Source: Cladopsammia gracilis (Eukaryota; Cnidaria; Anthozoa; Scleractinia; Dendrophylliidae). Taken from it: a DNA stretch of 64,000 nucleotides. A program made the position numbers and the translations under genes. How positions within the stretch are numbered: position 1 is the first letter of the stretch; every line of letters begins with the position of its first letter. This document shows, piece after piece, positions 1 through 64,000 of this stretch. The stretch covers positions 1,261,501 to 1,325,500 of the forward strand of contig JAJGOT010000003.1 in the NCBI GenBank assembly GCA_022457155.1, read 5' to 3'. The notes beneath the pieces were generated by a model, which searched no databases, was not told where the DNA came from, and saw only the letters and a list, made by a program, of their open reading frames with translations.

Positions 1-551
1 ACACTTGGGAAGTTGTGAAAGCTTTTGGAAGGAAGGGGAAAGAAGAAGGCGAGTTTCAGTATGCAAAAGGCGTTTGTATGGATGGTGAAGGACGCATTGT
101 TGTTGCCGAGTGCGGCTTAAACAACAGAATGCAGGTTTTCACAAAGGATGGTGAGCCTGTGTTTAGTTTTGGAGAAAGTGATTCAGAAAAACTGAACCAT
201 CCCACTGGATGTATTTTTTACGAAAAGACCTTCATTGTTTCCGACACTGAGAACCACTGCTTGAAAATCTTCGACAATTCAGGGAAGTATCTGCGTAAGA
301 TTGGAGAACAAGGCAAACGTGACGGGCAGTTGGATTGGCCTAAGGGTTTATGCGTTGAAAAAAGTGGAAACTATCACAACATTCTTGTTTGTGACCGTGA
401 CAATCAAAGGATCGTACAGTTTACAATGGAAGGTTCATTCACTGGAAAAACTGTTACTGAGCTTCAACAACCTGTTCGAATAGCTACAACGCCAACTGGA
501 AGGATTTTATTGTCTGATTATAGCGCGAAAAAAATATATATCCTACAATAG
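1..551 (+). CDS. TRIM-NHL protein, 3' end only (copy 1)
   Basis: This is the C-terminal part of an NHL beta-propeller; the 5' part lies before the window. The reading frame is open from the first bases and ends in TAG at 549-551. About 180 residues cover the last NHL blades and closely match the C-termini of the full copies at 14341-16515 and 45019-47193, with blade motifs such as GxGELxxPxGVCVDGEGRIVVAD and SDxxNHCLKIFDNSGK in slightly diverged form. In this family the NHL domain binds RNA or protein partners of a RING E3 ligase. The copies downstream read CAATAA at the stop, so that AATAAA overlaps the stop codon; here the sequence is CAATAG and that hexamer is lost. Whether the upstream part is intact cannot be seen. 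Confidence 0.85.
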   Translation, partial: TWEVVKAFGRKGKEEGEFQYAKGVCMDGEGRIVVAECGLNNRMQVFTKDGEPVFSFGESDSEKLNHPTGCIFYEKTFIVSDTENHCLKIFDNSGKYLRKIGEQGKRDGQLDWPKGLCVEKSGNYHNILVCDRDNQRIVQFTMEGSFTGKTVTELQQPVRIATTPTGRILLSDYSAKKIYILQ

Positions 552-3008
552 ATAGCAAAAAGTAAGAGATTGATACTTTTCAGTAGAATCAAGTTAAAAC
601 AATTACGGTAAGTGGCGACTGTACATGTATTTTATGAGGGTAAAACACAATGATGATGAGCTAGTGGCCTTTTAAAGCAAATTTCAAAATGCATTTAACT
701 ATTTGTAATTTGCAGAAGTAATTTAAGTAAATTAAATAAAAATAAATAAAGTTACAGTATTCAAAATTCGTTTAAGGCAAAATTACAATTTCATAGAGGA
801 AGAGAGAAGGTTGAAATATTTCTGTATTCAACACTGACTTGAAAAGCTTCCGCTTTAAACAATGTTTAGCCCTTTAAGGTTACAGTATACCTTCAAGGGT
901 GTCTCCAGTATAACAGCTCTAGCGTCTTAAGATTACACTTAATATACCTAAACCCAGATATCAAATTAAAGCTTATAGAGCTGGCTATCTAAATCGGGAA
1001 ACCATTTGGTAATAAAATGAATTGTCGAATTTTTTACGACGTCTAAATTCGAACGTCCGAATCAGCTATAAAACGCTACAACTCAAAGCGATTATTATAT
1101 TCTGCTAATTTGATTTGTTCTCGGGTTTTCGGACACGAAGCGCTAAAAAAATGTGTCGGCGATTTCCCATATTCAATTGCAGTGAAAAGTTACAGAATAT
1201 TTTCGAAAAGGGGAGAAAAAAAATTGGAATGATCGCACGGAAATGGCTCTTGACGAAAAAGTTTTCGGAATTAAGAAATTCGCCGATACGTTTTTGTTGA
1301 TTATATGTTAGCCTAGTTTCTGTCCAAATTTTAGGAAAATCGAACAAATTCCCTTCGAGTTGTAGCTCTTTAAAGTGTTCCCAACAAGCGAAAAATTAAC
1401 TTTGAGAAAACGGCGCTCAAAAAAACATATCGCTTAATAAACAAACTCCGCCCTAAAAGTTATACCGTCATTTCTCCGTCAATTTTCACTATTTTTCGAT
1501 AATTTTTTTTTTGAATGAAAGTTCATTCTGTAAACTTTATTTTAACGCCAAAAAAAAATTTCAATAAATTTTCGATCTGAAGGTACACTGTAACCTTAAG
1601 CCCCAATAGTGATTGGCACTCACATTCTCCTTGTATTATCAATGCAAGATCAATAATGCAAGTCATGAGAATTAAGGAAACGATCACCGGATAATCATAT
1701 GAACTGCTTTGATATTCAAACAACTTCTCCCAACTAGAACTACAACAAAAGTATAGCTTGTTTTAGTGTTAAGTGGTTCTAACACTCATAGTACGGCCTC
1801 CTTCAGAGGTCTTATTATATCGGGGACATAGAAAATTCAAATTTAAAAATCTAGTAGTGCTTTAGTGGGCGTACAAATTGTTCTTAACATGGCAGGGTTT
1901 AGACACGCCATGTCACGTGACTTAGAAACAAAAGAGCGCGTGATTCAAATTATAAGGTAATTAAACAGTGAAAAATTAGGCTATATTTGATAGCGTTAAT
2001 AAGTAGTAAGCGTTTTCAAATGTATTAGGAATAACAAGGAAAACGTTTTAAGGGAAGGGGGCGGTCGCTCTGTGATTTATATATCCTACGAATCTATAGC
2101 AAAAAGTAAAAGAAAATACTTTTATTCTTTAATGGACCTTTCAAAGTTAGAAGGCAACTATTTTTGTCCTAAGCAGGGTTAGCTACTCTGTGTCACGTGA
2201 CTATGATCCAAATGATTTGATAAATCGTGCAAAGCTAAGCGATATTACTTAAAAGTAGAACGCCTTCCATAATATAAAAGTTAATTATTAGTGAGGCCCC
2301 ATTTCGTTTTGGTTTAAGGGGGGAGGGGGTAAGGGATGGGTATATTACTATATCCTACAATAAATAGCAAAAGGGTAGTGGTGTTAAATAAAGACAACAT
2401 GTTTTTAGACTTAGCAGGGGTTAGACATTTGATGTCATGTGATTATGATAACTAAAAAGTTAGGACGTTCGTGAAAAATCGATTGTCAGTAATTAGATTA
2501 ATTAAATTAGTATACTGGGCGTCTTTATTATCGGTATCCCATTTATTTTAGATCTAAATACCTCATATCCAATAAACTGTCTATTCTTCTTAACAAATGT
2601 GTTGCTCGATATCCCAGAATTTCCTTTTCCCGATATCTCGTTTAACAGTTAAATATCGGAATATCCCCTTTGACCCAGTATTCCATGCACATCCCGATAA
2701 CCCAAACAAAAATGGTTCCAGGCAATAAAACACCAACAAACCAAACCAACAAATCCGACCGCGAAAATGGTTGCTGCAAACGTAGTGCGACCTTCTCAGC
2801 TCCGATCGCGATGCGTTTCCTGATTTCAGTTTACACAATGTTGTGACACTAGCGCTAGGATCATGTTACCACTCAGCTAGGATCATCCTTATGCTAGAAC
2901 CATCAGAACCATTCTCGCACTACAACCTTTCACATGTAAACTGAAAGAACACATCCCGCTCGGAAGATCCGGAAGGCTTATTGAGTCTCGACTGAATTTA
3001 ATTCAATA
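552..3008. other. Intergenic spacer, paralogous to 41018-42777
   Basis: I see no convincing gene here. Much of the stretch is a diverged repeat of the DNA downstream of the TRIM copies at 16516 onward and 41018 onward, with shared landmarks such as the gagggtaaa(a/g)cacaatgatgatgag block, the tatcggggacatagaaaattc block and the tatatcctac-aataaatagc block. This shows that the TRIM genes were copied together with their flanks rather than as retrocopies. Open frames here are short, have low-complexity composition and are not shared between the paralogous spacers. Confidence 0.6.
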
Positions 3009-4263
3009 CAGTGGAGCTTCTACTTTGAGACACCTCTATTAATAACACAATTAAAAGTGACACAAACTTCTTTTGTGCCAGCGAATGACATTTATATAAT
3101 CTTTGTCTCTATTTCCTCTATTGAAGTGACATTTCTATTAAGGTGACAGAGACAGAGACAGTTTTGGAGCATCAACGCTGTTTCAGCCTCCATAAGGGGA
3201 CAAACAACTTGCTATAAATGGGTTCTTAAAATCACACCAAAGCAGTTTTTAGGCGGAATATGCGATGCATACAGGCAACAAACAGTTATCCAACCTCATA
3301 CAAAGGGCAATCGACAATTTAAGGGATAAGCCATCATTTCATCAAAGACATGAAAAGCGCAAGTGAGAATTGAAAGCCTTACCAGGAGACTTGTCGCCGT
3401 GAATTTCACGTCCTAGTTATACAGTAATGTGACATAACCAGTTGTTCATGTTTCAGCCTGTATTTCAAAATAACAACAAATAAAAATTGTATTTTGAACT
3501 GTAATGGGCTATTAGAGTAATCTACAAGTGGCAAGAAAACACAGAGTTTGTACAGCGTAATGTTGATATTGCAAGTTTAAATAATGCATTTTATGTTTGC
3601 TTAAAATAATGGCTACAGTTCCAACCCGGGGGGGGGGGGGGATACTCAACAAAGTTTTGTACGGGGCTGCTCCGCCCCGAGGTTCAAACCCTTACCTTTT
3701 CATATACCGTTTTTGACAGAAAAGGTACCCCTTTCATATACCTTTCATTGAAAATGGTACCCCTTTCATATAGCCTTTACGTGCGTCTGCTTGATATATT
3801 TTGAAAGGCGCTTTTTATAAGACTTAAATGGCAGTTTTCAGTACCTTTTTACGCCTCCACGGCGTGTTTTCGGTACCCTTTCCTATTCTTCGTGAAATCC
3901 CTACCGTTTCATATACTTCAACTCGTGAAATCACGACCCTTTCATATACCTCCAGCCTCAAAAAGGTACCCCTTTCGGGCGGAGCATCCCCGTATAGCCC
4001 ATTATATTTTAGTACACCCCCCCCCCGGGAGTTTCAAGTCAAGAAAACAGGCATTTTTGCTTAGGTGGTTAAAAGTGTTAATGACGCCAGCAAACCCTCC
4101 ATTGAGTACCATTAAGGGGGCTATATACCTTGTCCCTCTATTAAGAGGACACTTTACCTTGTCCCCTGCCTTGTCCCTCTATTTGCGAACACTTTTCCTT
4201 GTCCAACGTTAAGAGGACACTTTTCCTTGTCCTCAGGGTGTCCCCTTCAAAGAGATTCCACTG
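3009..4263. mobile_element. Degenerate mariner-type element with nested repeats
   Basis: The segment starts TA|CAGTGGAGCTTCTACTTTG and ends AGAGATTCCACTG|TA. This gives imperfect inverted ends beginning CAGTGGA and a TA duplication, as expected for Tc1/mariner-type non-autonomous elements. Inside are blocks of the type ccctctattaagaggacac near 4130-4240 and a nested patch at about 3625-4030 bounded by a G-run and a C-run, filled with degenerate cctttcatatacc repeats. No transposase is visible. A related left end occurs at about 43528 in the paralogous spacer. Confidence 0.45.
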
Positions 4264-5011
4264 TAGCCCCTATTGAGTCACTTGAAGCCAGCGCAGCAAT
4301 CACGATCTAAGCCAAGGCAATGCCTTTTATTTTCGCTTGGTTTAGAATTCGCATGTATCTTAGCCACTGCTTGTTGACATTGAACATTTGCGTAATGAAA
4401 GATACCACACCACCTATCGTGGTTATACCCCTTGACTCCTAATTGCCGCCAAGTTCTAACTTATAAAAAGAGTTCAAAATTCAAGTTATGACAAGTCAGG
4501 TCTAACTCAAGAAACGAAAGACGTCACCAAGTGCGTTGTGGGTGATGCAGAGTTCAGATGACTTTAACAAGAGAGATCCACCTTTCCAATCACCCTGTTC
4601 GATGTGGCATAACATATTAATTACACGATACCCGCACCAGCAGCCATTACTAGCTAAGAAATGCCAAAAATTGTTGTGGTACGATAAATAAATCCTTCTG
4701 TTAAGGATTCAAAGTATACAGCCGTGAGTGATTTCCTGATTTTCATTTGTATGCGCCGGCAGTTCTCAGACCCAAGCTCTTCGATTTAAGTGAAAACCAT
4801 GTCGACATCCTGGTCTCACTGACACCATAGTCGCTTCTCATGTCCTCAGACATGCCTTGTATCTCTGGTAAGAAGTCCGCTGTCAAGTGTTTGTCTCCAC
4901 GCGACTCGTCACGTGTCACGAAGTTGTATTTTATAGGCGCAATTGTTTTAATTCCGAAGGGACACGCTTTTGAAAGAATGTTTTTGAAGCCGTTCAAAAA
5001 ACTCGCAGCAC

Positions 5012-5072
5012 GTGTATTATCAGGTGTAAAAACTCTCGGCTTCGCCTCGAGTTTTTAAACCTGATAATACAC
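5012..5072. repeat. Short hairpin (MITE remnant)
   Basis: A 61-bp inverted repeat. The arms GTGTATTATCAGG and CCTGATAATACAC are perfect complements, extended imperfectly by AAAACTC/GAGTTTTT around a tcggcttcgcctcga loop. It lies where the first RASA exon relic of copy A degenerates. Confidence 0.5.
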
Positions 5073-6794
5073 TACTGCTCGTTTTTTAAACTATACTTCA
5101 AATTTTATTTTCCTTTGTTTTTGGCTATGGTAATATATGATAATGAGTTTTAAACAAACGAAAATAAAATTTGAACCAAGGATAAAATTGAACCACAACA
5201 TATAAACGAAAGTAATTAGTGCAATTTCAGTACGAATCGATCGCTTCAAAGGTAAAGGTGTAAATAGTGCACAAATCGAATAAACGAATTTCAATTTACG
5301 AACTTCGGTATTAATACGACGTTTATGACATGCATGGCGCCCAACGTGGGGCAGTAAATCACGACCTTGGGTTCCAGAGGTACCATAAAGCTCTCAAATA
5401 TTGCAATGTAAGAAAATAACGCCGAGGGCATGACAGAACTCACTTACTCAATAAATTTCAACTTTAAGTTATGTCCAGATAGAAACGGTAACTTCACGAA
5501 AGGTATTATAATGAAAGGGGAGGCAAGTTTGAATTGAAATTCATTCACCGCAAGGTCAGCATAATAGTGATCACGTGGCTATTTTTAAACTGGGAAAGAA
5601 ACTAACATCGTATGCAACGGATTGCATATCAAGGAACTTTAATTCTAGAGAATGTCTGGCATCAACGTATCCTTTAGTGTCGCTATATTATGATCATGAA
5701 TTTCTTCCACTCTTTGCAGACAGTCCAGAAGATTGGAAACATTGAGTTCCCTCAGCATTGCGGAAAGGAGAAATGGATGGGACCACTGTACAAGTGGATC
5801 GCATTTTACACAGACGAAGTCAAAGAGTTTCTGGACAGGCTTGCTGATGTGGAAGATGAAGAAGGTAACCATGACAACTGTCTGTCAAACAATGTCTGTT
5901 CACTGTGAACTATCAACACATCCAACGTAAACAGTAGTCAAGATAAAATTATGAAGTAGTACGGCTGGATACCTTAAGATGTAATCAATATGCAAGATGA
6001 AGTGTGCCACACGTCATCTTGAATACCAAGTAAGACGCTACTGTACTGTAAACTTCCTGGAAATCGACTTCACCTAATTAAACGATTTCTTTACGTAGCC
6101 TTGTATATTTAGTTCCAGGCTGTGACCACAGGCGAACTGTGTTTAGTCAGTCACTGATCATCAAGGACGGTTCCGTCAAGAAGTGTCGCTACAGGGATTC
6201 CTGGCTGCCAAAATCATACAAGTTCAAAAAGCGCTACTGTTGGCTGAGCACGGAAAACTTCCTTTACGCGAAAACAAATGATTCACAGGTAAGCAGAAGG
6301 GTCCGTACGGGACTGCGATATGTTACGAAAACTGCGCACCACCACCTATTGAAAGCAACATCTCTGAGGATAAAATGAGTTATACAACTGAATTGTGTTA
6401 TCATTTGTGGGATGAAGCATCATAACCTGAAGCCGCTCATAATCAGTTGTGTTTTCTTTTCCAGACAAGGCAATTTCTACCGACAAGAAAGATTCTTGCA
6501 ATTGAGCGAGCTGACGAGCCAGCGTTTCAGAAGCCAAAGGTGTTCCAAGTGGTCAGTAAAGATTACGAAGACACTGTTCAAATCCTCTATCTCGCCGCGC
6601 AGGTAAGCACATCTAGTCTTTAATTGTTCAAATGAACAAGCACATACATTTTGAATAATTTTGAATTGTCTACTTTTATTTAGGATGTTAATGAAATGAA
6701 TCAGTGGCTATCAGCGATAAGGAAAATGACAATTTCTAATCTCAAAATGCTGAGCTATTTCCACCCGGGAGTGTTTCACAAAAATAAGTGGACA

Positions 6795-7146
6795 TGCTGC
6801 AAACGTGCACTCAGACAAGGTTAGTACAACTGATCACGTGCTGCAAACGTGCACTCAGACAAGGTTAGTACAACTGATCACGTGCTGCAAACGTGCACTC
6901 AGACAAGGTTAGTACAACTGATCACGTGCTGCAAACGTGCACTCAGACAAGGTTGGTACAACTGATCACGTGCTGCAAACGTGCACTCAGACAAGGTTAG
7001 TACAACTGATCACATGCTGCAAACGTGCACTCAGACAAGGTTAGTACAACTGATCACATGCTGCAAACGTGCACTCAGACAAGGTTAGTACAACTGATCA
7101 CATGCTGCAAACGTGCACTCAGACAAGGTTAGTACAACTGATCACA
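6795..7146 (+). repeat. 44-bp minisatellite carrying a splice donor, 8 units
   Basis: Eight head-to-tail units of 44 bp start at 6795, 6839, 6883, 6927, 6971, 7015, 7059 and 7103. Each contains the last 25 bases of the RASA zinc-finger exon, the GT of its 5' splice site (ACAAG|GTTAGT) and 19 bp of intron. The same array has 2 units in copy B and 3 in copy C, so the number changes between paralogs. Confidence 0.9.
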
Positions 7147-7667
7147 TGCTTGACCATTTACCTCATTCCAGGAAATTTTTCCACAGAGTTAAATCTCTGT
7201 GTGTTAGCCCCAGTAAGCAAAGGCGGAAAACACGAGGAAAAGAAAAAGATATTTGACCTCGTTGGGATTTGAACCCACATTTCCCTCCCTGACCCGATTG
7301 TTCAAAAGGGTGAACAACGCTATCTACCAGATAACTCACTATCCAGTGCATAAGACTTAACAAAACCAATTAATGTTGTTATTTATGCATGGCATAAGGA
7401 TTTATTCATTGGATGACCAGTGAGTGGATCGCGCTTGCAGCTTTTGTAAAACCGGATCCTGGAGTCTAACATTTGAATCTGAGGACGAAATCCCGCGAGA
7501 AATTATTTGAAAAGAAAAGAGCAATGGAGAAGTACTTTCCTAAATACTTTCAATTGTATGCTGATTCGTCTGCAAACGTGATGTGTGCGCTACTAATAAA
7601 TAAGCGCCTTGCAGGTTATAAAAGATAAGCCTATTTTGCTTTAACAGAGCCATTTGTTCTTTTTCAG
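7147..7667. other. Intron sequence of RASA copy A with MITE debris
   Basis: This lies between the minisatellite and the last exon. It contains a degenerate piece of the GGATAG/TATCC-type MITE seen better at 57011-57158, together with a gacctcgttgggatttgaacccac block that recurs at about 18038 and 63673. I see no gene. Confidence 0.5.
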
Positions 7668-7843
7668 CTGGTGGTTGCCAACTGACACACACTCACGTAA
7701 CTCTGAGTGACTGGCGAGATCCACTCGACCCAGACTCCGAAGCACAGATGATTTTCACCCAGCTCATGCAGAGCCGGGAAGAGCTCAAAGAAAAGTTCCT
7801 TATAACTAAAGAATTCCACAACCAAATAGACCACAACTGGTAG

Positions 7844-10642
7844 AAGTCATTGATGAGCTTGAAATAGCTCATCAAACGCATGAGAAAAACGCGATTAAGA
7901 AATCGTAGAATTATCCACGAAGTTACATTTTGTGTAGAACGGTGGCTAAATTTTTTTTATATAAATCTTTTAAAAAATGTCAGGGATCTTAAATGACATT
8001 TTGAGAAGTCAAAGTTACATTTGGACTGAGTTAATAAATATCAGTTTTTTAACTTGACTCTTTTAGAAAGTTAATAAATTGAGAAGCCGGTCGAGTAGGC
8101 AGTTGAGGTGAAATAAAATTAGACATTTATGTTCTAGATGCATAAAATATTATGAATTTCAGCAAAGCGAGTTTAAGCAGTATCTTTCATAAAGTTAATA
8201 TATATTTACTTGATAAAATAAAAGAGGATTATATTAGAGAATATGCATGTCATTTGTTTGTTGTCTTTTTGTTTCTTTCCTTTTAAGATATCATGAAAAC
8301 AACTTTTCTTAATCTTAAGGTGGTTCACCTAGATTTTGTGGCTTAACTACATCCCAACTTTAAACGGCAGATAGTTCACTGTGTGAGCTCGGTCGGGCAA
8401 GTTGCTTCATTGGTTTAATGGACATCGATGTTACCATAGCAACGAACCGATAACTTAATGGTTTTTGCATATCAGCAATTTCCTAAACATCTAGACCTTA
8501 ATTTTTAAAACGACATATAAGGCTAGATGTATGTCTCAAGATTGCAAAGTTTGAAAAAATACTATCGAGCGTTTTCGAAAAAATTTTGATCATTAAAATT
8601 TTGATTATTAAATTTTTTAAGCCGATTCGCCTTACCCTTTGTTAATTCGTCGATGCAAGAGAGGATGAACTAAGAAAACAAATCTCCCATACGTGGGCCA
8701 TTTTCAATGATAATTTTTTCAATCTATTTTTAGCAAGTAGTCATACTGGGCGGCTATTTTAAGGAAGCCACCTGATTGGTCAGTTGTAATGACGTAATGA
8801 AATTTAAGAGTTGGCGACATTGCTGTTCTGGGACCCGTTTCTCAAAGGTCCCGATAACTTTTCGGGCCAGCAGCTAGAAAAAAAAATCTCACCTTCGCTT
8901 TCACGTTCTTGTCTCTGTGCCTTTATACTCGCAGATTTCCCGCTGCTTTCAGTTCCTTTTCTTTTCAAGAACTGACGACTGAAGCTTTTCTCAGTCGGAA
9001 TGCTCATTGCGCTCGGGATGACAAAACACACGGAGAAACGCGACCACGACGGCGGGAAAAATCTCCGCAATGACATATGATCCTCTGATCATTGGCCGCG
9101 CGACCATGGGGACGAGAACTAAAATAACTTTCACCGCGTGGCGCGAAGCTTAAAATAGATTGAAAAAACTATCATGAGGCATGGGGATGTGTTCTCTTAG
9201 TTCATTCTCTCTTGGTAGATGCTAGTGTTTTCTTGACAAATTTAAACAATATTTTCATATTATACCTGTGGTCAGGAGCCCATCTTAATGGGTTCCTGCT
9301 GTGGCATAAACTACGTTTCTTGAAGGTTTCATCCAGTTTGCTTTGGTGTGATCAAAAGCAATGTCATAACCTCATTTACTCAGAAAAGTACTGTATCGTC
9401 TTTGTTACACAAGCTTTTATCAAAAAACTAGTGGATGGCATTTCTTTAAACACATGCATTATGCGGCAATGAAACCTTTGAAGACGAATAAATAAGTCCC
9501 CTATACTTTTATGTTTATTTCGCGTTCTAAAAATGCTTCATTGGATTTGCGCGCGAAATTTGCAGAGACAGTCCTGGAGACAGTGCATCACACCGGTTAG
9601 ATTTCAGATCAAAAGTTTACAACTTTTTCCTCAAAGGAGCGTTCTAGTGCATGCTGGGGTCGCGCGTTTCGCGACATCGACAGGAATTCAAAATCAGAAG
9701 CATCGACAAAAATTCCAATAATTACGAAATCGTAGAAAGTGTAGAATGAGCATAAACGGACACGAGAACAACAAAGAAAACGAGAACTGTGGAATCAATG
9801 CGGCATGCACCGAGGAAACCCGTGATGAATTTTCATTCAGGGGAAGTGGCTCCAGCGTGGCAGGTGAATTTTTGCAACAAAAACAATCTTAGGGTAAATT
9901 TCATTGGCAATGTGAATAAAACAATTGGCTCATGCTTTAAGATGTGTGTATATCAAGTTATGATACACTTGAGAATTTGGAGAGCACTCAAGAAGCTACA
10001 GTTGAATGCACAAGCTAAGCTGAAACCTCTTTTCAAATTTGGCCAGGACTACGACTACAACCAAAGGCAAAAGTGTTGGGAAGGGTCCTTGTTTTCCTCA
10101 CCCCTTCCCCCTCGTCCCCCCTCTTTCAAAGTTGCTGTTAACGCAAATACTTAACTTACACTGTCTTTTGTATAGACGTCTTCAACATTGGATTTGGGGG
10201 AGAGGGGGCTATAAAAAGCATTGTGCGCGCCTTTAATTGAGCTGAAACCCAAAGGTAGTGTCATTTTTTAGCGTTTTACAAGCCTTCCCAAGTAATTTTG
10301 TCTTGGGTTGTAGTCTCGCTTGCCCCGACACAAGCGCGAGAAGGAGAAACCAGATTTCTTCTTCACGCCCGCGCGTCACGTGTCCTCGTGACTGTCTATT
10401 TTCGTGCGCAATCACGAGATTCGCACGAGTCGTGATCCGGTTCTAATAATGTGCCATAAGCCTCAAATGCTAATCAGACAGAGGTCAGCAAATACAATGG
10501 TGTTTTGTACAGCTGCCAAGGTCTTGATAAACCATATTTTCTGTTGGTTGTCGTGTTGCAAGAAGGCAGGGGAGGGGTGAGTCCGCTAAAGTCACGAACG
10601 GATTTGTCTTCCGGCCCCCTCCGATTTTTTACCCTCTTCCTT
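7844..10642. other. Intergenic spacer, paralogous to 58844-61020
   Basis: Long stretches match 58844-61020 and, in shortened form, 18061-19628. Examples are the ttaaggtggttcacctagatttt block at about 8320, 18152 and 59250, and the accaaatttcattggcaatgtga-type block at about 9890, 19120 and 60530. The open frames in the three copies are not conserved as proteins, so I read it as duplicated non-coding DNA. It is the 3' flank of the RASA unit and the 5' flank of the TRIM unit. Confidence 0.6.
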
Positions 10643-10839
10643 CACGGGTACCCCAAGCTCAAGTGATGTTTACACGTTGTAATTTGAACGTAGCGGTAAC
10701 TGTTGCGTAATAGCGAAATTATAAGGATTTGTATGGGGAAAATTCACTTCGAATTTGGGCGTAAAATTACGAACGAGAATAAAACTGGCTCACCTGAACT
10801 TCTTTGTGTGTTTACTTGTATCTTCAGTGGTCTTCAGTG

Positions 10840-10840
<1 letters not shown>

Positions 10841-10902
<62 letters not shown>

Positions 10903-10980
10903 CAGTAGCAGTAGCAGTAGCAGTAGCAGTAGCAGTAGCAGTAGCAGTAGCAGTAGCAGTAGCAGTAGCAGTAGCAGTAG
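10841..10980. repeat. (TAG)n / (CAGTAG)n microsatellite
   Basis: Pure TAG repeats run to about 10902 and then alternate as CAGTAG up to 10980. The tract continues on the far side of the inserted element (12441-12693) in the same strand sense, as if an element had entered one long TAG tract. Open frames of poly-Ser or Ala-Val across it are artefacts. Confidence 0.95.
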
Positions 10981-11432
10981 AGATGTTTCGCATAACTCCA
11001 ACACCATATGCTAATGAGTCACAATAGTAGAAAGAGCCACAAAATATGTTAATGATCTTTTCGACGCACGGGTAAGCTTTTTGTTTTCTTTGTCTGTTAA
11101 TCCCTATGCAGCCTCGCGGCATTTATGGGGCAGTGCAGCGCGATATTTTTTTAACAGCCAGTCAATTCGTTGAAGAAGTTAAAATAAAACCTGGGCTGCC
11201 CTGGGCTTCAAAAGATACTTTAAGGAGACGGAAACTGCACTTCATTTTTGCAAACGCTTTAAGATGCCGACATTTTCCCAATTTTCCCGTGAATTTTTTT
11301 TAAAACTCAACGGCATCTTCCATACGTAGACATTATTTTTAAGACTTAAGTCACGTCTATTCTCTACTGTCACTGACTTGTCTGAAAAGAGGGTAGGGAC
11401 GTGACGTAAAATATCTTTGTGCTGAAAAGAGC

Positions 11433-11440
11433 TATAAAAG
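11433..11440 (+). promoter_or_regulatory. TATA box of the small spliced gene
   Basis: TATAAAAG lies 40 bases before the ATG at 11481, so transcription should start only a few bases before the coding sequence. Confidence 0.55.
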
Positions 11441-11480
11441 ACAGCGCTTAAAATTCGATGATCTTACTCAGTTCGCAGAA

Positions 11481-12243
11481 ATGACTTCATTTTGGAGGCC
11501 ATTTGATGAGGACGACGAACAGCCCGAAACAATTGGTCAGTTACGACACTAAAACATATCTCAGGATTTTTTTTACTAATTTTGTCTTTCTAATTTCATT
11601 GTTTTTTTGTGCAAAAATTTCAATAGAGCCTAAGGCTAAGAAAACCAAAAAGCGTCGCTACCAGATAACCGAAGTTGAGCAAATGATAGTCCTAGAAGCC
11701 TACAGCGAAAACTCGGGCTGGGATGACATTTTAACGGCAATAAAGCAACGCTTAAGTCAACCCTTAGCTGGAAATTTTCTGAAGAACGAAAGCATCAGGG
11801 AATACTATCGTTCTACCCCAAGAGAATCATCGATAAAAAGGATTAGACCAATTGTTTCCCAAAACCTCCAAAAAGCTAAACAGCTGACTGCCACGACAAG
11901 TACAAGCGAGTCGGCGATGTCACAGGCTATTGTGGATAACAGGATGCGATACGCAAAGAAGCGTTCACCAGAAGAGCGAAAATCCGCGAAATTTAGCCAG
12001 GCAGCATGTCTTGACGAAGATAGTTCAGACACCGATGCCGATGCTGATCTCCCAGGGGAAGCCAACCCCGCACCGCCTGAACCAAAACAGGACAAACCTA
12101 AGAAAAAGCGCTCCAGGAAGCGACAGCGGACATCACAGGAGGCCCACAAGGCGCACACGAAGATGTGTGGGAAGGCAGTGAAAATGATGAGTAAAATAGA
12201 ACGCATACTGGATAAATTTGGTAGCGACAGTAGCGACAGTTGA
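11481..12243 (+). CDS. Unknown lysine-rich 223-residue protein, two exons
   Basis: Exon 1 is 11481-11535 and exon 2 is 11627-12243, with a 91-bp GT-AG intron whose splice joins the phases without a stop. Without splicing, the frame from the ATG stops within a few codons of the donor. The protein starts with an acidic segment, then a basic patch (KKTKKRRY), a possible helical domain at about residues 30-85 and an acidic run (DEDSSDTDADAD). A strong nuclear-localisation-like cluster (KKKRSRKRQR) follows, and the C-terminal helix ends in GSDSSDS. This suggests a nuclear, perhaps DNA-associated protein. I do not recognise the family. It lies inside the 24-bp inverted repeats described above and may be that element's own gene. 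Confidence 0.55.
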
Positions 12244-12269
12244 TAGTATTTGTAAACTAAAACGATGAA

Positions 12270-12275
12270 AATAAA
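12270..12275 (+). terminator. Polyadenylation signal
   Basis: AATAAA lies 26 bases after the stop codon of the 223-residue gene. Confidence 0.6.
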
Positions 12276-12440
12276 ATGCTTTTTGTCACACAATTCGTGT
12301 TTTATTTGATGGTTCTATTCGTGCGTGCCGCAAATATTAAGGAAAAGTTACCCATTGGAAAACAAACCGCGTATTTTACATATTTAGTGAACTTTTGCAC
12401 CAAAGTGGCTCTAGTTGGAGTTATGTGAAACATCTCTAGT

Positions 12441-12694
<254 letters not shown>

Positions 12695-12728
12695 TGCTGC
12701 GGAACGAGCGCAGCGAGTGAGCAGCAAC

Positions 12729-13409
12729 ATAATCAGGATTTAAGAGAAATATATGAGAAAAAAATATAAGCTAGGAAAAATCTCGAATTGATCGCTTTTT
12801 ACCAGAATTCACTGCGGCACATTTTGCGCCAGAATGCACTGCGCCACGAACAATAGCCTCGCTTGCTGCTTCAAGCTGTTGGCTGCGAGATTTGTATTAT
12901 TTTGGTCCAACATGTCCCAGTCGAAATCGGAACTGAAGTGTTGAAGACTACCGCGAGTTGAGCGAGGACTGTGAGGCATGGTGATAGGACCGTTGGATAG
13001 CAAAGATTTTCGAAGATTGTACGGAATGAAAGACAAATTTATTTTGAAATCACTCCGACAGCGGTCGATGAGACTGAACTGAGCTGAGCGCGTGGGGACG
13101 CGAAACCTGAGCTGAGCGCGTGGAGACACGAACACGATACGGCTAGCAAGTAACGCAACATACTCATTATCAATAATTAGCCTAAATTTTCACACCTTCC
13201 TTGTGGTGAACGCGTCCTTTGCTCAACCATATTTTACAGACATTGCAAGAACTTGATGCGTGAATTACAAAACAAAATTAGTCTTATCAGCTGGAGTTTT
13301 CGTCGATTCATCCCGATTACATTTGCTTTGCTTCCCCTCAAAAAACGAAAGAGAAAATTCTGTAATACCAGCGAGACGATAAAACAGCATTATTACAACA
13401 AATTTACCG
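12729..13409. other. Spacer without recognised content
   Basis: I see no gene or repeat family that I can name. It ends at the microsatellite tail of a LINE. Confidence 0.4.
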
Positions 13410-13410
13410 C

Positions 13411-13501
<91 letters not shown>

Positions 13502-13670
13502 ATAGTAGATCTTTATTTAAACTCGGTTAAAAAATCTTCAGTTACATTAATAGTATTTAATTACAATCATTTGTAAAAATTAAAATAACTATAAAATAAC
13601 TATAAAAACTGATTTACAGTTACATTGCCCACTAATTGCCGAGTGGGAATCGAATGTTTCAAGTGCACGG

Positions 13671-13715
<45 letters not shown>

Positions 13716-13867
13716 TTTTCAGGAAGAGAATTCCACAGTAAGGCACCGCTATAGCCAAAGCTATGTTTCAAATAGTCAGTACGGGTCGATTGGAAGCGAT
13801 TCCAGCGAGTTTTAGTTCCACTGTTTCTTCCTCCCAGGCAAACATCACTTGAGCTTGGGGTACCTGC
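13410..13867 (-). mobile_element. 5'-truncated LINE with microsatellite tail
   Basis: On the minus strand, a frame from about 13867 down to the stop at 13589 encodes the typical C-terminus of a LINE reverse transcriptase protein (YLKHSFGYSGALLWNSLP, then IGQFKKEI). A short 3' UTR follows, with AATAAA at 13517-13512 and then a (TAC)n tail at 13503-13410. A short piece of the same LINE (GGTACCCCAAGCTCAAGTGA) also occurs in the opposite orientation at about 10650, which is the pattern left by twin priming or 5' inversion. Confidence 0.7.
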
Positions 13868-14260
13868 GCTTCCTTCAGCTCCTCTATCAAAACTCAGTGT
13901 AGTCATACATGCAAGCATTGCCCTGACTTTTTCTAAACGTGTCTATCTTCTAGGGCAAATTATTTTCCAATTTTAAAATGAACATAAACATGTTCGGTAT
14001 CGTCTTCGCCATATACAATTTGTTAAATTCTAGCAGTAATCATATACTGTAGTGCGTCTCCTTATCCACCTCGTCTTGACTTGGTTCCCCAGTTTCAGAC
14101 AATCCCCTGTTTTCCTAAAAATCCAGGTCGTTAACAAGGTGTAGAAACCAGCGCACTGATGTGACAATGAAATCTCCTTCTCCAAGGTCAGAGGCCAGTT
14201 AGTCATAACATCCACTTGGTTGGCTGCTTAAATTAGCACAAAAGCTACTATATTCAGATT
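13868..14260. other. TRIM 5' flank containing an intact copy of the Polinton target
   Basis: The sequence around 13881-13900 (ctatcaaAACTCAgtgtag) is the unoccupied version of the site into which the Polinton inserted at 19629/38266. The rest matches 38272-38740 and 61039-61250. Confidence 0.75.
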
Positions 14261-14340
14261 TCTCGGAATCACAAACAATGCATGGGTGTGTTTGATAATC
14301 TCGTCAGCGATTTCACAATCTACGGAGCACATTTTAAACC
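14261..14340 (+). promoter_or_regulatory. Conserved 5' leader/promoter of the TRIM copies
   Basis: About 80 bp before the ATG (tctcggaatcac...ggagcacattttaaacc) is kept in front of all three TRIM copies that have a start (also 38728-38822 and 44943-45018), including the cacattttaaac(c/t)ATGG context. It is more conserved than the DNA further upstream, so it is a candidate core promoter or 5' UTR. No clear TATA box is seen. Confidence 0.4.
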
Positions 14341-16515
14341 ATGGAATCTCTCTTGAAAAACGTAAAAGAACACGTAACATGTTCGATTTGTTTGGATACG
14401 TTCACCGAGCCCAAGACAATCGCCTGTCTCCACACATTCTGCCGTGAATGTTTGAAGAGACACGCATTAACAACCCAGCGACAAGGACAATTTCGCTGCC
14501 CCGAGTGCCAGGCACAAGTTGACGTCCCTGAAAGCTTTGATCGATTGCCCACTGGTTTTCTCCAGAATAGTTTGCTGGGACTTCTCGCTGTTCAACAAAG
14601 TGGCGATGGAAGTGAGATCAGCTGCGGCAACTGCAGAAAAAAGAGCGCTGAGACGAGCTTCTGTTTCAACTGCGCAAAATTTATGTGCCCTGACTGTGTA
14701 AACGCACATGAACTACTGAGAAATATCGCTTTTGACGGCCACAAAATCAGACCAATTAAACACTTTCAAGCAGAAGACTACGAAGCTTTGCTAAAACGGC
14801 AGTCGTTTTGTTCTCAACAGTACCACGAGCGAGAGGTAACAAGATTTTTTTGCCTCGAGTGTCAAGCTTGTGTTTGTCAGGTTTGCGTGGTCACGGATCA
14901 CAGGAATCATGCTGTTGATCCACTTGACAAGGCAGCTGATCGCGAGAAAACCCAAATCATGACAGGAACCGAGTTGATGAAAGAAAAAAACAAAATTTGC
15001 AGCGATGTGGTACGCGAATTTGAGCAAACAGTTCTTAATCTGGAAACTTGCATCGCCACCGCTAAAAGCGAAGTTTCCCAAGTGGCCGAGCAAATGATCA
15101 CGAAGATTCGAGAACGTGAGCGGGAGGCCATTACCACACTCGAGATGACGCGCGTGTCGAGAACTGAGAAACTAAACGCCCTGAAGACACAAGCGCAGTC
15201 CTTGGTGAAGCAAATCAACCAAGCAATCGAGTTCGCCGACAATCTGGTTCAAAGAAGCTCCAGCTCAGATATTTTGCAAAGCAAGAAGTCGTTGGAGCAA
15301 CGATTTGAAGATCTTAACAAGACTCCAGTCCCACAACCTTCGGTTACTTCCTTTGTGAAGTTTATCTCTACTTCTGAACCAGAGAATTTGACCCTCGGTT
15401 TCATAGCAACCAGTGAACCAGTTGTAGAAGGACTAACGCAAGATTTCCAAGCTGGTGTAGAAGCAGAATTAATCATCTATCCAAAACTGACAAGTGCATT
15501 TCAACAGAAAATTCGCGTTGACGTTCTCGTGGAACCCGCTGAAAAAGTAGGAAGTTTGATGATTACTGAAAAAAAAGATGGAAATGTCCTGGTGAAGTTT
15601 ACACCTAAAATGTCAGACACTTACAATATTGAAGCGACTTTGAACGTGAGCAATCAGAGTATATTCACTGGACATGTCCAGGTAAAGGAACGACGGCTTG
15701 AAGTTGTGGGAGAGTTGGATATGAAAGGAGAAACTCTTCAAAATCCATCTGGGATTGCTGTGAACAGTGAAGGGCTGATCGCTGTTGCTGACTACAAGGG
15801 TCACTGTATCCTGTTATTCAATAAAGAAGGAAAATATCTGCGAAAATTTGGCTGCAAAGGAAGTAATGTTGGGCAGCTTAACAGTCCAGCTGACATAACA
15901 TTTGTTAATGACAACGAGATTCTAGTTTCAGATGAGTTAAATAACCGCATTCAGCTGTTTGATGTTAAAACGGGGGAAGCTGTGAACGCGTTTGGAAGGA
16001 AAGGGACGGGAGAAGGCGAGCTTCTGAATCCAATGGCCGTTTGTGTGGATGGTGAAGGACGCATTGTTGTTGCCGATTACTCAAACAACAGAATGCAGGT
16101 TTTCACAAAGGATGGTGAACCTGTGTTTAGTTTTGAAGCAAGTGGATCAGGAAAACTTAACCGTCCCACTGGATGTATTTTTCACGAAAACACCTTCATT
16201 GTTTCTGACAGTAAGAACCACTGCTTAAAAATCTTCGACAATTCAGGGAAGTTGCTGCGTAAGATTGGAGAACAAGGCAAAGGTGATGGACAGTTGGTTT
16301 GGCCTAAGGGTTTATGCGTTCAAAAAAGTGGCAGCCATCACAACGTTCTTGTTTGTGATCATGACAATCAAAGAATCGTACAGTTTACAATGGAAGGTTC
16401 ATTCACAGGAAAAACTGTTACTAAGCTTCAAAAACCTGTTCGAATAGCTACAACGCCAAATGGAAGGATTTTAGTGTCTGATTATAGCGCGAAAAAAATA
16501 TATATCCTACAATAA
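14341..16515 (+). CDS. TRIM2/3/71-type RING E3 ligase with NHL repeats (copy 2)
   Basis: 724 residues in a single exon, full length for the family. Domains in order: RING (C14, C17, C29, H31, C34, C37, C53, C56); B-box 1 (about 96-135); B-box 2 (about 158-191); coiled coil (about 200-320); filamin/ABP280 domain (about 360-460); and six-bladed NHL propeller (about 465-724) with repeats such as LNSPADI..NDNEILVSDELNNRIQLF. In this family the RING recruits E2 and ubiquitylates partners selected by the NHL propeller, in the cytoplasm. The ATG sits in an ACCATGG Kozak context. AATAAA overlaps the stop codon (16512-16517). The absence of introns together with copied flanks suggests tandem duplication of an intronless ancestor. 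Confidence 0.95.
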   Translation: MESLLKNVKEHVTCSICLDTFTEPKTIACLHTFCRECLKRHALTTQRQGQFRCPECQAQVDVPESFDRLPTGFLQNSLLGLLAVQQSGDGSEISCGNCRKKSAETSFCFNCAKFMCPDCVNAHELLRNIAFDGHKIRPIKHFQAEDYEALLKRQSFCSQQYHEREVTRFFCLECQACVCQVCVVTDHRNHAVDPLDKAADREKTQIMTGTELMKEKNKICSDVVREFEQTVLNLETCIATAKSEVSQVAEQMITKIREREREAITTLEMTRVSRTEKLNALKTQAQSLVKQINQAIEFADNLVQRSSSSDILQSKKSLEQRFEDLNKTPVPQPSVTSFVKFISTSEPENLTLGFIATSEPVVEGLTQDFQAGVEAELIIYPKLTSAFQQKIRVDVLVEPAEKVGSLMITEKKDGNVLVKFTPKMSDTYNIEATLNVSNQSIFTGHVQVKERRLEVVGELDMKGETLQNPSGIAVNSEGLIAVADYKGHCILLFNKEGKYLRKFGCKGSNVGQLNSPADITFVNDNEILVSDELNNRIQLFDVKTGEAVNAFGRKGTGEGELLNPMAVCVDGEGRIVVADYSNNRMQVFTKDGEPVFSFEASGSGKLNRPTGCIFHENTFIVSDSKNHCLKIFDNSGKLLRKIGEQGKGDGQLVWPKGLCVQKSGSHHNVLVCDHDNQRIVQFTMEGSFTGKTVTKLQKPVRIATTPNGRILVSDYSAKKIYILQ

Positions 16516-17432
16516 ATAGCAAAAAGTAAAAGATTGATACTTTTCAATAGAATCAAGTCAACACAATTTTTCAGAGATCTTATTATATCGGGGACAAAGA
16601 AAATTCAAATTTAAAAATTTAGTAGTCCTTTAGGGGGGCCGGAGCTCTGCGATATATATTCTACCAATAGCAAAAAGTAAAAAAAAGACTTTTATTTTTT
16701 AATGAAGCTTTCAAAGTTAGAAGACAACTTTTATGTTTGACACTCCATGTCAAATGACTATGATAATTAGAAAGAAGGACGTTAATGAAAAAGCGATTGT
16801 CAGAAATTAATGTGTCATTAAGTAGTATGTATAAGTTAATGACCGTTATGTATAAGTTAATGACCGTTGAGGCGCGTGGAGGGAGGGAGGGGGGGAGGTA
16901 AGGGATGGGTATATTGCTATAGCCTACAATAAATGGTAGAAAGCAAAAAGATACACTTCATAATTTCTTGTCGAGCTTTCAAAGTAAGAAGACGTCGATT
17001 ATTTCCAGTGCGTGGTATCGTATAAAGACGACATTTTTTTGTATTTAGCAGGGATTAGACACTCTATGTCACGTGACTATGATCACTAAAAAGACGTTCG
17101 TGAAAAATCGATAGTCAGTAATTTTATTTATCAAATTAGTAAACCGGGGGTCTTATATTCCGTATTCCATTTATTTCAGATTTTTCTTTTCCCGATATCT
17201 CGTTAAACAGTTTAATAACGAAATATCCCCTTTGACCCAATTTCCAACATACCGATAACCGAACCAAAAATGGTTCCTTTACCAATAAAACACAGATAAA
17301 TTAGCATTTCATCAGTCAGTTGTTGTTCAAGAAAAGCGCAAGTGAGAATTTCAAGACTTGCCAGGGGATTTGTCTCCGTGAATTTCACGTTTTAGTTATA
17401 CAGTAATGTGGCAAAACCAGTTGTTCATATGG
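16516..17432. other. Spacer downstream of TRIM copy 2
   Basis: A shortened paralog of the spacers at 552-2600 and 41018-42500, with the same tatatcctac-aataaa blocks. The RASA copy that follows TRIM elsewhere is missing here. No gene is seen. Confidence 0.5.
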
Positions 17433-17572
17433 ATGGTTTTCACGTTACGTCACGGCGGCCATATTGGTGTACAACTACAAAAGAACTTCTTTTGTTATGT
17501 ACACCAACATGGCCGCCATGGCCTTTGTCATTTGAGTCCCACAGGACTGAAGGTCACATGAGTGAAAACCAT
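17433..17572. mobile_element. 140-bp palindromic MITE
   Basis: The outer ends ATGGTTTTCAC (17433-17443) and GTGAAAACCAT (17562-17572) are inverted repeats. An inner near-perfect hairpin spans 17454-17517 (GGCGGCCATATTGGTGTAC against GTACACCAACATGGCCGCC). No coding capacity. Confidence 0.7.
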
Positions 17573-17573
17573 G

Positions 17574-17710
17574 CAGGGATGGCGCAGTGGTGGGAGCGCT
17601 CACTTCCCACCAATGTGGCCCGGGATCAATTCCAGAGGCGAGTTCATATGTGGGTTTCTTGTCCGGGTACTCCGGTTTTTCACCCCTCCACAGAAACTAT
17701 CATTTCTAAA
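17574..17710 (+). mobile_element. tRNA-derived SINE-like sequence
   Basis: The GGATGGCGCAGTGGTGGGAG segment resembles a pol III A box. GGGATCAATTCC, about 35 bases later, resembles a degenerate B box. Together they match the head of a tRNA-derived SINE. It adjoins the MITE directly. No functional tRNA fold is apparent. Confidence 0.5.
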
Positions 17711-19628
17711 TTCCAATAAGCCATTTTCGTATTTAAAATTACCGCTGTTTTCAAACACCAATGATACATTGATACAGGGTTAGACTGATGTAACATATTC
17801 ACAAATACCGGCAGAAGGTGCGTGAAATTTGAAAATTAAACAATAGACAGAGCTCTAAACAAGTCATCCTATCGCCTGAATTTGTGAATTTATCACTTCA
17901 GATTGAGGCTAATCCTGTAAAAATGCGTCTTCATTGCTTTCGTTGAGCGACCGTAGCGAATTCGAAACTGGACTATTCGACCTGGAATTCGAGGGGGGGG
18001 GGGGGGTACACACGAGGAAAACAAAATATATATTTGACCTCGTTGGGATTCGAACCCACTTGACAAAATAAAAGAGGATTAAGTTAGAGAATATGCATGT
18101 CATTTGTTTGTTGTCTTTTTGTGTCTTTCACAACAATCTGTCTCAATCTTAAGGTGGTTCACCTAGATTTTGTGGCTTAACTACAGCCCAACTTTAAACG
18201 GCAGATCGTTCACTGTGTGAGTTCGGTCGGGTAAGTTGCTACATTGGCCTTTGATGGACATCGATGTTTAATATCATAGCAACGAACCAATAACTTCATG
18301 GTTTTTGCATATCAGCAATTTTCTCGACATCTAGACCTTAACTTTTAAAACGACATATAAGGCTAAATGTATGTCTCAAGATTGCAAAGTTTGAAAAAAT
18401 TCTATTAAGCGTTTTAGAAAAAAAAATTGAATATTATCCAGAAAAAGTTTCAAGATTTGCCTCACTCTTTGTTTAGTCGTCGATGCCAGTGCCTCACGTC
18501 GATGCCTCACTTATTTAAACAATATTTTCATGTTATACCTGCCGCATAAAACCTACTTTTCTTGAAGGTTTCATCCAGTTTGCTTTTGTATGGTCAAAAG
18601 CAATGTCATAACCTCATTTTACTCAGAGAAGTAACCCCTTTGTTACACAAGCTTGTATTAAAAAAAAAAAAACTAGTGAATGGAATTTTTTTAAACACAT
18701 AATGCGGCAATGAAACTTTTGAAGACGAATGCATAAGTTCCCTATACTTTTATGTTTATTTCGCGTCCTTAAAATGCTCCATTGGATTTGCGCACGAAAT
18801 TTAAAGAGACAGTCCTGGAGACAGCGCATTACATGTTAGATTTCCGATCAAAAGATTTCATTTTTTTTCCTCAAAGGAGCGTTCTAGTGCATGCTGGGGC
18901 CGCGCGTTTCGCGACATCGACAGGAATTCAAAATCAGAAGCATCGACAAAAATTCCAATAATTAAGAAATCCTAGAAAGTTTAGGATGAGCGAAAAAGGA
19001 CACGAGAACAACAAAGAAAACAAAGAACTATGGAATTAATGCGACATGCACCGACGGAAACCCGTGATGAATTTTCATTCAGGTGAAGCGTGGCAAGTGA
19101 ATTTTTGCAACAAAAACAATCACAGCGTAAAATCCATTGGTAATGTGAGTAAAACAATTAGCTCATGCTTTAAGATGTGTGTGTATCAAGTTATGATACA
19201 CTTGAGACGTTTGGAGAGCGCTCAAGAAGCTACAGTTGCTTGTACAAGCCAAGTTCAAACCTCTTTTCAAATTTTCATCTTAGACCACGACTTTGTAGTC
19301 TCGCTTGCCGCGCCCGACACACCCGCGCGAAGAAACCAGATTTCTTTTTCACGCCCGCGCGTCGTGCGCAATCACGAGATTCTCACGAGTCGTCATCCGG
19401 TTCTAATGTTGTACCATAGGCCTCAAATCTAATCAGACAGATACAATGGCGTTTTGTAAAGCTGCCAAGGTCTTGATATACCATATTTTCTGTTGCGTGT
19501 CGTGTTCCAAGAAGGTAGGGGAGGGGTGAGACCGTTAAAGTCATCAACGTATTTGTCTTCCCACCCCCTCCGACCTTTTAACATCTAATTAGAGAGCTTT
19601 TACCCTCTTCCTTCAGCTCCTCTATCAA
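17711..19628. other. Spacer, shortened paralog of 7900-10640
   Basis: Matches parts of 8060-10640 and 59080-61020 in the same order with internal deletions. A 14-base G run occurs near 17993. No gene is seen. It ends exactly at the Polinton target duplication. Confidence 0.55.
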
Positions 19629-19634
19629 AACTCA
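19629..19634. repeat. Polinton target-site duplication, left
   Basis: AACTCA, repeated at 38266-38271. The single-copy version is seen in the paralogous spacers at 13891-13896 and 61033-61038. Confidence 0.95.
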
Positions 19635-19985
19635 AGTAGATATAGAAGAAGGGTTCTGGCACACTTTCAAAATCGTAACAAGTTAACACAAAACAGAAAT
19701 TGACGTCAGTTGACGTTCAATTTAGCAATACATGAGATGATTGATTTTCTGCTCGTTCGCATACGTAAAACAAAAACAAGTCAATTAACATGTGTTATGT
19801 TAAATTTAACAAAATGGGGAGGAATTTGATTTTTAATATTTTACGTTCGCGAACGAACAGAAAATTGGGGAACGACAATCATTTTTTGTTGTTGTTGAAT
19901 TTAACATAAAATAAAATAAAATTCTGTTTTGTGTTAATTTGCTACGATTTTGAAAGTGTGCCAGAACCCTTCTTCTATATCTACT
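19635..19985. repeat. Left 351-bp terminal palindromic unit
   Basis: The outer arm begins AGTAGATATAGAAGAAGGGT and the inner arm ends with its reverse complement. The first 43 bases are perfect and about 63 are imperfect. A second nested pair is at 19744-19770 against 19839-19865, and GTTAAATTTAAC lies near the centre, so the whole unit can fold into one long imperfect hairpin. It is repeated without visible change, in the same orientation, at 37915-38265. Confidence 0.9.
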
Positions 19986-20042
19986 ACTTTTTTTCCCCTC
20001 ATATTGACCACAAAAAAACATACCATTTTAGAATATTTCACT
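19986..20042. repeat. Inner terminal inverted repeat, left
   Basis: About 57 bp (cccctcatattgaccacaaa and following), inverted at 37858-37914 with only a difference in the T-run and one adjoining base. It shows that the true element ends are inverted even though the 351-bp units outside them are direct. Confidence 0.9.
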
Positions 20043-20092
20043 TCGATAAAATCTGGCGATGGCAACTCTCTCAAAAAATCACACTGAAAATT

Positions 20093-23000
20093 TCATCTCA
20101 ATCTCCAATGACCAATAGCCAAAGTCATCACTCCATCATCCATCACAACTCTCTTGTCATCATCAGCACACAAAGCCATTTTCCAAATTTGCTCAGTGAA
20201 AATCTCATGCAGATGTGACCGGAGAGAAACATTTTTCATTGGAGGAAATTTTTCACCATGAAGAACGCGTACAAAATCTTCATGCGAAATCCTATTTTTC
20301 ACCACATTCTTTTTTGTTCCCTTTGCTTTCTTGATTCCTTTTCCCTCATCTATCTTGATGGAATAACATTTTGGTCTCAACCCAACAAATTCACGAATGA
20401 TTTTGCCTCCTGCTTCATCTTTAAACATTCCTAAAATTTTCTTGTTCTTCCCAACAGGAAAGCCATTTTCTACAGCGAAATGATCTTTCGGGTATGCCGA
20501 TGTGTCAAACCATTTCTCAACATCTCCAGCAGTGTCAGCGAAGAAATCATCCGTTTCAATCTCCAAAATCAGGGAATCTGTGTCAGAATAGAGAACTTTG
20601 ACTTTCTCCCACTTTTTTTTCACATAACCATAATGAAATTTGAACATGTGAATTTTGGAGAGATCGAGAATGGCTGCTCCAACAAAAATTGGTTTGTTCA
20701 AAATAACTTTTGTTTTCCTCATGTGAATAGCAGCCACTTTCTCTCCAAATTTGGTTGCGTGTTTAAAGTTGATCTTTTTCACCAACTTTGCTTTTTTCTT
20801 CCTATCATTCACCAGTTTCATGTTAATTCTATTCCTAACATTTTCCATGGTTTTCCCATAAACAGCATTGCTTGCCAGTTTGGAAAGATCTTTCTCAAAA
20901 TCATTTTTGGCGGCTGTTCTCAGTTTCGTATTCCATTCAATGAAAGGTTTCATGAAAGCTTCTTCTCGAAATCCAATTCCTCTCCAAATCTTTTTCAGTT
21001 TCATTCCCAGGGAAAGAAAAAATTTCAAACTCCTTCCATCCAAAACCATTTTCTCTTTATCTTTGAGATTGGGAATCAACTTAGAGAATCCATTTACCTC
21101 CAGCAATTCCGGAGCCAAAGGAAAATCATTGTGGAAATCATGCAATTCATCTGGATATTCCAAGTCAACTTCCAGGACACATCCATGACCTTCTGAATCA
21201 ACAATCTTCTCCCAATTCTTCAAAACTCCTTCACTCAACCATTCAAATCCTCCCACAGGGAGTGGTTCCACCATCGCAGTTGGATAAAGAGAATTTGCAT
21301 CGAGATAAACGATGAACTTTGATGGTTGGGAAGGATCAAAATCTTCCATGAATTTGTTGTTTGCTCGAGAAAATCTGTGAAAGACTGTGGAAACTCCTCC
21401 ACGAATTTGTCTTTCAAAAAAACGAACCATTTCTATATTTTCTTCGCAAATCAATTCCAACTCAACTCCTGTCATTTTCAACATAGCATCCCAAAAGAAA
21501 GAGGGGGCAGTCAAAAACCATGCGGGGTCCAATAGATAGTTTTCCATCAAAACTTTCCTGAAATTTTCTACAACATCTGCCAGGAGAAAAACATCCGTTT
21601 TGAGATAAAGATCGTGATATTCTCCCAGATTTGACATTTCAAATTTTTTCCAGACATTTTCAGCGTGAGCGAAATCTTCATCTGAAATTTCTTCTCCAGA
21701 CAACTGGGAGAAAAAGGCATCTTTCCCAGGAAGCTCACAACCGAATTTTTCAAATGAATCCATGAATTCATAGGGAAAAACTCCTTTTCTGGAAAGTAAA
21801 TTAACATCCTCTGGGAAAAATCTTTTCAAGCAATGCAACTCATCTTTCCCCAAATTTCCAACAAGATTTGCTAAAGAAGAATTCATAAATTTCAGGGAGT
21901 CAACAAAGCGAATTTCATGTTTCAAATCATGTTTTTTTCCCTCTTCATCTTCAAATGTTCCCCAAACAATTTTCAGGGAGAAAGAAATATATTTTTCATC
22001 ATTGTTTGGGATTGCATCAATCTCTCCAAATTCATTTGTCATGTTTTTGATGAAAAGATGGGAATCATATCCATCCAAATTGTGAATGAAGACTGGAGTG
22101 AAATCTGGCACTTTCGCTTGCAAATTACAATATTCATGAGCAGCTCCGCGAAATTCTCCAGTCAGATGACAATGATCAGCAACTTTTTTTTCCACAATCT
22201 TTTTCCTGCAAAGCCAACAAATATCAGTTTTCTCAAATGCTTCCTTTTCTTCTTTCTTCCAAAGAATTCTCTTCCAATTTTTTCTCAGCATTGGTCTTCG
22301 CACATCATTTAGAATCCATTTCACCTGATCAACTAATTTCTCCAGAAATTCTCTCCCAACATCATCTCCTTCTTTTCCACGAAAGAAAACTGGGGAGAAA
22401 TCAACCCCAACTCGGCTCACAGGAAGAAAACAAAAGCTGCAGGGAATATGATGTTGAATTTGCGTTGTTTTTTCCCCAATTTGCTTTTCTGTTTTCTCCA
22501 AAATCGACTCAAAATCAGCGTAGATGACAAAGGGAACGGTTGTTGCGCATGCCACTTTCTTGAATTTCATGGTTGATTTTGCTGGAGGGAGAACAGCTTT
22601 CACTCCATCATCCGTGCAAAATTCTTGATGAACATCGAGTGATTCTTTGGAGTTGAATGAATTGAGGCAACCATCACAAACATGCCTTTGGTTTTTGTTC
22701 TTAGAATCTTCTCCAAACCACAAACGATTTAAATTATTCACCAAAGCGAAATGTTCATTTTCTCCGTTTTTCAGTTTGAAAAGAATCACATGATTCTCTT
22801 TCTTTTCCCTTGCTTTTCTCAAAGTCGCGATGTTCCCCTCAACAATCCCCAAGACATTCACAGAAATGTTATTTTGTCTTTCAAATCGATCAATGTCTCG
22901 CCATGAAATGGGGAATGAAATTCCTTCCCAATTGAATTCCTCCTCGCATTGTTTTCTCAACAAAGGAGTTATTCTTTGTGGATTTTTCTCCACTGGATTT

Positions 23001-23812
23001 TTCCATCTTCCCATGCACCACTTGTAGCATTCATCATCATTTTCATTTTGCATGTTTGTCAAAGCTTTTTTTGCAGCAAGCCAATCAGGAAGGGGAATGA
23101 ATTTTCCAACAGTCATTTCATCCAGGTGAATTTCTAATCTTTCAACTCGCAAGAATCTCCAGTTGCTTCTTCCCCTTTGAAAGTTCCGCATGTTTTCCAA
23201 CATTCTTTCATTCATTTCTTTCAATAAGTTTTCCAAGTCAGTTCCCTCAAAAACTTCTTCAACTAAGGAAGAAAAGAAGGCATCATTTTCAATGGCTGTT
23301 TCCTCTGCTAAATTATGAGAAATCATTCTGCAAACCAAAACCATTTTCACTTTGAACCCAAAATGTTTCTTCAGAATTGCCATCACATTTCCTGTCACGT
23401 TCTTCAAGAATCCTTCTGCCCCATATCCGTCTTTTCCCTGGACAACAAAAGTCGATCCACCCAACCCTGGATTTTCTTCAATATCAAATTCAGGTTTCTT
23501 CAACATCTCTCCAATTTTCGCATTCAACTTCAACAGTTTTTCCCGAGTTCTTTCCTTCAGATTCCAATCAACTCTTTTCTTTATCTTTCCAAACCAATCA
23601 TTCATTGAATCAAGGGATGACTCAACAACTGTCGAGACTCTTTCTGGAAGAATTCTTTGAATAGCTGATTTCACCGCAGGAAAAGATGTTTTCTTGATGA
23701 TTTTTCTCTGTGGGTTTTGCAGCTCTTTTTCCAGATCGGCTTTTTTCATCCGGGAGAATCCCACCATTCCTTCCGAACGTGCACGATCTCTTAATTCTTT
23801 CAGGGTTGACAT
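20093..23812 (-). CDS. Polinton DNA polymerase B (protein-primed type)
   Basis: 1239 residues from the ATG at 23812; an in-frame ATG 13 codons earlier is possible. It replicates the linear element. Visible parts: an SAP/Rho-N-like start (about 3-32), a long N-terminal region, a C2H2-type finger (C379, C382, H395, C399) and ExoI YADFES (431-436). An inserted HNH/endonuclease VII-like zinc module follows (C532xxC535, DHCH 546-549, H559, C562), then ExoII with N578 and D583, and ExoIII with Y736 and D740. Polymerase motif A is DANSLYP from 838, motif B K978..N982..YG and motif C YSDTDS 1075-1080. All catalytic acids are present. The gene runs toward the left terminus and is divergent from the small HTH gene, with only about 40 bp between starts, so the two probably share a promoter. 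Confidence 0.96.
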   Translation of the reverse strand: MSTLKELRDRARSEGMVGFSRMKKADLEKELQNPQRKIIKKTSFPAVKSAIQRILPERVSTVVESSLDSMNDWFGKIKKRVDWNLKERTREKLLKLNAKIGEMLKKPEFDIEENPGLGGSTFVVQGKDGYGAEGFLKNVTGNVMAILKKHFGFKVKMVLVCRMISHNLAEETAIENDAFFSSLVEEVFEGTDLENLLKEMNERMLENMRNFQRGRSNWRFLRVERLEIHLDEMTVGKFIPLPDWLAAKKALTNMQNENDDECYKWCMGRWKNPVEKNPQRITPLLRKQCEEEFNWEGISFPISWRDIDRFERQNNISVNVLGIVEGNIATLRKAREKKENHVILFKLKNGENEHFALVNNLNRLWFGEDSKNKNQRHVCDGCLNSFNSKESLDVHQEFCTDDGVKAVLPPAKSTMKFKKVACATTVPFVIYADFESILEKTEKQIGEKTTQIQHHIPCSFCFLPVSRVGVDFSPVFFRGKEGDDVGREFLEKLVDQVKWILNDVRRPMLRKNWKRILWKKEEKEAFEKTDICWLCRKKIVEKKVADHCHLTGEFRGAAHEYCNLQAKVPDFTPVFIHNLDGYDSHLFIKNMTNEFGEIDAIPNNDEKYISFSLKIVWGTFEDEEGKKHDLKHEIRFVDSLKFMNSSLANLVGNLGKDELHCLKRFFPEDVNLLSRKGVFPYEFMDSFEKFGCELPGKDAFFSQLSGEEISDEDFAHAENVWKKFEMSNLGEYHDLYLKTDVFLLADVVENFRKVLMENYLLDPAWFLTAPSFFWDAMLKMTGVELELICEENIEMVRFFERQIRGGVSTVFHRFSRANNKFMEDFDPSQPSKFIVYLDANSLYPTAMVEPLPVGGFEWLSEGVLKNWEKIVDSEGHGCVLEVDLEYPDELHDFHNDFPLAPELLEVNGFSKLIPNLKDKEKMVLDGRSLKFFLSLGMKLKKIWRGIGFREEAFMKPFIEWNTKLRTAAKNDFEKDLSKLASNAVYGKTMENVRNRINMKLVNDRKKKAKLVKKINFKHATKFGEKVAAIHMRKTKVILNKPIFVGAAILDLSKIHMFKFHYGYVKKKWEKVKVLYSDTDSLILEIETDDFFADTAGDVEKWFDTSAYPKDHFAVENGFPVGKNKKILGMFKDEAGGKIIREFVGLRPKCYSIKIDEGKGIKKAKGTKKNVVKNRISHEDFVRVLHGEKFPPMKNVSLRSHLHEIFTEQIWKMALCADDDKRVVMDDGVMTLAIGHWRLR

Positions 23813-23853
23813 TTTGAATGAAAAAAGAAAAAATATTTTTTCTCCATTCAAAA

Positions 23854-24342
23854 ATGAAGTTTTCGATTCAGGAAGAAGGAAAAGAAAAACAAACTTTTTT
23901 CACATTCAAAGAAGCCAGTGAAAAAACTGGACTCCCTTCCAAGGTGATTTTCCGAGTTCTCAAATCAGGGAACATTAAGTATTTCAGAAGAGCCGATCAA
24001 AAAGTGTTCTGGATTCAGGATGAAGAAGACACACCATTTATTTCGATTGATGGGGAAGATTTTTTCACCGCAGAGGAAATTCAGGAACGATTTGGGTTAT
24101 CACGCACAGTTTTTTTCAATCAACTCTGCAAGAAAAAAACTCATTTTCTGGATTCACAGGAGAAATCTCACGAAGTCACTTGGGCTTCTCCCAGATTGGA
24201 GCAGCTTATCCATTACACGAGAGTGAAGGCTGCAGATGAAAAATTTCTTCATGCTCGGGCAAGAAAAGGAGCCTCCAAATTTTCCACCACCAAACAGTTT
24301 GATATGAACAAATGCGTTGAAGATTTTCAAGCCACGTTTTAA
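23854..24342 (+). CDS. Small HTH-like protein 1
   Basis: 162 residues. The ATG at 23854 is preferred over one at 23818, which would lie 5 bp from the divergent polymerase start. The N-terminal 50 residues (FFTFKEASEKTGLPSKVIFR, then YFRR..KVFWI) look like a NUMOD1/MerR-type helix-turn-helix specificity module. A second, similar segment (FFTAEEIQERFGLSRTVFFN) follows. The same module starts the protein at 26189-26788. A DNA-binding or regulatory role is inferred. It is the first gene of a plus-strand block of four. Confidence 0.75.
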   Translation: MKFSIQEEGKEKQTFFTFKEASEKTGLPSKVIFRVLKSGNIKYFRRADQKVFWIQDEEDTPFISIDGEDFFTAEEIQERFGLSRTVFFNQLCKKKTHFLDSQEKSHEVTWASPRLEQLIHYTRVKAADEKFLHARARKGASKFSTTKQFDMNKCVEDFQATF

Positions 24343-24366
24343 ATTTTTTCTTCATTGGAGAAAAAA

Positions 24367-24552
24367 ATGTCAAGTGAAAACAAATCCACTCCTCCGAAAG
24401 AGGCAGAAAAAATCAAAGAGGAAACGGACTGGGAAAAAGCGTGTGACGCAGAAAGAAACTTCCAAAAAGCGGTTGACATGGCCACTGGTTTTCTCCCAGT
24501 CAAAACGGAAGAGGATCGCAAGTTCATGGAAAAATGGATTTTCGCGATTTAA
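24367..24552 (+). CDS. 61-residue protein of unknown function
   Basis: It starts at ATG 24367, 24 bases after the previous stop, and ends 25 bases before the next ATG. The spacing and same-strand order argue that it is real. Very charged (KEAEKIKEETDWEKACDAE), predicted helical, no cysteines in a motif and no membrane segment. I do not recognise it. Confidence 0.55.
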   Translation: MSSENKSTPPKEAEKIKEETDWEKACDAERNFQKAVDMATGFLPVKTEEDRKFMEKWIFAI

Positions 24553-24577
24553 TTTATTTTTTATCTCCTCCCAAAAA

Positions 24578-25201
24578 ATGAATCCCGAGAAAATATCTAT
24601 CCCCGACTGCTCTCTCGACAACCCCGTGAAAAAATCTTCCGGAAAAATCTCTTTCTGCCTTCTCCCATGCCTCCACGATGGCAAATGGCTCAAAGTGAAA
24701 CTCCAAACCAAATTCAAGATTTTCGCTCATCAAGGTGACTCGTTTTCTCTGGGAATCACTCTTCCGGAAGAAAACATCGAATTTTTCAAAGATTTGGAAA
24801 AACATCTCAACTCTGCTGCGATGAAAAAGAAGTCGGAAGTCAAAGAGATCGGTCCGAATTTTGCTCGATTTCAGGAGGGAGATTTCACTCTCGTGAAAAT
24901 CGACAAATCCGAGCAGGAAAAGATTTATGCCAAGATTTATCCCTCCAAACTCAAGCACACGGATTTCTCCTGCAGATTTTGGGAATTATGCGACGATGGG
25001 AAGAAAAAACCAATCCTGAGGCAAAAAGAACTCATTGGCGTTCCTCTCCGGGGACAAGTTGTGTTTTCAATCAAACATCTTTTCTGCGGAAATCTGAAAG
25101 CCATCACATGCATCGTGGATGAAGTTTTGGTGGAGGAAAAGGTGGAAGCTGCCTCAGAATTCGATGAGTTTGAAGATAAGAATGAGGATGATGAAGTTTG
25201 A
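24578..25201 (+). CDS. Putative ssDNA-binding protein with acidic tail
   Basis: 207 residues from ATG 24578. The body alternates short strands with aromatic and basic residues (WLKVKLQTKFKIF; VKIDKSEQEKIYAKIYPSKL; LRGQVVFSIKHLF) and ends in a strongly acidic tail (EFDEFEDKNEDDEV). A beta-rich body with an acidic C-terminus is typical of viral single-strand-binding proteins, and a Polinton with its own polymerase is expected to need one. This is inference from composition and place beside the replication genes, since I see no diagnostic motif. Alternatives are another replication accessory or a virion protein. Confidence 0.5.
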   Translation: MNPEKISIPDCSLDNPVKKSSGKISFCLLPCLHDGKWLKVKLQTKFKIFAHQGDSFSLGITLPEENIEFFKDLEKHLNSAAMKKKSEVKEIGPNFARFQEGDFTLVKIDKSEQEKIYAKIYPSKLKHTDFSCRFWELCDDGKKKPILRQKELIGVPLRGQVVFSIKHLFCGNLKAITCIVDEVLVEEKVEAASEFDEFEDKNEDDEV

Positions 25202-26188
25202 TCTCACTGAGATCTGGAGGAAACTCCAAATTATTTTCCAGAATCTGATTCTGAAAAATACTTTTGTGATTTTTTTCAGTGAATTTGGGCAGAACCTTTT
25301 TCCTGATTTTTTCAGATTTGCCACGTGTGGTAGGTCTGATTTTGCCCCAGATTTTTTCAGTTCATTTTGGGCAGATTTTCCACGCACGATCGGTTGATTT
25401 TTTCCCAAATCCGCTCCGGGAAGAATTTGGTATTCGGTTTCGGGAAAATAAATTCTGAATCCCCAGAAAATAATTTGCGGAATCCAACTCCGGGGAAAAA
25501 ATTCTGAAATCCACTCCGGGGAAAAAAATACTGAAATCCACTCCGGGGAAAAAATTCTGAAATCCACTCCGGAAAATAATTTTTGAAATCTGAATTCTGA
25601 AATCCACTCCGGGGAAAAAATTCTGAAATCTGCTCCGGAAAATAATTTTTGAATTCTGAATCCTCAGAATTTGATTTGCGGAATCCAACTCCGGGAAGAA
25701 TTTTTTTTTGACTCCGGGAAAAATATTTTTTGCTGAACTTGAAATTTCTCCGGAAACTGATTTTGGAATGAAATTTCTCTCCGGAAAATATTTCTCCAAA
25801 ATTATTTTGAGGAAAATTTTTTTCCAAAATAATTTTGAATGAAATCAATTTCCGGGGGATGAAAAAATTCTCCGGGATGAAAAATTTTCTCCAAAATGGA
25901 TTTCAGAACGAAAAATTACCCACAAAAACTGATTTTGGAATGAAAAATCTCTCCAAAAACGGATTTTGGGATGAAAAATCTCTCCGGAATTAAAATATCT
26001 CTCCGGGAATAAAAAATCTTTCGCTGAAAATCAGCTTTTAATTCAAATTCAGGAAAATTCAGGAAAATTTCTGCTTCATTTCATCTAAATCCTAGTTAAC
26101 TAAATTGGAGAAATAACTGGCTAAAATGGGGAAATAAATGGATAAAATGTGATTTTAATTTTTTATTTCCTTTTTTTATCTAAATAAA
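25202..26188. repeat. Degenerate tandem repeat tract inside the Polinton
   Basis: About 1 kb without a convincing gene. From about 25400 to 25850 it is built from degenerate units of the type TGAAATCCACTCCGGGGAAA, 18-30 bp apart. It grades into ctccggaa/ctccaaaa-gatttt variants up to about 26000. Frames across it read as repetitive F-P-G/S-x-F peptides on the minus strand and have no start in a good context. It could be a recombination-prone spacer, an origin or a packaging-related tract. It separates the replication-side genes from the second HTH gene. Confidence 0.6.
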
Positions 26189-26788
26189 ATGTCGAAGCCA
26201 GCAACTAAACATTTTTCAATCTCCGACGGGAAAAAAACCAAAACCTTCTTCTCCGTGAATTCGGCAGCGAAAGAATATAGCATTTCAAATTGCGCCATCA
26301 CCAATGCATTGAAAAAAGGAAACTCATCCATCACCCGGAGATCGGATAAGAAAATATTTTATCTCAGAGAACCAAAAGTGGAAGAACCAAAAGTGGAAGG
26401 ATCAGATTCTCCCCAGATAGATTTTTCTTCACTCCCAATGGATGAGGAATGGTTTGACAAATTCAAGGTCGCCTTTTCATCCCTGGATGATTTTTGCAGA
26501 CAGATTGTTAATAAATTATTTGCGGATGAAGATCTCAAATTTGATTGGAAAAAAAGGGAAATTATCTACAATGAGGAAAGTGTTTCATTTATTGAAATCA
26601 TCTCCATTATCTGCAGAGTGGCATTTCCGATTAACAAAGAGCGTTGTTTAGCAGAACTGGAGAAGGATTTTTCTGTTGGAACTAAAAAACCTCTTTACAT
26701 GAAACGAATGAAATTCGTTGCCTGTTTGAATAAAAATGAAAGAACATTTCACGTTGATATCTTCAATAAAATCAGGAAATATAAATGA
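26189..26788 (+). CDS. Small HTH-like protein 2
   Basis: 199 residues. The N-terminal 50 residues (FFSVNSAAKEYSISNCAITN, then ITRRSDKKIFYL) resemble the NUMOD1-like module of the 23854-24342 protein, in particular FF-x4-A-x5-S and R-x-DxK-x-F. A small repeat EEPKVE-EPKVE and a helical C-terminal domain without recognised motif follow. Likely DNA-binding by similarity of the module; the role is unknown. It is preceded by AT-rich DNA with TAAATAAAATG at the start. Confidence 0.7.
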   Translation: MSKPATKHFSISDGKKTKTFFSVNSAAKEYSISNCAITNALKKGNSSITRRSDKKIFYLREPKVEEPKVEGSDSPQIDFSSLPMDEEWFDKFKVAFSSLDDFCRQIVNKLFADEDLKFDWKKREIIYNEESVSFIEIISIICRVAFPINKERCLAELEKDFSVGTKKPLYMKRMKFVACLNKNERTFHVDIFNKIRKYK

Positions 26789-26845
26789 ATTTTTTCCTCT
26801 GATTTCTTGCATGATTTTTCATTTTCGGGAAATGAAAATTCTCGT

Positions 26846-27391
26846 TCAACCCTCAAATTTTTTCTCCCATTCAGCTTCAAACTTTTCCAAATCCAACCCC
26901 AAATCAATCACAATCCCATCAATCGCTTCCATTGAAAACAAAAATTCAGCTTGATCAAAATTTCCTCCCCGCAAAGCGAAGCGCAAATCACTCAATGTTT
27001 TTTCATAGGTGGTGAAAGCGAATTTCGCCATCTTAATTTTGCTTTTCAGATTCTTCATTTCATTCGCGGTTTTCAAAACTAATCCTGCTCCTGAAATCAC
27101 TCCCAACACGATTGGATTCATTGTTGTTGCCCCAGCAATCGTCCCGATTGCAACCAGGCCGGAAGAGGTTAAATTTATGAGCAGATTCATTTTCTTGAAT
27201 CGACCATGCGCTCGTTTCAAACACCAAAATCTTTTGTGATAAAATCGATAAAGTTTTTTGATCTCTTCCAGTTCTTCTTCCCGAATTGCGGGGTTGATGT
27301 GATTGAAATTGAAGATGTTTTGTTTTCGCGCTCGCTTCACTCGGCTCGGCTCGCTTCGCTCGCTCCCTTCGATCGCTTCTCTCGCTCTCAT
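26846..27391 (-). CDS. Small protein with hydrophobic Gly/Ala helix pair
   Basis: 181 residues from ATG 27391, which lies 4 bp after the stop of the fibre gene. A basic N-terminus includes a SERSE-type tract encoded by a gcttcgctcg repeat. A long charged helix is followed by a hydrophobic hairpin (GLVAIGTIAGATTMNPIVLG and GVISGAGLVL) and another coiled region (LKSKIKMAKFAFTTYEKTLS). This suggests a membrane-inserting or helix-bundle protein. No family name can be given from sequence alone. It is the last gene of the minus-strand ATPase-fibre block. Confidence 0.7.
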   Translation of the reverse strand: MRAREAIEGSERSEPSRVKRARKQNIFNFNHINPAIREEELEEIKKLYRFYHKRFWCLKRAHGRFKKMNLLINLTSSGLVAIGTIAGATTMNPIVLGVISGAGLVLKTANEMKNLKSKIKMAKFAFTTYEKTLSDLRFALRGGNFDQAEFLFSMEAIDGIVIDLGLDLEKFEAEWEKKFEG

Positions 27392-27395
27392 TTTT

Positions 27396-29186
27396 CTAGA
27401 TAATTTCAAAAAGAAATGTGATTTGGGCCTGGCCAATATTTAATGTTCGATCATCTATTCTTGCTGTAAATAATTCTCCTTCCTTATAAACAACATTTGA
27501 AAAAGAAAATAATTGAATTCTATTATCTCTGCTAACCCTCGTTCCACTTTGTGATTCTTTATCTGGGAGATATAAACTTAGTTGTGGAAAAGAAGATGTT
27601 TTCGATAAAATTTGAGAAAACGCTTTAATTAATTTACATCGAATGGGGATGACTATATCATTGAAAAAATTATCAAAAAGTATATTTATGGCGTCTCCAG
27701 ATGATTTTCTAAATCTTCCAATCAGCATGAAATTATTCTTCAAATTTGAATTGAGCAATTTGTGGCCATTCAAATCCAAGTCAGTCTCCATGACCATCTT
27801 CCCCGCTTGGAAAACGAAAGGGGAATCGAAGACGCTGCTTGCAACATCAGGTTGGGAACCAGCAATGCCATATATGATCAGATTTGCATTTCCTTTTTCA
27901 GCGGACTCGGCAGTGCCTCGCCATTTCAAATCCAGGAAAATAAATTCAGGTGGAGTGATCTTCCATTTATGCATATGGATAATGGATCTGGAATACCCCG
28001 AAAACTTCTTAGTTGATTGTTGATTGATATTCAGACTGGCGCTCACAACGTTGACGCTCACACCATCCATTGACGCGGGGAAGAATTCAATACAAATCGT
28101 GTATTCTCCCTCTGGGAGTTTGAACATATTGAATCCAAGTCTCCCATCGTATTCATTGAAATGATCTTTTGTTATTTTCAAGTCATAAGCCTTCTTGTTG
28201 AAATGATGCGGTGAATTTGAAAAATCAGTTATGCCAGTTACTTCCATATCATGTTCAGAGCTGGATTCATCCACATTTTCCATCAGATAGCGGAATGCGT
28301 CCTTTGGGTGAGAGGTTGACGTGATATGCGATTCATTGACATATTCTTTAAGTTTCTCTTCTAATTCCATCGTGTGGGCTACCACACCTCCTATCTTGCC
28401 ATCCACATAAGATTTTGACGTGGGTTGATGCTTCAGAGTTGGCGCTGCGATATTGTTTATTTGTTGCGAGTTCATATCCAGGTTTCCGGTCATTGTTCCG
28501 CCTTCCAACGAAAGCTTTTTCGCGGATTGGGCATCCACATATCGCATATTTGCGCCCTGATCGGCAACTTCGGGATCTTTCACGTTAAAAATGGTGTGAT
28601 TTCCCATATCCAAAGCCGTCTCCATTGGAAACGTCTCTTTGCGGCTGAGAAAGATATTTTTGATGTCATTATAAGAAACCAGGTTGTTGTATGCGGCTCC
28701 CAAATCATGCCATGTTTGTTGTTTTGAGTTTTTCACGTTGAAAAGCCCTTTCAAATCCAGGTCCTTCGTGACTTCATGAGTTGGTTCAGGAGCATTGGGG
28801 TGGAATTTTTTCAGAGTGACCATATTCACCGCTGACAAATCCTGGTTTTCATCAGTGTCCAGATTGACGATCAATTTGCGATTCATTTCTATTTCCCCGG
28901 GGTTGATGAGTTTTTGTCCCCTGAGATCAAGATCCCCAGTCATATGGGAAGACCCATCCACCTGGAGAGAATCTGCTCGCAATTGCGTTGCAAGCGTGTC
29001 AACTTGGTGCTTTGTGATTGCATCCGAATTCCCCGTTCCTTCAGCGATATTGGTTATTTTTTTGTTTTGAAGATCGAAGTCTCCTGCGGGAGTCAGCTTG
29101 AAACCAACTCCTGGCAATCCATCTTTTCCATCTTTTCCTCCCTGGAAGTTGCTTGTTTCAGACAGCAATCCATTTGAATAACTCAT
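27396..29186 (-). CDS. Fibre-like protein with phage tail-fibre and collagen-like repeats
   Basis: 596 residues from ATG 29186, one base after the ATPase stop codon. The N-terminus has a short collagen-like run (GGKDGKDGLPG, 16-26). Repeats with the wording of phage tail fibres follow: GDFDLQNKKITNIAEGTGNS, HMTGDLDLRGQKLINPG and MTGNLDMNSQQINNIAAP, with SKSYVDG after the last. The C-terminal half has beta-rich segments (YTICIEFFPASMDGVSVNVV) that may form a jelly-roll head. In phages such repeats make trimeric beta-helical shafts. I infer a trimeric vertex fibre for host recognition on the virion. Long frames on the opposite strand are shadows. Confidence 0.8.
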   Translation of the reverse strand: MSYSNGLLSETSNFQGGKDGKDGLPGVGFKLTPAGDFDLQNKKITNIAEGTGNSDAITKHQVDTLATQLRADSLQVDGSSHMTGDLDLRGQKLINPGEIEMNRKLIVNLDTDENQDLSAVNMVTLKKFHPNAPEPTHEVTKDLDLKGLFNVKNSKQQTWHDLGAAYNNLVSYNDIKNIFLSRKETFPMETALDMGNHTIFNVKDPEVADQGANMRYVDAQSAKKLSLEGGTMTGNLDMNSQQINNIAAPTLKHQPTSKSYVDGKIGGVVAHTMELEEKLKEYVNESHITSTSHPKDAFRYLMENVDESSSEHDMEVTGITDFSNSPHHFNKKAYDLKITKDHFNEYDGRLGFNMFKLPEGEYTICIEFFPASMDGVSVNVVSASLNINQQSTKKFSGYSRSIIHMHKWKITPPEFIFLDLKWRGTAESAEKGNANLIIYGIAGSQPDVASSVFDSPFVFQAGKMVMETDLDLNGHKLLNSNLKNNFMLIGRFRKSSGDAINILFDNFFNDIVIPIRCKLIKAFSQILSKTSSFPQLSLYLPDKESQSGTRVSRDNRIQLFSFSNVVYKEGELFTARIDDRTLNIGQAQITFLFEII

Positions 29187-29187
29187 T

Positions 29188-29835
29188 TTAAAACCTTTCA
29201 TCAAAATTTTTGGCAATGAATTTCCTCGGCTTATCCACATACAGGAAAGAGAACGGATCATGCGTTGCTTTACGATAATCTTCTTTGCTGACTTGTGTCT
29301 CCCGGCAGAGAAGAGAAACTTCATTGTTGCTGGGGAATTCAAAAATGCAAAAATGTGAGCAATTCAAACGGATATCTTTGGGTGTTTGGAAATAACTTTG
29401 TGAAAGATAAATCACGGAACAATTCTTATGCCTACCCTGAATGAAATAATCAATCAATGGCTTTTGGTTCTTTTCAGAAACAAAATCATCAAAAACAACC
29501 AGCTTTTGATTATCCCCTGACAATTCAGAAACTGGGATGATTTCATCCGGGGATGCTTCCACGACGTCATACCCAGCTTCTTTGCTGATTGGGCGAAACG
29601 TTTTCAGCAGATGCTGATATTTGGTTTGGTCAAGATTTTTCGCATAGAGGAAGATTTTATCGTAGAAGAGCAGGCGGAAAATCATATCCAGGAGAACATT
29701 TGTTTTCCCCGATCCTGAAGGGCCACAGATCAACATTCTGAAAGTTCGATCCGGCATGAACGGGTGAAGTTGTTTGAAATTTGTGATTGGATCCTGACAA
29801 TCATAATTTGGGATTTTCATTTTATTAATGAACAT
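29188..29835 (-). CDS. A32-like (FtsK/HerA) genome-packaging ATPase
   Basis: 215 residues from ATG 29835; ATG 29820 is an alternative. It powers DNA translocation into the capsid. Walker A is GPSGSGKT (38-45) and Walker B is KLVVFDD with D116/D117. A sensor-type segment (VIYLSQSYFQTPKDIRLNCS) follows at about 150, as in the A32/Polinton family. Length is normal for the family. It is first of three minus-strand genes (ATPase, fibre, hydrophobic protein) packed with 1- and 4-bp gaps, which suggests one transcript, and it is divergent from the PPxY gene. Confidence 0.95.
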   Translation of the reverse strand: MFINKMKIPNYDCQDPITNFKQLHPFMPDRTFRMLICGPSGSGKTNVLLDMIFRLLFYDKIFLYAKNLDQTKYQHLLKTFRPISKEAGYDVVEASPDEIIPVSELSGDNQKLVVFDDFVSEKNQKPLIDYFIQGRHKNCSVIYLSQSYFQTPKDIRLNCSHFCIFEFPSNNEVSLLCRETQVSKEDYRKATHDPFSFLYVDKPRKFIAKNFDERF

Positions 29836-29869
29836 GACATTCTTCTTCTGAATATGAGACAACTTGTGA

Positions 29870-29944
29870 GATTCTGAGATTCTGAGATTCTGAGATTCTG
29901 AGATTCTGAGATTCTGAGATTCTGAGATTCTGAGATTCTGAGAT
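29870..29944. repeat. 8-bp tandem repeat between divergent virion genes
   Basis: About nine head-to-tail copies of GATTCTGA fill most of the 110 bp between the ATPase start and the ATG at 29946. This is the only place for promoters of two divergent late blocks, so it is a candidate bidirectional regulatory repeat. Confidence 0.75.
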
Positions 29945-29945
29945 T

Positions 29946-30956
29946 ATGATTCTTAATAAAATGAGTTTATTGAAATGGCAAGAAATTGCTAAAAGCAAAT
30001 CTGCTTTGGGTAAAAAAATCAACTTTGTTCATGATACCATCACCCAGAAAAAGTTGGGTGAAGAGACAAGCCAAATCGGGTTTGAAAAAATGTTCAAACC
30101 CATAACAGCAAAATTAAATGATGTTATTGTATCGAATTTGAAACCCCCTCCAAGACTTAGGAAAAAGAAAGTCATTGAAGAAAAACCAGGCGTTGATTAT
30201 TATCCAGACGTAGATCCATTTGAAGAAATGGATGTTGAAGGTTTATTTGATGCTGATGAGGCGGCTGTTGCACCGCAAGCAGCTAAACAACTTCCAGAAA
30301 GACCGCCAACATATGAAGAAGTATTGGCAGAGTTAGAAGATGAACCATCTATATATGAAGAGGGCGTTCCTGATTATGCTATAAAAGAAGAAGAGGAAGA
30401 AGCGGAAGCGGGAGACGAGGAAGACGCTCAAGAAGACGCAGTTAATAACATGCTAGATAACATGGGTTTATCAAATTATGACACAACGGAGAAAGTCTTA
30501 GCTCAGCCAAATGTTTCGGTAGAAAAGAAAAAAAATTTCATTGAAAACAGAATTATCAAGCCGGCTTTAAAAAAAAGAGACCAACTGAACAGCCGCATCA
30601 GCTATCAGAATAAAAAATTCAAAAACGGTGAAATAACGGCAGATGCATTGGCTGTGGCAGTGAAGCCAATAAAGGCTAACAGAAAAGTATTGAATGACTA
30701 CATGAAATATTATAGAGGGAAACTTAAGTCATCTAAAGGATCGGGTGTCAGCAGAAGGGGTGGATCCATCCGTTTTTTCTCCAATCCCGCAGATCTCCTC
30801 CAGAAACTTGAGGTCATCGTTGGCTCCATTCTTGCTGGGAATACGAATTCGGACATCAGAAACACTGGAGTTGGCATTCTCGATCTTCTCCTGAAAGAAA
30901 ACGTCATCAATCGTTCCCAGCATGAGATGCTTTTCAGAAAGTATTTCAAACTCTAA
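29946..30956 (+). CDS. Virion-associated-type protein with PPxY late motif
   Basis: 336 residues; ATG 29946, or ATG 29961. A basic N-terminus is followed by a proline- and acid-rich linker containing PPTY (120-123) in the setting ERPPTYEEVL, then long Glu/Asp runs. A coiled segment and a Ser/Gly-rich stretch with RRGGS come next. The C-terminal helical domain is LLQKLEVIVGSILAGNTNSD and following. PPxY recruits Nedd4-type ubiquitin ligases and is found in adenovirus protein VI and retroviral Gag. It heads the plus-strand capsid block and its stop is one base from the penton start. I do not recognise the overall family; minor capsid or scaffold is inference. Confidence 0.7.
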   Translation: MILNKMSLLKWQEIAKSKSALGKKINFVHDTITQKKLGEETSQIGFEKMFKPITAKLNDVIVSNLKPPPRLRKKKVIEEKPGVDYYPDVDPFEEMDVEGLFDADEAAVAPQAAKQLPERPPTYEEVLAELEDEPSIYEEGVPDYAIKEEEEEAEAGDEEDAQEDAVNNMLDNMGLSNYDTTEKVLAQPNVSVEKKKNFIENRIIKPALKKRDQLNSRISYQNKKFKNGEITADALAVAVKPIKANRKVLNDYMKYYRGKLKSSKGSGVSRRGGSIRFFSNPADLLQKLEVIVGSILAGNTNSDIRNTGVGILDLLLKENVINRSQHEMLFRKYFKL

Positions 30957-30957
30957 A

Positions 30958-31722
30958 ATGGAAATCGAAAGAGAAATTGTCCTATCATCCTTTTCCGTCA
31001 AGACTGGGGGAAACAAACCAGAAAATTTCACAACAAAATTCAATCGGCCCATTATTTTGGATCCAAATTCCCAATATGTTGTTGGGTTGAACAGAATTAT
31101 CAATATGAGTTTTACGTGGTATAACATCAATGCGGCATTGAAAAATCAGCTGATTAGATTCAGCTCTGACGGTGGGAAAACATTTTCCGATATCACCTTT
31201 CCTGCTGGGGTTTGGGATTATTCCACTTTGAATGCGGCAATTCGAAACGCAACAGGCCCCCTCGCAGGAAAGAATGAAAAATTCCCAATCAATCTTACTT
31301 TCTCTCCCACAACTTTCAGAACGACAATCACGCTGGAAGAAAACTGGCAACTTGATCTCGAGAAATCCAACTTTGGCGATCTCATTGGTTTCGATAAAAA
31401 GATTCTGAAAGACAAAGTCAACATTGGCCCCAGAGTTCCAAACCTCAGCCAAGATACTGATATGTTGAACGTTCATTGCGATCTCACAAGTGATTCGCTT
31501 GTGGATGGGGAAGAGAGCGATATCATCTTCTCCTTTTCAACATCTGTTCTGCAGGCCTCCTATAGTTTCACTTTGGAACCCATGAGAGTGATGTTCAGCC
31601 CTGTGAATAAAAACAGAATAAGCTCCATTCGGATTTATATCACCGATGGGAAAAGGCGGATTGTTGATTTGAATGGAGCTGATACAGCATTCTCGCTTAT
31701 CTTGAAAAAACAAATAAAATGA
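30958..31722 (+). CDS. Penton (minor capsid protein, single jelly roll)
   Basis: 254 residues. Features typical of the Polinton penton: FTTKFNRPIIL near the start, MSFTWYNIN, FPAGVWDYSTLNAAI, LDLEKSNFGDLIGFDKKIL, the strong MLNVHCDLTSDSLVDGEESD block and a terminal IYITDGKRRIVDLNGADTAF. In the family it forms the pentameric vertices. It starts one base after the PPxY gene and overlaps the next gene by 4 nt (ATGA at 31719-31722), which points to termination-reinitiation or shared transcripts. Confidence 0.93.
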   Translation: MEIEREIVLSSFSVKTGGNKPENFTTKFNRPIILDPNSQYVVGLNRIINMSFTWYNINAALKNQLIRFSSDGGKTFSDITFPAGVWDYSTLNAAIRNATGPLAGKNEKFPINLTFSPTTFRTTITLEENWQLDLEKSNFGDLIGFDKKILKDKVNIGPRVPNLSQDTDMLNVHCDLTSDSLVDGEESDIIFSFSTSVLQASYSFTLEPMRVMFSPVNKNRISSIRIYITDGKRRIVDLNGADTAFSLILKKQIK

Positions 31723-32093
31723 AAAGTTATGAATTCTCTCGTTTTTTCCACCCCCAGCTGGGGCGGTTTGTCTTCCGGCATAAAGGAACAGGTGTCATTG
31801 TGGACAATATTTTCAAACCAATGAGGAAGGTCGCATCAGTCGTCTTCAATAAATTCGCGAAACCCATTGCGAAAAAAGCCTTGGAATCAGGAATTTCTCA
31901 CGCTGGGGATAAACTCGGCAAAAAAGCAGTTGAAAAATCTGGTGATTTGATCATGAAAAAACTGGGAAATATGAGAAGGAAACCCTCCTCCAAAAAAGCT
32001 GCTGCTGCTCCTCCTCGACCGAAGGGAGAAAGTTCTGATGCCATATTGAACAGGTTGATCTCTGGGCAAGGAATTCGAAAAAGAAAAAAATGA
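31719..32093 (+). CDS. Small basic virion-type protein
   Basis: 124 residues, very rich in Lys/Arg, with an Ala/Pro linker (KKAAAAPPRPKG). An adenain-type cleavage consensus, ISGQ|G (114-118), lies just before a terminal RKRKK. Size, charge and a protease site recall adenovirus core proteins, so a DNA-condensing or capsid-cement role is inferred. It overlaps the penton gene by ATGA and precedes the major capsid gene by 6 bp. No membrane segment. Confidence 0.75.
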   Translation: MKSYEFSRFFHPQLGRFVFRHKGTGVIVDNIFKPMRKVASVVFNKFAKPIAKKALESGISHAGDKLGKKAVEKSGDLIMKKLGNMRRKPSSKKAAAAPPRPKGESSDAILNRLISGQGIRKRKK

Positions 32094-32099
32094 TTTAAA

Positions 32100-33380
32100 A
32101 TGGCTTTTCGATCGAATGAATATCTTCAAAGAAATGAATTAGTGCGCTTCCAGCTGGATGATACAATCCGAGCTCCAGCTAATGCTCAACACCAACAAAA
32201 AAGTGGTTATAAATTCACGATTAATGACCGATCCGCATTCTATGATTGGTATAATGCGTATTTCGAGGTGCAGTTTCAACTCCAGAAAATAGCAGACGGC
32301 GCTGGGTATGCCGCAGCTGACAGAATCACAGTGATCAATGGCGCTCATTCCCTGATTAATCACCTGAAGATTAGTTCTGCTGGAAAGATTGTTTATGAGA
32401 CTGATAATCTGCATAACGTTACTTTTATTAAAAATTTGCTAGAATACTCCGATGACTTCAGCAGATCAGTCGCCAAGAACAGTTTCTGGTATTTGGATAC
32501 TGATGCAACAACCGCTAATACGAATGCAGGATTTGAAGCTCGCAGGATACAATCTCAAGCAGTGCAAAACAATGGAAACGGTGGTGCAAAGAACATTAAC
32601 GTCATCATTCCCCTGAATCGCTTTTCCTTTTTCGAAGAGTTGGAGGATAAGATGCTTGTGCCCATGCAGCTGCAATTTGAGATTAAGCTTCAACAGGATA
32701 ATGAATTAATTCATATGGCTAATGGCACTGATGCTGGAAGAGTTGTCGTGAATAGGTTTTTGCTTTGGGTCCCCAGATTGACACCCAAAGATTCTCTTTA
32801 TGACAAATTTGTCAGTTCATTCCTGAAAGAAACACAATGGAAATATCTGAGGGAGATGTATTCCGAATCAGCTCCTACGCAGTCATCAGGATTCTTCCAG
32901 ATATCCGCATCCATTGACAATGTTAAGCATATTTTTGTTTATCTTAAAAGAACCAATGATGACGCTAAAGAAGAAGATAGCCCTTATCTCATGAACACTT
33001 TCCAGCTGAATGCGGACAATGAAAACTCATCCTTGTCGAACTGCCGGCTGGAATATGGAAACGGAGTTTTCTACCCGGAAACAGAGTATGACAGTGAAAG
33101 CAAAGTGAGGATTTTCCAGGATGTCATGAGTTATGCAATGAGGAAAAATGATTTCAACACAGGGACACAGCTGAATCTGGCCAATTTCAATTCTCTTTTC
33201 CCGTTGATCTATTTCGATCTGACTTATCAAACTGAAAAACCAACAAGAGATCCCAAGCAGTTGATATTCAGGTATCGATTGAACGCAGATGCAGAGGCAA
33301 ACTTCAATATACATGCCATTGTTCTCTATGAAGACATGGTGAAAATCGATAAGATTGGAAATGAGCTGGTGATCGTGTGA
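32100..33380 (+). CDS. Major capsid protein (double jelly roll)
   Basis: 426 residues, within the usual Polinton range. The start MAFRSNEYLQRNELVRFQLD, the VINGAHSLINHLKISSAGK segment, the IPLNRFSFFEELEDKMLVPM block at the end of the first jelly roll and the LIFRYRLNADAEANFNIHAI block near the C-terminus are the pattern of the Polinton/adintovirus capsomer. It forms pseudo-hexameric trimers of an icosahedral capsid. The gene sits between the small basic protein and the membrane-active-type protein and has no frameshift. Confidence 0.95.
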   Translation: MAFRSNEYLQRNELVRFQLDDTIRAPANAQHQQKSGYKFTINDRSAFYDWYNAYFEVQFQLQKIADGAGYAAADRITVINGAHSLINHLKISSAGKIVYETDNLHNVTFIKNLLEYSDDFSRSVAKNSFWYLDTDATTANTNAGFEARRIQSQAVQNNGNGGAKNINVIIPLNRFSFFEELEDKMLVPMQLQFEIKLQQDNELIHMANGTDAGRVVVNRFLLWVPRLTPKDSLYDKFVSSFLKETQWKYLREMYSESAPTQSSGFFQISASIDNVKHIFVYLKRTNDDAKEEDSPYLMNTFQLNADNENSSLSNCRLEYGNGVFYPETEYDSESKVRIFQDVMSYAMRKNDFNTGTQLNLANFNSLFPLIYFDLTYQTEKPTRDPKQLIFRYRLNADAEANFNIHAIVLYEDMVKIDKIGNELVIV

Positions 33381-33420
33381 TCTGTGAAGCGAAAAAAAAA
33401 AACATATCTTGTCATTTAAA

Positions 33421-34254
33421 ATGACAACATATCACCCATATAAAGTAAATCTGTCGGAAGGGCAAAAAAGCAAGCTGGGAAAAGCATTCCGAACAAACAA
33501 TCCTGTCACCCTGAGATTGGGTAGCAAACAAACAAGCGGAAATGATGAACTGATGCTCACGGCAAATCAAATAAAACGGATTGGAAAAGCCGCATCTCAG
33601 GGAAAGGGAGCTGAGATCAAAATCTCGAAAACGCAAATCCGAAAAGTGATGAAGCAAGGCGGAAGTCTTTTCTCTGCTATTGTTCCCCTGGCTCGTTCCC
33701 TGGCACCCACCCTGGCAAAGACACTTGGACTGTCAGCATTGGCTGGTTTGGCGAGTGAAGGAGCGAGTCAAGTTGTGAAAAAAATAAGCGGGAAAGGAGC
33801 AGGGCAAGTGGGCGGATTTCTCATTCCCCAATCCAAAATTCAGAAACTGATTGACAATAAACATCTGTTGACAAATAAACAGAAACAGGATATTTTGTCT
33901 GCCCTGAATTCAGGAGGACAGTTGGTGATGAAACCATCCGCAAAACAATCTGGTGGGGCATTGGGAACAATTCTGGCTTCCATTGGAATTCCACTGGCAC
34001 TTGACATGGTAAAAAACATGTTTGGAAAAGGAGCACCAAGAGTTGGTCGCCCCAAAGGAAAGGGAGCGCAGCGACCGCGACTGAAAGGAGAAGGTGCACC
34101 AAGATTGGGGGCGCATCCGTTTCAACCTCCCCCATTCATCGGAACCTGGGGACGAAAAATTGGGATGGGAAAAAAATCCAAAAAAGGAACGGGACTTCTG
34201 CTGGGGGAAAAAAGTCCATTCAACAACATCCCAATTCTCGGGGCAATATTGTGA
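33421..34254 (+). CDS. Adenovirus pVI/pX-like virion protein with protease sites
   Basis: 277 residues from ATG 33421. The N-terminal 80 residues end in MKQGGS. Two hydrophobic amphipathic stretches follow (SLFSAIVPLARSLAPTLAKT at about 82-101; LGTILASIGIPLALDMVKNM at 181-200), with Gly/Lys-rich linkers between. Three adenain-type sites are visible: ISGK|G (122-126), MFGK|G (200-204) and LKGE|G (221-225). Amphipathic helices released by a viral protease are the hallmark of membrane-lytic cement proteins such as pVI, so I infer that role. The stop overlaps the protease start by 4 nt. Confidence 0.75.
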   Translation: MTTYHPYKVNLSEGQKSKLGKAFRTNNPVTLRLGSKQTSGNDELMLTANQIKRIGKAASQGKGAEIKISKTQIRKVMKQGGSLFSAIVPLARSLAPTLAKTLGLSALAGLASEGASQVVKKISGKGAGQVGGFLIPQSKIQKLIDNKHLLTNKQKQDILSALNSGGQLVMKPSAKQSGGALGTILASIGIPLALDMVKNMFGKGAPRVGRPKGKGAQRPRLKGEGAPRLGAHPFQPPPFIGTWGRKIGMGKKSKKGTGLLLGEKSPFNNIPILGAIL

Positions 34255-34694
34255 GCAAAGCGAAACCCAAATTCGTGAACAAACCCCTGAGCAACCTTGA
34301 TCTTCTCCAGTGGATTGATTTTCTGAAAATTCCCAATTTCAAAGGGATTTTCGCCAGGGATGAAGCGAGGCCCCGAGAACACAGCCCCTGCATCATCAAT
34401 CTTGATTCACTTGAAAATGCTGGAACTCACTGGGTGTGCTGCGCTCCGGGGAAAAAATTCACGTGGTATTTCGACTCTTTTGGGATGGGATTTCCCCAGG
34501 AATTCAAAAGTTCCAAACCAGTGATTTGGAACAGCAGTCAGTATCAAAACATCAACAGTGTCCTTTGCGGGTATTATTGCCTTTATTTCCTCCATCAATG
34601 GTCGCAGGGGAAAGATTTCTATGATATTCTCAAACCTTTCAGTCTGACTGACTCGGGGGAGAATGAAAGATTCATAAAAGAATATTTCGATTGA
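34251..34694 (+). CDS. Adenain-like cysteine protease
   Basis: 147 residues with the adenain/Ulp1 triad in order: H60 in GTHWVCC, D75 in YFDSFGM, Q99 of the oxyanion hole and C106 in NSVLCGYYC. It matures virion precursors; sites of its type occur in the two neighbouring proteins. The start is odd: the only in-frame start before the catalytic His is GTG at 34251, which overlaps the upstream stop (GTGA). The frame is also open further upstream, in the -1 frame of the preceding gene. Options are reinitiation at GTG, an ATG-to-GTG change, or expression by frameshift, for which I see no standard slippery heptamer. Confidence 0.92.
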   Translation: MSKAKPKFVNKPLSNLDLLQWIDFLKIPNFKGIFARDEARPREHSPCIINLDSLENAGTHWVCCAPGKKFTWYFDSFGMGFPQEFKSSKPVIWNSSQYQNINSVLCGYYCLYFLHQWSQGKDFYDILKPFSLTDSGENERFIKEYFD

Positions 34695-34696
34695 AA

Positions 34697-34849
34697 ATGA
34701 AGTCATATTGCGTGAAAGAGAAAAAACAAACTGAATGCGTGCAACCATCTGGATATATGACTGCGAAAAATGGCAGAAAAATGTGGTTTTGCCATTGCGC
34801 TTCCTGCGGAATCAAGAAAACAAGATTTGTGAAAAGTTCGGGAAACTGA
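34697..34849 (+). CDS. Zinc-ribbon N-terminal module (frame 1 of three)
   Basis: A 50-residue frame that starts 2 bp after the protease stop. Cysteines at 5, 14, 32, 34 and 37 (CHCASCGIKKTRFV) make a small zinc-ribbon-like module. The stop TGA directly follows a G GGA AAC slippery heptamer (34840-34846), and a hairpin begins 7 nt later. Most ribosomes would release this short protein; those that slip -1 enter the PLA2 frame. Without the frameshift, the PLA2 frame would need to start at the second ATG (34735) by leaky scanning. Confidence 0.75.
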   Translation: MKSYCVKEKKQTECVQPSGYMTAKNGRKMWFCHCASCGIKKTRFVKSSGN

Positions 34850-34872
34850 GTCTGCCCCCACAAGGTGGGGGC
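34840..34872 (+). promoter_or_regulatory. -1 frameshift signal 1 (zinc ribbon to PLA2)
   Basis: G GGA AAC at 34840-34846 is in the zero-frame register of the zinc-ribbon frame, with the zero-frame stop immediately after. There is a 7-nt spacer, then an 8-bp perfect GC-rich stem, GCCCCCAC (34854-34861) with GTGGGGGC (34865-34872), and a 3-nt loop. The same heptamer serves the gag frameshift of several retroviruses. A -1 shift continues at 34846 into the PLA2 frame, open to 35541. Confidence 0.75.
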
Positions 34873-35541
34873 GAAGCGAAGCGAGCCGCGGAGCGAAGCG
34901 GAGCTGGCATAGGTGAACTTGCGCTGACTGGCGTGGCTCATGCGCTGCCTTGGATTGGGAAGAAGACTGTTGAAATGGGCCGTTATGGAGCTAGTGAATT
35001 ATTGCGAAACAAAAACACTCAGAAAAAAGCATTGGATTTTGCGTTGGACAAGATGAAACCATTTCTTGCCAAAACCTCTGCTGATATGATGAATGAGCTG
35101 TCCACGGCGATCCGACCAAACAGAAAATATAAAACAGATCGAGCAGATTTGGATGGGGGTGCTTTAGATGTTCATTCCCTGATTGGGAAGCTGCCAAGAC
35201 CAAAGAAAGGTTTCACCCTCCCAGGGCATAATTATACCGGCCCCTGGAACCCACTCGAAAAACAAGTCCGATTCGATGAAAAGGGAAAAATTCTCGAAAT
35301 CTGGCAGCAGCCCACAGGAAAAACAGACGCAGTTGCTATGCAGCACGATGTGGATTATTCAGTCTGCGCAAAGAAAGCGGATCCGCGCAAATGCAAGAAC
35401 GAAGCAGACAGGAAAATGGTTGCCGCTTTGGATGCCATTCCCTGGAAAGAAAGACAGTGGGGTCATGCTTTGGCGAGAAACACAATTCAAGCAAAACAAA
35501 AACTTGGTCTCGGCGCTCCAAAAAACGGGAAAAGATTTTGA
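34846..35541 (+). CDS. PLA2-like domain (frame 2 of three)
   Basis: About 231 residues if entered by the -1 shift; the frame is open from 34735. A repeat-derived linker (GEAKRAAERSG, encoded by gcgaagcg units) and a helical region precede a parvovirus-type phospholipase A2-like core. The Ca-loop-like PGHNYTGPWNPLE is at about 35221-35260 and the catalytic-type QHDVDYS at 35341-35361, with His codon 35344-35346 and Asp 35347-35349. Cysteines and a second helix follow. In parvoviruses this fold opens the endosomal membrane during entry; that role here is inference. The frame ends in TGA at 35539-35541, just after A AAA AAC. Confidence 0.85.
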   Translation: MSLPPQGGGEAKRAAERSGAGIGELALTGVAHALPWIGKKTVEMGRYGASELLRNKNTQKKALDFALDKMKPFLAKTSADMMNELSTAIRPNRKYKTDRADLDGGALDVHSLIGKLPRPKKGFTLPGHNYTGPWNPLEKQVRFDEKGKILEIWQQPTGKTDAVAMQHDVDYSVCAKKADPRKCKNEADRKMVAALDAIPWKERQWGHALARNTIQAKQKLGLGAPKNGKRF

Positions 35542-35587
35542 GTAAAGGCCAGTGGACTCAAAATCTGGCAATCGAATTACACCGGCC
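35520..35587 (+). promoter_or_regulatory. -1 frameshift signal 2 (PLA2 to integrase)
   Basis: A AAA AAC at 35520-35526 lies in the exact codon register of the PLA2 frame. A 6-nt spacer (35527-35532) precedes a perfect 11-bp stem, AGATTTTGAGT (35533-35543) with ACTCAAAATCT (35556-35566). Its loop segment 35547-35554 can pair with 35580-35587 (7 of 8 pairs) to give an H-type pseudoknot. The zero-frame stop (35539-35541) is inside the stem. A -1 shift continues at 35526 into the integrase frame. Confidence 0.85.
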
Positions 35588-36494
35588 AATCAGGCGGCGC
35601 TTTCCAAAGAGGCGAGTCATAGCATATGGGATTGACAACATCTGGGCGGCTGATTTGGTCGAGATGGGGAAATTTTCGAGGTGGAATAAAGGGATCAGAT
35701 ACCTGCTGATGGTGATCGATGTTTTCTCAAAATTCGGTTGGATTCGCCCCCTGAAAGACAAGCGAGGTCAAACAGTGGCTGATGCTTTCCGAGATATATT
35801 CAAGGGGCGAAAACCGAAAATGCTCTGGACTGACAAGGGGAGTGAATTTTTCAATGCAGTGATGAAGGATTTGCTTGATAAGAATGGGGTAAAATTGTAT
35901 ACAACGGAAAATGAAGAAAAGTCATCTGTTGTTGAGCGCTGGAACAGGTCTTTTAAGGAGAAACTCTTTAAAATGTTTAGCGTGAACAACAATACAATAT
36001 ACTGGGACAAACTTGGCAAATTACTGGATGAATATAATCATCGTTTTCATTCGAGCATTCGGATGAGTCCCGCAGAGGCGAGCAAACAGGAAAATGAGAA
36101 AAAGGTTTTCGCTAATCTTTTCGGAGATTTAATTTATGCTAAACACAACCCGGCAAAATTCAAAGTCGGCGACAGGGTGAGAATTTCAAAGTTTAAACGA
36201 AAGATATTTGACAAAGGTTACACGTCGAATTGGACAGAGGAGATATTTGTGATTGACGAAATAAAGAACACAAACCCTGTAACGTATAAATTAGTTGATC
36301 TGTTGGGAGAATCAATCACTGGATCATTTTACGAGGCGGAACTTCAAAAGACAACGCAAGATGTGTTTCGAATTGAAAAAGTTATTCGCCGCGATAATAA
36401 GCGAAAACTCGCGCTTGTAAAATGGAAAAGCTATTCTGACAAATTTAATTCTTGGGTTCCATTGAGCGATGTGGAAAAACTAGCACACGGTTAA
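35526..36494 (+). CDS. Retrovirus-like integrase with chromodomain (frame 3 of three)
   Basis: 322 residues downstream of the -1 shift. The catalytic triad is D (35652-35654, in AADLVEM), D (35832-35834, in WTDKGSEF) and E (35934-35936, in VVERWNRS), giving D,D-x33-E. An SH3-like C-terminal segment (FKVGDRVRISKFKRKIFDKG) and a chromodomain (VFRIEKVI..LALVKWKSYSDKFNSWVP) follow. It inserts the element and makes the 6-bp duplication. The frame itself contains an ATG at 35391, but residues before the shift point look unrelated to any integrase and overlap the PLA2 core. Expression as a PLA2-integrase fusion therefore explains the layout better than internal initiation. Confidence 0.93.
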   Translation, partial: REKILSKGQWTQNLAIELHRPIRRRFPKRRVIAYGIDNIWAADLVEMGKFSRWNKGIRYLLMVIDVFSKFGWIRPLKDKRGQTVADAFRDIFKGRKPKMLWTDKGSEFFNAVMKDLLDKNGVKLYTTENEEKSSVVERWNRSFKEKLFKMFSVNNNTIYWDKLGKLLDEYNHRFHSSIRMSPAEASKQENEKKVFANLFGDLIYAKHNPAKFKVGDRVRISKFKRKIFDKGYTSNWTEEIFVIDEIKNTNPVTYKLVDLLGESITGSFYEAELQKTTQDVFRIEKVIRRDNKRKLALVKWKSYSDKFNSWVPLSDVEKLAHG

Positions 36495-36795
36495 TAGTTT
36501 ATTGAAAAGTTTTAATGATATGCGGCCACAGCGTAGCCTAATTATATATGTATTTTCACATACAAACAGAAGTACATGTACAAACGAAAGTTTATGAACA
36601 AATACATGAAAATACATAAAAAATGAAAGCATCTGATTGGTTGAGGTAAATCATACGACATTTCCTTTATCACCTTCTAGCACGTTGTAGACATGTGACA
36701 TATGATGCAATACCATCTGGCGATTTATTGCGTGGGCGTATCAGAATATAAATGTTTTACATTAATATTCACAGTCTGTTATTTCAAAACACCGC
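36495..36795. other. Intergenic, between convergent Polinton genes
   Basis: About 300 AT-rich bases between the integrase stop and the stop of the acidic protein gene. No gene or clear polyadenylation signal is recognised. It contains a loose repeat of acatacaaa/tacatg-type sequence at about 36550-36620. Confidence 0.4.
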
Positions 36796-37191
36796 TTAGC
36801 ATCGCTTTCGTTTCGCGCCGGGACTCGCTTCGCTCGTTTCGCTTGACCCGTTTTGCTTCGCTTGGCTTTCGTTCATTTCCCGGTGGATTTCCCAGAGAAG
36901 ACCGCTTTGCTTTTGGAGTTCCTTTTTGAGAATCTTGTGTTCCTCCTGGAGATTGACAAAAGATTCAAAAAGGAGTTCAATTGAGTCTTCGATTTCGTCG
37001 CTTCGCTCAGCTTCCGCCATCTCCGAGTCAGACACAATAAATTCCTCGTCTGAAGTGGTGGGAGTTTCATCGTCGCTTCTTGTTTCTTCCTCTGAGCATG
37101 TTTCACAATTTTCATGGTCACTGGCACTGAGGCTCCCTCCGGTCGCTTCGCTTCGCTCGGCTTCATTGGAAATTTTTTTTTCAAGATCCAT
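36796..37191 (-). CDS. Acidic coiled-coil protein, unknown function
   Basis: 131 residues from ATG 37191. The first half is acidic and Ser/Thr-rich (ETCSEEETRSDDETPTTSDE), then comes a predicted coiled coil (LLFESFVNLQEEHKILKKEL) and a short basic end (AKRKRC). Three short tracts (NEAERSEA, EAERSDE, SETSEAS) are encoded by gcttcgctcg-type repeats. The start lies within the 3' end of the VLTF3-like gene (11-nt overlap), so the two are probably co-expressed. No family recognised; an early regulatory or assembly role would be a guess. Confidence 0.6.
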   Translation of the reverse strand: MDLEKKISNEAERSEATGGSLSASDHENCETCSEEETRSDDETPTTSDEEFIVSDSEMAEAERSDEIEDSIELLFESFVNLQEEHKILKKELQKQSGLLWEIHREMNESQAKQNGSSETSEASPGAKRKRC

Positions 37192-37738
37192 TTTCTTTCC
37201 AATCACATTTTTTGAAGATTGTTTGGATTATTTTTTCTTGTTCCGCCCGTCTGGATGGAAGTTTGAGCAGTTTGAAATCATCTTCATTGGGATTGAAACC
37301 ATTCTTCTGCAACAGGGCGAAAAGAACTTGGTGGCAATTGAGAAACTTTTTCCTGTTGAGATGAAGATCGTCATATGCTAGGGAAAAATATTTGAAATCG
37401 TCGATGAGATATTTCTCCAGATGTTCATAATCATTTCCGTCGTGACCTGTTATGTGATTAAAAATTGCATGATCGTTGCCACTGACTTTTTTCCATTTAG
37501 AAGCTTTGACGAAATCCCTGACTTTTTTTCTTGTGATTTCGTCACGGGGAATTTGGGAGAGAATTTGTTCTTGATAAAATTCGAGATCTTTGAGTGGAAT
37601 TTGATTTTTCCCCTGATTTTTGCGGATGACAACTTTGAAATGTTCCAGCCTGGGATTTTTGTGAGATTGCCATGTTGTGTGGGTTTCCTGAACGAGTTCA
37701 GGAATGAAATCGATTTCTTCTTCTTCAGAATCAGACAT
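37181..37738 (-). CDS. VLTF3-like late transcription factor
   Basis: 185 residues. After an acidic start (MSDSEEEEIDFIPEL), the body resembles the poxvirus A2/VLTF3 family. A conserved-type region (HAIFNHITGHDGNDYEHLEKYL) is followed by the C-terminal signature LNRKKFLNCHQVLFALLQ, then FKLLKLPS and a terminal KIIQTIFKKCDW. In large DNA viruses this factor activates late promoters; here it would switch on the virion blocks. The family match is by recognition of this C-terminal pattern, not by a search. It is the rightmost gene, about 120 bp from the terminal repeat, and runs inward. Confidence 0.65.
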   Translation of the reverse strand: MSDSEEEEIDFIPELVQETHTTWQSHKNPRLEHFKVVIRKNQGKNQIPLKDLEFYQEQILSQIPRDEITRKKVRDFVKASKWKKVSGNDHAIFNHITGHDGNDYEHLEKYLIDDFKYFSLAYDDLHLNRKKFLNCHQVLFALLQKNGFNPNEDDFKLLKLPSRRAEQEKIIQTIFKKCDWKENGS

Positions 37739-37857
37739 TTTCTTGCCGGAGAGAGATTTTTCCCCCTTTGGGAAAAAATTCCACCCAGATTTTCCCAGAG
37801 TGGAATTTTTTTTTTTTTTGCCATCGCCGGCGACAGAATTTTCCTGAAGTCATCCAG

Positions 37858-37914
37858 AGTGAAATATTCTAAAATGGTATGTTTTTTTGTGGTCAATATG
37901 AGGGGAAAAAAAAT
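37858..37914. repeat. Inner terminal inverted repeat, right
   Basis: Inverse of 19986-20042, directly inside the right 351-bp unit. Together they prove the element's terminal symmetry. Confidence 0.9.
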
Positions 37915-38265
37915 AGTAGATATAGAAGAAGGGTTCTGGCACACTTTCAAAATCGTAACAAGTTAACACAAAACAGAAATTGACGTCAGTTGACGTTCAA
38001 TTTAGCAATACATGAGATGATTGATTTTCTGCTCGTTCGCATACGTAAAACAAAAACAAGTCAATTAACATGTGTTATGTTAAATTTAACAAAATGGGGA
38101 GGAATTTGATTTTTAATATTTTACGTTCGCGAACGAACAGAAAATTGGGGAACGACAATCATTTTTTGTTGTTGTTGAATTTAACATAAAATAAAATAAA
38201 ATTCTGTTTTGTGTTAATTTGCTACGATTTTGAAAGTGTGCCAGAACCCTTCTTCTATATCTACT
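37915..38265. repeat. Right 351-bp terminal palindromic unit
   Basis: No difference from 19635-19985 was seen on reading both line by line, and it is in the same orientation rather than inverted. Because the unit is itself palindromic at its ends, the element still terminates ...CTATATCTACT. Confidence 0.9.
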
Positions 38266-38271
38266 AACTCA
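38266..38271. repeat. Polinton target-site duplication, right
   Basis: AACTCA, matching 19629-19634. The flank continues gtgcagtaaatacg, as in the unoccupied paralogs. Confidence 0.95.
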
Positions 38272-38727
38272 GTGCAGTAAATACGTGCAACCATTGCCCT
38301 GACTATTTTTAAACGTGTCTATCTTCTAGGAAAAATTATTTACCAATTTTCTTTTTTAAAACTGAACATACCGCAAATCGTGTTCGGTATCGTTTTCACG
38401 ATATATAATTTGTTAATTCTAACAGTAATCATATATTGTAGTGCGTCTCCTTATCCACCTCGTCTTGACCTGGTATCCCAGTTTTAGACAGTCCCCTGTT
38501 TTTCCTAATCCAGGTCGTTACAAGATGTCGAAATCAAGGTGTGTAAGTTAAAAAAATAAAAAGCAATGCAAACCCCGGCGGCGCAGTTTTTTCTCGGAAT
38601 AACAACTTAAACCAGCCCAGTGATTTGACAATCAAACCTGCTTCTCCGAGGTCAGAGGCCAGTTACTGAGTCATAACATCCATTTGGTTGGCTGCTAAAA
38701 TAAGCATGAAAAACAATCATATTTAGA
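38272..38727. other. TRIM copy 3 upstream flank
   Basis: Matches 13897-14260 with a short insertion near 38520-38610. The Polinton therefore sits about 550 bp upstream of this TRIM start codon. No gene. Confidence 0.6.
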
Positions 38728-38822
38728 TTTCTCGGAATCACAAACAATACATGGGGTGTGTTTGATAAGCTCTTCAGTGATTTCACAATCTACGGTCGAG
38801 ACTACGGAGCACATTTTAAACC

Positions 38823-41017
38823 ATGGAATCTCTATTGAAAAACCTAAAAGAACACGTAACATGTTCGATTTGTTTGGATACGTTCACCGAGCCCAAGACA
38901 ATCGCCTGCCTCCACACATTCTGCTGTGAATGTTTGAAGAGACACGCTTTAACAACCCAGCACCAAGGGCAATTTCGCTGCCCCGAGTGTCAGGCACAAG
39001 TTGGCGTCCCTGAAAGCTTTGATCGATTGCCCACTGGTTTTCTACAGAATAGTTTGCTGGGACTTCTCGCTGTACAACAAAGTGGCGATGGAAGTGAGAT
39101 CAGTTGCGGCAACTGCAGAAAAAAGAGCGCTGAGACGAGCTTCTGTTTCAACTGCGCAAAATTTATGTGCCCTGACTGTATAAATGCACATGAACTACTG
39201 AGAAATATCGCTTTTGACGGCCACAAAGTCAGACCAATTAAGCACTTTCAAGCAGAAGACTACGAAGGTTTGTTAAAACGGCAGTCGTTTTGCTCTGAAC
39301 AGTACCACGAGCGAGAAGTAACAAGATTTTTTTGCCTCGAGTGTCAAACTTGTGTTTGTCAGGTTTGCGTGGTCACGGATCACAAGAATCATGCTGTTGA
39401 TCCACTTGACAAGGCAGCTGATCACGAGAAAACCGAAATCATGACGGGAACCGAGCTGATGAAAGAAAAAAACAAAATTTGCAGTGAAGTGGTACGCGAA
39501 TTTGAGCAAACAGTTCTTAATCTGGAAACTGGCATCGCCACCGCTAAACGCGAAGTTTCCCAAGTGGCCGAGCAAATGATCACAAAGATTCGAGAACACG
39601 AGCGGGAGGCCATTACCGCACTCGAAATGACGCGCGTGTCGAGAACTGAGAAATTAAACTCTGTAAAGATACAAGTGCAGTCCTTGGTCAAGCAAATCAA
39701 TCAAGCAATCGAGTTTGCCGACCATCTGGTTAAAAGAAGCTCCAGCTCAGATATTTTGCAAAACAAGAAGTCGTTGAAGCAACGATTTGAACATCTTAAC
39801 AACAGTCCAGTCCCATCACTTCCGGTTACTTCCTTTGTGAAGTTTATCTCTTCTTCTAAGCCAGAGAATTTGACCCTCGGTTTCATAACAACCAATGAGC
39901 CAGTTGCAGAAGGACTAACCAACATTTCCAAGCCGGTGTAGAAGCAGAATTAAACATCTATCCAAACCTGACGAGTGAATTTCAACAGAAAATTCGCGTT
40001 GGCGTTCTCGTGGAACCCGCTGAAAAAGTAGGAAGTTTGATGATTTCTGAAAAAGAAGATGGAAATGTCCTGGTGAAGTTTACACCTAAAGTGCCAGGCA
40101 CTTACAACATTAAAGTGACTTTTAACGCTGGCAATCTTCATCAGAGTATTTTCATTGGACATGTCCAGGTAAAGGAACGACGGCTTCAAGTTGTAGGAGA
40201 GTTGGATTTGAAAGGAGAAACTCTTCAAAATCCATCTGGGATTGCTGTGAACAGTGAAGGGCTGATCGCTGTTGCTGACCACAATGGTAACTGTATCCTG
40301 TTATTCGATAAAGAAGAAAAGTATCTGCGAAAATATGGCTGCAAAGGAAGTAATGTTGGGCAGCTTAACTCTCCAACTGACGTTACATTTGTCAATGACG
40401 ACGAGATTCCAGTTACAGATCTTTTAAATCACCGCATTCAGCAATTTAATGTCAACACTTGGGAAGTTGTGAAAGCTTTTGGAAGGAAAGGGACGGGAGA
40501 AGGCGAGCTTCGGAATCCAACATGCGTTTGTGTGGATGGTGAAGGACGCATTGTTGTTGCCGATTGCTTAAACAACAGAATGCAGGTTTTCACAAAGGAT
40601 GGTGAACCTGTGTTTAGTTTTGGAACAAGTGGATCAGAAAAACTTAACGGTCCCGATGGATGTACTTTTCACGAAAACACCTTCATTGTTTGTGACAGTA
40701 AGAACCACTGCTTGAAAATTTTCGACAAATCAGGGAAGTTTCTGCGTAAGATTGGAGAACAAGGCAAAGGTGACGGACAGTTGCGTTTGCCTAGGAGTTT
40801 ATGCGTTGAAAAAAGTGGCAACCATCACAACATTCTTGTTTGTGACCGTAACAATCAAAGGATTGTACAGTTTACAATGGAAGGTACATTCACTGGAAAA
40901 ACTGTTACTAATCTTCCACAACCTGTTCGAATAGCTACAACACCAGATGGAAGGATTTTAGTCTCCGATTTTAACGCGAAAAAAAAAATATATCGTACAA
41001 TAAATAGCAAAAAGTAA
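38823..41017 (+). pseudogene. TRIM-NHL gene broken by a 1-nt deletion (copy 3)
   Basis: Residues 1-372 (38823-39941) keep RING, both B-boxes, the coiled coil and a conserved start. Compared with copies 2 and 4, one base is missing at about 39919 (aaccaacattt against aacgcaagattt). This gives a stop at 39939-39941 within the linker before the filamin domain. The filamin and NHL parts follow in another frame, open to 41017, with a second indel that changes the last residues. It may still make a RING-B-box-coiled-coil protein lacking NHL, which could act as a dominant-negative partner; otherwise it is a recent pseudogene. Sequencing error is possible but less likely given two separate indels. 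Confidence 0.8.
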
Positions 41018-42777
41018 ATGATATTTAACCTTTAATTGCACTTCAGTTGGAAGACATTGATAATTTCCAGTAGAATCAAGTTAACACAATTTTTAAGTAA
41101 TCATGAGGGTAAAGCACAATGATGATGAGCTAGTGGCCTTTTAAAACAAACTTTAAAAATGCATTAAACGGTTTGTAATTTGCAGAAGTAGTAAAACTTT
41201 AAGTTAACTAAATAGCAATAATAATTAGAATAATATAAGTTACAGTATTCAAAATTCGTTAACGATAAAAATCCAAGTACATAGCGGAATCTTGAGAGAA
41301 AGTAGAAACTTTAAAAACCGATTGAAAATTTTCTGTATTCAAGATTGATTGGCAATCGCTAGCCTTTAAAGCCCCCATAATGATTGGCACTCACATTCTC
41401 CGTGTATTATCAAAGCAAGATCAATCATACAAGTCATGAGAATTAAGGAAATGATCACGAAATATGAACTGCTTTGATATTTAAACAATTTCTCCCAACT
41501 AGAACTACAACAAAAGTATAGAGAACAGCAAGGAGAATTTGTCGATTGACAGAGGAGTTTAAAGGGTTAAGCTCTGGTTCGTTTTAAAAGTCGAAGTCAG
41601 GTTGTTCCAGTGTTAAGTGGTTCTAACACTCAAAGTACGGCCTCCTTCAGAGGTCGTATTATATCGGGGACATAGAAAATTCAAATTTAAAAATCTAGTA
41701 GTCCTTTAGTGGGCGTACAAATTATACTTAACATGACAGGGGTTGGACACGCCATGTCACGTGACTTATAAACAAAATAAGCGCGTGATCCAAATTGTAA
41801 GTTAAACAGTGAAAAGTTAGGCTGTATATTTAAAAGGGTTTATAAGTAGTAAGCTTTTCCAAATGTATTAGTTTATACAGTTTATAAGTTAAACAGTGAA
41901 AAGTTAGACTGTATATTTGATAGCGGTAATAAGGAATAACACGATAAAGTTTTTTCTGGGAGAGGGGGTGTGATATATATATATATATATCCTACCAATC
42001 TATAGCAAATAGTAAAAGAAAATACGTTTACTATTTAATGGACTTTTCATATTTATAACGCAACTTTTTTTGTCCTAAGTAGGGTTAGATACTCCGTATC
42101 ACGTGACTATGATCCGAATGATTAGTTAAATCGTGAAAAGATAAGCGATAAACTTAAAAGTGGAACGCTTTCCGAAATATATAAGTTAATAATCTGCGAG
42201 GCCCCATTTTGTTTTGGTTATTGGGGGGGGGGGGGGGGAAGTGGGTAAGGGATTGTCATATTACTATTATATATCCTACAATAAATGGCAAAAAGGTAGG
42301 TAGTGTTATCAAATAAAGAAGACTTTTTTTTGGACTTAGCAGCGGTTAGACGTTTCATGTCATGTGACTATGATAATTAAAAAGTAAAGACGTTCGTGAA
42401 AAATCGATTGTCAGTAATTAGATTAATTGAATTAGTATAACGGGCGTCTTTATTATCGGTATCCCATTTATTTTAGATCTAAATACCCCGTATCCAATAA
42501 ACTGTATATTCTTCTTAACAAATATGTTGCTCAATATCCCAGAATTTCTTTTCCAGATATCTCTTTTAACCTAAGTTAAATATCGGAATATCCCCATTGA
42601 CCCAGTATCCCACATCCCGATAACCCAAACGAAAATAGTTCTATTACCAATAAAACACCAACAAACCAAACCAACCAATCCGACCGCGAAAAATGGTTGA
42701 ACATAGTGCGACTGCTTTCAGTTTACAAAATGAGGTGTGACACTACCGCTAGGATCATCCTGCCACTCAGCTAGGGT
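41018..42777. other. Spacer downstream of TRIM copy 3
   Basis: Paralogous to 552-2870, with the same order of blocks. A G-run lies at about 42224. No gene. Confidence 0.55.
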
Positions 42778-42784
42778 AATCTTT

Positions 42785-43384
42785 CCCAGCCTGTTAAATC
42801 AATAAAATCGATATCAATCGATGCCAATTAATCGATTGATATTGGAAATCGATGGTCAATCGATGTCGTATGTTTTTTGATAATTCGATTGACCATCGAT
42901 TTACAATAAATTCGATTAATTAACAACATAACAAGACTTACACTGAAAACGGTTTTTGAAGACGCCAAAGCGGAGCTACTAAATCCCTCTGTAAGTGACC
43001 AAGTTGTCTGCGATCATCGGTCACCTTAAAAGCATTGCCACGATCTCCCCTTTTCTTGCTTGCGGAGAAGTTGTCACCAATTACAATAGTAAATGAACAC
43101 TCCTGGTACCCTTTCACAACGACATCGGATATCACAAGGGTAACTTCCAGCTCGCGATGCGGCGTCAGTCTTGACCAGACATTGTGTTCGGAATTTTGTT
43201 ACACAAGCTCCGAGAAAAGACGCAAAAATCGATAAAATCGATAATTTTCGTGACATTTTTTGTGATTATCGATTATGATCATGATCATGATATCAATCGA
43301 TATCAATTAACTAATTTTATTGATTGATATCGATTGATCGATTGGATTTCCGATGATCGATTGTCATCGATTTAACAGGCCGGG
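42785..43384. mobile_element. 600-bp non-autonomous element, 7-bp target duplication
   Basis: The ends CCCAGCCTGTTAAATC and GATTTAACAGGCCGGG are inverted repeats with one mismatch. AATCTTT flanks both sides (42778-42784 and 43385-43391). The paralogous spacer at about 2874 lacks it. The end portions are packed with atcgat/gatatc-type sequence that can itself fold (42805-42910 against 43230-43375). The short frames in the middle (42938-43256) overlap on both strands and do not look like genes. Confidence 0.7.
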
Positions 43385-43391
43385 AATCTTT

Positions 43392-44942
43392 ATGCTAGAA
43401 CCAATAGAACCATTCTCGCACTACAACCTTTCACAAGTGAACTAAAACCACAAAACACATCCCGCTCGGATGATCCGTCGTTTAGAATAAACAGGCTTAT
43501 TGAGTCTCGAATGGATTTAATTCAATACAGTGGAACTTCTACTTTGGGACAACTCTATTAATAACAGTTAAAAGTGACACAAACTTCTTTTGTGCCGACG
43601 AATAACATTTATATAATCTTTGTATCTATTACTTCTATTGAAGGGACACCTCCAGTGAGGGGACTGAGGCAGTTTTTGAGCGTCCCGAACGCTGTTTCAA
43701 CCTCCATAAGGGGACAAATAACGTGCTAATGGGTACTTAAAACCACACCGAAGCAGTTTTTTGGCGGAGTATGCGATGCATACAGGCAACAAACAGTCCT
43801 CCTACCTCATGCACTGAAAAGGCGCACGACAATTTAAGGGATAAGTCATCTTTTCATCAAAAACAAGAAAAGGGCAAGTCAGAATTTAAAGACTTGCCAG
43901 GGGACTTGTCTCCGCGAAATTCACGTCCTAGTTATACAGTAATGTGACATAGCCAGTTGTTTATGTTTCTGCCCGCATTTCAAAATAATTAACAACTATT
44001 CACCGAAGTGGAGGTGGGTAGTGGTGGATATTTACCGAGCCGCGAAGTTGTTTTAGTACATACTGAAACAGTCAGATAATATAACGAAAATGATGCTTTT
44101 TAACTCATTTATTCCTGTCAACGATTACAATTTTCGCGCGCAAATTGCTCGGAGGTGAATAGCACTTGCTATTCCGAGTTTCAGTAGCCAATCAGAGCGC
44201 GCCAACAATGCTATCCACTGTTTCAGTATTTCAGTAAATACTAACAACAAATATAAATTGTATTTTGTACGGTAATGGGTTATTACAGTAATCAACAAGT
44301 GACAAGGAAACACAGAATTTGTACAGTCCAATCCCCACTTTTCCTTGTCCCTCCATTAAGATGACACTTTACCTTGTCCCGAGGGCCAGTATTGGTGAAT
44401 GTGTGCTTTTCTTAGTTAGGTACTAACTGGTGGAGTTCATTCCATTTTGACTTTTTAGGCAATATTTAAGTAATGCGTGGTATGGAGCCCGTAAAATCGA
44501 TGCGAGAGCCGCCGAACCGACTTTGTCGCCGTTCGCGAAAAATAAAAATCTAATCGAACTGAAAGTTATTTTTCTAGAAAGAGTGTACTTAGACCTATAT
44601 TGTGACAAAGTTTGGGGATTTTCGTTTTTTCATTTTGCACCTACAGGCGATATTTACGGACGGCCGCTCTTAACAACGCAACCAATGTGTTGTTGTTAGA
44701 GGAACTTTTATTTCTCGCTGTTGTTAGTTTTGGCGTGTCAGCTATAGCTCTATACCTCCCTCACGGGGGAACTTGTTCCTTTGCTCGGTCCCGCCGAAGA
44801 TTCATCGGAAATTTTAAATTTCCCTCGCTTGTTATAAGCCATTGTTTCACCGTTGATCGTTTTTGCCTTACATGGACAAAAACGATCAAGAATATACAAT
44901 ACCTATTGTTGTCGAATTTGACCCGCTTTTCTTGATACGTTT
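43392..44942. other. Spacer upstream of TRIM copy 4
   Basis: The first kilobase is paralogous to 2880-3600, including the left end of the mariner-type element at about 43528. From about 44400 to 44940 the sequence is not shared with the other TRIM copies. An open frame of 107 codons at 44612-44935 has no recognisable domain. I do not call it a gene. Confidence 0.5.
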
Positions 44943-45018
44943 CTCGGAATCACGAATACATGGGTGTGTTTGATAAACTCTTCAGTGATTTTACAATCTA
45001 CGGAGCACATTTTAAACT

Positions 45019-47193
45019 ATGGAATCTCTATTGAAAAACCTAAAAGAACACGTAACATGTTCGATTTGTTTGGATACGTTCACCGAGCCCAAGACAATCG
45101 CCTGCCTCCACACATTCTGCTGCGAATGTTTGAAGAAACACGCTTTAACAACCCAGCGACAAGGTCAATTTCGCTGCCCCGAGTGCCAAGCACAAGTTGG
45201 CGTCCCTGAAAGCTTTGATCGACTGCCCACTGGTTTTCTCCAGAATAGACTGCTCGGAGTTCTCGCCGTACAACAAAGTGGCGATGGAAGTGAGATCAGT
45301 TGCGGAAACTGCAGAAAAAAGAGCGCTGGGGCGAGCTTCTGTTTCAACTGCGGAATATTCATGTGCCCAGACTGTGTAAATGCACATGAATTACTGAGAA
45401 ACATCGCTTTTGACGGCCACAAAGTCAGACCAATTAAACACTTTCAAGCAGAAGACTACGAAGCTTTGTTAAAACGGCAGTCGTCTTGTTCTCAACAGTA
45501 CCACGAGCGAGAGGTAGCGAGATTTTTTTGCCTTGAGTGTCAAACTTGTGTTTGTCAGGTTTGCGTGGTCATGGATCACAGGAATCATGCTGTTGATCCA
45601 CTTGACAAGGCAGCTGATCGCGAGAAAACCCAAATCATGACGGGAACCGAGTTGATGAAAGAAAAAAACAAAATTTTCAGCGATGTGGTACGCGAATTTG
45701 AGCAAACGGTTCTTAATCTGGAAACTAACATCGCCACCGCTAAACACGAAGTTTCCCAAGTGGCCGAGCAAATGATCACGAAGATTCGAGAACGCGAGCG
45801 GGAGGCCATTTCCGCACTCGAGATGACGCGCGTGTCGAGAACTGAGAAATTAAACTCTGTGAAGATATATGTGCAGTCCTTGGTCAAGCAAATCAATCAA
45901 GCAATCGAGTTCGCCGACAATCTGGTTCAAAGAAGCTCCAGCTTAGATATTTTGCAAAGCAAGAAGTCGTTGGAGCAGCGATTTGAAGATTTTAACAAGA
46001 CTCCAGTCCCATCACTTCCGGTTACTTCCTTTGTGAAGTTTATCTCTACTTCTGAACCAGAGAATTTGACCCTCGGTTTAACCAGTGAACCAGTTGTAGA
46101 AGGTCTAACTCAAGATTTCCAAGCCGGTGTAGAAGCAGAATTAAACATCTATCCAAAACTGACGAGTGAAGTTCAACAGAAAATTCGCGTTGACGTTCTC
46201 GTGGAACCCGCTGAAAAAGTAGGAAGTTTGATGATTACTGAAAAAGAAGATGGAAATCTCCTGGTGAAGTTTACACCTAAATTGCCAGACACTTACAAAA
46301 TTGAAGTGACTTTAAACGTTGGTAATCTTCATCAGAGTATTTTCACTGGACATGTCCAGGTAAAGGAACGACGGCTTGAAGTTGTGGGAGAGTTGGATTT
46401 GAAAGGAGAAACTCTTCATAATCCATATGGGATTGCTGTGAACAGTGAAGGGCTGATCGCTGTAATTGACTGCAACGGTCACTGTATCCTGTTATTCGAT
46501 AAAGAAGGAAAGTGTCTGCGAAAATTTGGCTGCAAAGGAAATAATGTTGGGCAACTTAACTATCCAACTGATGTAACATTTGTCAATGACAGCGTGATTC
46601 TAGTGGTAGATGAGTTAAACAACCGCATTCAGCAGTTTAATGTTAACTCTGGGGAAGTTGTGAAAGCTTTTGGAAGGAAAGGGACTGGAGAAGGCGAGCT
46701 TCAGAATCCAATGGGAGTTTGTATGGATGGCGAAGGACGCGTTGTTGTAGCAGACTGCAAAAACAACAGAATACAGGTTTTCACAAAGGATGGTGAACCT
46801 GTGTTTAGTTTTGGAGCAAGTGGATCTGGAAAACTTAACCGCCCCAATGGATGTACTTTTCACGAAAACATGTTCATTGTTTCTGACGGTCATAACCACT
46901 GCTTAAAAATCTTTGACAATTCAGGGAAGTTGCTGCGTAAGATTGGAGAACAAGGCAAAGGCGACGGACAGTTGGATTGGCTTGGGGGTGTGTGCGTTGA
47001 AGAAAATGGCAACCATCACAACATTCTTGTTTGTGACCGTAACAATCAAAGGATTGTACAGTTTACAATGGAAGGTTCATTCACTGGAAAAACTGTTACT
47101 AATCTTCCACGACCTGTTGGAATAGCTACAACACTAGACAAAAGGATTTTGGTATCCGATTATAGAGCGAAAAAAATATATATCCTACAATAA
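45019..47193 (+). CDS. TRIM2/3/71-type RING E3 ligase with NHL repeats (copy 4)
   Basis: 724 residues, intronless, with the same domain order as copy 2: RING, two B-boxes, coiled coil, filamin domain and NHL propeller. All RING cysteines and the histidine are kept. Differences from copy 2 cluster in the NHL blades (for example VIDCNGHCILLFDKEGKCLR), a short deletion in the linker before the filamin domain and a two-residue insertion (NLHQS) within it. The surface of the propeller has changed more than the catalytic half, which would fit diversification of target binding. AATAAA overlaps the stop codon. Confidence 0.95.
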   Translation: MESLLKNLKEHVTCSICLDTFTEPKTIACLHTFCCECLKKHALTTQRQGQFRCPECQAQVGVPESFDRLPTGFLQNRLLGVLAVQQSGDGSEISCGNCRKKSAGASFCFNCGIFMCPDCVNAHELLRNIAFDGHKVRPIKHFQAEDYEALLKRQSSCSQQYHEREVARFFCLECQTCVCQVCVVMDHRNHAVDPLDKAADREKTQIMTGTELMKEKNKIFSDVVREFEQTVLNLETNIATAKHEVSQVAEQMITKIREREREAISALEMTRVSRTEKLNSVKIYVQSLVKQINQAIEFADNLVQRSSSLDILQSKKSLEQRFEDFNKTPVPSLPVTSFVKFISTSEPENLTLGLTSEPVVEGLTQDFQAGVEAELNIYPKLTSEVQQKIRVDVLVEPAEKVGSLMITEKEDGNLLVKFTPKLPDTYKIEVTLNVGNLHQSIFTGHVQVKERRLEVVGELDLKGETLHNPYGIAVNSEGLIAVIDCNGHCILLFDKEGKCLRKFGCKGNNVGQLNYPTDVTFVNDSVILVVDELNNRIQQFNVNSGEVVKAFGRKGTGEGELQNPMGVCMDGEGRVVVADCKNNRIQVFTKDGEPVFSFGASGSGKLNRPNGCTFHENMFIVSDGHNHCLKIFDNSGKLLRKIGEQGKGDGQLDWLGGVCVEENGNHHNILVCDRNNQRIVQFTMEGSFTGKTVTNLPRPVGIATTLDKRILVSDYRAKKIYILQ

Positions 47194-49943
47194 ATAGCAA
47201 AAAAGCAAAGATATTTAACCTTTAATTGCACTTTAAATTTAAAGACGTTGATACGTTCCAGTAGAATCAAGTTAACACATTTTTTAGTAAAGTAGCGACT
47301 GTATTTCATGAGGGTAAAATACAATGACGAGCGCGAGCACAGTCCAAGCCAAGGTTTCCTTTGAGGTTAAGTTGGCCAAATGAATAAGAAATTGAATTAC
47401 TCGTAATAGGACTATAAATAGCATATTTTAAACAGAAAAAAAGGAAGTAGTAGAACTTGTATTAATTCTGTGTAAATCGCGTGAAAACCTGTATTTGGAG
47501 CCAATGAGGAGTATGTTCTGATAACGAAGCGGTCCGATTTCCTTGCAAAATTTGCAAGACCGGTCAATTTGAAATGTCTCCCCTGAAAGAATGTTGCATA
47601 ATCAAATAAATAGTGTTAAAATTTCAATAATAATCATAATTTTCTGGAGGTAATAAGAATCCATTTCTCGATGTTCGAGTTTCGAACATTCCTCGCGCAA
47701 TTATAAAAAGTCGCTATAAGTAGCGGGAGTACAGTGTAAAAACAAGCACGGTGACCCCCTCTTTTTATTGCATTTTTTCGAATGCCCTAGGCATGTTTAT
47801 CACTGGTACCAAGTTTGAAAAAACGTAAAGTATAAGATCCTTTTCAAGGGAATTACCTTAAACTATTTTTTTAAGTTACAGTATTCAAAATTCGTTAACG
47901 ATAAAAATCACATAGTGGAATATAGAAAGTAGAAACTTTAAAAACCTATTGAAAATTTTCTGTATTCAAGATTGATTCGAAAAGCTTCCGCTTTAAACAT
48001 TTTAACCCCTTAAGCCCCAATAGTGATTGGCACTCACATTCTCCTTGCATTATTAATGCAGAATCAATTATAGAAGTAATGAGAATTAAGAAAATGATCA
48101 CCAAATACGAACTGTCTTGATATTTACACAACGTCTTCCAACTAGAACTAGAACAAAAGTATAGAGAACAGTAGGGAGAATTTGTCTATTGACAAAGGGG
48201 CTTATAAACTCTGGTTCATTTTAAAAGACGAAGTCAGCTTGTTTCAGTCCTGAGTGGTTCTAACATTCAAAGTACAGCCTCCTTCAGAGTTGTTATTATA
48301 GCGGGGACATAGAAAATTTAAATTTAAAAAATCTGGTAGTCCTTACTTATCATGGCAGCTGATAAACACGTCATGTCACGTGACTTAGAAACAAAAAGAG
48401 CGCGTGATCCAAATAATTAGATTTTAGCGCCCTGGTAAAACAGTGAAAAGTTAGGCTGTATATTTGAAAGCGTGAAAAGCCGTGAGCGTACCGAAATGTA
48501 TTAGTAAAAACACAATAAACTTCTTTTAGGAGGGGAAGGTGGGGGTGGGGGCGTGAACTCTGCGATATATCCTACCAATCAATAGCAAGAAGTAAAAGAA
48601 AATACCCTTATTCTTTAATGGAGCTTTCAAAGTTTTTTTGTTCTAACGTTTTTTTGTTCTAAGCAGGGTTAGAAACTCCATGCCACGTGACTGTGATAAT
48701 TAGAAAGAAAGACGTTAGTGAAAAAGCGATTGTTAGAAAAAAAGAGCGATCACAATGATAATGAAAAGCATTAAGCGTTCCGAAATGTATAAAGTTAAGT
48801 TATGCTCCACATGAGAACTATAGCAAACTTCATTGTTCTGCGGCATTGGCTCTTTCCCACATAGAATATCTTTGGTTTCAAGAATAGAGGAGGGGCTGAT
48901 GGTTCATAATTATATTTCATTATAAAAATAAAGAAAATCCATTTGCGTCAGTCAATTTTAGGAAATGCTCGTGCTTAACCAATCAGAATAGCAGAAGACA
49001 ATAGCTAATAATTTTGCTTCTTTGATGAAGTTCCCCAAATACAATATCTTTTAAAACTTGCATGTTGTGCGATTGGGTCTCAAATTACTTGAAACCTTAA
49101 AAACATTAGACAAAATGCACCTTGAACCTTAACTTTTTAGCAGTTTTTGAGTCTAGGCCAATGAGATCACTAGTTGCAACAATGAAAAAAGTTGACATTC
49201 CATCGTGCATGGCCGTTGGCGCTATTCTTCTTATGCGGATCATTGCTTAATAGCTAGTGAGGCTCCAGTTTGAGGGACACGGGGGGGGGGGGGGGGTAAA
49301 GGATCTGCATATTATATCCTGCAATAAATGACAAAAAAGTTAAAGAATAGAAAAGAGCTCAAGAATACACTTTATGGGGGGGGGGGGGGTATGTAAGCTG
49401 TGTCATTGGGTATGTACCACGGAATAGGGTATGGTCTTTTACGCGGCTCAGTCCTTATTTTGGTATTGTGATCCTTTGTTAGGGTTTCTTTTAATTGTAT
49501 AAGCTAAACGTTACAGTACCTAAACGCCCAGCTAAACGAAAAAGATATGGCTATGATGGCGTATTAATGAAACTAGGCTCAGTCTGTATTCTATGCCTAA
49601 TGCTAAACTTTCTATACACAGAAAAGAAATAAAAACGACCTATTTACACAATTCTGAGTTATCGTTTTGCCCTTAAATAGGATGCCAATTTTCGATTTTC
49701 TACCCTTAAATGTGGTCAGGGTTTAAGAACCTTCGCGGAACACACCTATCCTAAATTGAAGGGATAACCCTACCCACCCCCACCCCTTCCCAGGAGCCTC
49801 CTACACAGCCGTTTTCGGGACATCAAACAACCCTTCTCCGCAATGGCGGAGCGTTCTGTAAAAACCCAAAATAACGCGGGGCTGTGTTGGAGACTACGGA
49901 ACGCCAAGCGATAAATGATGACATCGTTATCGTCCATTTTCAG
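47194..49943. other. Spacer between TRIM copy 4 and RASA copy B
   Basis: Partly paralogous to 552-2400 and 41018-42300. From about 49440 to 49943 it is paralogous to 61260-61724. G-runs lie near 49280 and 49378. No supported gene. Confidence 0.5.
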
Positions 49944-52900
49944 GATTCAAAGTACACTACTGTAAGTGGTTTCCTGATTCTTCGGTTTTACGCGTCAGCA
50001 ATTCTCGGACCCAACCTATTCGGCTTGAGAGAAAACCACGCCGACAAGAATGTGTCACGCACACTAACTATCCTGGCAAAGGTAAGTATTTCCAGGGTCT
50101 AGGCGTACTATAAAGATCTGTAGATATTGCACTGTCAGAAAATAACGCCGAGGGCATAACAACTTACTCACTCAATAAATTTCAACTTTAGGTTACATCT
50201 CATGTCTTCAGATAGAAACGGCAACTTCAGGAAAGATATTATAATGAAAGGGGAGGCAACTTTGAATTGAAATTCATTCATCGCAAGGTCAGGAAAATAG
50301 TGATCACGTGGTCATTTTTTAACTGGAAAAGAAACCAAGGTCGTGTGCAACGGACTGCATTAAAAGGAACTTTCATTCTAGAAAATGTCTGGCATCAACA
50401 CAGTCCTTTAGTGTCGCTATATTATGATCATGTATTTGTTCTACTGTTCGCAGACAGTCCAGAAGATTGGAAACATTGAGTTCCCTTAGCATTGCGGAAA
50501 GGAGGAACGGATGGGACCACTGTACAAGTGGATCGCATTTTACACAGACGAAGTCAAACGTAAGTCAAAGACTTTCTGGACAGGCTCGCTGATGTGGAAG
50601 ATGAAGAAAATAAGGTAACCATGACAACTGTCTGTCAAACAATGTCTGTTCACTATGAACTATCAACACATCCAACGTAAACAGTAGTCAAGATAAAATT
50701 ATGAAGTAGTTCAGCTGGATACCTTAAGATGTAATGAATATGCAAGATGACGTATGCCACACTTCATCTTGAATACTTAGTAAGACGCTACGGTAACCTT
50801 CTTAAAGTTCTTGGAACTCGATTTCACCTAATTAAACAATTTCTTTACGTACCCTTGTATATTTAGTTCCAGGCTGTGACCACAGGCGAAGGCCTACTCT
50901 GGGACCTTAACTCCCATACATACATACATACATACATGCAAAAGATGCCTTGCAATCTTTGTATATCTTGTATATATAATGAGGCTCCATGTTGTTCAAT
51001 TACGAAAAAATTAAACAAAAAAAAAATTAAACAAAAAAATTAAACAAAAAATATCAGATGAGCTCCAAAATTGAATGAAGCCAAATCTTATTTAATTTTA
51101 GGAATTGAATTTTTTCCTAATTGGACAAACTTAAGTATGGATATGAAGTCCTGTTCTTTATTAATTATATAGCATTCAGACACCAAACTATCCCGTAAGG
51201 TGGCTGTATGATAATAATAATAATACTCATCATCATCATCATAAATAATAATAAACTATAATATAATAATTATTATAGCTACATAAATAGTTGGCAAAAT
51301 AATAAATTAGTGAAAAAAGAAACTAATGTAAACAAAACAATCATGAATAGATAAGTCAATGTTTCTGTAGTATAAACACATATAGGATATTTTATTTAAT
51401 TAGTTTAATTCAATAACACCATGTTTTAATAGACAGGTGAGCATAATCCACATCACATGACATAGCATGAATTATTGTCATTGATTCCAGAATTAAAAAA
51501 AAAGTCTGTGCCAATGTTTTTCAAACAACTAGTATAAAAATCCACGGAAGCTGACGAATTTTTATACAACTCAGCTGAGGAGATATTAATGACAATCAAT
51601 TTTACTGAAATGCAATTTCTTTCTCCTTGAAAGTAATCAGACTTATCTTTTAGTCTTCCATTCGACCCATCCTCCGCACTTCACTGATGGTTTCCCTTGG
51701 AATCCAGCCCAATTGTTTGTTGTCACTGCCAGAAATGAAAACACCAATTGCCTTTTCGTTTCCTCGGGATAAAACAATTTAATTTCTTGTTCCTCGCGAA
51801 GCGAGGGCCGAAGGCCCGAGCGTAGCGAGGTTAATAAATTTGTCGTCCCTCGGGAGCTGAGCCGCGTGAATTCGAGCGAAAAATATATTTATATATATAT
51901 ATATATATTTATATACTCGATGGTGTCCGGCAGTTGCCTGGCAACAAAAATCGCGACCGCTGACAATGGCGTATTCATGTTTATTCATGGGGGCCGTGCC
52001 GGCGGCCGTCATAGTCTGTGAAAAAATGTTTACTCTCGGTGAAACACAACCAATTTCTGATGCAAATGAGAAAGAACAGCAAAGACAACAACGTTGGATT
52101 CCACAAGTGGCTGGAAATCCTTGTCCGTGTAAATTAACCACCGAAACTCCGCTGAACGGTGACTTGAAATTCAGCGCGATCGCGATCGAGCAACGAAGAG
52201 AGGTCAAGAGACCGGCATCGAGAGCATAGATTACAAAGACTTTGAACAGCCTAGGCACACCGTTTGACTAGGTTCAAACGCCTTGACAAAATGCCGCCAT
52301 TAGAATTCTGAACGAGACCGATCAGGAGAGGCGACACCGACTGGAAGACTGTTGGACAAAATGATTCTGTTCGGTAGACTCAACGAGAGGTGGCAAGAAT
52401 TACACGATCAGCTAAATACTCGTGACGAATATCTTTCATACCTGATACGGTAGGGAAAAGCAAACACTGATTACAGGAAAGGCTCAGAGAAGAAGAGCGA
52501 TTAAGAAATGTAGCTCAAAACACCGGCTAAACTACTGAGAGGATAATCAAACACTGAAACGCTGACGTCAAAACTAACGTCACTAAGGAAATTTTTAAAT
52601 GATCAAAACTACAGATAAATGATCAAAACTACAGATCACACAGGTGGAAATTATTTCCCAAATATACAACATTTACATGATGTAGCATTGTTTGTGAATG
52701 AAACAGTGATCGAGTTGTATGTATACAGTATCTTGAGTTTACAGCATTCTTCATAAAATAGTTCAATAAGAAATAACATTCGAATGGTTTAGTAAGGAGA
52801 ATTTCTGTTTACAATTTGGATAAAAACATTTCGTTAGGAAAAAACAATTTTCTGTTAGCAATCATGACCAGCTAATGTCAATGTGTAGCAACCCTATACA

Positions 52901-54455
52901 TGTAGCTAAACACATGACACATCAACATTACTGCTTCACATTTATTATTGGAACGGCGATCAGTATCTTAAATCTCCTCACAATATCAGTGTACGAGCAA
53001 GTACATAGATTATACAAATTGAGAACCTGATCACCTTCAACATAAGTTGTCTGTGGAAATTGAATACAAATTCACTGTAGTTATATGGCTATGTGAACTG
53101 CATTGACACCAGTAAGGAGAATGTACATCCACAAATTAATTTTGATTTCAAGATTTTTAAAGGCACTAACTGGTCATGAAGGCCTAAGTCCTGGTCTTAA
53201 CCTACAAATTCTCCATCCAGGTCTCTATACATTGCTTATGGTATTTGCAGAGAATCTGTTGCTTCATCTTGAATATTCATGTTTTGTAATCAATTTTGTA
53301 ATTCCCATGACCTGTATCCAAAATATAGTATTGTTACTGTTGGGAGAATCTCATGCCACTTTCACCATTGAGTTGTTATTTTTTGGACAACATCACTTTT
53401 CAGCAGCAGTAACCTCCTGTGATCTCAACCATTCAAACGAATAGAGAATTGCATTACCGATTGTTTGATTCCCAGTATATAGAACAAAAACTATAGCAGT
53501 ATGTAAAGGGAACAGGAGATAGCACTAGCTCACAAGTTTCAAAAATGGAATTTAATTAAGACAATCAAAATAAACAGAACAAGTGGTAAAACAGAACAAC
53601 ACTGCTGCATATTGTCCTGGACCCATGTCCTACAACAGTACTTAATACATCCACTTTCAGACCAATTTTCCTTCTGACAAAAATTAATGAAGACAGGGGG
53701 GGGGGGCAGTCCCATGGCAGTTACAGCGACCCACAGCTCAAAACCCAACACTGACTAACACCAGATCCCATTTATTTTATTTTAGGAAGACAGGGCACAA
53801 AGTACAAGTTAAATTGAAGAGACTGAGAACGAAATGTCTCAACTTTAAATGAGCTCATTGCCAGCAAGCAACCCAACCTCTCCATTTATATCAGAAATTC
53901 CATCTTTCCCTCCCACATCACTAAAATTTTGCAGTGCATCCTCCCCCGAGCTTCGCGAGGTTCTGCGAGACACGTATTTCTAGTAAATGAAGGTTGATGC
54001 CTTTTCTCAAAGACAGCAGTTCTTGAATTTAGGAAACTCCCTCCTTAAGCTTGGACAATCCTGTGAGATAAACCTTGATTTTTACAAAAGAAAGGAGGAT
54101 CAAGTTAACTTAATAGTAAACTCTTCGTAATTCTCAGTCCAGCAAAAACAGCAAAAAACAAATGACCATAAATTATTTTCTGTTCAGAAGAGAGCTATAC
54201 CTCATTTGAGTTGATGAACAAAAATACTTTCCTCATCACAAAGCATCCCTTAATTTCCATTATCTGCTTTGTCTAGCATTATCAAAACCCTTAAGAGTTG
54301 TCAGTGATGAATCTTCCCTGCTTCGCATTTTTACAAAAAAAAAAGGACGACCGGCCATGTTGTGTCTGTTTTCATCTCATGTACGTCACATGGAAGCGTC
54401 CTACCTATAGAACGACAAGGCACCAGTTACCAGTATCTTCTGGGTAATTTCCAAG

Positions 54456-54633
54456 ATGGCGAACGAAGCTAGCGATCAATGCAAAAATGGTACCTTTATT
54501 AGCAATCCGTTATTCAGTGAAGGGCTAAATGTAACAAATCTTTATGAATCATGGATTATGTTTGCCAGGCTAACTACAATGGAAGCCATACAGGATGTCA
54601 CGTTGAATCAATGTACAAATCTTCTAGTACCAG
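54456..54633 (+). CDS. Possible first exon of an unknown gene
   Basis: ATG in a good context (ccaagATGGCG), 59 codons without a stop, then a donor-like CAG|GTAACT. The peptide (MANEASDQCKNGTFISNPLF onward) shows no recognised domain. It lies inside the 4.98-kb element, so it could be the start of that element's gene or a captured host exon. No acceptor partner could be identified. Confidence 0.25.
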
Positions 54634-54641
54634 GTAACTTT

Positions 54642-54895
54642 GGGCCATTCCATTTAATGTCCGCACCCCCCCTATTGAAGGGTAGGGAAATCCTAGGGGG
54701 AGGGGAGGGGGTTCAAGAGTCATTTCTGAAGGGGTAACTTTGTCGGAACCTTTGATCAATCAACAACATCTTCCTTTTTCTGAAGGGGGAAATGTGTCGG
54801 CACTTTGATCTTTTTTTTTTCCTAAGGGGTAAAATTCATAATTACCCTTCAATGGGGGGGGGGAGGGGGGGTGCGGATATTAAATGGAATGGCCC
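54642..54895. mobile_element. Nested 254-bp MITE
   Basis: The ends GGGCCATTCCATTTAATGTC and its near-reverse complement (ATTAAATGGAATGGCCC) flank a G/C-run-containing core. A TTT flank on both sides may be the duplication. Confidence 0.6.
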
Positions 54896-56643
54896 TTTAT
54901 AAGAAATATGGAATGCAATAATTTTAGTATGTGGAGTATTTAAAGGATTGTGGCTACATCCCAGGCTTTCATTGTCAGCTGGAATCCTCATTAAGCTCCA
55001 TCAGATTATAAGATGATCTACTATTGCGGTTGCTATTCATTAACATAAACAGCTTCTATGTATATAATTTCCAAAGTAATTAGATTTGCCACTACAAACA
55101 AAATTTTTTTGTAAATCATCACTAAGCTTAAAACTAAAAATTTAATATTCTGTTTTACTATTCCTTTGTCTCGCTTAGAAGTGTAAGACTAAAATGTACT
55201 ATTTTATGAATACTTTTTTGTGGATTCACTGTTTGTTATCTTAGTTAATGTCACATACTTTGTAAACCAAAATAAGCTAAAATATTAACAGTCAATGTGG
55301 GATTTTTAAAAATATCCCTAGACCCTGTGACCCCATGCCTCTGGAATTTCTGCCATGATTAGCATTGCAGCCTTTTTGTTAGGCATCAGCAAACTAGTTA
55401 GTGCATGTTCAGGTCGTTCCTGGTAGTTCCACTGACAATCCAGTGGTGACTCCAAGGCATGATAAGGTTAAGTAAGAGAAACCTTAACTAATCTTTAGTT
55501 GTGAAATACCCTTACCACAGAGGCTATTGGAAATTCCAGAAGGATGGGATGTGTCAATTTATGTATTTTTGTGAAGGTAAAGACCCTGTTGTCCTTAAAA
55601 AATCACTATCTTTTGAAATCCATATTCTTTGGCGACTTCCCTTTGTGGATTGATTTTGAAATTACACTGAAAGTAGGATGAAATAATTAAATTGGTACTT
55701 TGCTTAGTGGCAAGATTGAGTGAGTTTGTGCGAGTTTAGGCGAGTTAAGGCGAGTTAATTCGAGTTAAGGCGAGTTAAGGCGAGTTAAGGAAATTTGAAC
55801 ATAATCTCAAGTTGCGAGTTAGGGCGAGTTAAGGCGAGTTAAGGCGAGCTAAGGTCCCAGAGTAGGCCTAGGCGAACTGTGTTCGGTCAGTCACTGATCA
55901 TCAAGAAAGGTTTCATGAAGAAGTGCCGCTACAGTGATTCCAGGCTGCCAAAACCATACAAATTCAAAAAGCGCTACTGTTGGCTGAGCACGGAAAACTT
56001 CCTTTACGCTAAAACAAATGATTCATAGGTAAGCATAAGGGTCCGTTCGGGACTGCGATGTATGTTACGAAAACTGCGCACCACCACTGAAAGCAACATG
56101 TCGAAGGATGAAATGAGTTATACAACTGAATTGTGTTATCATTTGTAAGATGTAGCATCATAACCTGACGCCGCTCATAATCAGTTGTGTTTTCCTTTCC
56201 AGACAAGGCAATTTCTACCGACAAGAAAGATTCCTGCAATTGAGCGAGTTGACGAGTCATCATTCTAAAGCAAACTTGAAGCTGCTAATAATTAGTGACG
56301 TATTCCTTTCCAAAAAATGCAATTTCTACCGACAAGGCAAATTCTTGCAATTGAGCGAGTTGACGAGTCAACGTTTCAGAAGCCAAACGTGTTCCAAGTG
56401 GTCAGTAAAGATTACGAAGACACTGTTCAAATCCTCTATCTCGCCGCGCAGGTAAGCACATCTGGTCCTTAATTGTTTAAATGAACATACACATATATTT
56501 TGAATAATTTTGAATTGTTTACTTTTATTCAGGATGTAAATGAAATGAATCAGTGGCTATCAGCGATAACGAAGACGACAATTTCCAATCCCAAAATGCT
56601 GAGCTATTTTCACCCGGGAGTGTTTCACAAAAATAAGTGGACA

Positions 56644-56731
56644 TGCTGCAAACGTGCACTCAGACAAGGTTAGTACAACTGATCACATGCTGCAAACGTG
56701 CACTCAGACAAGGTTAGTACAACTGATCACA
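56644..56731 (+). repeat. 44-bp splice-donor minisatellite, 2 units
   Basis: Same unit as 6795-7146, at the 3' border of the zinc-finger exon of RASA copy B. Confidence 0.9.
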
Positions 56732-57010
56732 TGCTCGACCATTTACCTCATTGCAGAAACTCTGTGGTAAAATTTCCTACTGAGTGTTAACCCCAGTAAG
56801 CAATGGCGGAAAACGCGAGGAAAAGAAAAATATAATTGACCTTGAACCCACATTTCCCTCCCTGACCCGATTGTTCAAAAGGGTGAACAAGGCTATCTAC
56901 CAGGCCCAGGTTGTTCAAAAACTGGATAGGGCTATTCACCGGATAAATCACTATCCAGTGCATAACACGATGGATTTTGTAAATACCACTGCGGATAGTG
57001 AGATTTATCT

Positions 57011-57158
57011 GGCCCCGGTTGTTCAAACGGTGAATAGCGCTATCCACCGGATAAATCACTATCCAGCGGATAACACAAAGGATTTCAGTTAATAGTTATC
57101 CACTGGGTAGTGATTTATCCAGTGGATAGCGCTATCCACCTTTTGAACAACCGGGGCC
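57011..57158. mobile_element. 148-bp palindromic MITE
   Basis: Begins GGCCCCGGTTGTTCAAACGG and ends with the near-reverse complement. Long arms contain GATAGCGCTATCCACCGGAT-type sequence. It is nested in older copies of the same family at about 56898-57000 and 57165-57180; a degenerate copy lies at about 7290-7360. Confidence 0.7.
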
Positions 57159-57482
57159 TGATAAATTGCTATCCAGTGCAAGACTTAACAAGACTTAACA
57201 AAACCAATTAATGTTGTTATTTATGCATGGGATAAGGATTTATTCAGTGGATGACCAGTGAGTGGATCGCGCTTGCAGCTTTTGTAAAACCGGATCCTGG
57301 AGTCTAACATTTGAATCTGAGGACGAAATCCCGCGAGAAATTATTTGAAAAGAAAAGAGCAATGGAGAAGTACTTTCCTAAATACTTTCAACTGTATGCT
57401 GATTCGTCTGCAAACGTGGTGTGTGGGCTATTAATAAATAGGCGCCTTGTAGGTTTTAAAAGATAAGCCTATTTTGCTTTAA

Positions 57483-58478
57483 CCCTTTAACTGGCAATCG
57501 TACATATTTGTACGAAAATCACTAGTAGTGATTTAAAATTCTGCAGCTTTCATATATCTACAGAAATGGTAGTAATAATCCCTTGTTAGGGCAAAGCAAT
57601 AAGTTTCATAGCATGAACAACCAACTACTTGACTACAACTATGGATTTCCGCTGCATATGGTTGTTCATTCGGCAGCAAATTCAGAAATGCCCGTTTTCA
57701 ACTTCCCAAGAAAACAACAAAAAACGCACATCTTTGCATCAATTTATTTTAATGAAAAAGTAACTCTAAATCCAAAAGTGTACATTTGCATCTAACTTCG
57801 AACCTATTCCTATGCATCCACTTAGAAAAATTCCCATCAATATTTCAACAGACCGAGCAATTTCCATTCAATCAGAGCTATTCTTGCAAACTTATAATAT
57901 CCTTATGCGCGACCGAAAGGAATTCTGGGTAATGCAACCATACCGGCGGCATGCAAGTCCCCTCTGTTTAAGTGTCGAGCCACCCAGACCAACTGGCAAA
58001 ATATTGCACCGATTGCATTCTTTAGAAGTCAAAAGTCGTCCAAATTGCCTTGGTAGGTCTCGAAATCCAACCACAGAAGGGCCAGAGAGACAACTTCACT
58101 CATGGACCGCCATGTTTTGCTACAAATACTTTTGGCGTTCCAGTCATAGTCAAATCATCTCTCACCTCTGGTTTCTTTCAGACGTTTGCCTCTGCCCACC
58201 ATTCCAGCTTAATGATGCCAGTCTGGGGGTTTCTGCAGTGAAAAATGACTCGAAAAAGCACTTATAAACCAAATTCTTATCCGATTCGAGTCCGTGTGAT
58301 CGCTAATCGAGCGAGCAACGGCTGAATACTGACGTCACAATGAAAATTCGAGCCCACGTTGATTTGAAACAGCGTATATTTTTATGTGAGCTATTTATAT
58401 GCAGTCACGAAATTCTACAGATTGCCTAGCCCCCACAAAACTGCTTTGGGAACCCAAAGAAATTTGCCAGTTAAAGGG
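57483..58478. mobile_element. 996-bp piggyBac-like non-autonomous element
   Basis: A TTAA duplication lies at both sides (57479-57482 and 58479-58482). The ends CCCTTTAACTGGCAA and TTGCCAGTTAAAGGG are perfect inverted repeats. Copy A has the uninterrupted intron here. TTAA plus CCCT ends is the piggyBac signature. No transposase; a 151-codon frame inside (57812-58267) shows no domain. Confidence 0.85.
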
Positions 58479-58843
58479 TTAACAGAAGCATTTGTTCTTT
58501 TTCAGCTGGTGGCTGCCAACTGACGCACACTCACGTGACTCTGAGTGACTGGCGAGATCCACTCGACCCAGACTCCGAAGCACAGATGATTTTCACTCAG
58601 CTCCTGCAGAGCCGGAAGGAGCTCAGAGAAAAATTCCTGGAAAGTAAAGAATTCCAGAAAGATTCTCTAGACCACAACCAAAATTCTCTTGAAACAGTGA
58701 AAGATCAACAGTTTCCTGCTAAGCCGGATCAAACGTCTTCGTCAGAAAGTGAGAGAGCTGTAGCAGCAAAACTGGTAGAAGTCATTGATGAGCTTGAAAA
58801 AGCTCATAAAACGCACGAGGAAAACGCGATTAAGAAATCGTAG

Positions 58844-61724
58844 AATTATCAACAGAAGTTACAATTTGTGTAGAACGGTAGCAAAATTTTTTCATATAAA
58901 TCTTTTTAAAACAATGTCAGGGATCTTAAATGACATTTTGAGAAGTCAAAGTTACATTTGGACTGAGTTAATAAATCTCAGTTTTTTAACTTGAGTCATT
59001 TAGAAAGTTAATAAAGTGACAAGCCGGTCGAGTAGGCAGTTGAGGTGGAATAAAATTAGACATTCATGTCCTGGAGGCATAAAATATCATGAATTTCGGC
59101 AAAGCTAGTTCAGCAGTATCTTTTATAAAGTTAATATATATTTACTTGACAAAATAAAAGAGGATTATATTAGAGAATATGCATGTCATTTGTTTGTTGT
59201 CTTTTCGTTTCTTTTATTTTAAGATATCACAACAATCTTTCTCAATCTTAAGGTGGTTCACCTAGATTTTTTGGCTTAACTACATCCCAACTTTAAAGGG
59301 CAGATCGCTCACTGTGTGAGCTCGGTCGGGCAAGTTGCTTCATTGGTTTGATGGACATCGATGTAACCATAGCAACGAACCGATGACTTCATGGTTTTTG
59401 CATATCAGCAATTTTCTCGACATCTAGACCTTAACTTTTAAAACGACATATAAGGCTAGATGCATGTCTCAAGACTGCAAAGTTTGAAAAAAATACTATT
59501 GAGCGTTTTCGAAAAATTTTCGAATAATATCCAGCAAAATTTTTAAGCCGATTCGCCTTACTCTTTGTTAATTTGTCGATGCAAGAGAGGATGAATTAAG
59601 AGAACAAATCCCCCATACATGAGCCTCTTTCAATGATAATTTTTTTCAATCTATTTTTAGCGCGTAGTCATACTGCGCGGCTATTTTAAGGAAGGCACCT
59701 GATTGGTCAGTTGTAATGACGTAATGAAATTTAAGAGTTGGCGACTGTGCTGTTCTGGGGCCTGTTTCTCAAGGGTCCCGAGCTAGAAAAAAAAAATCTC
59801 ACCTTCGCTTAATTTCACGTTCTTGTCTCTGTTCCTTTATACTCGCAGATTCCCCGCTGCTTATAGTTCCGTTTTTTCTGGAACTGACGAAGCTTTTCTC
59901 AGTCGAATGCTCATTGCGCTCGGAATGACAAAACACACGGAGAAACGCAATCACATCTTTCGCAGTTCGATTTACGATTTGAGTGAATATTGGACGTCAA
60001 CACGACGGCGACCACGACGCGGGGAAAAATCTTCGCAATGACACATGATCCTCTGATCATTGGCCGCGCGACTATGGGGACGAGAACTAAAATAACTTTC
60101 ACCGCGTGGCGCAAAGCTTAAATTAAATTGAAAAAACTATCATGGGGCATGGGGATGTGTTCTTTTAGTTTATCCTCTCTTGGTAGATGCTAGTGTTTTC
60201 TTAACAAATTTAAACAATATTTACATATTATACCTGTGGCCAGGAGCCCATCTTAATGGGTTCCTGCTGTGGCATAAAACTACTTTTCTTGAAGGTTTCA
60301 TCCAGTTTGCTTTAGTGTGATCAAAATCAGAAGCATCGACAAAAATTCCAATAAAAACGAAATCGTAAAAAGTGTGGAATGAGCATAAACAGACACGATA
60401 ACAAGGAGAAAAAAAAAACCGGGGAATCAATGCGGCATGCACCGAGGAATCCCGTGATGAATTTTCATTCAGGTGAAGTGGCTCCAGCGTGGAAAGTGAA
60501 TTTTTGCAACAAAAACAATCACAGCGTAAATTTCATTGGCAATGTGAGTAAAACAATTGATACACTTGAGAAGTTTGGAGAGCACTCAAGAAGCTATGTA
60601 CAAGCTAAGCTCAAACTTCTTTTCAAATTTTCATCTTAGACTATGACTACGTAGTCTCGCTTGCCCCGACACACGCGCGAGAAGGTGCACACACGCGCGT
60701 CACGTGTCCTCGCGACTGTCTATTTTCGTGCGCAATCACGAGATTCGCACGAGTCGTAATCCGGTTCTAATAATGTACCATAAACCTCAAATGCTTCGCT
60801 CGCTCCGCTTGGCTCATAAAGCGCCTGTCATGCAGGCTACAAATGCTTATCAGACAGAGGTCAGCAAATACAATGGTGTTTTGTAAAGCTGCCAAGGTCT
60901 TGATAAACCATATTTTCTGTTGGGTGTCGTGTTGCAAGAAGGCAGGGGAGGGGTGAGTCCGCTAAAGTCACGAACGGATTTGTCTTCCCGCAGCCTCCGA
61001 TTTTTCCCCTCTTCCTTCAGCTCCTCTATCAAAACTCAGTGCAGTCATACATGCAAGCATTGCCCTAACTATTTCTAAACGTGTCTATCTGCTAGGGCAA
61101 ATTACTTTCCATTTTTTTTTTTAAATTGAACATAAACATGTTCGATATCGTCTTCACGATATAGACCGATATACAATTTGTTAAATTCTAGCAGTAATCA
61201 TATATTGTAGTGCGTCTCCTTATCCACCTCGTCTTGACCTACTTCCCCAGTTTCCAGTTTGAAAGAGTTATTGTATTAGCTAAACGTTACAGTGCCTAAA
61301 CACCCAGTGAAACGAAAAAGATATGGTTATTATGGCCTATCAATGGACCCCTCAATGAAACTATGCTCAGTTTAGTATTCTATGTCTGATGCTAAACTTT
61401 TCATGTACAGAAAATAAATAAAACGACCTATTCACACTATTCTGAGTTATTGTTTTGTTCTTAAATGGGGTGCCAATTTTCGATTTTCTTCCCATAAATA
61501 TGGACAGGGTATAACGGAACACACCTATCCTAAATTGAAGGGAGTACTCCCTCCCCCTCCCCATATCCCAAGAGTCTCCTACACAGTCGTTTTTCGGGAC
61601 GTCAAACAACGCTTCTTCCCAATGGAGGAGCGTTCTGTGACAACCAAAATAACGGCTATGTAGAAGACTACGGAACACGAAGCGATAAATCGTTATCGTT
61701 ATCATCGTCATCGTCCATTTTCAG
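58844..61724. other. Spacer, paralogous to 7844-10640, with remnant TRIM flank
   Basis: Matches 7850-10640 closely. At 61010-61250 it carries the TRIM 5' flank, including an unoccupied Polinton target (AACTCA, 61033-61038). It then jumps at about 61255 to the RASA 5' flank, so the TRIM gene itself is missing from this unit. No gene. Confidence 0.6.
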
Positions 61725-64000
61725 GATGCAAAGTACACTGCTGTGAGTGGTTTCCTGTTTCTTCGGTTTTACGCGCCAGCAATTCTCGGGCCCAAACTAT
61801 TCGGCTTGAGGGAAAACCACGCCGACAAGAATGTGTCACGCACACTAACTATCCTGGAAAAGGTAAGTATTTCTAGGGTATAGGCGTACCATAAAGCTCT
61901 GTAGATATTGCACTGTCAGAAAATAACGCCGAAGGCATGACAACTTACTTACTTAATAAATTTCAACTTTAGGTTACCTCTCATGTCTTGAGATAGAAAC
62001 GGCAACTTTAGGAAAGATATTATAATGAAAGGGGAGGCAAGTTTGAATTGAAATTCATTCATCGCAAGGTCAACAAAATAGTGATCACGTGGTCATTTTT
62101 TAACTGGAAAAGAAACCAAGGTCCTGTGCAACGGACTGTATTAAAAGGAACTTTCATTCTAGAAAATGTCTGGCATCAACACAGTCCTTTAGTGTCGCTA
62201 TATTATGATCATGTATTTGTTCTACTGTTCGCAGACAGTCCAGAAGATTGGAAACATTGAGTTCCCTCAGCATTGCGGAAATGAGGAACGGATGGGACCA
62301 CTGTACAAGTGGATCGCATTTTACACAGACGAAGTCAAAGACTTTCTGGACAGGCTCGCTGATGTGAAAGATCAAGAAGGTAACCATGACAACTGTCTGT
62401 CAAACAATGTATGTTCACTATGAACTATCAACACATCCAACGTAAACAGTAGTCAAGATAAAATTATGAAGTAGTTCAGCTGGATACCTTAAGATGTAAT
62501 GAATATGCAAGATGACGTATGCCACACTTCATCTTGAATACTTAATAAGACGCTACGGTAACCTTCTTAAACTTCTTGGAACTCGATTTCACCTAATTAA
62601 ACGATTTCTTTACGTACCCTTGTATATTTAGTTCCAGGCTGTGACCACAGGCGAACTGTGTTCGGTCAGTCACTGATCATCAAGGAAGGTTCCGTGAAGA
62701 AGTGCCGCTACAGTGATTCCAGGCTGCCAAAACCATACAAGTTCAAAAAGCGCTACTGTTGGCTGAGCACGGAAAACTTCCTTTACGCTAAAACAAATGA
62801 TTCATAGGTAAGCATAAGGGTCCGTTCGGGACTGCGATATGTTACGAAAACTGCGCACCACCACTGAAAGCAACATGTCGAAGGATGAAATGAGTTATAC
62901 AACTGAATTGTGTTATCATTTGTAAGATGAAGCATCATAACCTGACGCCGCTCATAATCAGTTGTGTTTTCCTTTCCAGACAAGGCAATTTCTACCGACA
63001 AGAAAGATTCTTGCAATTGAGCGAGTTGACGAGTCATCATTCTAAAGCAAACTTGAAGCTGCTAATAATTAGTGACGTATTCCTTTCCAAAAAATGCAAT
63101 TTCTACCGACAAGGAAAATTCTTGCAATTGAGCGAGTTGACGAGTCAACGTTTCAGAAGCCAAACGTGTTCCAAGTGGTCAGTAAAGATTACGAAGACAC
63201 TGTTCAAATCCTCTATCTCGCCGCGCAGGTAAGCACATCTGGTCCTTAATTGTGTAAATGAACATACACATATATTTTAAATAATTTTGAATTGTTTACT
63301 TTTATTCAGGATGTAAATGAAATGAATCAGTGGCTATCAGCGATAAGGAAGACGACAATTTCCAATCCCAAAATGCTGAGCTATTTCCACCTGGGAGTGT
63401 TTCACAAAAATAAGTGGACATGCTGCAAACGTGCACTCAGACAAGGTTAGTACAACTGATCACGTGCTGCAAACGTGCACTCAGACAAGGTTAGTACAAC
63501 TGATCACGTGCTGCAAACGTGCACTCAGACAAGGTCAGTACAACTGATCACGTGCTTGACCATTTACCTCATTGCAGGAAATCAGAGATTTAACTCTGTG
63601 GTAAAATTTCCTACTGCGTGTTAACCCCAGTAAGAAAAGGCGGAAAACACGAGGACAAGAAAAATGTTATTGACCTCGTTGGGATTTGAACCCACATTTC
63701 CCTCCCTGATCCGATTGTTCAAATGGGTGGACAACGCTATCTACCAGATAAATCACTATCCAGTGCATAAGTGCATAAGTTAAGCAATTAATGTTGTTAT
63801 TTATGCATGGGATAAGGATTTATTCAGTGGATGACCAGTGAGTGAATCGCGCTTGCAGCTTTTGTAAAACCGGATCCTGAAGTCTAAAAAAATCCCGCGA
63901 GAAATGATTTGAAAAGAAAAGAGCAATCGAGTAGTACTTTCCTAAATACTTTCAATTGTATGCTGATTCGTCTGCAAACGTAATGTGTGCGCTATTAATA
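61725..64000 (+). pseudogene. RASA2/RASA3-like Ras-GAP, 3' half, copy C (runs off the window)
   Basis: Exons 61725-61862, 62235-62379, 62638-62807, 62980-63237 (with duplication) and 63310-63445; the last exon lies beyond the window. Exons 1 and 2 are open. Exon 3 ends in TAG (62805-62807) where copy A has CAG. Exon 4 contains the same 111-bp tandem duplication as copy B, with a stop at 63043-63045; the second acceptor is changed from CCAG to CCAA. It encodes RasGAP end, PH domain and BTK finger fragments. Probably non-functional unless exon 4 is skipped and the TAG is read through. Confidence 0.7.
63421..63552 (+). repeat. 44-bp splice-donor minisatellite, 3 units
   Basis: Units at 63421, 63465 and 63509, same as in copies A and B. 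Confidence 0.9.

Follow-up and report, generated by a model that had tools for sequence, protein, structure and literature searches.

In retroviruses, gag-pro-pol expression is driven by slippery heptamers of the form X XXY YYZ that are set at a short spacing from a downstream structure. Mouse mammary tumour virus passes through two such -1 frameshifts in its gag-pro-pol region, and the gag-pro heptamer is A AAA AAC. To our knowledge, it is in retroviruses and their kin that two stacked -1 frameshifts leading to a terminal integrase have been described. Polintons/Mavericks and adintoviruses carry a type B DNA polymerase (PolB), an rve integrase with a chromodomain, a packaging ATPase, an adenain-like protease and terminal repeats, and the portions of the three papers available to us describe no frameshift between these genes (PMC4028283, PMC8097293, PMC11071296). 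A slippery sequence is suggested there only for adintovirus penton ORFs, towards their 3' ends (PMC11071296, a preprint), and a PLA2 domain is marked in the Figure 1 legend of a further report (PMC3671162). Literature searches, by title and abstract opening, turned up no report of frameshifting between zinc ribbon, PLA2 and integrase genes; PMC10120064 and PMC6875170 were also consulted.

The locus described here shares with the retroviral arrangement of mouse mammary tumour virus two stacked candidate -1 shifts, heptamers of the form X XXY YYZ, a structure 6-7 nt downstream and an integrase in last position. Unlike retroviral gag-pro-pol, it belongs to a DNA element with PolB and a packaging ATPase, and a PLA2 domain occupies the middle. 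We consider it very probable, judging from the sequence comparisons below, that this Polinton uses two consecutive -1 ribosomal frameshifts on one mRNA to make a nested set of proteins from zinc ribbon, PLA2 and integrase. Such a two-frameshift layout is likely to be new for DNA elements of this type.

The window, by which we mean the whole stretch of 64,000 nt that was analysed, contains the element and the following genes on its minus strand:

19635-38265, strand not assigned: Polinton/Maverick-like element of 18.6 kb, with terminal inverted repeats and a target duplication
20093-23848, minus strand: PolB, a type B (protein-primed) DNA polymerase (PF03175, E 2e-26)
29188-29862, minus strand: packaging ATPase, A32-type (PF04665, E 1.1e-14)
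37181-37738, minus strand: VLTF3-like late transcription factor, within the element (PF04947, E 1.2e-19)

A target duplication of six bases is the rule in Polintons/Mavericks. Here the bases AACTCA stand at 19629-19634 and again at 38266-38271, and the element between them starts with AGTAGA and finishes with TCTACT, within inverted terminal repeats. Together with the type B polymerase, the rve integrase and the packaging ATPase, these termini are the Polinton/Maverick hallmarks that were found. Pfam matches on the plus strand comprise a weak adenain-like protease, DUF5679, PLA2 and the rve-chromodomain integrase. PolB, the integrase with chromodomain, the ATPase and the terminal repeats are shared with Polintons/Mavericks and adintoviruses alike, and the candidate protease would be a further shared feature. 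The match to the adenain-like cysteine protease (PF00770, E 0.0093) lies below the family cut-off, and no capsid family was among the Pfam matches of the scanned ORFs, a result that concerns sequence profiles only. An assignment to the adintoviruses was dropped because the PolB has no N-terminal OTU-like domain, with Pfam at E 0.1 giving only DNA_pol_B_2 and Endonuclease_7; an integrase of the adintovirus type, with a C-terminal chromodomain (PF00385, E 1.8e-06), is present.

Several further features of the element and its surroundings were observed. Each end (19635-19985 and 37914-38266) folds back on itself, as an arm of 94-95 nt recurs inverted 163 nt further inward. The sequence AGCGAAGCG occurs eight times inside the element and nowhere else in the window, and two ORFs of 724 residues flank the element, one encoding a RING, B-box and NHL protein (14341-16515) and the other of equal length (45019-47193). 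The protease frame also lies -1 to the ORF before it (33388-34254 and 34251-34694), which makes a third border of this kind. None of the 28 copies read offers an AUG in this frame up to its start; about 80 nt further upstream there is an A run, and in one copy (L147) the protease frame has a stop just before that run. Entry into this frame may be by a shift, by a non-AUG start or by re-initiation.

The three frames at the centre of this report, with their signals, are arranged as follows:

34697-34849, plus strand: zinc-ribbon frame, 50 residues, zero frame of border 1 (DUF5679, PF18930, E 1.6e-07, above cut-off)
34840-34846, plus strand: slip site 1, G GGA AAC, in the correct codon register, with TGA immediately after
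34854-34872, plus strand: stem-loop 1, 8 bp (34854-34861 with 34865-34872), spacer of 7 nt from slip site 1
34846-35541, plus strand: PLA2 frame, predicted entry at slip site 1, PLA2 domain about 35206-35496 (PF08398, E 4e-09)
35520-35526, plus strand: slip site 2, A AAA AAC, in the correct codon register, zero-frame TGA at 35539-35541
35533-35566, plus strand: stem-loop 2, 11 bp (35533-35543 with 35556-35566), spacer of 6 nt from slip site 2
35547-35587, plus strand: possible pseudoknot of loop 2, GGCC 35547-35550 with GGCC 35584-35587, at chance level in the window
35526-36494, plus strand: integrase frame, predicted entry at slip site 2, rve core about 35640-35906 (PF00665, E 2.4e-10), chromodomain about 36372-36479 (PF00385, E 1.8e-06)

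The zinc-ribbon frame begins with ATG at 34697 and closes with TGA at 34847-34849, the PLA2 frame runs open until TGA at 35539-35541, and each of the three frames is -1 relative to the preceding one. The zero-frame stops start 0 nt past slip site 1 and 12 nt past slip site 2. Direct reading of the coordinates thereby bears out what the original prediction had claimed of the overlapping frames, the two heptamers in codon register, the spacers of 7 and 6 nt, the stems of 8 and 11 bp and the stops at or just past each slip site; its product sizes of 50, 281 and 599 residues agree with arithmetic from the coordinates. Above the Pfam cut-off the three frames match DUF5679, PLA2, rve and chromodomain, and no reverse transcriptase is among their matches. 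GC-rich inserts of the GCGAAGCGAAGCGAGCC type, in frame within coding stretches (34876-34911 and others), are missing from other copies.

Taken on its own, the window makes a moderate case for frameshifting, and is merely suggestive because heptamers of this form are common in it: 1042 occur on both strands in any phase, of which 72 precede a stem of at least 7 bp in a loose scan. The 34-nt stretch of stem 1 folds with z -3.34, a value that 1 of 200 shuffles equals. For stem 2 (74-nt stretch, z -1.47, 17 of 200 as good) the advantage over shuffles is weak, and its counterpart in one other copy, L122, is no better than shuffles (z -0.88, 40 of 200).

It is the comparison of copies that raises the case above chance. 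The host genome that was searched (878 Mb) holds many copies of the element, with 125 integrase matches scored from 4859 first-look candidates; all comparison DNA consists of copies within this one genome, and near copies are not independent of each other. At border 1, 108 of 140 loci yielded the zinc-ribbon frame together with its stop, and in 94 of these 108 a phased X XXY YYZ heptamer stands immediately 5' of the stop (93 GGGAAAC and one TTTAAAC, in L111). Many distant copies have a stop in the PLA2 frame just 5' of slip site 1 (QICQK*GKL); in 28 of the 94 that stop is no more than two codons away from the site. The 14 of 108 without a phased heptamer-stop fall into several kinds. Two have GTCAAAC (L035, L050), and in three the zinc ribbon continues into PLA2 in a single frame (L098, L099, L100). 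The site is altered or decayed, or the stop lies elsewhere, in L046, L056, L061, L062, L080, L110, L112, L116 and L119; among these, L046 and L056 carry GGGAAACTGA at the homologous place with the zinc frame out of step with GGGAAACTGA, and L062 has TTTAAAC there with a later stop.

At border 2, likewise read in 108 loci (L001-L080, L098-L100, L121-L140 and L148-L152, the last taken in as likely kin of L080), a phased heptamer is found in 107: 99 AAAAAAC, 6 GGGAAAC (L080, L148-L152) and 2 AAAAAAA (L130, L131). The 99 comprise 96 scored by script and three read separately (L075, L077, L125). The heptamers at both borders thus change type (GGGAAAC/TTTAAAC at the first, AAAAAAC/GGGAAAC/AAAAAAA at the second) and keep the X XXY YYZ form. 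Fusions of PLA2 and integrase in a single frame do occur. In L010 the heptamer is intact and one extra base follows it, and among three loci taken in on account of their long frames, an additional A stands at the heptamer of L141 and L143, and L142 keeps the heptamer and is fused through another change. A codon table and codon counts near the heptamers were left unused as evidence, since their rows had been chosen for the heptamer, which is invariant there by construction; the table shows only variation of the neighbours, and the counts only expected codon use, for which eight stretches of element genes served as yardstick (AAC 34% of Asn, GGA 53% of Gly, AAA 74% of Lys).

The downstream structures were aligned by clade. 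Alignment A4 holds 29 of 38 border-1 haplotypes; those omitted (L023, L031, L032, L033, L058, L068, L093, L095, L117) mostly duplicate the first 34 letters of retained rows, and L117 has one 3'-arm G fewer. Divided by spacer length, A4 gives A5 (23 rows) and A6 (6 rows), and of 56 border-2 haplotypes 38 form A2 and 17 form A3, with L140 in neither because its piece is too short. Border-1 stems in the aligned clades have 7-8 bp and lie 6-7 nt 3' of the heptamer. In A5, with 22 distinct rows, 94.3% of cells pair, versus at most 59.1% with slid partners; 10 cells are changed on both sides, a number that 0 of 500 shuffles reach. Pair 19-29 appears as UG, CG, GC and UA and pair 21-27 as AU, CG, GC and GU, and 9 of the 22 rows do not form the eighth pair of stem 1. 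A6 is a small set of 5 distinct rows in which every position pairs and a single pair goes from C-G to A-U, a result that 63 of 500 shuffles equal.

At border 2, the window type (A2, 38 rows) is 90.2% paired versus at most 45.2% when slid, with 15 cells in which both partners have changed (a count that none of 500 shuffles attains) and three double-change pairs (3 of 500 as high); the three outer pairs of stem 2 are missing in one row group, 12-13 of the 38. A second clade forms a different stem, which is longer: 10-14 bp, lying 7 nt 3' of the heptamer and enclosing loops of 51-66 nt. It is present in 16 of 17 copies, the exception being L074 with just 5 contiguous pairs. This stem (A3, 17 rows) pairs in 99.5% of cells versus at most 53.0% when slid, through C-G to U-A and A-U to G-C changes, and both partners have changed in 9 of its cells, again more than in any of 500 shuffles. 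The number of double-change pairs is not above shuffles in A3 (303/500) and A5 (299/500). These alignments indicate a stable structure a few nucleotides downstream of both slip sites, which by energy alone is weak at border 2 of the window. The alignment of related copies that had been proposed as a check, made here within one genome, has come out in favour of the prediction, with both phased heptamers kept and the stems covarying in A5, A3 and A2.

The possible pseudoknot fared differently. In the window it amounts to GGCC/GGCC, which 194 of 500 shuffles equal, and we rejected it there and likewise in the 28 copies with the window's loop type. Some relatives likely do form one, to judge by candidate pairings that reach 6-7 bp: TGATTGG/CCAATCA (4-9 of 500 shuffles as good), TGACTGG/CCAGTCA (1 of 500) and GGCTGG (15-60 of 500).

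Selection was measured from distinct codon changes between near copies and the window, counted without a tree, as observed versus expected ratios of non-synonymous to synonymous changes. The zinc frame is constrained (1.33 versus 4.17), and the PLA2 frame across the same zinc ribbon, before slip site 1, is not (18.5 versus 4.19). From slip site 1 to its first AUG the PLA2 frame gives 0.76 versus 2.62, with 5.8 and 20.5 in the other two frames, and it still gives 1.06 versus 3.6 immediately before slip site 2. The integrase frame has 7.1 versus 3.4 before slip site 2, with 9 stop-making changes, and 0.73 versus 3.4 after it. The frame under purifying selection switches at both slip sites. This bears on a rival reading in which the frames only overlap and ribosomes begin PLA2 and integrase each at a start codon of its own, through leaky scanning, internal entry or re-initiation. 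The window offers AUGs at 34735 in the PLA2 frame and at 35391 in the integrase frame; between the upstream PLA2-frame stop and slip site 1 an AUG is present in 61 of 94 copies, most near copies have an integrase-frame AUG 129 nt upstream of slip site 2, and a later AUG could start PLA2 alone. The stretches behind the two upstream AUGs are, however, not conserved as protein (18.5 and 7.1 versus 4.2 and 3.4, with stops arising), and in many copies the AUG is wholly absent: from 33 of the 94 at slip site 1 and, between the upstream stop and the integrase core, from 16 of 60 near copies, 16 of 19 second-clade copies and 15 of 16 further copies. As separate starts would also leave the type-switching phased heptamers and the covarying stems unexplained, we regard them as improbable.

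The frames could instead be joined at the RNA level before translation, by polymerase slippage, editing or splicing. A AAA AAC is indeed a short A run, and one that miscopying can lengthen, as the copies with an extra A (L141, L143) show. Polymerases slip poorly on GGGAAAC and TTTAAAC, yet GGGAAAC is in use at both borders and TTTAAAC at border 1, and the codon phase and the stems at fixed distance indicate ribosomes, which makes RNA-level joining very improbable. Decay of dead copies with heptamers arising by chance would be in keeping with the abundance of such heptamers in the window on both strands and in any phase, and some copies are decayed; the recurrence of the same borders in diverged clades, with each frame under purifying selection, renders this reading scarcely credible. 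The conservation of the heptamers, the stems and the pattern of selection strongly support the original prediction that zinc ribbon, PLA2 and integrase are joined by two successive -1 ribosomal frameshifts.

Protein homologues show what the shifts would produce. A search with P0011, itself a PLA2-integrase fusion, gave 2503 matches; among the 120 listed, 56 have PLA2 and integrase in a single frame, and 11 have DUF5679, PLA2 and integrase in a single frame of 550-562 residues. The single-frame proteins (P0278, P0280, P0282 and others), which are known as protein only, have the same three domains in the same order, as their junctions and Pfam matches for six of them indicate, and differ in their continuous frame, with no shift, and in the residues at the junctions. 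Relatives with the domains in one frame show that the three belong to one genuine protein, and frameshifting appears from these sequences to be one of two ways of making it. One-frame relatives had been named beforehand as evidence that would speak against frameshifting. They exist, both in the 11 of 120 listed and as rare copies in the host genome, but the present lineage retains the signals, and we rejected the reading that they refute the shift. Zinc-ribbon matches in the host genome have an open frame above 150 residues in 8 of 150 cases; of the long zinc frames fetched, L098-L101, L103 and L104 continue into PLA2, most via one extra A before the slip site.

In a separate search, the tails of the 120 PLA2 homologues listed are KN in 89, LGLGLN or similar in 27 and other in 3, with the motif absent in 1. 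At the protein level, where codons are not visible, the KN and LGLGLN-type tails would fit A AAA AAC and T TTA AAC. A search of viral contigs with the integrase, as a single protein and then as an alignment, found no relative, and the cross-species support is accordingly at the protein level. The window and its near copies have TTG where many integrase homologues begin with M (MSEGW, MSSDW); the gene caller presumably renders TTG as M, and the starting M of the homologues is hence no proof of an AUG. An LxGG motif, which we take to be an adenain-type cleavage site, precedes PLA2 in 70 of 112 homologues. Of the 120 matches listed for P0011, six are named, five from Stylophora and one from Oculina, both corals, and a cnidarian placement of the element is plausible by these matches.

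In the proposed mechanism, the majority of ribosomes would stop after the zinc ribbon of 50 residues. At G GGA AAC, with the stem-loop 7 nt downstream, some would slip by -1 and continue through PLA2 (281 residues), and at A AAA AAC, with the second structure, a fraction of the slipped ribosomes would shift a second time and go on through the integrase (599 residues). If ribosomes do slip, the products would form a graded set of 50, 281 and 599 residues. Observed are the heptamers, stems, frames and their conservation, from which we infer the slippage itself, how often it happens, the ranking of the products by amount and what becomes of them. That the frameshift ratio keeps the integrase scarce is plausible, and the view that scarcity is essential is weakened because other lineages and rare copies here (L010, L141, L142, L143) do without a shift. 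The element's own protease may trim the polyprotein, and the integrase may enter virions together with PLA2.

Altogether, these observations place a candidate two-shift integrase layout in a DNA element that encodes a type B polymerase and whose diverged copies show both heptamer switches and stem covariation. Entry of the integrase by frameshift would account for the many integrase frames that have no AUG and for homologues being predicted from inner starts. We speculate, as a tentative and rather doubtful extension, that an animal DNA virus lineage of the Polinton/adintovirus line, apart from retroviruses, evolved a gag-pro-pol-like two-shift cassette that fixes the proportions in which zinc ribbon, PLA2 and integrase are made, that the integrase would travel into the virion as the tail of a PLA2 entry protein, and that integration would start from the incoming particle. 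With frameshifting, the integrase would be physically tied to PLA2, and its presence in Polinton particles would thereby become a directly testable question.
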